DNA of 37,961 nt from Bacillota bacterium (lineage in GTDB: Bacteria; Bacillota; Sulfobacillia; UBA8153). Shown one piece after another: positions 1 to 37,961 of the stretch. The DNA lies in the NCBI GenBank assembly GCA_007130145.1, contig SLSY01000034.1, forward strand, positions 1 through 37,961. Reading direction: 5' to 3'. The position numbers were made by a program, and so were the translations under genes. Position 1 is the first letter of the stretch. Every line of letters begins with the position of its first letter. The notes beneath the pieces are model-generated. The model saw only the letters and a list, made by a program, of their open reading frames with translations, was not told the DNA's origin and searched no databases.

Positions 1-876
1 ACCACCGAGCGCATGAACATACTCATGGACGAGGTGCTGCAGGAACTGGCCCAGGGCAGTGACAGCGTCAATGCCGTGGCCCAGTTGGTAGCGCAAACGG
101 CCGAAAGCGCCGAGCAGGGAGCTGATAGCGTCCGGGAAACGCTATCTGGTATCAAGCAGATTGAAGCCGCTGCAGCTCGGGTAGAGGAAAGCATAAGATA
201 TCTGGGAGAACGCTCCACTGAAATCGAGGGGATTGTGTCAGTCATTGCCAACGTAGCGGATCAGACCAACCTTCTGGCCCTCAATGCTGCCATCGAAGCA
301 GCCCGGGCCGGCGAGCACGGACGCGGTTTTGCCGTCGTTGCCGACGAGGTGCGCCGGCTGGCGATCAGTGCTTCGGGCCAGGCAAAGCAAATTGGCGGAC
401 TCATTCAGGAGATTCACCAGGGGATCAATCAAGCAGTAAGCGACATGGAGACCAGCAACCGAGAGATTTCCGGAGGACTTGAAAAGGGCGAGGCGACCAG
501 TGCTGCCTTTGATCTCATTGTAGAAACATCAGCAGCCACCGGTGAGCAGACGGAAGCCATGCTGACCATCAACACACGGATTGCCGAGAAGACGGAAAAT
601 CTCTCTGGCGCCGTGAATGACATCACCGGCATCGTCGAAGAAAACGCCACGCGCGCCCAATCCATGGCCGTACACGCAGCGCAAGTAGAGCAAGCGGTGG
701 CATCCATCGCCAACATTAGCGAAGAAACGGCGGCCAGTGCAGAGGAAGTCTCCGCCTCGTCAGAAGAACAGGCAACCACAATTGAGCATATCGTCGCGGC
801 CACCGAAGAACTGTTCACTGGCGCCCACCAAGTGGAGAATACCCTGAAGAGCCTGTACCCCGGCCAGAATCGCTAG
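1..876 (+). CDS. Methyl-accepting chemotaxis protein, C-terminal part (5' end outside window)
   Basis: The reading frame is open from base 1, so the gene begins upstream of the window and only about 291 C-terminal residues are visible. They form the long antiparallel coiled coil of a chemoreceptor cytoplasmic domain. The conserved hairpin tip that contacts CheA and CheW is clear about residues 75-120 from the first visible Met (core [19 protein letters not shown], then [13 protein letters not shown]). It is flanked by Ala/Glu/Gln-rich heptads with likely methylation sites. The sensor and membrane segments are not in the window, so the ligand cannot be guessed. No CheR-binding C-terminal pentapeptide is seen. 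The stop TAG (874-876) overlaps the stop of the convergent mbl gene. Confidence 0.93.
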
Positions 877-1889
877 CGTTTGAGCGCGGTGAAATGGTGA
901 GAATAGGTATCAAAGTGTTCCAGAGCAAGACCAGTACCCAAAGCCACGCAACTGATGGGATCGTCGGCGATGTGAATGGGTACACCGGTTTCTTCCCGTA
1001 GCAAATCGTCGATACCGTGGATCAGCGCACCGCCACCCGTAAGCACAATGCCATGTTCCACGATATCCCCCGCCAGCTCCGGCGGGGTTTTTTCCAGTAT
1101 GGATTTTGCTCTCTCCACAATGATGGTCATGGGCTCCAACATGGCCTGGCGGGTATCTTCTGCGGTAAGATCAATGGTACGAGGAAGCCCGGTGAGAAGG
1201 TCTCTGCCCCGTACATCCAGCATGGCACTGCGGCCGTCCGGTGCTACCGTGCCGATCTCGATCTTGATCTGTTCTGCGGTACGTTCCCCAATCATCAGGC
1301 CATATTCCCTGCGCATGAAGCGGATAAGGGCATCATCGAAGTAATCGCCACCCACGCGGGTGGAATCAGAAAGAACCACTCCCCGCAATGACAAAACAGC
1401 AATATCGGTGGTGCCACCCCCGATATCCAACACCATGTGCCCACGGGGCATGGAAATATCGAGGCCCGCTCCAAGCGCCGCGGCAAGGGGTTCTTCGATA
1501 AGATAGGTATTGCGAGCACCGGCCTGACTTGCCGCTTCCAACACGGCCCGTTTCTCTACCGAAGTGACGCCGGAAGGGACGCATACCATGACGCGCGGAC
1601 GGAAGAGACTACGGCGGCCACAAACTTTAGAAAGAAAATGCTTGAGCATGGCTTCGGTGATCTCGTAATCCGCGATCACTCCCTGCCGCAGAGGACGAAT
1701 GGCGGTAATATTGCCGGGCGTTCTTCCCAGCATACGGCGGGCACGAGTACCGATGGCCAGAATCCGCCGGGTATCCTGATCCATTGCCACAACGGAAGGC
1801 TCCCGCAGCACGATGCCACGGCCCCTCACACACACGATTACCGAGGCGGTGCCCAAATCAATGCCGATATCCTGCCCCAATCCCAACAA
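873..1889 (-). CDS. mbl: Rod-shape determining actin-like protein Mbl (MreB family)
   Basis: A bacterial actin that forms membrane-associated filaments and directs side-wall peptidoglycan synthesis. It shows the actin-fold ATPase signatures: phosphate 1 (DIGIDLGTA near the N terminus), phosphate 2 ([14 protein letters not shown]) and the adenosine motif ([14 protein letters not shown]). The start is taken as TTG at 1889 because a perfect AGGAGG (1897-1902) sits 7 nt upstream and this gives the family's usual short N terminus ([11 protein letters not shown]). An ATG at 1925 would add 12 residues without family character. The length of 338 aa is typical. It follows spoIIID as in Bacillus and Clostridia, which favours Mbl over MreB or MreBH. 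It converges on the chemoreceptor gene with a 4-base overlap. Confidence 0.93.
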
Positions 1890-1956
1890 GCGTTTACCTC
1901 CTGGTTTAGCAATGCAACAAGACAAGCCTTGGCTACAGTTCTACATGCTGGTAGTG

Positions 1957-2223
1957 CTATCCTCTCTGGGCCTTGGCCATTCTTTGGTATTTTTTTCTGG
2001 TTGCTTCTCCGCCGCGAATATGACGTTCGGCTTTGTTCTGTACTAAGATGCTCTTGACTTCCCCGGCCAGTGTGGGTTTGATTTTGGGCAGGCGCTCCGT
2101 CACATCTTTGTGCACAGTGCTCTTGGATACCCCGAAGGACAGCGCTGTTTCCCGCACGGTATGCCCGGTCTTGGCGATGTGTTCTCCAATGCAGATACAC
2201 CGCTTCCATATGACATCGTTCAC
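1957..2223 (-). CDS. spoIIID: Sporulation transcriptional regulator SpoIIID
   Basis: A small DNA-binding protein of the mother cell that modulates the sigma-E regulon and the switch to sigma-K during sporulation. The 88-aa product has the family's helix-turn-helix (TVRETALSFGVSKSTVHKD) and the conserved following stretch (TERLPKIKPTLAGEVKSIL, then RHIRGGEATRKKY). The start is GTG at 2223, with a GGGAGG-type site ending 7 nt upstream (cctcc at 2231-2235). The longer frame to 2247 would add non-conserved residues and place the ribosome site inside the gene. It lies between the spoIIQ-like gene and mbl, the standard order in endospore formers, so it is one of the best indicators that the organism sporulates. 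Confidence 0.95.
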   Translation of the reverse strand: MNDVIWKRCICIGEHIAKTGHTVRETALSFGVSKSTVHKDVTERLPKIKPTLAGEVKSILVQNKAERHIRGGEATRKKYQRMAKAQRG

Positions 2224-2303
2224 TCTAGGGCCTCCCCCCGGCGTCATTGCTGCTTAACTATATGTGACACCGGCGGGAGAAATGAGCTCGATAAGCGTTG
2301 CTT

Positions 2304-2987
2304 CTACCTGAGAAACTCCATCGGATCTACGGGCTCCCCCTGGATGAGCACTTCAAAATGAAGGAAATCCTCACCTTCGCCTCTCTCTGCCACACCGACA
2401 GGTCCCAGGTGAGCAATGACTTGGTCTTTGACGACGCCTTGTCCCGGCAGAACCAAGATGTCGCCGAGATGACCGTAGAACGTTTTGAGACCGGCTTCAT
2501 GCTGAATGAGCACGACGCGACCGAACCATTCGCACTCACCCCTTTGCAGAATCACCCCGTGGCGCACAGCCCGTACCGGCTGCAGGGCTTTCCCCTTGAT
2601 GTCAATGCCGCTATGATAGCGCCAGTCAGCAAAGGTCTCGGAGTAATTCCAGCCAAAGGTTGTGGTGACCTCTCCCCCTACTAAAGGCCAGGCCAATCGC
2701 AAACTATCGGGGTCAATCTCTCTCTCGGGAGCCGAAGACATTGGGGTTGGCACTGTGAGTGCTGCTTGGCTGTCCGAATCCGATGCCACGTCGGAATCAG
2801 CAGGATTCTGGGGGGGAAGAGGATTGATCACGTGCCATTCATCCAACATTCGCAAGAAGGCCCCACGCATGCTCATCGTATACCCGTACAGGACAAGGCT
2901 CACGAGAAGCACCACCATAGTCACGGCAAAGAGCATCCGGCGGTGATCGCGGAGCTTGCCCCGGAATCGACTCCACCACAAGCGCAT
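2304..2987 (-). CDS. spoIIQ: SpoIIQ-like membrane-anchored LytM/M23 protein with one catalytic-type His replaced
   Basis: In sporulating Firmicutes SpoIIQ is made in the forespore and pairs with mother-cell SpoIIIAH across the intermembrane space. The 227-aa product has a basic N terminus, one membrane helix (about 19-38), a low-complexity linker (55-95) and a LytM domain (98-222). The zinc ligands H125 and D129 (HSGID) and H210 are present, and so is H173 (YGHLG). The usual HxH pair reads F208-L-H210, so the first His of that motif is lost. The protein may therefore bind zinc but be weakly active or inactive. The start is ATG with GGAGGTG upstream. A TATAAT hexamer lies on this strand at 3031-3036, without a good -35. 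The position after spoIID and before spoIIID supports the assignment. Confidence 0.85.
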   Translation of the reverse strand: MRLWWSRFRGKLRDHRRMLFAVTMVVLLVSLVLYGYTMSMRGAFLRMLDEWHVINPLPPQNPADSDVASDSDSQAALTVPTPMSSAPEREIDPDSLRLAWPLVGGEVTTTFGWNYSETFADWRYHSGIDIKGKALQPVRAVRHGVILQRGECEWFGRVVLIQHEAGLKTFYGHLGDILVLPGQGVVKDQVIAHLGPVGVAERGEGEDFLHFEVLIQGEPVDPMEFLR

Positions 2988-3049
2988 GACGTTTGCACCT
3001 CCACTGCCTATTCTTTCCGTAAATGGCCAGATTATACAGTCAGAGGCAG

Positions 3050-4012
3050 CTACTCATGGAAGATGGGCCGCACTCGGGTGCCGGGGTAATAGTGCGACAG
3101 GATGTCCAGAAAACTCCTTCCTGAACGGGCTAAACCATCGGCACCATACTGACACATGCCAACCCCGTGCCCCCACCCTTGACATTGAAAGAGTATAACG
3201 TCGGGGCAGACTTCATGGTTAAAGTGAGTGGAAGGAAGACCGAGCCGGGTCCGAAAGTCCAGTCCGCGCCATGTCTCCCGCTCGGTGCTGATGGTATGGG
3301 CGCGGCCGCTAGCTGACGTCTTGTCAATGCGAAATATTTCGCTTCCCGGTGAAGCACCAGCTACCTGGAGCAACCGGGCTGCTTCCTCCCACGTGAGGGT
3401 ATAGTTGGTGCGATAGTAGCGAGAGTGCGAGCAATGACCGCATTCCACGCTGAGCAGATAGGGCACTGCTTGTTGCCATACATCACCGGCCGCCTCTGTA
3501 TGGCCACCGCAGGTGGAATGATAGACAGCATCGATGGGATAGTCATCGTAGGTCACGATAAGACCGTCGGTCTCCCGCACTGCCTGTTCAACCAGGGCTG
3601 AGTAGTGGTAGGTTTGCCGTCCCCAGTCCGCCGGCGCTCCAGAGGCAAACGCCTGCGCCCGTTGGGCATCGGCGGTAATGTCGGCGCCGGGATGATGCTC
3701 ACATCCGCTACCGCCAAAGGCGCGCATGCGCAGTACCGCATAGGTGCGAGCGGCTACCGCCTGCGCCTTCAATGCTTCCAAATGGAATGATACCGGCATT
3801 TCCGCCTTGACCACGCCCTTGACATAGTCCTCCAGGTCCATGGTCACCAGTTCTTCTTCTATGTAAACTACGATGGGTATCGCCGGCACCAGCTCACTTG
3901 CATTGGGAAGCGAAGGGGTCAGTCCCCAATCGCAACCGCGCACCAACAGCGCGGGCAAAAGGATGAGGCAAGAAGAAACGACCATCGCCAGGAGAAATAG
4001 TTTTCTGGACAA
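3050..4012 (-). CDS. spoIID: Stage II sporulation protein SpoIID (lytic transglycosylase)
   Basis: A membrane-anchored murein hydrolase needed with SpoIIM and SpoIIP for septal thinning and engulfment. The product has an N-terminal membrane anchor (KLFLLAMVVSSCLILLPALL) and the SpoIID domain: YVKGVVKAEMP with the catalytic-type Glu, LKAQAVAARTYAV, YHSTCGGHTEAAGDVW and the C-terminal block WGHGVGMCQYGADGLA. The start is uncertain. TTG at 4012 follows a G-rich GAGGGGG site (4021-4027) and puts the anchor right at the N terminus (320 aa). ATG at 4033 and GTG at 4075 are in-frame alternatives with poorer sites. In Bacillus the upstream neighbours are ywmB and murAA at the end of the atp operon. 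Both are missing here and thiI sits there instead. Confidence 0.93.
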   Translation of the reverse strand: MSRKLFLLAMVVSSCLILLPALLVRGCDWGLTPSLPNASELVPAIPIVVYIEEELVTMDLEDYVKGVVKAEMPVSFHLEALKAQAVAARTYAVLRMRAFGGSGCEHHPGADITADAQRAQAFASGAPADWGRQTYHYSALVEQAVRETDGLIVTYDDYPIDAVYHSTCGGHTEAAGDVWQQAVPYLLSVECGHCSHSRYYRTNYTLTWEEAARLLQVAGASPGSEIFRIDKTSASGRAHTISTERETWRGLDFRTRLGLPSTHFNHEVCPDVILFQCQGWGHGVGMCQYGADGLARSGRSFLDILSHYYPGTRVRPIFHE

Positions 4013-4130
4013 GAAGGATTCCCCCTCAACCATCGCTACCCCATTATATTGAGGTAAGGGGGAAAGCATGACCACCGAGCCACAGCAAATGAAGAAGGCG
4101 GATCATTCAACGTGACAAGGTGATTCGGAC

Positions 4131-5315
4131 TCAGAGGTGCTCTTCATGACCGGGATCCCAGCCATCCAAGAGCAAGCGCTGGCTGACCGTTTCAGCAGCG
4201 GCCAAGAGGCGGGGGATATCCAGATTTCTTTCGGAATCCTCCACCTTTTGCAAGCGGGGAAATAGCTGGGGATGCTTGGGGACAAACAGGGTGCAGCAAT
4301 CGTCGTAGGGTCTTATGGAAATATCGTAACTCCCGATGTCAAGAGCTCGGTCGATGATCTCACGCTTGTCAAAGGCAATGAGGGGCCTGAGGACCGGTCG
4401 CCGGGCTAGAGCATTGGTAACGTATATGCTCTCAAGGGTTTGACTGGCCACCTGGCCCAGACACTCCCCGGTAACAATGGCCAAAGCATCCTCTTGCTCG
4501 GCCAGTTTCTCTGCCACGCGCATCATCATGCGCCGCATGATGATGACACTCAGCTGAGGCCGGCAGTTTTCGGCAATGGCTTTTTGTATCTCGGTAAAGT
4601 GATGAAGGTGCAAAGCGAGCCTGCCCCCGTATCCCGCTAGAAGTCGAGCCAGATCTTTGACCTTATCCAATGCCGCATCGCTGGTAAACGGAGGGCTGTG
4701 AAAATGAAGGGCGGTTACCTTCAGGCCCCGTTTCATTGACATCCAGCCTGCCACCGGGCTGTCAATGCCTCCAGACAAAAGCAGTATAGCCCGACCGGTC
4801 ATGCCCACCGGCAGTCCGCCCACGGCAGGAAGGGCGCTGGAGAACAGATAGGCTCCTTCCTGGCGTATTTCCACACGAATGATGAGGTCCGGGTCGTGCA
4901 CATCCACGGTCAGGGAAGGGCAGTGCTTCTGCACATGGGTGCCCAGCTCACGGTTGATGCCAGGAGAATCATACCCAAAGCCCTTATACGCACGGCGCGC
5001 CTGTATCTTGAACGTGCCCTGACCATGTGCTGTGGCCAAGGCCAGCGCCTTATCCTTGATGCAGCTGATATCCAAAGGCACCACGTGGGCTCTGCTCACC
5101 GATACCAGGCCAAACACCTGCTTCAAGGCACTAAGCGCCTCATCGTGAACCGGCTGGTGAATGAGGATGCGACCGTACACTTTCTCCACCTTTACCGGCC
5201 CAAAGCGAGCCAGTGTCTTTTCAATGTTAGATACCAGGAGATCTTCAAACTGATAGCGATTACGACCCTTAAGAGCGATCTCCCCATAACGGGCCATGAT
5301 GAGGTCGCAATTCAC
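4131..5315 (-). CDS. thiI: tRNA 4-thiouridine synthetase ThiI (form without rhodanese domain)
   Basis: ThiI adenylates U8 of tRNA and transfers sulfur to give 4-thiouridine. In some bacteria it also takes part in thiazole synthesis for thiamine. The 394-aa product has the N-terminal ferredoxin-like segment (RYGEIALKGRNRYQFE), a THUMP domain (about 65-165) and the PP-loop ATP pyrophosphatase domain with SGGIDSP at 181-187. The C-terminal rhodanese domain of the E. coli protein is absent, as in Bacillus, where a dedicated cysteine desulfurase (NifZ) supplies sulfur. The GTG start overlaps the stop of the upstream cysteine desulfurase by 3 bases (5313-5315 against TGA 5312-5314), so the two are probably translationally coupled. 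Confidence 0.95.
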   Translation of the reverse strand: MNCDLIMARYGEIALKGRNRYQFEDLLVSNIEKTLARFGPVKVEKVYGRILIHQPVHDEALSALKQVFGLVSVSRAHVVPLDISCIKDKALALATAHGQGTFKIQARRAYKGFGYDSPGINRELGTHVQKHCPSLTVDVHDPDLIIRVEIRQEGAYLFSSALPAVGGLPVGMTGRAILLLSGGIDSPVAGWMSMKRGLKVTALHFHSPPFTSDAALDKVKDLARLLAGYGGRLALHLHHFTEIQKAIAENCRPQLSVIIMRRMMMRVAEKLAEQEDALAIVTGECLGQVASQTLESIYVTNALARRPVLRPLIAFDKREIIDRALDIGSYDISIRPYDDCCTLFVPKHPQLFPRLQKVEDSERNLDIPRLLAAAETVSQRLLLDGWDPGHEEHL

Positions 5316-6472
5316 CGTTTTCGCCCCCTTTGCCTTTGGGGTATAATCTTGACTTCTTCTACTGCATCGGCCGTGGCCCCTACGGCATAATCCACTTCAA
5401 GTTCGCTATTCATAGCCGACAAACTATAGCGTATCGCTCCGGTGAGCGCGTTGCCCCTCAGGCCCATAGCCTCCAAGACGTGACTGGCTTGGGGACGGCG
5501 GGAGTGACAGGCTGACCCGGTGGAAACGTGAACCTCACGCTCTGCCAAAGCCCGTACCAGCACCTCACCCCGGGCAACACCAGCGAAGGAGGCATTGACA
5601 ATGTGAGGAGCGGAGCGCTCGCCAGGAGGTCCGTTCAGCTGAAAGCCTTCAATTCCTTCTAGACCGGTTACCAAACGCTCTCTCAGACCCCGGAGCCCTT
5701 GGCTTCGCTCTCCTGTGAGGGTCGCGGCTTCTGCCAAACCCAGGATGCCGGGGACGTTTTCGGTGCCCGCCCTCAGCTGATTCTCTTGTTCGCCTCCCAA
5801 CAGCCAGGGTTCAATGCGAACACCTCGTTTTAGGCACAGGGCACCGGTCCCTTTGGGCCCATGGAGCTTATGACCACTCAAACTCAAGACATCTACGTTG
5901 GACAGGTCAGTTCTCAGTTTGCCCAGTCCCTGGACTCCGTCAACATGGAAAACGGCGTGAGGAGATTTTTCCTTGATCAGCGTTCCCATCTCTGCCAAAG
6001 GCTGCACCGACCCGACTTCATTGTTCACCCACATGACGCTCACCAAGATCGTGTCCTCAGTCAGGGCATCGGACAGGTGCTCGAGGCTGATTTCCCCCTC
6101 GCGGCTCACGGGTAATGTTACCACGTCAAACCCCCGCTCCCCCAAAACCCGGAAGGGCACGCGGATGGAGGGATGCTCCATGGCGGTGGTGATGATGCGC
6201 CGGCCTCGCTTCTCCCGCATGGCCGTAAGGCCAAAACAGGCCCAGTTGTTGGCTTCGGTCCCACCGGAGGTGAAATAAATCTCGTCACCGTGACAACCAA
6301 CCACCCGGGCCAGACGTTCCCGGGCTTCTTGTATCATTTTCTCCGCGGCCAGGCCTCTTGGGTGCAGGGAAGAAGGATTGCCGTAATCTCTCTCCATGGC
6401 CCGCGCCATCACCCGGACCACCTCTGGCCAGGCTCGGGTTGTTGCGCTGTTATCCAGGTACGCTTCGGTCAC
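5312..6472 (-). CDS. Cysteine desulfurase, likely the ThiI-dedicated NifZ/IscS-type enzyme
   Basis: A PLP enzyme that takes sulfur from cysteine as an enzyme-bound persulfide, leaving alanine. The 386-aa class-V aminotransferase fold shows the substrate/PLP motifs EHPS and HVDGVQG, the PLP lysine K202 in SGHKLHGPKG, RAGTEN, and the catalytic Cys C322 in STGSACHS. The start is GTG at 6472, matching the family start (MTEAYLDNSATT), with a GGGGG stretch 7 nt upstream. The coupling to thiI suggests its main client is ThiI, as with B. subtilis NifZ, rather than a general Fe-S scaffold; no iscU is visible. A promoter candidate lies at 6490-6517. Confidence 0.93.
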   Translation of the reverse strand: MTEAYLDNSATTRAWPEVVRVMARAMERDYGNPSSLHPRGLAAEKMIQEARERLARVVGCHGDEIYFTSGGTEANNWACFGLTAMREKRGRRIITTAMEHPSIRVPFRVLGERGFDVVTLPVSREGEISLEHLSDALTEDTILVSVMWVNNEVGSVQPLAEMGTLIKEKSPHAVFHVDGVQGLGKLRTDLSNVDVLSLSGHKLHGPKGTGALCLKRGVRIEPWLLGGEQENQLRAGTENVPGILGLAEAATLTGERSQGLRGLRERLVTGLEGIEGFQLNGPPGERSAPHIVNASFAGVARGEVLVRALAEREVHVSTGSACHSRRPQASHVLEAMGLRGNALTGAIRYSLSAMNSELEVDYAVGATADAVEEVKIIPQRQRGRKR

Positions 6473-6489
6473 AATAACACCCCCTGCCT

Positions 6490-6517
6490 ATTGTAGCACA
6501 AGGTCGCTTAACCCCAA
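6490..6517 (-). promoter_or_regulatory. Sigma-A-like promoter for the cysteine desulfurase-thiI operon
   Basis: On the minus strand a TACAAT -10 (6490-6495), preceded by TGC as an extended -10, lies 16 nt from TTGGGG (6512-6517). It is about 18 nt upstream of the GTG start, which leaves a very short leader. The -35 is poor, but the extended -10 makes it plausible. Confidence 0.45.
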
Positions 6518-6750
6518 ACTCGATGAGAGCGCAGGGTTTCCTCACCTGGCTAGCTATGGTCATGGCTCAACTGCTTGCCCATTGAGCCCGATTCCAAGCA
6601 TCAGCCCTCATACCGTTTGTGAGGCATCCGGCTCTCTTTTTTCGATGCTTAGCCCTTTCTCCCGGGAAAAGAGAGGGAATTGTGATAATTGTTGGTATTA
6701 TGCTAGAGGGGAGGATTCTGTCGCATTGGATTGAAAGGAGAGAAAAGAAG

Positions 6751-7098
6751 TTGATTCTACACATTCTGAGTAAAGAGCAATGGTTGGCGGCGCAAGACAA
6801 GGGGATGTATACCCCACCGAGCTTGAACACAACTGGTTTTGTCCACTGCTCCACGTCAGAACAAATAGTCGAAGTGGCGAATTCTCTATTTCGGGGACAG
6901 ACTGGCCTGGTCCTCTTGGTCATTGATCCCAAGAAGGTTTCGGCTAACGTGGTTTTCGAGGATCCATATAACCTGGGTAGTTTGTTTCCACATATCTACG
7001 GTCCGCTAAACCTCGATGCCGTGGTGGAAATCATGGAATTTCCACCCCAAAAAGACGGGAGCTTTGCACTGCCACAAAAGATGAATGCTTATTCTTAG
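6751..7098 (+). CDS. DUF952 family protein
   Basis: A small protein (115 aa) of the DUF952 family, whose molecular function is not established. Family features are visible: an opening ILHILSKEQWLAAQ, Y-x-P-x-S-L, GFVHCSTSEQ, a VAN-x-x-F helix, LVLLVIDPKK and the strongly conserved FPHIYGPLNLDAVVE. The fold has been compared with ADP-ribosyltransferase-like domains, but that is family-level inference. The start is TTG at 6751, 8 nt after GGAGAG (within AAAGGAGAG); longer forms would add 44 residues without conservation. An extended -10 (TGGTATTAT, ending at 6701) upstream may be its promoter. The gene is in the same orientation as the EVE gene 75 nt downstream. Confidence 0.85.
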   Translation: MILHILSKEQWLAAQDKGMYTPPSLNTTGFVHCSTSEQIVEVANSLFRGQTGLVLLVIDPKKVSANVVFEDPYNLGSLFPHIYGPLNLDAVVEIMEFPPQKDGSFALPQKMNAYS

Positions 7099-7173
7099 CA
7101 CCCACTGACATACAATAAGCGAACGATACCTGCCCCCAAGCACGAGGGTTAATTCTCCCCGAGGAGGAAGAAA

Positions 7174-7593
7174 GTGCAATACTGGCTACTGAAAACCGAA
7201 CCGGAAACCTACTCCTTCTCCGACCTGATCAGGGAAGGGACCACCGTGTGGGATGGAGTGCGCAATCACCGGGCCAAGGCCAACCTGGGCCGGATGCGCC
7301 AAGGAGATCAAGTCCTGATCTATCACACCGGAAAAGAGCGCTCCGCCGTGGGACGGGGATACATCTCCAAGTCCGCTTATTTGGATCCGACCGACCTCAC
7401 GGATACCTGGCTGGCCGTGGACGTGACCGCAACCGGGCCCTTGGCCTTTCCGGTATCTCTCAAAACTCTGCGCCAGCACAGTGCTTTTGTGGATTCCACC
7501 CTACTCACCGCTCCCCGCTTATCGGTGGTGCCCATTCCTCCACCCTTGTGGGAGGAAATGCTAAGAATGAGTGAAACTGGCCAAATCGAGTAG
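7174..7593 (+). CDS. EVE domain protein (PUA/YTH-like fold)
   Basis: A 139-aa single-domain protein. EVE domains are related to YTH and PUA folds and are thought to bind modified bases in DNA or RNA; some are fused to restriction enzymes, but stand-alone forms such as this one are common housekeeping-type genes. Visible family motifs are YWLLKTEPETYSFSDL, the WDGVRNHRAKANL aromatic/basic block, GDQVLIYHTGKERSAVGRG and the YLDPTDLT segment. The start is GTG at 7174 with GAGGAGG 6 nt upstream. No restriction or modification gene lies beside it. It ends about 130 nt before a strong bidirectional terminator shared with the convergent ATPase operon. Confidence 0.9.
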   Translation: MQYWLLKTEPETYSFSDLIREGTTVWDGVRNHRAKANLGRMRQGDQVLIYHTGKERSAVGRGYISKSAYLDPTDLTDTWLAVDVTATGPLAFPVSLKTLRQHSAFVDSTLLTAPRLSVVPIPPPLWEEMLRMSETGQIE

Positions 7594-7720
7594 AAGGGGC
7601 GGCACACCACCCGGCATGGGGCCCGTAGTCTCAGCGCTTTCTTACGTTGTTCTTTGATGACAACCTCTGCCGATCTAACATTGAACTGGTCTTGAAAGTG
7701 GTTGACTCGTTCTCCAGAAG

Positions 7721-7748
7721 AAAGCCCCCTGCAAAAGCAGGGGGCTTT
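7721..7748. terminator. Bidirectional intrinsic terminator between EVE gene and V-ATPase operon
   Basis: A perfect 12-bp stem (AAAGCCCCCTGC at 7721-7732 and its complement at 7737-7748) with an AAAA loop. It is followed by TTTCTCTT on the plus strand and TTTCTTC on the minus strand. It lies between convergent genes, so it can end both the EVE transcript and the long ATPase transcript. Confidence 0.9.
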
Positions 7749-7758
7749 CTCTTATGGA

Positions 7759-8385
7759 TTATTCACCTCGTACAATATCCTTGATCTTCATCAAGCGAGT
7801 GGCATTGGAGCGTTCCATCTCGCCCAAACGCATGGCGATGTTCTTGACGGCAACCTCCAATTCGGGTATTAAGACATATTCCAGCGCGTTGACTCGCCGT
7901 CGCGTCCGCTCAATCTCATCGGCCAGGATCTCCACCGACCGCTCGACCTCTGCTAGGCGAATCAAGTCGGGCAGCACCGCAGCGAAAGCCCCCAGTGCAT
8001 CATCGAGTTCTGCCGAGGTCGTGGCCAAGCCGTAGGCATAGACGCTCGACTCGTCGGCGTCCTCGACCTTGAACTGAGGCACGACAACATTCATCACCTG
8101 CTTGAGAGCGACGCTGACCTTCAACTCATCGCGCGAAGACATGAGGGCTTCTTCCAGGGCTTCCCGCGACATCACCGCCCGGGAGACCAGGAAGCTCCGG
8201 TACGCCTGGCCCAAAAGGCGCTCCACGCGCTCGCGCACCTCTTTGTTCTCCCGCACCAGGCCCAGGAAGATCTTCATCAACTCGTCGCGCTTGTCCTTGA
8301 GCAGTTTGTGCCCGCGCTGAGCCATGCGTACCCGATTCTTGAGTTTGAGCAATTCCATCCTGGTCGCATTGACTCTGATTTCCAT
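7759..8385 (-). CDS. atpD: V-type ATP synthase subunit D (central stalk)
   Basis: The central rotor stalk subunit that turns inside the A3B3 head. The 208-aa product begins with the family signature (VNATRMELLKLKNRVRMAQRGHKLLKDKRDEL). It is made of two long coiled-coil helices, N-terminal (5-75) and C-terminal (130-205, ending VKNIAMRLGEMERSNATRLMKIKDIV), around a small central part. It is the last gene of the ATPase block and starts 20 nt after atpB ends. The bidirectional terminator begins just past its stop. The ribosome-binding site before the ATG is weak, so translation may depend on coupling with atpB. Confidence 0.96.
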   Translation of the reverse strand: MEIRVNATRMELLKLKNRVRMAQRGHKLLKDKRDELMKIFLGLVRENKEVRERVERLLGQAYRSFLVSRAVMSREALEEALMSSRDELKVSVALKQVMNVVVPQFKVEDADESSVYAYGLATTSAELDDALGAFAAVLPDLIRLAEVERSVEILADEIERTRRRVNALEYVLIPELEVAVKNIAMRLGEMERSNATRLMKIKDIVRGE

Positions 8386-8405
8386 GGTGGTCTCATCCCC
8401 GTTTC

Positions 8406-9797
8406 TTAATCCGCTGCCGGCGCGTCTTGGCGATTGAGATATTTCTCTACGTGCTCATCGCTGACTCGCTTCAGCTCGTTGCGCGGAATGATTTTCATCA
8501 GGCGCCACCCAATATCGAGAGTCTCCTCAATGGATCGCTCCACATTCTCCCCCTGCCGCACGAATTGCAGTTCAAACTCGTCGGCAAACTTGAAAAAGAG
8601 TCTATCGGCGGGGGTCAGGGCCGCTTCACCCAAAACAACGGCCAACTCCCTGGCTTCCTTCCCCCGGTCGTAAGCATCGGACAGTTGGTTGAGTACGTCA
8701 GCATGATCCTCACGGGTCTTGTCCGGCCCAATACCCTTATCCTTGAGACGAGACAGGGACAGTGATACGTTGATGGCCGGATAGATACCCTTCTTGTGCA
8801 GCTCACGTCCGAGGATTACCTGTCCCTCCGTGATATAACCGGTAAGGTCGGGAATGGGATGGGTCTTATCATCCTCCGGCATGGTCAAGATAGGAATCTG
8901 AGTAATGGAGCCCGGCTTTCCCTGCACGCGCCCGGCGCGTTCGTAAATGGTGGCCAGATCCGTATACATGTATCCTGGGTATCCCCGGCGCCCCGGCACT
9001 TCCTTGCGCGCGGCGGACACTTCTCGCAACGCCTCGCAGTAGTTGGTCATATCGGTCAGAATGACCAACACGTGCATGCCCTTTTCGTAGGCCAGATACT
9101 CGGCGGTGGTCAGAGCCATACGTGGGGTGGCAATGCGCTCGATCACCGGATCATTGGACAGGTTCATGAACAGGACGGCGCGCTCAATGGCCCCCGTGCG
9201 TCTGAAGTCGGTTATGAAATAGTTGGCTTCCTCAAAGGTGATGCCCATGGCCGCAAATACCACGGCAAAAGGCTCGGTCGTGCCCCTCACCTTCGCCTGA
9301 CGGGCAATTTGGGCTGCCATCTGGGAGTGAGGGAGACCACTGCCTGAGAAGATCGGTAGCTTCTGCCCTCTTACTAAGGGGTTCATACAATCGATAGCCG
9401 AGATACCCGTCTGAATGAACTCCGACGGATAGGCACGGGCAAAGGGATTGATGGGGTTGCCGTTAATATCCAGCCGTGTCTCGGCCAAAATGCGCGGACC
9501 CCCATCGATGGGGGTTCCAAAGCCGTCAAAGATGCGCCCCAACATGTCTTCGGACACACCCAACTCGATCACCTTGCCGAGAAAACGGACCTTCGTACGT
9601 CTCATATCAATGCCCGCCGTGCCCTCGAACAGCTGTACGAGCGCTCGCCCGGTGTGAGCCTCGAGGACTTTGCCCCGACGAACCTCGCCTCCGGGTAGTT
9701 CTACTTCCACCAGTTCATCGTACTGGACCGCATCTACTTTATCTACCATCATGAGAGGACCTGCCACCTCACTAATGGTACGGTACTCCTTTAGCAT
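8406..9797 (-). CDS. atpB: V-type ATP synthase subunit B (non-catalytic head)
   Basis: The non-catalytic head subunit of V1, forming the hexamer with A. The 463-aa product has the beta-barrel N terminus ([17 protein letters not shown]) and the nucleotide-binding domain. There the P-loop is replaced by the B-type [10 protein letters not shown]. Other B-type signatures are [38 protein letters not shown], and [30 protein letters not shown] precedes the ATG. It sits 13 nt after atpA, in the order A-B-D typical of bacterial V/A-type operons. Confidence 0.97.
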
Positions 9798-9810
9798 TGT
9801 CTTTCACCTC

Positions 9811-11556
9811 CTAAGCCGGAAACTCGCCAGTGACTTGCTCCGCCAGTTGAGCCAGCTTGCCCAGCTGATCTTCAGGAGCCAAGCGGGCACGGGCGATCTC
9901 ATCTCGCACCGGCAATTCCAGTATCTTATCAATGGATGTCCCTTCATCCAGCCACCGCAGGGCGGAATGATGGAAGGTCAAGATGATCTTGAGTACTTTG
10001 TACTGCTTTTCCATGGAGCAATAGGTATCAATGTCATGGAACGCGCTCTGGTAGAGAAAGTCCTCACGCAAAGACTTGGACGTCTCCAAGATCATGCGCT
10101 GGCGAGCTGACAGGGCATCCAAACCAACCAGTCTCACGATTTCCTGCAGTTCGGACTCCGTCTGTAGAAGCGACATGGCCTCCTGCCTGAGTTCCGGGAA
10201 ATCTTCTCCCGCATTGGTCCGGAAAAACGCATCCAGCGTGTCGGTATAGAGTGAATATGAGGTCAACCAGTTGATGGCCGGAAAGTGCTTTCGCGCCGCC
10301 AACCGGTCATCCAAACCCCAGAAGACCTTAACGACACGAAGGGTGGCCTGGGTTACGGGCTCGGACAAGTCACCACCGGGAGGAGAGACCGCGCCCACAA
10401 TGCTCAAAGTCCCTTCTCTACCTTGCGAACCCGCACAGATGACGCGACCGGCCCTTTCATAGAACTCTGCAGCCCGCGACCCTAGGTAGGCAGGATATCC
10501 CTCTTCGCCCGGCATCTCTTCCAAGCGACCAGAAATCTCGCGCAGCGCCTCGGCCCAGCGGGATGTCGAATCAGCCATGAGGGCAACCTGATAGCCCATA
10601 TCGCGATAATATTCGGCCAGCGTCAACCCGGTGTAGATGGAAGCCTCCCGGGCCGCCACCGGCATGTTGGACGTATTGGCCACCAGGATGGTACGCTCCA
10701 TAAGAGGCTCGCCCGAGCGGGGATCCTTCAGCTCCGGGAACTCCAGCAAAACGTCGGTCATCTCATTTCCTCGTTCGCCGCAACCGATGAAGACGATGAT
10801 CTCAGCATCAGCCCACTTGGACAACTGGTGCTGTACGACCGTCTTGCCCGAACCAAAAGGACCGGGAATGCAAGCGGTTCCCCCTTTGGCTATGGGGAAG
10901 AAGGTATCAATGACCCTCTGCCCGGTGACAAGGGGGTCCTCGGGAGCCAGCCGCTCCTTGATGGGACGGCCCACACGCACGGGCCATCGCTGCAGCATGG
11001 TAACTTCACGGGACTCGCCTTCGACGTCCAACACGGCCACGGTCTCAGTGACCGTATACTCTCCTGCCTTGATGGAACGCACTGTAGCTCCGGGGATGCC
11101 CGGTGGTACCATGACCCGATGCTCAACCAGAATGGTCTCCTGCACCGTACCCAGCACATCACCACTTATCACCGTATCTCCGACCTCAACGGCGGGCTTG
11201 AACTCCCATTTCTTCTCACGATCCAGGCCCGGTACTTCCAAACCACGACCGATAAACTCCCCGGATAGTTCCATCAAGCCACTCAACGGTCGTTGAATGC
11301 CATCATAAATTGAACGCATAAGTCCCGGTCCCAGTTCCACGCTTAGCGGCTGCCCGGTGCTGACCACCGGTTCACCCGGACTTACGCCGGAGGTTTCTTC
11401 GTAAACCTGAATCGATGCGCGATTGCCGCGCATCTCGATCACTTCCCCCAAGAGCCTGCCCTCGCCAACGCGCACCACATCGTACATGCGCACATCGGTC
11501 ATGTTTTCGGCGACGACCAGGGGGCCCGATATTTTGACGATCCTTCCTTCTTGCAT
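9811..11556 (-). CDS. atpA: V-type ATP synthase subunit A (catalytic head)
   Basis: The catalytic head subunit that hydrolyses or makes ATP. At 581 aa it has the length of bacterial V/A-type A subunits. This includes the bulge or non-homologous region (about 95-190) that distinguishes A subunits from F-type beta. The Walker A is GPFGSGKT at 232-239, the catalytic-type Glu lies in [13 protein letters not shown] (about 261), and the Walker B region is [20 protein letters not shown]. The C-terminal helical domain is intact. The ATG directly follows the stop of atpF with no spacer, so coupling is likely. The form is clearly not F-type alpha or beta. Confidence 0.97.
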
Positions 11557-11883
11557 CTATTTTCCCTCTTCCTTGAACAGGATGTCTACCCCTATGGCCT
11601 TCTCCACGCGAGACTTGAGCCTCGCCATGCCTATGCCACTTGAACCTCGATGGTCGGGAAGAATGGTTACGACAGGACGCGGCGCTTGCGTCAGCTCGTC
11701 CAACTCCGCTTGAATCTCACGCGCCACCGGTTCGGTGATAAACACGATCTCATAGTCCTGTTCTCTCGCGTTCGCCAAGGCCTCCAAGGCGCCCTGGCGA
11801 TCTGTCGCGGGCATAACCGTAATGCCCAGGGCTTTAAAGCCCAAGATCGCATCACGTTGACCGATAAAGGCAATTCTAGACAT
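11557..11883 (-). CDS. atpF: V-type ATP synthase subunit F (stalk, NtpG-type)
   Basis: A small central-stalk subunit that binds D. The 108-aa product starts at ATG 11883 (MSRIAFIGQRDAILGFKALG), which overlaps the end of atpC by 8 bases. The frame is open further upstream, but that part runs through atpC in another frame and is not this family. Typical features are the Rossmann-like beta-strand start, DYEIVFITEPVAREIQAELDE and a C-terminal helix with SRVEKAIGVDIL. Subunit F can modulate ATPase activity in V/A-type enzymes. No strong ribosome site is visible, as expected for a translationally coupled gene. Confidence 0.93.
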   Translation of the reverse strand: MSRIAFIGQRDAILGFKALGITVMPATDRQGALEALANAREQDYEIVFITEPVAREIQAELDELTQAPRPVVTILPDHRGSSGIGMARLKSRVEKAIGVDILFKEEGK

Positions 11884-12904
11884 AGGTATCACGCAGCCTT
11901 TCCCGGATGGCTTCCGTGCTGGCTCCGTTGATTTTCCCGCTGAGCAAGATGCGAACGTTGCGCACATCGTTCTCCTTGGCCCATAAGAAAGCCACAACCG
12001 GCCAGGGGCCCATGGCAACATAGCGCGACGTCTTGAGCATCTTGAGTATGAAATTGTCCGCTTCTCGTTCGACCCGCCCCGGGTCTGCACCGGCACTGCG
12101 AATGAGTTCCTCATAAGGAGACCCCAGAGACGAAGCCACCTCATCGGCAGCTCGGCCCAGAAGCTCTTCCCAGCGATAAGGGGGCAGCTTACCACCCTCA
12201 ACCAGCGCTAAACGGAGAAACTGCAAGCTCTTGCCCAGTTTGTTGGAGCGAAGGAGAATCTTCAAGTTGGCCATTTCTCCCAACGCGACGGCCATCTCGT
12301 GAATCTCAGGGCCCAAGACCTCAGCTTGTTGACGTGAATCTCCCAGCTGATACCGGTCAAGAACCACGTCAATGATCTGGGGATCTCCGGTGGCCTGATA
12401 ACGCTCTTGTGCGTCCCCAACCGCCTGCTGGTAGCTGGCGGGTAGGCGCTCTTGCCATGAGACGAGCACCTCAGGCTCGTGCTCATGAGGCCGGACCTCT
12501 TCAAATGCGTCCAGCTGAGAGCGCAATTGGGACACAGAAACCGTGCCCAGGTCACTGAAGGCTCCTTCATTCGCTGTCTCATGGAGCAGCGCTTCCTTGA
12601 GCAACACTTTCAGATTGTGATAGTCATTGCGAATGCCCAACCAGTAAACCACATCGGGGCTGGGCAAGAAACTGGTCACATAGCTATAGAGTCCGGTCAG
12701 GTGCTCCCCGAGCACACGTTCGAAGTCTTGCAGGGGTTCTTCGGGCAGATCCCACAATTCCCTGACCATCTTCCAGACGTCATCAGCCACTTGCATGTCC
12801 AGCATCCGGTCTATTTCCTGATCACGCAAGAGCCGTGTTTCCAACACCCGAATGCGGGCAACGGCCGCCAAGTAATCTATTTCCTCACGTCTTATTGCGT
12901 CCAT
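11876..12904 (-). CDS. atpC: V-type ATP synthase subunit C (d-like, stalk to ring adaptor)
   Basis: The funnel-shaped adaptor that joins the central stalk to the proteolipid ring. The 342-aa product has the all-helical three-fold repeat of this family, with YWLGIRNDYHNLKVLLKEAL, FLRLALVEGG and FLWAKENDVRNVRILLSGK; the internal I-R-N-D-Y-x-N-L-K and E-N-D-V-R-N-V-R pieces mark the repeats. The start is ATG at 12904 with CAGGAG 8 nt upstream; an in-frame extension to 12940 overlaps atpE and is not conserved. It sits 4 nt after atpE and overlaps atpF by 8 nt. Confidence 0.93.
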   Translation of the reverse strand: MDAIRREEIDYLAAVARIRVLETRLLRDQEIDRMLDMQVADDVWKMVRELWDLPEEPLQDFERVLGEHLTGLYSYVTSFLPSPDVVYWLGIRNDYHNLKVLLKEALLHETANEGAFSDLGTVSVSQLRSQLDAFEEVRPHEHEPEVLVSWQERLPASYQQAVGDAQERYQATGDPQIIDVVLDRYQLGDSRQQAEVLGPEIHEMAVALGEMANLKILLRSNKLGKSLQFLRLALVEGGKLPPYRWEELLGRAADEVASSLGSPYEELIRSAGADPGRVEREADNFILKMLKTSRYVAMGPWPVVAFLWAKENDVRNVRILLSGKINGASTEAIRERLRDTYV

Positions 12905-12908
12905 TAAA

Positions 12909-13514
12909 TCAGCTCCTGTTGCCAAACAGGTAGGCGGCAATCTCGGGTTCCAAGTCTTCGCGCAGGGTCTTTAGGATCGCATCAAATGATGCGTTGACTT
13001 CAAGGTCCTCGCCTCTAAGAATGCACCCGCCGGTAATGGCCACCGAATCCGGGGACAATCCCACCGTGCCCTCCAACCCCTTCTCCTTTAGTTCCTGATT
13101 GAGTCCTTTGAGGAAGTCTGCGGTAATTCGCTGCCGGTCATGGGCATTGACCACAATTTCCTCACTCCCGCGCACAGCGTGAGCGGACACCACCTGTTTG
13201 ATCAGCTGCAAGTAGGTATCATCATCCAGTTGCGATAAGCGCTCCAATGCAGCTTGGAAAGCCTCATCCAGAGCTTCCTGCTTGGCCGCGAGCACGTCTC
13301 GTCGTCCCTGAAGCCTGGCCAGAGTCAGGATGTGACCGGCCTGGGTCTGGGCTTTCTTCTCAGCATCAGACACAATGCTATTGGCTTGTTGCAAGGCGTC
13401 CCTTTGCCCTTCTTCCATAATCTCCGAAGAGCGTGCCTCCGCATCCGCCACGATGCGCTCACCCCGTGCTCTTGCCTCGGCTTCAATCCTGGCAATAATG
13501 TCCTTTAACGCCAT
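12909..13514 (-). CDS. atpE: V-type ATP synthase subunit E (peripheral stalk)
   Basis: The peripheral-stalk subunit that holds the head against the membrane part; it pairs with subunit H. The 201-aa product has an N-terminal coiled coil rich in Ala, Glu, Arg and Lys (about 5-95, ARARGERIVADAEARSSEIM) and a globular C-terminal domain (GCILRGEDLEVNASFDAIL). The start is ATG at 13514 with GGGAG 8 nt upstream; GTG at 13523 is an in-frame alternative. It lies 18 nt after atpK. Confidence 0.93.
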   Translation of the reverse strand: MALKDIIARIEAEARARGERIVADAEARSSEIMEEGQRDALQQANSIVSDAEKKAQTQAGHILTLARLQGRRDVLAAKQEALDEAFQAALERLSQLDDDTYLQLIKQVVSAHAVRGSEEIVVNAHDRQRITADFLKGLNQELKEKGLEGTVGLSPDSVAITGGCILRGEDLEVNASFDAILKTLREDLEPEIAAYLFGNRS

Positions 13515-13532
13515 CGTCAGCACTCCCGCACT

Positions 13533-16049
<2,517 letters not shown>

Positions 16050-16063
<14 letters not shown>

Positions 16064-16376
16064 AGTCGTCCACGATCCTTTCAACGATCACGCTGATGGC
16101 CTTCTCTCTGCCCGCCTGAGCTCCCTGGGCTACCGTCTCCTTATCCTGAGCGGCACGCCGGCGCATTTGGTCCGCTTTTTCGCGCGCATCCTTCTCGGCT
16201 GCTTCTACCATGCGCCCCGCCTGCTCCTGGGCTTGCTTTCGAGCTTCAACCACCAGCTGTCTTGCCTCTTTTTGTGCTTGTGAGATGATGGCATTGGCCT
16301 GCTTCTCGGCTGATTGCACCTGTTCTTGTGCCTGTCGTTCAGCCTCTTTGATCTTGGTCAGTGATGTTATGGACAC
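16050..16376 (-). CDS. V-type ATP synthase subunit H/G (peripheral stalk coiled coil)
   Basis: A small coiled-coil subunit (108 aa) that pairs with subunit E to form the peripheral stalk. Almost the whole product is charged helix rich in Gln, Glu, Ala, Arg and Lys (KEARQLVVEARKQAQEQAG), ending with a short segment (GREKAISVIVERIVDDYG) typical of the H/NtpF family. The GTG start at 16376 lies 5 nt after GGTGAG inside the end of wecB; the genes overlap by 10 nt. It is the first gene of the ATPase block, so the ATPase has no intergenic space of its own for a promoter. Confidence 0.88.
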
Positions 16377-17533
16377 AGATTCTCACCACCCTCATCCATG
16401 GCAATCCAAGGCGTTGGAGGATCATTCCTCCGGCCAAAATGATGGAGGATGCCCTCCACAGTACGACGGGCCGCCGCTCCGTCCCCGTAGGGATTGCGAG
16501 CGCAGGCCATGCTTTGGTAAGCTGTTTTACAAGCCACCAATCTTCTCACGGCGTTGGCAATGCGCACCGGATCTGTACCTACCAGTTGAACGGTACCCGC
16601 TGCCACCGCTTCGGGTCTTTCCGTTTCCTCGCGCGTCAACAGTACAGGAACTCCCAGTGCGGGTGCCTCTTCCTGCAGCCCGCCCGAGTCAGTAATGATA
16701 AGAAATGAGCATTGCATCAGCCGCGCCCATTCAACATAGGATTGTGGTGTTAGCAAACATACCCGCACGGTGCCGGATAAGTGTTTGTGCAACAGATCCT
16801 TCACAGCCGGATTGGGATGCACCGACACAACCAGGCGTACATCCTCATATCCTTCGGCGATATCCACCAGCGCCCGGGCCACCCTCTCCAGCGGAGCTCC
16901 GAAGCTCTCGCGACGGTGAACATCCACCAAGATCATCTTCTCGCGCTCTTGGACTCGGGGCGTTGTGTCGCGGTGCACTGTCCACAAGAGAGCATCGATA
17001 GCCGTGTTACCGGTAACGTAGACGCCCGGACCGGCAATACCTTCTCTCGATAGATTCTCACGGGACACCTCGGTCGGGCAGAAATGGAGATCGCAGACGC
17101 TGTCGGCGACCTTGCGCATGACCTCTTCGGGAAACGGGGCCCACTTGTTGCCGGTGCGCAGTCCTGCTTCCACGTGACCCACACGCAAACGGCAAAAGAA
17201 GGCAGCCAAGGACGCAATCCCCGTAGTCAGTGTATCACCGTGCACCAGCACCAGGTCCGGCTGCTCCGTTTGGAAGATAGGTTGAAGTCCTCCTAGCACC
17301 CGGATCGCCGTCTCACTAAGAGACTGGCGCTCTCTCATTACATCCAGATCATAGTCAGGCACCAAAGAAAAGTGGTTGAGCACCCCATCCAGCATCTCCC
17401 GGTGCTGCGCGGTGACCACCACCCGGCTGTCGATCTCCTCAGCATGGCGACCCAGTTCCATCACCACTGGAGCCATCTTGATCGCTTCGGGCCGGGTACC
17501 AAACACCGTCAAAACCCGCAATCTATCCGACAT
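16367..17533 (-). CDS. wecB: UDP-N-acetylglucosamine 2-epimerase (non-hydrolysing)
   Basis: Interconverts UDP-GlcNAc and UDP-ManNAc, the donor for the second sugar of wall-polymer linkage units (MnaA in Bacillus). The 388-aa GT-B-type enzyme shows VFGTRPEAIKMAPVV at the N terminus, TAQHREMLDG, VLVHGDTLTT, VGHVEAGLRTG, and the C-terminal UDP-binding block ITDSGGLQEEAPALGVP followed by TREETERPEA. The start is ATG at 17533 with GAGGG 8 nt upstream; ATG 17563 is an alternative. It stands between tagO/wecA and the ATPase genes and overlaps atpH by 10 nt. A 103-nt gap with a perfect hairpin precedes it. Confidence 0.96.
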   Translation of the reverse strand: MSDRLRVLTVFGTRPEAIKMAPVVMELGRHAEEIDSRVVVTAQHREMLDGVLNHFSLVPDYDLDVMRERQSLSETAIRVLGGLQPIFQTEQPDLVLVHGDTLTTGIASLAAFFCRLRVGHVEAGLRTGNKWAPFPEEVMRKVADSVCDLHFCPTEVSRENLSREGIAGPGVYVTGNTAIDALLWTVHRDTTPRVQEREKMILVDVHRRESFGAPLERVARALVDIAEGYEDVRLVVSVHPNPAVKDLLHKHLSGTVRVCLLTPQSYVEWARLMQCSFLIITDSGGLQEEAPALGVPVLLTREETERPEAVAAGTVQLVGTDPVRIANAVRRLVACKTAYQSMACARNPYGDGAAARRTVEGILHHFGRRNDPPTPWIAMDEGGENLCP

Positions 17534-17584
17534 CACCACAACCCTCTTTTTCCGATCGCTCATGGCAAAACCCGGATCGCCATC

Positions 17585-17603
17585 CCTGGCAGAATATGCC
17601 AGG
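17585..17603 (-). other. Perfect hairpin in the tagO-wecB gap
   Basis: CCTGGCA-TATTC-TGCCAGG on the minus strand is a 7-bp perfect stem with a 5-nt loop, 52 nt before the wecB start. No T-run follows it, so it is not an ordinary terminator. It lies in the transcript leader or between cistrons and could affect mRNA processing, stability or coupling of wecB and the ATPase genes. Confidence 0.5.
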
Positions 17604-17636
17604 CGCACCGGGTCAAAAAGAACCACCGCTAGAATT

Positions 17637-18665
17637 TCAATGCTTAATGTCTTTCTCCTGCTTGATTTCCAAGATACCTACCTTTTTCCCGATGGCAATC
17701 ATCAATCCAACAACCGTAATCATGAGAAGACCGCCGTGACGCGGGTCCAAAGCAGTCATCAAGGCGGCCGAAGAACCCAAGAGCAAACTACCCATATACA
17801 TACTGATAACCACCTGACGCTGGGTCATCCCCAAACGCAGCAGGCGGTGATGCAAGTGTCCACCGTCAGCCTCGTAAATGGGCCGGCCGTTGGCAGCCCG
17901 GCGCAGCACAGAAAAAAACGCATCGAACATGGGCAAGCCCAAAGCCAAAAAAGGGATGAGCAGGGCAATCGCAGCGGTGCTCTTCAGTGTCCCCTGCATC
18001 GCAATGGCTGCCAGAACATACCCAATGAACATAGAACCGCCATCACCCATGAAAATGCGGGCAGGGTTAAAATTGTAGGGTAAGAAACCCAACGTGCTCC
18101 CACTCAAGGCAGCAGCGGCCAAGGCCACCCCAGGTTGCCCTTGCTGCCAGGCAACATAGAGCAAGGTTAGACCCGCGATAGAAGAGATGCCTGCGGCCAA
18201 ACCATCCAACCCATCAGACAAGTTGACCACGTTAATGACCCCCACTACCCATGCCAGTGTGATGGGAAGAGCCAGCCAGCCCAAAAGAAATAGACCGCCC
18301 AGCGGATTGGTTATGTATCCTACCTGTACTCCACCGAAATACAGCACGGCCGCTCCCACCAACTGTCCCAAGAGCTTGACCCAGGGGCGCAGGGACACAA
18401 CGTCATCGACAATGCCCAAGAGCAAAATGAAAAGACCACCTGATAGAACGGTAAACCAGGGGAAATCGCCTCTTCCGGCCACCAAGACCGCCCCGGCAAA
18501 TCCGGCCGCAATGGCTAAGCCTCCTAGATAGGGCATGGGTTCGCGATGGACACTTCTCTCACCGGGTATGGCCACGGCTCCCGTGCGCAGGGCCAGCCAG
18601 CGACAAGCGGGGGTAGCAAGCAATGCGATGAAAAAAGCTACGATAAAAACCACCAGAGCATCCAT
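17637..18665 (-). CDS. Undecaprenyl-phosphate GlcNAc-1-phosphate transferase (TagO/WecA type)
   Basis: A membrane enzyme that starts wall polymers by moving GlcNAc-1-phosphate from UDP-GlcNAc to undecaprenyl phosphate. The 342-aa product has about ten or eleven membrane helices and the cytoplasmic motifs of the MraY/WecA family: GIVDDVVSLRPWVKLLGQ (D87-D88), VNLSDGLDGLAAG (D151, D154), FMGDGGSMFIG, and the C-terminal DGGHLHHRLLRLG. The HxHHR form marks the WecA/TagO branch, not MraY. The start is ATG at 18665 with GGAG 8 nt upstream. Together with wecB it would supply the GlcNAc-ManNAc linkage unit of teichoic or related polymers. Confidence 0.93.
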   Translation of the reverse strand: MDALVVFIVAFFIALLATPACRWLALRTGAVAIPGERSVHREPMPYLGGLAIAAGFAGAVLVAGRGDFPWFTVLSGGLFILLLGIVDDVVSLRPWVKLLGQLVGAAVLYFGGVQVGYITNPLGGLFLLGWLALPITLAWVVGVINVVNLSDGLDGLAAGISSIAGLTLLYVAWQQGQPGVALAAAALSGSTLGFLPYNFNPARIFMGDGGSMFIGYVLAAIAMQGTLKSTAAIALLIPFLALGLPMFDAFFSVLRRAANGRPIYEADGGHLHHRLLRLGMTQRQVVISMYMGSLLLGSSAALMTALDPRHGGLLMITVVGLMIAIGKKVGILEIKQEKDIKH

Positions 18666-18743
18666 CACGGCCTCTCCCTCCTCTGGGGCAAACCCTCTCC
18701 CATTGTAGTCCACGTCATGAGATTCTGTCAACCAGAAAAAGCC

Positions 18744-19178
18744 TTAGAGCAGCCTCGTTCTTTCAACTCCCGCTTGCTTTAGCATCTCTTGAGCCATCTG
18801 GTCAGGATACTCGTCACGAAAAACAACCCGGCCGATCCCAGCGTTGATGAGCATCTTAGTGCAAAGACTGCACGGCTCGGTGGTAGAGTACAGCGTGGCT
18901 CCCGATACAGCGATACCGTGACGAGCCGCCTGAATCAAGCCGTTTTGCTCCGCATGCAGCCCCCGGCACAACTCCTGACGCTCGCCCGAAGGAATCTTCT
19001 GGCGCGCGCACCCCGTATCCAGGCAATGAGTGAGTCCCGCCGGTGCTCCATTGTAGCCTGTGGCCAGAATATGCTTATCCTTGACCAGAATAGCTCCTAT
19101 CTGCCGGCGCAGGCACGTGGCCCGCCGCGCCACCACCGTTGCTACCTCCATAAAATACTCGTCCCAGCTTGGTCGCAC
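18744..19178 (-). CDS. comEB: dCMP deaminase (ComEB family)
   Basis: A zinc-dependent deaminase converting dCMP to dUMP for dTTP synthesis; named ComEB from its place in a Bacillus competence operon. The 144-aa product has the zinc ligands H75-A-E77 and P102-C-S-L-C106 (PCSLCTKML), the substrate-type GYNGAPAG loop, and the extra Cys/His cluster (HCLDTGCA) typical of dCMP deaminases. The start is GTG at 19178, 7 nt after a perfect AGGAGG (19186-19191), giving [13 protein letters not shown] as in homologues. The frame stays open upstream without conservation. Gaps of 101 nt before and 78 nt after it are larger than in the rest of the block. Confidence 0.95.
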
Positions 19179-19279
19179 CCGGTCCCCTCCTCTTCTTGTT
19201 TGCATCTGGATCGAGGGCAAGACCCTTCCACTTGCTGTCCCACCCAAAGCTACCAACAAGCAAAGACGGCTCTGCCCCG

Positions 19280-19873
19280 TCATTCCTCCGGCTTCATAAC
19301 GCACTTACCAAAGCGTTGTTCCACCTCATCGTAGGCATATACAGCCCGGGCCCCCCCAATCAACTTGGGGCGTGTGCGCGCCAATGTAACATGGGCATGG
19401 CCGATGCTCTTGCCCTGAGGCCGAACCGGCACCGCCACCGGTCTCAGGTGCATGCCGATCAGGGTATCGCCAATATCGAGACCAGCGTGGGCTGCTATTG
19501 ACTCCACAACCACCCCGTCAGGCAGGCGCTCCATCAATTCGGTTGCCACCGCACCCCCGGCGCCGCAGATGGGAAGGACGCGCACTTCGGTCAGATCGTA
19601 TTTCTCCATCGCGGCACTGGATATAACCAAAGCCCGGTTCAGATGCTCGCAGCATTGAACTGCCAGAAAGACACCGCTTTCGCCCAGTTCTCCTTCCACT
19701 CCGTCCAGCACAGCTTGGGCCACTTGGGTACTGCCGGCCGAACCAATCCGTTGTCCTTGAATCTCCGAGGTGCTGCAACCAATGACCAGGATCTGCCCGG
19801 CCTTCAAACGCGCCGCTTCCAACAACGTGCGTGTGACCTCACTTACTTGGGCTGTGATGTGCTCCAGATCCAT
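19280..19873 (-). CDS. ywlG: DUF436/TIGR01440 family protein (YwlG)
   Basis: A conserved Firmicutes protein whose function is unknown. The 197-aa length fits the family, and typical segments are seen: [37 protein letters not shown], the glycine-rich [14 protein letters not shown], and a C-terminal GQS/GKS-type stretch ([20 protein letters not shown]) ending with [11 protein letters not shown] at 19873 follows GGGAGG by 6 nt. It is 14 nt downstream of rpiB, which is also its neighbour in B. subtilis. The Cys-Cys pair in QCCEH suggests metal or redox chemistry, but that is only inference. Confidence 0.92.
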
Positions 19874-19887
19874 CGCTAACCTCCCAA

Positions 19888-20343
19888 CTACTTCTTATGG
19901 TAGCGGCTCTCAATATCGGCCAACTGCTCCAGACGACGCGCATGCCGCTCTCCGGCAAACTCGGTGCAAAGCCAAGTATCCACGATGTCCAAAGCCAGAC
20001 CCAAACCGATGACACGGGCTCCGAGCGTCAAGATATTGGCATCATTATGCTCTCGGGAGGCCCGGGCACTGAAGACATCATTACATAACGCAGCCCGCAC
20101 CCCTGGCACCTTGTTGGCCACCATGCACATACCAATGCCGGTCCCGCATACCAAGATGCCCCGGTCATACTCGCCCCGGGCCACACCCTCAGCCACATCT
20201 AGAGCCAGAGGAGGATAATCCACCGACTCCTCGCCTCCAGTGCCCCGATCAAACACGATATGAGGTCCGTCACCAAGATGTGCCTTGATCGCTTCCTTCA
20301 TCTGATAGCCACCATGGTCACTGCCCAGGGCAATCTTCATCAT
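19888..20343 (-). CDS. rpiB: Ribose-5-phosphate isomerase B family (RpiB)
   Basis: Interconverts ribose 5-phosphate and ribulose 5-phosphate in the pentose phosphate pathway; the same fold also handles allose or galactose phosphates. The 151-aa product has GSDHGGYQMKEAI, the DYPPLA segment, the active-site Cys in VCGTGIGMCMVANK, and REHNDANILTLGARV. The start is set at ATG 20343; ATG 20349 and 20340 are in frame, and GAGG lies 6 nt before 20343. The gene begins inside the end of ywlE (26-nt overlap), so coupling is likely. With the transaldolase at the right end of the window it gives two pentose phosphate steps. Confidence 0.95.
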   Translation of the reverse strand: MMKIALGSDHGGYQMKEAIKAHLGDGPHIVFDRGTGGEESVDYPPLALDVAEGVARGEYDRGILVCGTGIGMCMVANKVPGVRAALCNDVFSARASREHNDANILTLGARVIGLGLALDIVDTWLCTEFAGERHARRLEQLADIESRYHKK

Positions 20344-20815
20344 CTTCATCCTCTACTCGTATTTTTTCGACCAGAGCGGTTACCGCCTGTTCGACTGTAT
20401 CCACCATGTTCTCATATTCGTCCCGCCCGCCACCGTACGGATCGGGAATATCACCGCACCCACCGACAAACTCACGGAGAAGCCGGGTGCGACCTTCTGC
20501 TACGTTGCTCATAGCTAATACGGCCTGGCGCTGGGAGTCGGTCATAGTGAGCACCCAGTCGGCCTCCTCAATCATCTCAGATGTCAACTGCCGGGCCCCA
20601 TGATCTACCTTCTGTCCCCACCGCTCTGTCAGAAGCCGCTGAGCATGCTCACTAAAAGGCGCTCCCGGATGGGCCGCCAGACCCGCCGACGCCACCTCCG
20701 CCTCACCTTGACCCGGTATCTTCTCCAGCATCCAACGGGTCATCCATTCGGCCGTAGGAGAGCGACAGGTATTACCAGTACACACAAAGAGAATGCGAAC
20801 CGGTGTTTTGGTCAT
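20318..20815 (-). CDS. ywlE: Low-molecular-weight phosphatase, predicted protein-arginine phosphatase (YwlE type)
   Basis: A Cys-based phosphatase. The 165-aa product opens with the P-loop CTGNTCRSPTAE and carries the acid-loop DPYGGG near the C terminus. In B. subtilis YwlE the Thr inside C-T-G-N-T-C-R gives selectivity for phosphoarginine over phosphotyrosine, and the same Thr is present here. A role in reversing McsB arginine phosphorylation is therefore predicted; no mcsB is in the window. The start is ATG at 20815, 4 nt after ywlC ends, with GGTGGGTG upstream. The last residues are acidic (VEDEDDED) and overlap rpiB. Confidence 0.93.
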   Translation of the reverse strand: MTKTPVRILFVCTGNTCRSPTAEWMTRWMLEKIPGQGEAEVASAGLAAHPGAPFSEHAQRLLTERWGQKVDHGARQLTSEMIEEADWVLTMTDSQRQAVLAMSNVAEGRTRLLREFVGGCGDIPDPYGGGRDEYENMVDTVEQAVTALVEKIRVEDEDDEDCPGQ

Positions 20816-20819
20816 GTCT

Positions 20820-21851
20820 TCACCCACCTTTCCCGTCACGGCCTGCCGCTGCCCGGCGCAATCGGTCCATAATCGCCCGGCCCAAACCCACTTCGGGCAG
20901 CGCTTCACAGTATACTACATCCACACCCCATTCATCCACCTGGCGCAGGGCCCCAAACAAGCGGGCCGATACGATCTGGGAATCAGAATAAGACCCCAGT
21001 ACCAAAATGGGGATGTCGCCATAACGCTGGGCATTCTCCTGGGTCGCAAGCACACCGGCCCGCAGCCCGCGCCGCTGGCATCGGGTGATTCTCTTCGTGA
21101 TCTCCTCTGCTATCTCCTGTCGACTTTCCCCTTCCACCAGCACCAAAGGCGTACGGGGAGAGTAATGCCCGTAGCGCTGTCCCGGAGAGCGGCGTAGTGA
21201 CGCATGATCTTGGTCAGTCACCGTGCCCAGGGGGGTGTATTCCGAGAGTTGCTCAAGAGTAACACCGCCAGGACGCAGGATGACCGGGGGACACTGCGTC
21301 ACGTCCAGCACGGTCGATTCCACACCCAGAGGACAATGACCGCCGTCCACCACCGCGGCAATGCGCCCCCCCAAATCGGCGAGGACGTGATCTGCTGTCG
21401 TCGGGCTGGGTCGACCCGACACATTGGCACTGGGGGCGGCCACGGGTACCCGCGCTGCCCGCAAAAGGGCCAGGGCAACCGGGTGATCAGGCATGCGCAC
21501 CGCCACCGTCTCCAAGCCGCCGCTCACCACGCAAGGCACAGCATGTGAACGGCCCAAAACCAGAGTCAAGGGGCCGGGCCAAAATGCCCGCATGAGCCGG
21601 TGGGCCAGAGGGGGAATCGTATCGACCAGGGCATCTACCTGCCCCAATGAACCCACATGAACGATAAGGGGATTATCAGCCGGTCTGCCCTTGGCAACAA
21701 AGATCCCTTCCACCGCCTGGCCATCCAGGGCGTTGGCTCCCAACCCATATACGGTCTCAGTGGGAAATGCCACCAGTTTTCCTGCACGCAGAAGCTTTGC
21801 CCCCAGGGCGATGGCTTCAGCGTCATATGCAAGTCGCATGGTGCAAGTCAC
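20820..21851 (-). CDS. ywlC: L-threonylcarbamoyladenylate synthase (Sua5/YwlC)
   Basis: Makes threonylcarbamoyl-AMP from threonine, bicarbonate and ATP for the t6A37 modification of ANN-decoding tRNAs. The 343-aa product is the two-domain Sua5 form. It has a YrdC domain (1-205, with GKLVAFPTETVYGLGANA, FVAKGRPADNPLIVHV, FWPGPLTLVL and APSANVSGRPSPT) and a C-terminal Sua5 domain (about 225-335) after the linker PGQRYGHYSPRTPL. The start is GTG at 21851 with AAGGAG 8 nt upstream. One base separates it from the stop of prmC. Confidence 0.96.
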   Translation of the reverse strand: MTCTMRLAYDAEAIALGAKLLRAGKLVAFPTETVYGLGANALDGQAVEGIFVAKGRPADNPLIVHVGSLGQVDALVDTIPPLAHRLMRAFWPGPLTLVLGRSHAVPCVVSGGLETVAVRMPDHPVALALLRAARVPVAAPSANVSGRPSPTTADHVLADLGGRIAAVVDGGHCPLGVESTVLDVTQCPPVILRPGGVTLEQLSEYTPLGTVTDQDHASLRRSPGQRYGHYSPRTPLVLVEGESRQEIAEEITKRITRCQRRGLRAGVLATQENAQRYGDIPILVLGSYSDSQIVSARLFGALRQVDEWGVDVVYCEALPEVGLGRAIMDRLRRAAAGRDGKGG

Positions 21852-21852
21852 G

Positions 21853-22704
21853 TTAGGTTCTCCTTACACTGGCAACGATCGTCCGCTCTACGCCACGGTA
21901 GTCCTTGATGATGCGTTCGAGCGCCCACCCGTTTTCGGCCAACAGTTCACTCACCGGCCAGACCTGATTGTGCCCTACCTCTAGCAACAGTTTACCATGG
22001 GTACGAAGCCAGGCATGATGTTTTGCCAGCTGGCGATAAAAAAACAGACCATCTGCTCCTCCATCCAGAGCCTGGCGTGGTTCGTAATCGCGCACCTCAC
22101 AGGGGAGCGCCCCGAGATCCTGCGAGCGAACATAGGGAGGGTTGGAGATCATGACATCCACCCTGCCCTCCAAGCCCAGGCCAACAAGGGGCTCGAGCAA
22201 ATGTCCATGGTAAAAGAATACCCGATCTGCCACCTTGTGCCGGCAGCAGTTAACGCGGGCTATGCGCAAAGCAGCGCGCGATATGTCAGTAGCCCAGACC
22301 CGACTCTGCGGAGCATGGACCGCCAACGCCACGGCGATGGCGCCGCTTCCGGTGCCCACCTCCACGACCCGTTGAGGTGCAAGGGCCAATGCCGCTTCCA
22401 CCAAAAACTCACTCTCCGGACGGGGGATGAGCACCCCCGGTTCCACCTGAAAGTCCAGTGACCAAAACTCCTGGTGCCCAATGATATACTGAACAGGCTC
22501 ACCGGTCACCCGCCGCTTCACCCACTCCCGTGCGCGGCGCACCTGGGCAGGCGATACGGGTGCTTCCGGATTCAGGTGCAGTTGGGATTGCTCTATCTTT
22601 AGGGCATGAGCAAGCAAAAGAGCCGCCTCCCGGGCGGCATGCTCCGCGCTCGAGGCGGCCAATGTCTTGCGAATCTCCTTGTAAAGCTCATGAAGTTGCA
22701 CCAC
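21853..22704 (-). CDS. prmC: Release factor glutamine methyltransferase PrmC (HemK)
   Basis: Methylates the Gln of the GGQ motif of release factors with S-adenosylmethionine, raising termination efficiency. The 283-aa product has the helical N domain (1-75, with GEPVQYIIGHQEFWSLDF), then the Rossmann methyltransferase domain: VVEVGTGSGAIAVALA as the SAM loop and the catalytic SNPPYV motif. IPRPESE stands where IPRPETE is usual. The start is GTG 22704 or 22701, both after GGAGG. It follows prfA, its substrate gene, after 11 nt, the usual pairing in bacteria. Confidence 0.96.
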   Translation of the reverse strand: MVQLHELYKEIRKTLAASSAEHAAREAALLLAHALKIEQSQLHLNPEAPVSPAQVRRAREWVKRRVTGEPVQYIIGHQEFWSLDFQVEPGVLIPRPESEFLVEAALALAPQRVVEVGTGSGAIAVALAVHAPQSRVWATDISRAALRIARVNCCRHKVADRVFFYHGHLLEPLVGLGLEGRVDVMISNPPYVRSQDLGALPCEVRDYEPRQALDGGADGLFFYRQLAKHHAWLRTHGKLLLEVGHNQVWPVSELLAENGWALERIIKDYRGVERTIVASVRRT

Positions 22705-22715
22705 GCTACCCTCCG

Positions 22716-23783
22716 TTAGTGCACGGCTTCCTCCATCTTCTCCTCCTGCTCGGCCATACGCAATGCATCAACAAACTCATCGAGTTCTCCCTGCAGCACT
22801 CCTTCCCAGCGATGGGACGTCAGACCAATGCGGTGATCGGTAATACGGGACTGAGGATGGTTATAGGTGCGAATGCGTTCAGAGCGGTCACCCGTTCCCA
22901 TCTGCGAACGGCGCTCACGTGACATTTCTTCTTGCTGCTGTTGCAATGCCACATCCAAAAGACGGGCTCTGAGCACCTTCATGGCCCTATCCTTGTTCTT
23001 GTGCTGCGACTTCTCATCTTGACAGCTAGAAACGATCCCGGTGGGAAGGTGGGTGATACGCACCGCCGAATAGGTGGTATTCACGCTTTGCCCTCCCGGC
23101 CCGCTGGCGCAAAAGATATCGATACGCAATTCATCGGGGGAAATATCCACATCCACTTCTTCTGCCTCCGGCAGCACCGCCACGGTGACAGTAGAAGTGT
23201 GAATTCGTCCTCCCGACTCGGTCACCGGCACGCGCTGAACACGATGCACACCGCTTTCATACTTCAACTGGCTGAACGCACCCTTGCCTTCGATCATGAA
23301 GATGACCTCTTTGAAACCACCAATGTCAGTGGGACTGGAGCTGAGAACTTCCACCTTCCAACCTTTTCTCTCCGCATAACGAGCATACATGCGATGGAGA
23401 TCGCCAGCAAAGAGCGCCGCCTCGGTGCCGCCGGCGCCCGCCCGGATTTCCACGATGACGTTGCGTTCATCATTGGGGTCCTTCGGCAAGAGTGCCTGAC
23501 GCAACTGTTGCAAAAGCTCTTCTTCACGCGACTGCAAGCTGGACAGTTCGCTCTGAGCCAGCTGGCGCAGTTCCCGATCATCCTCTTGAAACATGGCTTT
23601 AGCTTCAACCATCTCTTGTTGCACACGTTGGAGCTCGCTATACCACGCAACCACATCTTGCAGTCGTGAATGCTCCTGTGCATATTCCTTGAACTTATGG
23701 TGAGAGGACATCACCTCGGGATCGGAGAGCAACCTCTCCAACTCCTGATAGCGACGGACCATCGCCTCTATCTTCTCAAACAC
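22716..23783 (-). CDS. prfA: Peptide chain release factor 1
   Basis: Recognises UAA and UAG stop codons and triggers peptide release. The 355-aa product has the anticodon-like PxT motif as P186-V-T188 ([14 protein letters not shown]) and the peptidyl-transfer GGQ at 230-232 ([15 protein letters not shown]); PxT marks RF1, not RF2. The GTG start at 23783 has AAGGTGG 6 nt upstream and gives the usual MFEKIEAM N terminus. It overlaps the end of the DUF1385 gene by 8 bases and is followed by prmC. Confidence 0.97.
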
Positions 23784-24648
23784 TCTGAACCACCTTCTTG
23801 TCGGCAAGTACGGCCTGGAGTGCAGCCGCTGCTACCTCGATCTGAGAATCATCCGGGGTCCGTGTGGTATATCGCTGTAGCATGAGTCCGGGCCAGCTGA
23901 TAGCCTGCACCAAGGGCGATCGAGACCGTCCCGCCCAGCGGATCAGCTCATAGGACACCCCAGCGACAACGGGCAATAGCACAAGGCGCAAGACGATGCG
24001 CTGCCAAATGCCCGGCCAACCAAAAAACGAAAACAAAATCACGCTCACCAGCATCACTACCAGCAAGAAACTGGTGCCGCAGCGCGGATGCTTGAGAGAA
24101 AAGTCCCGCACCACCTCAGGCTCCAAACTCTTCTGGTTCTCGTAGGCGTGAATGGCCTGATGCTCTGCCCCGTGATACGCCAACAGGCGTTGCACCTCAG
24201 GCAGCCGGGAAATCGCCACCAAGTATAATGTCAATATGGAAACGCGAACCACACCTTCGGTTAGATTCAACCAAAAGCGATGGGCAATAAGGCCCCGCAA
24301 GAACGAAACCAGCACCGTTGGCAGGATGATAAACAGTCCTACGGACAACAGCAAAGCTAGCCCCACCGCCAGCACGGTCTCCCGGCGGGTAAGGTGTTCT
24401 TCGGGATCTTCGGACAAATTGGCGGAGACCAAAAGAGCATCAATGCCTGCAGTTAGGGTCTCGGCCAACGTCACCAAGCCCCGGATAATGGGCCATCCAT
24501 ACCAAGGCTTTAAGGTCAGCCAAGAGCGAGCCGGCGTCACTTCTACATGCACTTTTCCCGATGCCAAACGCACGGCCACCGCTCTGGCGGTGGGCCCTCG
24601 CATCATGACACCCTCAATCACCGCTTGTCCGCCGTAATGGAATTCCAC
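23776..24648 (-). CDS. DUF1385 membrane protein (YqhQ-like)
   Basis: A conserved integral membrane protein with no established function. The 290-aa product opens with [15 protein letters not shown], the family hallmark, then has three or four membrane helices (about 110-180 and 205-260). The conserved [13 protein letters not shown] lies between them, and [12 protein letters not shown] follows. These His, Glu and Cys residues resemble a metal site, but this is inference. The start is GTG at 24648, with GGAAGG 6 nt upstream; its first base is the last base of the rpmE stop (TAGTG), so coupling is probable. It commonly lies between rpmE and prfA in Clostridia. Confidence 0.93.
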
Positions 24649-24860
24649 TACTTGCCTTCCGCTGTCTTGCCGTACTTGCGGCGGAAACGCTCTACGCGGC
24701 CACCGCTGTCGACCATCTTCTGTACGCCGGTATAGAAAGGATGACAGGCAGAGCAAATCTCCACCCGCAAACCCGTCTTGGTGGAGCCCATATCGAACTC
24801 AGCTCCACACGCACAGGTCACCTTGGTCTTGGTGTACTCGGGATGCTTACCCTTTTTCAT
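24648..24860 (-). CDS. rpmE: 50S ribosomal protein L31 (zinc-binding form)
   Basis: A 70-aa ribosomal protein that bridges the subunits. It has the four-Cys zinc site C16-A-C18 and C37-x-x-C40 ([12 protein letters not shown]), so it is the C+ form used when zinc is available, not the Cys-less replacement. The N terminus MKKGKHPEY is typical. GAGGTGAG precedes the ATG. A good sigma-A-like promoter lies 40 nt upstream, and this gene heads the twenty-gene minus-strand block. Confidence 0.97.
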
Positions 24861-24899
24861 GTTCTCACCTCGTTTGCTCTAAGCATCAAAGCTTCATAT

Positions 24900-24929
24900 A
24901 TTGTAACACGCGAACGCATCATCGGGCAA
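24900..24929 (-). promoter_or_regulatory. Sigma-A-like promoter for rpmE and the downstream block
   Basis: On the minus strand TTGCCC (24924-24929) and TACAAT (24900-24905) are spaced by 18 nt, about 40 nt before the rpmE ATG. No other equally good promoter was noticed inside the block down to 7759, though I did not score every position. Confidence 0.6.
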
Positions 24930-25114
24930 CATATTTGGCATCATGGCCGGATTTTGGCGCTACACTCAGTCCCTCTGTCTGGCTTCTCGCCTCGCGAATC
25001 TTGACCCAACCTGACCATAATCAGCCAAATCATGTCGCTACCCTATACTCAGACTCACTGATGTGATAGAATAAGTCCGTGACTGCCCATAAATGGGCAA
25101 ACACTTCGGAGGGG

Positions 25115-26101
25115 ATGGGGAGGACTGTGGCCTTATCAGGCCTTCGCATAGGCGAAAGAACAGCAAGACATGGCATAATCCAGGGAGGAATGTCGGTCCG
25201 GATCTCGCTGGCACCGCTCGCCGCCGCCGTGGCGGAAGCAGGTGGAGTGGGCACGATTGGAGCCATGTGCCTACCCCCGGATGAGCTGCGGGACAACATC
25301 CGACAAGCACGTTCTCTAACCCAAGGCGTGGTTGGCGTCAATATCATGTATGCCGGAAGCGCCTTTAACCAACTGCTTGAGGTCTGCATAGAAGAAGCCG
25401 TCGATTACGTGGCCATTGGGGCCGGGTTCGCTCGCGGACCCTTTAAGCTTCTCCATCAGGCAAACATTCCCGGTTTTGCCATCATCAGTTCGGTCAAAGC
25501 TGCATCGCTTGCCTGTCGCACGCAGGGCATTACCGGTGTCGTAGTGGAGAGTGGAACGGCTGGTGGTCATCTGGGACCCAAGGATCCCGAGGTCACCATC
25601 TGGGAGCTCTTCCCCCCCGTGTTGGAAGAACTCCAAAAGAGAAGCTTTTCCGGTCCCGTGATTGCCGCCGGGGGACTGGCCGACCGCCAGGATATGCTCC
25701 GCGCTCTGGATATGGGCGCCGATGGGGTGCAATTGGGAACCCGCTTTGCCATGACCGAGGAATCGTCGGCCTCAAGCGCCATGAAGAAAGCCTGGCAAGA
25801 GGCCACGGGGAGTCAGGTGCAATGGTGGAGCCCCACCGGCTTTGCGTCCCGTTCCATCGTCCCCCATCCCGAGGGACAGCTACCCCAGGTCTCAGTCAAC
25901 GGCACCCGTTGCTATCAGTGCCTGAAACGTTGTGCACACCACGACGATCCCACCCAGAGTCACTGCATCCGACAAGCTCTGCTCAATTCCTGGCAGGGAG
26001 ACATTGAACACGGACTCGTGTTCTCGGGAGCCCGGGTGGGAGACATGACGGACATTCCTTCCGCCGCTGAAGTCATGGCCCGTCTGACCACAGGCTCCTG
26101 A
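25115..26101 (+). CDS. Nitronate monooxygenase/FabK-family flavin oxidoreductase with C-terminal Cys cluster
   Basis: An FMN-dependent TIM-barrel enzyme; the family includes nitronate monooxygenases and the enoyl-ACP reductase FabK, and sequence alone does not decide between them. Visible motifs are IIQGGMSVRISLAPLAAAVA, GVVGVNIMYA, VESGTAGGHLGP (with the His used in nitronate monooxygenases), PVIAAGGLADRQDM and ADGVQLGTRF. The C terminus carries C-x2-C-x3-C-x10-C (CYQCLKRC, then HC), as in many clostridial members, perhaps a metal site. The start is unclear: ATG 25115 or GTG 25127 lie in a purine-rich stretch close to their ribosome sites, and GTG 25079 has none. It is divergent from rpmE. 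Confidence 0.88.
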   Translation: MGRTVALSGLRIGERTARHGIIQGGMSVRISLAPLAAAVAEAGGVGTIGAMCLPPDELRDNIRQARSLTQGVVGVNIMYAGSAFNQLLEVCIEEAVDYVAIGAGFARGPFKLLHQANIPGFAIISSVKAASLACRTQGITGVVVESGTAGGHLGPKDPEVTIWELFPPVLEELQKRSFSGPVIAAGGLADRQDMLRALDMGADGVQLGTRFAMTEESSASSAMKKAWQEATGSQVQWWSPTGFASRSIVPHPEGQLPQVSVNGTRCYQCLKRCAHHDDPTQSHCIRQALLNSWQGDIEHGLVFSGARVGDMTDIPSAAEVMARLTTGS

Positions 26102-26258
26102 GGCAAGAATCGGGAAAGACCAAACCCACGGGGGCCGTCAGGATCCCATGAGCAACCTCGTTCCCAACTCGAACCTTCACGTTCAAACCCACGCATGCCG
26201 CACGGACCATGCGCTGCGTCATCATTACCACACCCGCATCTTCACACCGCCTGCCCCA

Positions 26259-28058
26259 CTAGAACAGTGTGATGACCTCATCCACCATCTGTCCCACATA
26301 GTCAACAGCTTCCTTTATGGATTCGGTACGGGTCATGTCGACGCCCGCCATCTGGGCCAGTTCCAGTGGTTTCCGGGTACCACCGGCACAAAGAACCTGC
26401 AGCCAGCGCTCCCGTGCCGCCTCACCATCCTCTTGTAGGGCTCGGGCCACCGCTGTACCAATGGTCAAGCCGGCCGAATACGTGTACGGATACAGCCCCC
26501 GGTAGTAGTGGGGCTGCCTCATCCATGTCAGCCGGGCTCCCTGGTCAATGGTGACTTCGCCGCCCCAGAATTCGTCCAGTATGTCGCCTTGTGCGGAATT
26601 GAGGTGAGCAGTAGTGATGGGCACACCCTTCTCGGCAAAGGCATACAGTCGCCTCTGCAGCTCGCCCTCTATCAGGTGTCGAACGAAGTTGTGATGGTAC
26701 GTCATGATACGTTGCATGAGGAGCCACCGGCGCATGCCACTGTCATGCTGGTTCGAAAGAATGTGCTTCCCCACGAGAATCTCGTTGATGGTGGAAGGGG
26801 CCTCAATGAAGAACATGGAAGTCCGGCAGTTGGCCAAACGCTGATGGCGCTGAGCCAGCACCCCGTGACCGGCATGACCCAGTTCATGAGCCAGCGTCAG
26901 AACGTTGCGCATGCTATTGTTCCACGTCATGAGAATGTAAGGGTGCACCCCGTATACGGAATGGCAGAATGCACCGGTTGATTTCCCGACATTGTCTGCG
27001 CGATCAATCCAACGGTTGCTCAGTGCCGCATCCACGATGGCCACATACTCATCACCCAGGACCGATAAGCCCTCGCGTAACATAGTCCCAGCTTCCTCAA
27101 AGGAGACCTCCGGTTGGAACTGGGGATCCAGTGGTGCCTCTATGTCGCAGTAGAGCATTTCCTCCAAGCCCAGTACCCGCTTGCGCAACCGGGCATACCG
27201 CCGCATGTGGGGTGCGAGCTCTCGAAGGATAACATCGTGCAGATTGTGATAGACAGGGGGGCTGATCTGTTGCTCATCGAGTAACATGTGAATGGCTGAA
27301 GGATAGCCGCGGAGCCGAGCCATGACCACATTCTTCTTGACCTCGGTGGCCCATGTTGCACCCAGTGTATGTTGGTAGGCAGCCAACCCTTGGCTAAAGG
27401 AAGCATATGCATTACGACGCAGCACCGGATCGGGGTGAAGCTCAAAGCGCCCCTCATAGGTAGAGAAGGTCACGGGGTGCTCGCGGTCATCCTGGTCTTT
27501 GGCAGGAGCAAACTTCATGTCCGTGGTTTTCGCCCTCTGATACACAAGGGAAGGAGCGTTGAGCACCTCATTGAGAGACGCTAGTATACGTTCGGTGTCC
27601 GGTTCCAGCATGTGCTGTTTCTCTTCCATGATGCGGTCCAACATGGGCTCAAAGGAACGCAATTCGGTCTCCTCACGGAGGTAGGAGGTGATCTCTTCTT
27701 GGGGTAGACTCTGGATCTCAGAGCGCACGAGAGAAAGCAGCGCCTGCCAGCGCGCCCCTACGGCCAATGCTCGTCCCGCTGCAATCTGGTGTGCCGAGTC
27801 CGTACCGTCAACGGATAACCCCAATGATGCATAGGCGGCGACCCTCAGGAAACGGGCATGGATTTCCTCTTGGGATTGGAGGCAAGAAAGGAGCACATCG
27901 GCGCCCTCTCCCAAACGTCCTTTGTATGCAAAGGGTTCATCGAGAGTGTTCATCAACAAGGTAAGTTCCTCTTCCCACTCCTTTGGGGTGGGGAAGATGT
28001 CGGTCAAACTCCAGGTCAGTTCCGGCGCCACCGCGGCGCGCGTCAAAGGTTTCTTCAC
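26259..28058 (-). CDS. pepF: Oligoendopeptidase F (M3 family metallopeptidase)
   Basis: A cytoplasmic zinc peptidase that degrades short peptides. The 599-aa length is the usual size. The N-terminal PepF domain (about 10-190) is followed by the M3 catalytic domain with H391-E-L-G-H395 and the downstream ligand region (SMFFIEAPSTINEI). The GTG start has AAGGAG 7 nt upstream. It stands alone: a terminator for the upstream marR unit ends about 150 nt before it, and the flavin oxidoreductase gene converges from the other side. The 157-nt convergent gap (26102-26258) shows no obvious hairpin terminator. Confidence 0.96.
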   Translation of the reverse strand: MKKPLTRAAVAPELTWSLTDIFPTPKEWEEELTLLMNTLDEPFAYKGRLGEGADVLLSCLQSQEEIHARFLRVAAYASLGLSVDGTDSAHQIAAGRALAVGARWQALLSLVRSEIQSLPQEEITSYLREETELRSFEPMLDRIMEEKQHMLEPDTERILASLNEVLNAPSLVYQRAKTTDMKFAPAKDQDDREHPVTFSTYEGRFELHPDPVLRRNAYASFSQGLAAYQHTLGATWATEVKKNVVMARLRGYPSAIHMLLDEQQISPPVYHNLHDVILRELAPHMRRYARLRKRVLGLEEMLYCDIEAPLDPQFQPEVSFEEAGTMLREGLSVLGDEYVAIVDAALSNRWIDRADNVGKSTGAFCHSVYGVHPYILMTWNNSMRNVLTLAHELGHAGHGVLAQRHQRLANCRTSMFFIEAPSTINEILVGKHILSNQHDSGMRRWLLMQRIMTYHHNFVRHLIEGELQRRLYAFAEKGVPITTAHLNSAQGDILDEFWGGEVTIDQGARLTWMRQPHYYRGLYPYTYSAGLTIGTAVARALQEDGEAARERWLQVLCAGGTRKPLELAQMAGVDMTRTESIKEAVDYVGQMVDEVITLF

Positions 28059-28205
28059 CTTACCACTCCTTTATCGCATCGGACGGATCCACGACAATGT
28101 GATGTCGCGCAATTTTGATAATGTGTCTCTGGTATTGCTTCTCTCTCGAGAAACTCTTTCCTTCCGATCCGAGCCGAATGCCGCAACGACCTTCCTGGTA
28201 CCCTG

Positions 28206-28235
28206 AAAAAAGAGGAGCCCCCGGCCAGGGGGGCT
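28206..28235 (-). terminator. Intrinsic terminator of the marR unit
   Basis: On the minus strand AGCCCCC-CTGGCC-GGGGGCT (stem arms 28229-28235 and 28216-28222) is followed by CCTC and six T (28206-28211). It lies 26 nt past the TGA of the small Cys-rich frame at 28261, which argues that this frame is or was a transcribed gene. Confidence 0.85.
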
Positions 28236-28260
28236 GTTGTCGCTCTCGATAGCCTTGATC

Positions 28261-28520
28261 TCACTTTACCCGCCGGCGGATTCGCTCGATGAGCGCTGGT
28301 GTGATCTCAGGTTCGTTGCCCGAAGCCTTTCGCGCTTCACAGTAGCTGGCAAAGAAAGGCACTGGATCGGTGATCTCAGCAATGATTCGTTGACATCCCA
28401 AATGCTCGGGGCCAGCTGGCAGCGCCGCGCACGACCAATCGGGGCCACATCGTGTACACAGGGGGCTTGATGGATAGACGAGGCCATCGCATAGAGTAGC
28501 TTTCCTACGACGGGTCCCAT
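28261..28520 (-). pseudogene. Small Cys-rich protein, frame apparently disrupted at a C5 run
   Basis: The minus-strand frame ending in TGA at 28261-28263 reads as convincing protein: PLCTRCGPDWSCAALP, then GPEHLGCQRIIAEITDPVPF and SGNEPEITPALIERIRRRV. It has several Cys, including a CxxC, and codon use like the neighbours. It is open back to a stop at 28603-28605 but has no ATG, GTG or TTG before TTG 28401, which would leave only 46 residues. An ATG at 28520 opens another frame (MGPVVGKLLYAMASSIHQAP) that would join the Cys-rich frame exactly if the C run (28461-28465) had one more base. It may be a pseudogene, a sequencing slip, a programmed frameshift or a gene with an unusual start. I do not recognise the family. 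It follows marR and ends before a terminator. Confidence 0.5.
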
Positions 28521-28538
28521 GTGCTGGCGGTTGGCACC

Positions 28539-29000
28539 CTAAGTCCCGGTCACCAAACGAGCAACGCTGGCTACCAACGCCTCGACATCCTCCGAGGATA
28601 GGTCAACTAGGAGCTGTTCCACGGTTAAGCGTCGCTTGGTCACGATTCGTTCCAGCATCTCGCTGCCAACAGGCGTCAGCATCAGCAGTACCACCCGGCG
28701 ATCTTGCTCTTGCCGCACCCGTGCAACCAGACCCTCCGCCTGCAGCCGATGGGCCAATAGGGTTACCGCACTACAACTGACGCTCAGATTCCGGGCCACT
28801 TGAGAAACAGAGCTGGCTCCGTCTTCACCAAGCATATTCAGAAGCAGTGCTTGCGCCGGCGTTAACCCTTCTTCACGGTGAAAGCGCTGAACTTCGTGCT
28901 GCAGGTAACGGCTTATCTGACACAAACTACGGTCCAAACGAGCACATGGGCCGCCGGGATCAATAGCATTCGCATTCACGCAAGGACGTCCCCATTTCAT
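28539..29000 (-). CDS. MarR family transcriptional regulator
   Basis: A winged-helix regulator, usually a dimer that represses its own operon and is released by small ligands or oxidation. The 153-aa product has an N-terminal dimerisation helix with Cys residues (C7, C19, C27), the DNA-binding helices SSVSQVARNLSVSCSAVTLL, the wing VRQEQDRRVVLLMLTPVG, and C-terminal helices. ATG at 29000 has AAAGGG 3 nt upstream. A perfect palindrome overlaps the -35 of its promoter, a likely autoregulatory site. The transporter gene upstream reads in the same direction, and the small Cys-rich frame follows 18 nt downstream; either could be a target. Confidence 0.9.
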   Translation of the reverse strand: MKWGRPCVNANAIDPGGPCARLDRSLCQISRYLQHEVQRFHREEGLTPAQALLLNMLGEDGASSVSQVARNLSVSCSAVTLLAHRLQAEGLVARVRQEQDRRVVLLMLTPVGSEMLERIVTKRRLTVEQLLVDLSSEDVEALVASVARLVTGT

Positions 29001-29035
29001 ATTCCCTTTATGTGTCTCAAAGATTTGGCCACTTA

Positions 29036-29064
29036 ACTGTATCCTACGGAAAAATGCCTGTCAA
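29036..29064 (-). promoter_or_regulatory. Promoter of marR
   Basis: On the minus strand a consensus TTGACA (29059-29064) lies 17 nt from TACAGT (29036-29041), 36 nt before the marR ATG. The spacing is optimal. The -35 is covered by the palindrome at 29057-29070. Confidence 0.7.
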
Positions 29065-29070
29065 GACAGG
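29057..29070. promoter_or_regulatory. Palindromic operator candidate over the marR -35 box
   Basis: CCTGTC-AA-GACAGG is a perfect inverted repeat with 6-bp arms and a 2-bp centre, fully covering the -35 hexamer. The placement fits steric repression by the MarR dimer encoded next to it. Binding is inferred, not shown. Confidence 0.55.
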
Positions 29071-29116
29071 GGGATGAGGGCAAGAAGGAGTGTGTCCTTT
29101 GAGCAAAGAAAAGACT

Positions 29117-30895
29117 TCACAGGGGCCATACCCAAACAAGGACCGGAACAGCCACGAGCACGATGATGATCTCTAACGGCAAGCCCACTGGCCAATAATC
29201 GCCGAACCTGTATCCTCCCGGACCCATGACCAGAGTGTTGGATTGGTGGCCTATAGGGGTGAGAAAGGCACAGGATGCACCGACGGCTACCGCCATCAAG
29301 AAGGGGTCGAACGAGACACCCATACCTTGAGCTACGCTCATGGCCACGGGAGCCATAAGTAATGTAGCGGCTGCATTGTTGATGATGTCCGATAATAACA
29401 TGGTGGCAACCAAGAAAACAGTGATCATGATCCACGCATCAAGCTGACCTGCCAGACGCAATAACCCTCCAGCCATCAGCTTCGCTGTCCCCGTGTGCTG
29501 CAGGGCCTCGCTCACGGGTATCATGGCACCCAAAAGAACAATGACCGACCAGTCAATGCTCTCATATGCCTCTCGCGCTGATATAAAACCGGTAAGCACC
29601 ATGGTGACCGCCGCTGAGGTCAGCGCCAGCTGCACCGGTACCACACCCAGGCTGGTCAGGCCAATGGCCGCAAGGAAGATGGCACCCACCAAGAGCAAGC
29701 GGCGGGGCTTAGCCAGCCGCAGGCCGCGTGAAGCGAGGGGAAGACATTTCCAATCGCCAAGGACATTTGCTACCATATCATCATCACCCTGCAACAGAAG
29801 AACATCGCCCTCCCGCAAGCGAACACGGGAGAGGCGCGAGCGCATGCGAGAGCCCTGGCGAGCCACGGCCAGGAGGTTGATGCCATAGCGGGCACGCAAC
29901 CGGAGTCCACCAGCAGTACGTCCCACCAGGGATGAGCCGGGCATGATCACGGCCTCCACCAGGCTCACCTCTTCGGAACCAGCCAGTAGCTGACGGTGCT
30001 CTTCCGCTTGTCCGGCCAGCTCTAGATCGCTATTTTTGAGCAGTTCTTCCAGGTCATCAGCATCTGCCCGCACTACCAGGCTATCGCCACCCTTTAGTCT
30101 ATGGTTAGGATGCAGGGCTGGGAAACCCTGATCATTGCGAATGAGATTAACCACCGTCACATCCACACCCTCCATCTTCTCCAACTCGAAGACTCTCTTT
30201 CCCACGAGGGAAGACTCGGGAGGAACCACAACTTCAGTGATATATTCGCTTAGCTCAAACATGTCGTCTTCATCGCTGCGAGCGCGGCGTACCGGGATCA
30301 AACGCCAGCCCAAAATGATCAGGAACAACAGACCGGCCAAAGCGATGGGTCCGCCTACCGGGAGAAAATCAAACATGCGAAATGGCTCCACAGCCTGCTC
30401 GGCACGGAAGGTAGCAATGATAATATTGGGAGGAGTTCCAATCAGCGTAGTGAGTCCTCCTAGCAAAGAAGCGAAAGCCAAGGGCATGAGCAATAGCGAG
30501 GGAGACGTTCCGGATTTTGCTGCCATGCGCAGAGTAATGGGCATGAAGATCGCCAGCGCCCCGACATTGTTGATAAAGGCTGAGCAAAGAGCCACCAAAG
30601 GCGTGATGATCACCAGCTGCCAGACCGGATTCTTCCCGGCGCGGGAGATCCATCGTTCCAAACTATCGATGACACCCGAGTTCACCAGCGCCCGGCTCAC
30701 CACCAGCACGGCCGCAACAGTCACCACCGCCCCGTGGCCAAATCCGGCAAAGACTTGCTCAAAAGGCACCAATGCCAACAAAGCCACCGCAAGAAGACCC
30801 ATTAAAGCAACGATGTCATAACGAGGTTTTCCCCATGCGAAGAGAATGAGCATCCCCAAGAGTATTAGAATGATTGCTCCTTGTTCCCAGGTCAC
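29117..30895 (-). CDS. SLC13/ArsB-type permease with two RCK_C (TrkA-C) domains
   Basis: A membrane transporter of the ion transporter superfamily; relatives move dicarboxylates, sulfate or other anions with sodium or protons, and the substrate here cannot be told. The roughly 592-aa product has two membrane halves (about 1-200 and 400-590), each with a re-entrant SNT/NNV-type motif: SAFINNVGALAIFMPI with IGTPPNIIIA, and SDIINNAAATLLMAP with LTPIGHQSNTLV. Two cytoplasmic RCK_C domains lie in between (about 215-300 and 310-390; VVPPESSLVGKRV and VIMPGSSLVGRTAG). The start is set at GTG 30895, 8 nt after GAGG; ATG 30901 is an in-frame alternative. A copy of the dispersed repeat lies just upstream. 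Confidence 0.92.
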   Translation of the reverse strand: MTWEQGAIILILLGMLILFAWGKPRYDIVALMGLLAVALLALVPFEQVFAGFGHGAVVTVAAVLVVSRALVNSGVIDSLERWISRAGKNPVWQLVIITPLVALCSAFINNVGALAIFMPITLRMAAKSGTSPSLLLMPLAFASLLGGLTTLIGTPPNIIIATFRAEQAVEPFRMFDFLPVGGPIALAGLLFLIILGWRLIPVRRARSDEDDMFELSEYITEVVVPPESSLVGKRVFELEKMEGVDVTVVNLIRNDQGFPALHPNHRLKGGDSLVVRADADDLEELLKNSDLELAGQAEEHRQLLAGSEEVSLVEAVIMPGSSLVGRTAGGLRLRARYGINLLAVARQGSRMRSRLSRVRLREGDVLLLQGDDDMVANVLGDWKCLPLASRGLRLAKPRRLLLVGAIFLAAIGLTSLGVVPVQLALTSAAVTMVLTGFISAREAYESIDWSVIVLLGAMIPVSEALQHTGTAKLMAGGLLRLAGQLDAWIMITVFLVATMLLSDIINNAAATLLMAPVAMSVAQGMGVSFDPFLMAVAVGASCAFLTPIGHQSNTLVMGPGGYRFGDYWPVGLPLEIIIVLVAVPVLVWVWPL

Positions 30896-30904
30896 ATCCA
30901 TCAC

Positions 30905-31358
30905 CTCATAGCCAGGCTGCGATCATATCGAGTTTCGGCACAGAATATGATACTCCTTTTTCCTCCCAGGACAACTCGTGAGCTAACCCATGTCCAGGCA
31001 ATTAGCCGGGCGGGAACACCTGGTCTACACGAAAGACTTCCCGAGGATTTCGATTGAGTGTGTCATGGTTCATGTTTGGATGTAGACTGTCCGCGGGCCT
31101 CTGGGGGCCATCGTGGCCACAACGACACCCTCGCATAGGGCGTTTTCCGGGCACACATCGAGACGAAAGCGGGATCAACACCCGGTCCGCCCGCGAGCCT
31201 CGGAGTCCGTAGGCGGTGCTTCAGGCGCATTTTGTGCGTTCTGTTTCCTCCACCATCTCGTTGACTGCGTTTCGCGATCAAAGCAAAAGCGTCTCATTGA
31301 ACGAAGGTCCATCCGTTGCCCCTGAAAACACCAACTCCTGACCGGTGCTTGCCTTCTA
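30905..31358. other. 454-bp gene-poor stretch with repeat copy and no convincing gene
   Basis: Between the SLC13 gene and the AIM24-like gene. It holds a copy of the dispersed repeat (30920-30960). Open frames exist (minus 31063-31281, 72 codons; minus 31175-31312, 45 codons with AGGGG 6 nt before its ATG; plus 31113-31325), but they overlap one another. None has recognisable family features, so none is called. The stretch may be the decayed remains of an inserted element. Confidence 0.5.
30920..30960 (+). repeat. Dispersed repeat, copy A
   Basis: A 41-nt segment with core GATCATATCGAGTTTCGGCA then CAGAATATG and TACTCC. It matches copy B at 32210-32250 at about 33 of 41 positions in the same orientation. 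The sequence resembles the end of an insertion element, but no transposase is next to it. Confidence 0.6.
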
Positions 31359-32036
31359 TTACTTCTTACTGGGGAAATAATGGTGCAATTCCCCTGCCAT
31401 GCTCTGAATGGGCATGGTTTGCAGCCATATTCTGCCTGGGCCTGTCAAGGTGGTAAGGAACAGGCCTTCGCCTCCCAGGAACATGTTCTTAATACCCTTG
31501 ATCCGTTCAATGCTGAAATCCACGCCCTCTTCAAAGGCTCCGACAGAACCCGTTTCCACCCGCATGGTTTCTCCGGGAGCCAGCTTCTTTTCGATACATT
31601 CTCCGTCGATTTCAATGAATGCCATTCCGTCCCCAGAAAGTTTCTGCATGATAAAGCCTTCTCCGCCAAAAAAACCGGCTCCCAGTCTTCTCTGGAAGTA
31701 TACATTGTAATCAACATTCACCTCAGCGCACAAAAAGGCCCTTCTCTGGCAGATGACAGTGCCTTGGGAAACATCCATGGGGATGATATTTCCCGGATAG
31801 GTATGCCCAAAGGCGACCACAGCTCCGTCCTCTTCGGCAGTGAAGTTTTGCACGAACATTCCTTCCCCGGACATACTGCGCTTCAAAGCTCCAAACACAC
31901 CTCCTTTCATTTGCGCATCCATTCTGATACCTTGATCCATCCACTTCATCGCTCCTGATTGGGCATACAGGCTTTCGCCTTGACGGAGCCTCACCTCTAC
32001 TACAGGCATCAGCGAGCCCAATATACCGTGTTCCAA
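31359..32036 (-). CDS. TIGR00266/AIM24 family protein
   Basis: A beta-rich protein of the AIM24 (DUF124) family, found from bacteria to mitochondria; the bacterial function is unknown. The product repeats the family's rhythm of short strands: GILGSLMPVVEVRLRQGES, SGAMKWMDQGIRMD, GDGMAFIEIDGECIEKKLAP and GGEGLFLTTLTGPGRIWLQT near the end. The start is taken as TTG at 32036, 9 nt after AAGGAG, which gives 225 aa. A GTG at 32060 is in frame but lies upstream of that ribosome site. The gene stands alone between the gene-poor stretch and argS, with a repeat copy upstream. Confidence 0.9.
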   Translation of the reverse strand: MEHGILGSLMPVVEVRLRQGESLYAQSGAMKWMDQGIRMDAQMKGGVFGALKRSMSGEGMFVQNFTAEEDGAVVAFGHTYPGNIIPMDVSQGTVICQRRAFLCAEVNVDYNVYFQRRLGAGFFGGEGFIMQKLSGDGMAFIEIDGECIEKKLAPGETMRVETGSVGAFEEGVDFSIERIKGIKNMFLGGEGLFLTTLTGPGRIWLQTMPIQSMAGELHHYFPSKK

Positions 32037-32209
32037 AGCAAACCACTCCTTTCTACTCACTGATCATGCAGCCGGATATCTTGCTTCAACGCCTTCTTGC
32101 CGACAACCGTTTCAAAAGAGTGAACGTTCACCGTAGGGCCGCAATGATCACCACCACCCCGTGCGCTTTGTTCTCAGGCCGCACCCATCAGCTCGAAGGC
32201 ACCCGTTTC

Positions 32210-32250
32210 CGATCAAATCGAGATTTGGCACAGAAAATGTCACTCTTTCT
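32210..32250 (+). repeat. Dispersed repeat, copy B
   Basis: A 41-nt segment with core GATCAAATCGAGATTTGGCA then CAGAAAATG and CACTCT, the partner of copy A (30920-30960). The copies are about 1.29 kb apart and enclose the AIM24-like gene and the gene-poor stretch. Weaker similarity may go on for about 15 nt to the right of both. Confidence 0.6.
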
Positions 32251-32285
32251 CGTTGCCCAAAAGCGCCGTGGCCTAGCCCAGCTGC

Positions 32286-32310
32286 AAAAAACCGGCCCAG
32301 AGGCCGGTTT
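32286..32310 (-). terminator. Intrinsic terminator of argS
   Basis: On the minus strand AAACCGGCC-TCTG-GGCCGGTTT is a perfect 9-bp stem whose last T bases run into TTTTTT. It begins about 8 nt after the argS stop at 32319. Confidence 0.9.
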
Positions 32311-32318
32311 CTCCTTCT

Positions 32319-34244
32319 TCACATGGATTCCAATACCACCAAGCCCAGACTGTCCATGATGCTGGTCATAGCATCACAGAAAGCCCGCACCAGGTGCAAA
32401 CGGAAACCTCGCACGGGCTCCTCTGCATTGAGGACCGGTGCGACTTCATAAAAGTCGGTAAAGGCACCCGCCAGGCGGTAGGCATATTCGGTAAGCAGTG
32501 AAGGCTGCAAGGCCCCCGTCGCCTGAAGGAGCATCTCAGGAAACGCACCAATGGTAAGCAGTAAAGCCTTCTCCGCGGCCAGCAGTTTATCAGGCCAGCG
32601 GGGCTCGCCTTCTGCTTCACCGCCCCGCCGCAAAATACTAAAGGCTCGAGCCACCGCATACTGCAGATAAGGACCACTGTTTCCCTGGAGGCTCAAGGCC
32701 TCACCAAAGTCGAAGACCACCGTGGAGCCAGGGTGAAGCTTCAGCATGTAATAGCGAAGCGCGCTCACCGCAATGCTGTGAGCCAGTGCGTCCACCTCTT
32801 CGTCGGGCATGTTCTCTCTGCGGGCACGGATCTCTTTACGGGCCTTCTGCACCATGCGCGCTAACAGGTCATCCACTTTCACGCCGATCCCCTGCCGGCC
32901 TGCCATGGCCACGGCGCCTTTGCCTTCGCCGCCAGCACCCTCAACGCCGAGTTCTTCGGCGGTTGCAGGAGATAGCGAAACGACTTCATAGGCAAAGTGC
33001 ACCGAATTATTGGCCTCTTCCTTATAACCCACCGTATCGAGGGATACTCGTACGACATCCTGCAGATATTTCTGCCGAGCATCGATAACGTTAATGACAC
33101 GATGAGCCTGTCCAAACACCAGGTCAGTGCCATCACTGGGCGTAGGACATGTTGTCCAGAGGGTACGGCCCGATGGCTGGTCGGCAAATTCTTCGTAACC
33201 AAAATCGGTATTGAGCAATCCAAATTTCCACATCTGGTAGGCAATATCTTTGGCAACGTACGTCGCCGTACCGCTGGAACGGATCAAAACCTTATCGGGA
33301 TTCTCCAAATGCGAGAACTCGGGATGATCGGCTAAGCCTATCACCCAGCAACCGGCATTGGCTCCCGTTTCTTCTTTGCGCACGGCCGGATGCTCGGCCA
33401 GCAATGCAAAGGCATGCTTCCACAAGCCCATCTGGAGGATGTGCCCTTCCCAGGTCAAGAGGTCATAGTCAATGCCGAAGACCGCCATGGTGTCCAAGTG
33501 ACAGTGGACAATGCGGGTTGCCAGCCGCCGGGCCAGCTCGGCCATATCATTGTCACCGGCCTCGATGGCTTGCAACACCCGAGTTCGCTCCTCCAACAGC
33601 TGGGGATCATCTTGGTAACGACTGTTCACTTCGGTGTAAAGGTCCCAGCAAACGTGATCAAAGGGCTCTCCTACCGGGGCCTCCTTCTTCAAGACGTTAA
33701 ACCCCACCACGATATCAGCGACTGCGGTGCCCGTATCGTCAATGTAGTTTTGAACCTCCACCGGATATCCGAGTTTGCGATGACAGCGGGCCAGTGTATC
33801 TCCTAAGCAAGCATTACGCAGATGGCCCACATGGGCTGCCTTGTTGGGATTGATGTTGGTATGCTCAATGATGACCTTTCCGGCCTCATCCACCTGTTGA
33901 CCGCCATATTGGCGGCCCTTCATTCGAATCTCAGCCAATATATCCTGGGTTACGCGTTCAGAGTAGGTGAAGTTGATATAGCCGGGGGGCGTCACCGTAG
34001 CATCGGTCACATAATCGGACAACCGGGGGCGCATCCGCTCCAGTAGCTCCTCGGCAACAGCCAGTGGGGAACGACGAAGTACGCGTGCGAGTTTCATGGC
34101 TACCGGACAAGACAAATCGCCGAACTCGGGACGAGGAGGCGTTTCCAGAGTTACCAGTGCGGCTGAATCCTCCGGGGCCATGTCGGTCACTGTTGTCACC
34201 AAGAGCTCGCGCAACTGGCCCGTCACCCTTTGCATTGTGTACAA
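32319..34244 (-). CDS. argS: Arginyl-tRNA synthetase
   Basis: Charges tRNA-Arg. The 641-aa class Ia synthetase has the N-terminal Arg_S additional domain (PPRPEFGDLSCPVAMKLAR), the HIGH-type motif H-V-G-H near residue 140 (NINPNKAAHVGHLRNACLGD), the DLVFGQAHRVINVIDARQK block and a C-terminal DALR anticodon domain. The KMSKS-type loop appears as MAGRQGIGVKVDDLL, so the second Lys is not conserved. The start is set at TTG 34244, 8 nt after AAGGAG; GTG 34253 overlaps that ribosome site, and ATG 34235 is possible. It follows rho by 22 nt, so the two probably share a transcript that ends at the terminator at 32286. Confidence 0.96.
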   Translation of the reverse strand: MYTMQRVTGQLRELLVTTVTDMAPEDSAALVTLETPPRPEFGDLSCPVAMKLARVLRRSPLAVAEELLERMRPRLSDYVTDATVTPPGYINFTYSERVTQDILAEIRMKGRQYGGQQVDEAGKVIIEHTNINPNKAAHVGHLRNACLGDTLARCHRKLGYPVEVQNYIDDTGTAVADIVVGFNVLKKEAPVGEPFDHVCWDLYTEVNSRYQDDPQLLEERTRVLQAIEAGDNDMAELARRLATRIVHCHLDTMAVFGIDYDLLTWEGHILQMGLWKHAFALLAEHPAVRKEETGANAGCWVIGLADHPEFSHLENPDKVLIRSSGTATYVAKDIAYQMWKFGLLNTDFGYEEFADQPSGRTLWTTCPTPSDGTDLVFGQAHRVINVIDARQKYLQDVVRVSLDTVGYKEEANNSVHFAYEVVSLSPATAEELGVEGAGGEGKGAVAMAGRQGIGVKVDDLLARMVQKARKEIRARRENMPDEEVDALAHSIAVSALRYYMLKLHPGSTVVFDFGEALSLQGNSGPYLQYAVARAFSILRRGGEAEGEPRWPDKLLAAEKALLLTIGAFPEMLLQATGALQPSLLTEYAYRLAGAFTDFYEVAPVLNAEEPVRGFRLHLVRAFCDAMTSIMDSLGLVVLESM

Positions 34245-34266
34245 GTGGTTCACTCCTTCGCGGCCT

Positions 34267-35517
34267 CTACTTCATCTCCTTGCGTACATGCGCGAGGAAG
34301 TCGCGATTGGATTTGCTCTTGCCCAGACGATCAATGAGACGCTCCAATGTCTCAGCCGCAGGGGCTTCGTTGGTTAACCGGCGCAGTGCCCACATGACAT
34401 CCAGTTCATCTTCACTAAGAAGCAACTCTTCCTTCCGCGTGCTGGAGCGCTTAATGTCAATGGCCGGGAAGATGCGACGTTCGGAAAGTTTTCTATCTAG
34501 ATGCAGTTCCATGTTACCGGTGCCCTTGAACTCCTCATAGATCAAGTCATCCATGCGGCTGCCGGTATCGATAAGGGCTGTGGCCAGAATGGTAAGGCTA
34601 CCGCCTTCTTCGATGTTGCGCGCCGCCCCGAAAAACCGTTTGGGCTTGTGAAACGCCGCCGGGTCCATACCACCCGACAACGTCCGGCCACTGGGGGGCA
34701 CAACCAGGTTATGAGCCCGGGCCAACCGGGTAATACTGTCGAGCATGATGACCACATGCCGCTTATGCTCTACAAGGCGCTTAGCCCTCTCCAACACCAT
34801 ATCCGCGACCCGCACGTGGTTTTCGGGGATCTCGTCGAAGGTAGAGGCAATCACCTCTCCCCGCACCGATCGCTGCATATCCGTGACCTCTTCCGGCCGC
34901 TCATCGATGAGCAAGACAAAGAGGACAACCTCAGGTGCATTGCTGGTGATGGCATTGGCAATATTCTTCAACAGGATGGTCTTTCCCGCCTTAGGAGGGG
35001 AGACGATGAGCCCTCGCTGACCGCGGCCAATGGGAGCAATCAAGTCTACCAAACGAGTGGACACCTGTTCCCGCGTGGTTTCAAGGTAAAACCTCTCATC
35101 GGGAAAAATCGGGGTCAGTCCTTCGAAGTAGGCGCGTTCGCGTGACGCTTCTGGATCGGTGCCATTAACCGCCTCCACCCGCAAGAGACCGAAGTAGCGT
35201 TCGTTGTCCTTTGGCGGGCGCACCTGTCCCGATATCATGTCTCCGGTGCGCAGATCAAAACGACGAATCTGAGAAGGTGAGACGTAGACATCATCCTTAC
35301 TGGGCAGATACATGCCGGGTCTGAGAAAACCAAAGCCTTCATTCATGATGTCCAGCATACCCTCGGCAAACATCATCCCGCCCTGTTGAGCGCGGGTTTT
35401 AACCAATTCGAAAATCAGTTCACGTTTGCGCAATGAGTAGTAACCGGGGATGTTCAATTCGCGGGCAATCTTCTGGAGTTCAACTAATGTCTTGCTCTCC
35501 ATCTCTGCAATACTCAA
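34267..35517 (-). CDS. rho: Transcription termination factor Rho
   Basis: A hexameric RNA helicase that ends transcription. The 416-aa product has the N-terminal Rho_N helices ([20 protein letters not shown]), the cold-shock-like RNA-binding domain ([20 protein letters not shown]) and the RecA-like ATPase with Walker A SPPKAGKT about 173-180, Walker [15 protein letters not shown] and the Q-loop/R-loop [16 protein letters not shown]. The start is TTG at 35517 with GAGGTGA 6 nt upstream. A perfect hairpin (35534-35548) lies just before the ribosome site. The N terminus is short and lacks large insertions. In Bacillus rpmE follows rho; here argS does. Confidence 0.97.
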
Positions 35518-35533
35518 CTCGAGTCACCTCTTA

Positions 35534-35548
35534 TGTCCTGTTAGGACA
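35534..35548 (-). promoter_or_regulatory. Small hairpin in the rho leader
   Basis: TGTCCT-AAC-AGGACA on the minus strand is a perfect 6-bp stem with a 3-nt loop ending 3 nt before the rho Shine-Dalgarno. It could tune rho translation or be part of autoregulation; the role is inferred. The rest of the 258-nt gap (35518-35775) shows no clear promoter or terminator. Confidence 0.4.
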
Positions 35549-35775
35549 GCAATGTGGGAAAATGTGCGCAAACCCTTATCCGCAGCAAGAAACCAGAAGA
35601 ATGTCACTGGCTGTAGTGGGTCACGCTGGGGAACACTCGGTCGTAATGGACCCCGTCAATCGTACGTAAAGGAGTAGGTCCTTTCGAATCTCTCGACCTG
35701 CTCGCCTGAAACGAGGAGGATAATCCACTCATAGTCTACCACCAGTCCATTCCACGAGTCAAGCAGGACATCATA

Positions 35776-37095
35776 TCATCTGCCGTTTAGTCTTGTTCGC
35801 AGAACAGCATTTCTTAGGGGGTATACGCAACGCCGAACACTCTGAATCAAACGCACCAACACGTGAACGCGTACGTCCGGGACATCATAAGTATATCCTA
35901 GATAATCGCCTTTCAAACGTCCCTCCTCTCTTAATTGCTTCTCGATAGGTGTTCCGCTGTAGATTTCCATGATGTTGAGGGGAAGGCTCAACCGTGAACG
36001 CACTTGGGCCCACGAGCCCAACGCCTTCTCCAGAAATGCCAGATTCTCGGTGAATTCTTCGAAGGTTGAATCGGGATCAAAGGTGATAAACCCAATGATA
36101 GGCTCTATTCCCAGTTTGTCTAAGGACTGTATGGCAGCAAGATTCTTCTCAACCGTTGTGCGCTTCCCAAAGCGGTCCAGCACGTTCTGCACTCCTGACT
36201 CGATACCCAAGAACACCTTACGCAGGCCAGCACTTTGGAGGTGAGCGAACAGATCTTCATCCACATCATCAGCACGACATGCTAGATAGAACTCTACGCC
36301 CGTATCAGCATCAATCAGACTCTGAGCCAGTGCCTTCGCCTCTTGCTTCCCCTGTTCACCAGGCCCAATAAAATTATCGTCAACAAAGTTGATGACGTTT
36401 ATGCCAAAGCGGTTCCTCAGAGCCTCGATTTCGGCAACAACTCGCTCAGGCGAACGTACGCGCCACGGTCTCCCCTCAGCTGCACCGTAAAACGCGCGGA
36501 GACTGCAAAAAGAGCAGCTACCCCAACAACCACGGCTACGAGAAACCTGTGCTGCCCCCGAACGCGCACTGGCCACAGGCAAGTGATCACGAGCCGGATC
36601 AGGTAGAATATCCAGTGATGGCAAAAGAGAAGTACGATCGGGAACAATGATCTCGCCGTGATGTCTATGAGCTACGGCTTGCTGCTCAGCAATGGTGCCG
36701 GTGGCCAGTCCCTCGATCACACCCTCCCCTTCTCCCATGACGATGCCATCAAGGGCAGGAACATGCTCAAGAAGTTCTCTGGCACAAAAGGTTGCCGGTT
36801 GCCCGCCAGCCACGATGCGCGTGTGGGGCAGTGCCAAACGAATCGCTTTGGCCAGACGACCTGCATCGCCCAGACTCTCCTGAAACAGGGCGGAAATGCC
36901 CACCAACTCGGGTGGATCTTGGAGCAACCGTTGGACAATCGCCCGGTGGCCCAGGCGTTGCAACGTGCCATCGAGCACCCGGACCTCGTGGCCTTTGTGC
37001 CGCAAAACACTGGCCAAATAGCCTACGCCCAGATTCTCTTCCTCATCACCGGGGCGAACCCTTCGGTTCAAAGGTGTAATCAGTGCAATGCGCAC
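35776..37095 (-). CDS. Radical SAM protein with N-terminal cobalamin-binding-type domain
   Basis: A 439-aa enzyme of the class B-type radical SAM methylases and relatives (BchE, HpnP and others); the substrate is unknown. The N-terminal B12-binding-like domain (1-130) has LGVGYLASVLRHKGHEVRVLD and IVAGGQPATF, but no D-x-H-x-x-G histidine, so any cobalamin would be bound without that ligand. The radical SAM domain carries the cluster Cys C190-x3-C194-x2-C197 (SRGCWGSCSFCSLR), then FVDDNFIG and KVFLGIESGVQ. The C-terminal region is short. The GTG start is 15 nt after the transaldolase stop, so the two probably share a transcript; a link in function is not evident. Confidence 0.9.
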   Translation of the reverse strand: MRIALITPLNRRVRPGDEEENLGVGYLASVLRHKGHEVRVLDGTLQRLGHRAIVQRLLQDPPELVGISALFQESLGDAGRLAKAIRLALPHTRIVAGGQPATFCARELLEHVPALDGIVMGEGEGVIEGLATGTIAEQQAVAHRHHGEIIVPDRTSLLPSLDILPDPARDHLPVASARSGAAQVSRSRGCWGSCSFCSLRAFYGAAEGRPWRVRSPERVVAEIEALRNRFGINVINFVDDNFIGPGEQGKQEAKALAQSLIDADTGVEFYLACRADDVDEDLFAHLQSAGLRKVFLGIESGVQNVLDRFGKRTTVEKNLAAIQSLDKLGIEPIIGFITFDPDSTFEEFTENLAFLEKALGSWAQVRSRLSLPLNIMEIYSGTPIEKQLREEGRLKGDYLGYTYDVPDVRVHVLVRLIQSVRRCVYPLRNAVLRTRLNGR

Positions 37096-37110
37096 GGCAC
37101 GACCATCCCT

Positions 37111-37764
37111 CTATCCCTTAGTTTGAATGCTCTCCCAATCAGCGAGAAAGCGTTGTATGCCTTGCTCGGTAAGGGGATGATCGGCCATGCGTTTGAGTAC
37201 CCCAAAAGGCACGGTAGCGATGTGAGCGCCTGCCCGGGCCGACTCCAACACATGCAAGGGGTGGCGAATACTCGCTGCAATGACCTGAGTATCCATACCA
37301 TAGCTCTCGAAAATCTCCACCAAGTCCGCCACCACATCAAGACCATCATGACCAATGTCATCCAAGCGACCCGCAAAGGGGCTCACATAGGTGGCACCGG
37401 CTAGCGCGGCCAGCAAGCCCTGCTGCGGTGAGAACACGAGTGTAACATTGGTGGCGATGTTCTCCGAGGAGAGCACCTTGACCGCTTGCAGGCCTTCGGT
37501 ACCCATGGGGATCTTGATCACGACGTTTTTGGCAAGAGCAGCGAGAGTACGGGCTTCTTTCACCATGCCAGCGGCGTCGATGGCGATGACCTCAGCACTA
37601 ACGGGTCCATCCACCAGTGCAGTGATCTTCTGGACCAAGGCGCTAAACTCCATACCCTTCTCCTTGGCCACGAGCGTCGGATTCGTAGTCACTCCGCTAA
37701 TGACACCCCAACTCGCAGCTTCTTCAATCTCCGAGAGATTCGCCGTGTCCAGAAACAATTGCAT
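37111..37764 (-). CDS. Transaldolase, small (FSA/TalC) type
   Basis: A TIM-barrel aldolase of the pentose phosphate pathway; short-form members act either as transaldolase or as fructose-6-phosphate aldolase. The 217-aa product has [32 protein letters not shown], the Schiff-base Lys K84 in [16 protein letters not shown], and [11 protein letters not shown]. The C terminus is of the usual length. ATG at 37764 follows GGAGG by 10 nt. In B. subtilis the homologous ywjH lies near rho too, so this is the conserved place. Confidence 0.95.
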
Positions 37765-37781
37765 GTGTCTTCATCCTCCGC

Positions 37782-37961
37782 TTACAAATTATCGCGGTGA
37801 CTACGGTCACCGATGGACGATTCGGTCATGGTAATACTACTGGTGCTCTTGATCTGGCTGAGGTCTCTCTGATTGCGTGCATGAACCGTCCAGGAACGGC
37901 CACAACAGTCGCAACGCAAGACAACCCGGTCAGCAAATATCTCCACCTCCGCCGAGCCACT
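37782..37961 (-). CDS. C-terminal end of an unidentified CxxC protein (5' end outside window)
   Basis: The minus-strand frame is open from the window edge to TAA at 37782-37784 and gives 59 residues. The first part reads like a real protein: EVEIFADRVVLRCDCCGRSW then TVHARNQRDLSQI, with a C-D-C-C-G zinc-ribbon-like group. The tail is hydrophilic. It ends 17 nt before the transaldolase start, in the same direction, so it may be the preceding gene of the same transcript. I do not recognise the family from this fragment. Confidence 0.6.
   Translation of the reverse strand, partial: SGSAEVEIFADRVVLRCDCCGRSWTVHARNQRDLSQIKSTSSITMTESSIGDRSHRDNL

Follow-up and report, generated by a model that had tools for sequence, protein, structure and literature searches.

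Probable in-place replacement of an F-type ATP synthase operon by a sodium-type V-ATPase operon in Sulfobacillia

Introduction

Why does a V-type ATPase operon stand, in a member of the Sulfobacillia, among genes that in Bacillus and many Clostridia surround the F-type atp operon? The window analysed here, which is the whole stretch of 37,961 nucleotides of contig SLSY01000034.1 (GenBank assembly GCA_007130145.1, GTDB lineage UBA8153), raises this question, and an earlier reading of its letters (the original prediction) had suggested either in-place replacement of one rotary ATPase by another or an ancestral V-type in this lineage. ATP synthases serve in rooting and dating the tree of life, and as a rule phylogenetic trees are the only basis on which their horizontal exchange is inferred; in this case it can be read on the chromosome itself, as the same slot and neighbours, a different machine and a left-over leader gene. 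That V/A-type ATPases spread horizontally among bacteria is already known (PMC10656485), as is a V-ATPase without an F-ATPase in this group (PMC10215811); no account of the in-place replacement was found in the literature searched. We assign a probability of roughly 0.87 to an in-place, non-orthologous replacement, in which an atpZ-led F operon between wecB and murA-spoIID was lost, a horizontally acquired sodium-type V operon came to occupy its slot, and vertical inheritance followed.

Results

The window carries a complete V-type operon in an intact gene frame

Open reading frames and Pfam searches identified a complete V-type ATPase operon at 7759-16376 on the minus strand, with all nine genes present in the predicted order, H-I-K-E-C-F-A-B-D. 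The features of the locus are as follows.

873..4075, minus strand: right frame, spoIID, M23 (spoIIQ-like), spoIIID and mbl (Pfam for the first three; mbl from its ORF and conservation)
4131..7593, both strands: thiI and nifS-like genes (minus), DUF952 and EVE genes (plus), between V-D and spoIID (Pfam, context)
7759..8385, minus strand: V-type subunit D, central shaft (PF01813)
8406..9797, minus strand: V-type subunit B (PF00006)
9811..11556, minus strand: V-type subunit A, catalytic, with GPFGSGKT P-loop (PF00006)
11557..11874, minus strand: V-type subunit F (PF01990)
11876..12940, minus strand: V-type subunit C, d-like (PF01992)
12909..13523, minus strand: V-type subunit E (PF01991)
13533..14075, minus strand: V-type subunit K, rotor with two hairpins and an E. 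hirae-like sodium site L-T-Q-Q-E (PF00137, 2bl2 match, residues)
14099..16084, minus strand: V-type subunit I, stator, a-like (PF01496)
16050..16376, minus strand: V-type subunit H, G-like peripheral stalk (V-ATPase_G_2, 20.7 bits, below cut-off; position)
16367..17626, minus strand: wecB/mnaA, UDP-GlcNAc 2-epimerase, left edge of the swapped segment (PF02350, conserved neighbour)
17637..24860, minus strand: left frame, wecA, comEB, ywlG, rpiB, ywlE, ywlC, prmC, prfA, DUF1385 and rpmE (Pfam, conservation)

Subunits D, F, C, E, K and I scored above their Pfam cut-offs, and A and B were recognised through PF00006; the match of H fell short of its cut-off of 28 bits, and this assignment comes mainly from position. 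The PF01990 match of subunit F begins at an internal ATG within the ORF 11557-12201, and subunit A shares 71-79% identity with class relatives.

The predicted gene frame was recovered from rpmE to ywlG on one side and with spoIID, M23, spoIIID and mbl on the other, but rho, which had been placed next to rpmE, lies at 34267-35517, with argS, pepF, a transporter and other genes in between. Both murA and ywmB are missing within the window, as had been claimed. The place that murA holds in relatives is taken here by the thiI, nifS, DUF952 and EVE genes, and EPSP/MurA-family genes occur on two other contigs of the genome (C164 and C230). Because murA still adjoins the V operon in V-bearing relatives, its absence is confined to the window's lineage.

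At the left junction H begins, with a GTG start, inside the last codons of wecB, an overlap of 10 bp (wecB terminus CTG TGT CCA TAA; H start GTG TCC ATA). The same wecB-V junction is present in G001, in G036 (on a contig of 1.1 Mb) and in G068, whose genome is a single contig, and this recurrence in independent assemblies excludes contamination at the V locus as well as the assembly join that the original prediction had allowed for. No notable repeats border the V operon in the window; those found are weak and chance-like, which rules out a repeat-bounded insertion.

The same genome encodes an N-type F-ATPase on another contig

The assembly to which the window belongs (2.37 Mb, 258 contigs, 96% complete) contains a single F-type a subunit, and no canonical operon of the atpIBEFHAGDC type was found in it. 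The a subunit lies inside a complete N-type F-ATPase operon on contig C153 (L008, 1739-8363; order beta-epsilon-Q-R-a-c-b-alpha-gamma), in which AtpR scored 59.2 bits and the Q gene matched PF09527. The search for F-type genes elsewhere in the genome, proposed with the original prediction, turned up this N-type enzyme. This operon resembles described N-ATPases (PMC4154653, PMC5376962) in gene order and in its AtpQ-like and AtpR genes; however, those were described beside a regular F-ATPase, whereas here one accompanies a V-ATPase.

The C153 c subunit (GQGR...IESTAIY) looks sodium-type-like by eye and aligns with sodium-type c subunits in a PDB search, and the enzyme is predicted from these residues to be sodium-coupled, as the V-ATPase rotor is by its site residues. 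Contamination is an unlikely source of C153, since its composition fits its own genome (GC 0.557; mean tetranucleotide r 0.485, vs. ranges of 0.34-0.52 for own fragments and 0.23-0.34 for contigs of other genomes).

V occupies the F slot in a subset of families

Among 154 genomes of the class, which are not independent of one another and most of which are fragmentary MAGs, V and F were almost mutually exclusive: 28 had V only, 115 F only, 3 both and 8 neither (V subunit I in 31/154; F subunit a in 118/154). As a separate observation, G003 (94% complete, 1.5 Mb; ribosomal region L212) had neither V-type I nor F-type a, and an assembly gap is possible there.

The class arrangement is wecB-atpZ-F operon-murA-spoIID in F genomes and wecB-V operon-murA-spoIID in V genomes (murA in relatives was assigned by Pfam for one ORF and from sequence for the others). 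The F operon stood at the slot, with atpZ in front, in G011, G015, G023, G022, G045, G026 and G052, and the V operon in G016, G036, G006, G047, G060, G039, G053 and G068; V also adjoins wecB in G001, of the same family as the window's genome, and is separated from it by one gene in G014. Where the contig extends far enough, murA and spoIID adjoin the V operon in most readable V contexts. The proposed comparison of gene order bore out F in the slot in most class contexts read and V there in a subset of families, and random placement would not land V at one site across family after family. A random-placement probability that was calculated depends on assumed slot numbers and carries no weight in this argument.

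Several genomes depart from this pattern. In G010 V lies beside murA-spoIID, but the rpmE-to-wecB block is inverted (L155). Both genomes of family f25 (G025, G151; L258, L260) show wecB-murA-spoIID with an empty slot and the V operon on another contig, and in G028 V lies elsewhere, with no wecB close by. Two V genomes, G014 (L250) and G020 (L251), carry canonical F operons at other sites; that of G020 adjoins hydrogenase-like genes.

The F operon was ancestral at the slot, and atpZ was left behind

We compared 20 regions around atpB from other Bacillota. The ywlC/ywlE/rpiB/comEB/wecB block precedes F and murA follows it in 15 of the 20, with spoIID visible in 11; among the remainder, G178 has the left block only, G186 and G176 the right side only, and G179 and G171 neither. 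Because F holds the slot in these 15 regions, we take F at this site to be ancestral.

A trace of that operon appears at two V junctions. In G039 a 79-residue ORF between wecB and H is a PF09527 protein (52.5 bits), and G053 has a 48-bit match to the same family in the same position after wecB; F-type a subunits are absent from both genomes. The window itself has no trace of atpZ. Among 80 named V loci, some lacking upstream sequence, only one has an atpZ-like gene before V (Dethiobacter, L074; 30.9 bits by Pfam), again in a ywlC-rpiB-glyA-comEB context, which rules out atpZ as an ordinary V-operon member. From its sequence and position, we read the atpZ at the G039 and G053 junctions as the scar of the replaced F operon. 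Many V genomes have further PF09527 homologues at other places, most of them weaker, so the family is not limited to F operons, and the G039 and G053 copies could be retained for a function of their own.

Together, F in the slot in the class and in outgroups, V there in a subset of families and atpZ at two junctions sustain the replacement that had been suggested. The reverse history, in which the class ancestor had V at the site and F replaced it in other families, could draw on the presence of V in 11 families of the class; we regard it as very improbable, given that most outgroup contexts, like the class F genomes read, have F at the site, and that the F leader gene was found before V while no V relic was noticed before F. 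The ancestral V-type named as an alternative is accordingly disfavoured.

Trees separate vertical inheritance from separate arrivals

The species tree was built from 18 ribosomal-operon ORFs and the V tree from subunits A and B. The ribosomal tree recovered a V-only clade A (f1, f10, f14, f16, f40 and f6; support 100/99) and a clade B (f33 and f39, plus f20 in a quick tree). Constraining A and B together was allowed (p 0.67), and constraining all V genomes together was rejected (p=0.009). In the V tree all class V sequences form one clade (support 99), with f25 near f20 and G028 basal; the sister of this clade, the candidate donor side, is poorly placed. The two trees are concordant within the main V clade, as expected of a swap followed by vertical descent, whereas the V genes of f25 and G028 group with other class V and their genomes do not. 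The conflict between ATPase and species trees that the original prediction expected of a replacement was thus seen for f25 and G028 and was missing within the main V clade.

The ribosomal tree allows a single origin of V at the slot; a single origin of all V genomes is rejected, and f25 and G028 have this V type at other places. Most simply, one in-place swap took place in the ancestor of A and B, and V reached f25 and G028 separately. The count of swaps, one to several, is uncertain, since the species tree is poorly supported at depth.

Five rows of the F alpha/beta tree, which come from partial loci and sit on a very long branch, were disregarded. In this tree the canonical F operons of G014 and G020 form a group (96/99) apart from class-native F genes. 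Because of this position, and because they sit elsewhere in their genomes, these operons were probably re-acquired. The empty slot of one branch and the apparently re-acquired F-types of others add to what can be read from the chromosome, and the class offers a dense natural series for asking why cells trade a synthase for a sodium pump.

The mechanism that we favour would start from an ancestor with a canonical, atpZ-led F operon between wecB and murA-spoIID. In an ancestor of the window's clade this operon would have disappeared, its slot being taken by a sodium-type V-ATPase operon that came in by horizontal transfer, joined the upstream wecB unit and passed to descendants by vertical inheritance. 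The V operon probably inserted downstream of atpZ, either at the F operon or next to it, and the F genes were then deleted. However, F loss may have preceded V gain, and the order of events could be the reverse: in this variant, deletion of F left wecB-murA-spoIID, and V arrived later, either in the emptied slot or at a remote site. Family f25 (G025, G151) fits this exactly, its slot being empty and its V operon lying at another place, and G028 likewise carries V away from any close wecB, but the variant leaves unexplained both the frequent landing of V exactly at the slot and the atpZ kept in front of it, and we consider it unlikely, if worth keeping in mind.

A sodium-type rotor and its known counterparts

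The sodium-binding residues of Enterococcus hirae NtpK are well established. The best solved match of subunit K was the E. hirae sodium rotor 2bl2 (E 1.2e-36), and the class as a whole conserves the equivalents of L61, T64, Q65, Q110 and E139, except that L is I in G010 and G053. The window's K is thus like that of the E. hirae Na+ V-ATPase (Ntp) in having two hairpins and all five sodium ligands; unlike Ntp, the window's operon sits in the F-type atp slot, wecB-spoIID, and its sodium coupling is a prediction. Most likely, judging from these residues, the V-ATPase pumps Na+ out of a fermenting cell at the expense of ATP.

The nearest described counterpart is 'Ca. Fermentithermobacillus carboniphilus' Bu02, a relative with a published complete genome, which is described as fermentative, lacking an F-type ATPase and having a V-ATPase with the sodium motif (PMC10215811). 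Taking G068 as Bu02, its enzyme is like the window's in V clade, locus and sodium motif, and it has V only; the window's genome additionally has the N-ATPase. A search of the paper found no discussion of chromosomal position or replacement.

Deinococcus-Thermus is likewise a bacterial lineage with an archaeal/vacuolar-type enzyme, and no same-site replacement with a leader-gene scar was found described there (PMC1274311). Gene displacement in situ is a known concept (Omelchenko et al. 2003, cited in PMC1274311), in which a horizontally acquired gene takes the position of its counterpart within a conserved operon; here, by contrast, a whole operon is replaced, and most subunits of the new complex are not orthologous. 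In a limited search of the open-access literature, no paper was found to describe the same-site exchange of an entire F operon for a V operon that leaves a leader gene as a scar.

V operons at this slot in other Bacillota

V operons also lie at or beside the slot in unrelated Bacillota. That of Dethiobacter (L074) lies in the ywlC-rpiB-glyA-comEB context, L088 reads rpiB-V-barnase/barstar-murA, and L077 (Tissierellia) reads V-ywmB-murA-spoIID; in L087 comEB-wecA-wecB is followed by three genes and then V, and in L090 and L121 the V operon comes after rpiB. Such loci (L074, L077, L087 and L088) would fit an import of the whole region by homologous recombination from a donor with V already in the slot. 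We hold this import to be improbable, given that the flank genes group V genomes with their class relatives (in the flank gene tree V genomes stay in the class and the main subgroups are recovered, although several deep branches are weak) and that the V genes of the other lineages fall outside the class V clade.

Because the V genes of these other lineages lie outside the class V clade, V has come to this slot on more than one occasion. There is about an even chance that the wecB-to-murA atp slot is a recurrent docking place, at which V displaced F independently in several Bacillota lineages (this class, Dethiobacter, Tissierellia and other Clostridia), landing beside F, which was then lost, with atpZ as the typical scar.

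In another Bacillota MAG (L089:1105-17342) an F operon led by atpI follows directly downstream of a V operon. We rejected this locus as a proven intermediate, V and F being adjacent but the left neighbour being a TRAP transporter-like ORF that leaves the slot position unproven. In L088 (13782-14535) the genes between the V operon and murA encode a barnase-like lipoprotein and a barstar-like protein.
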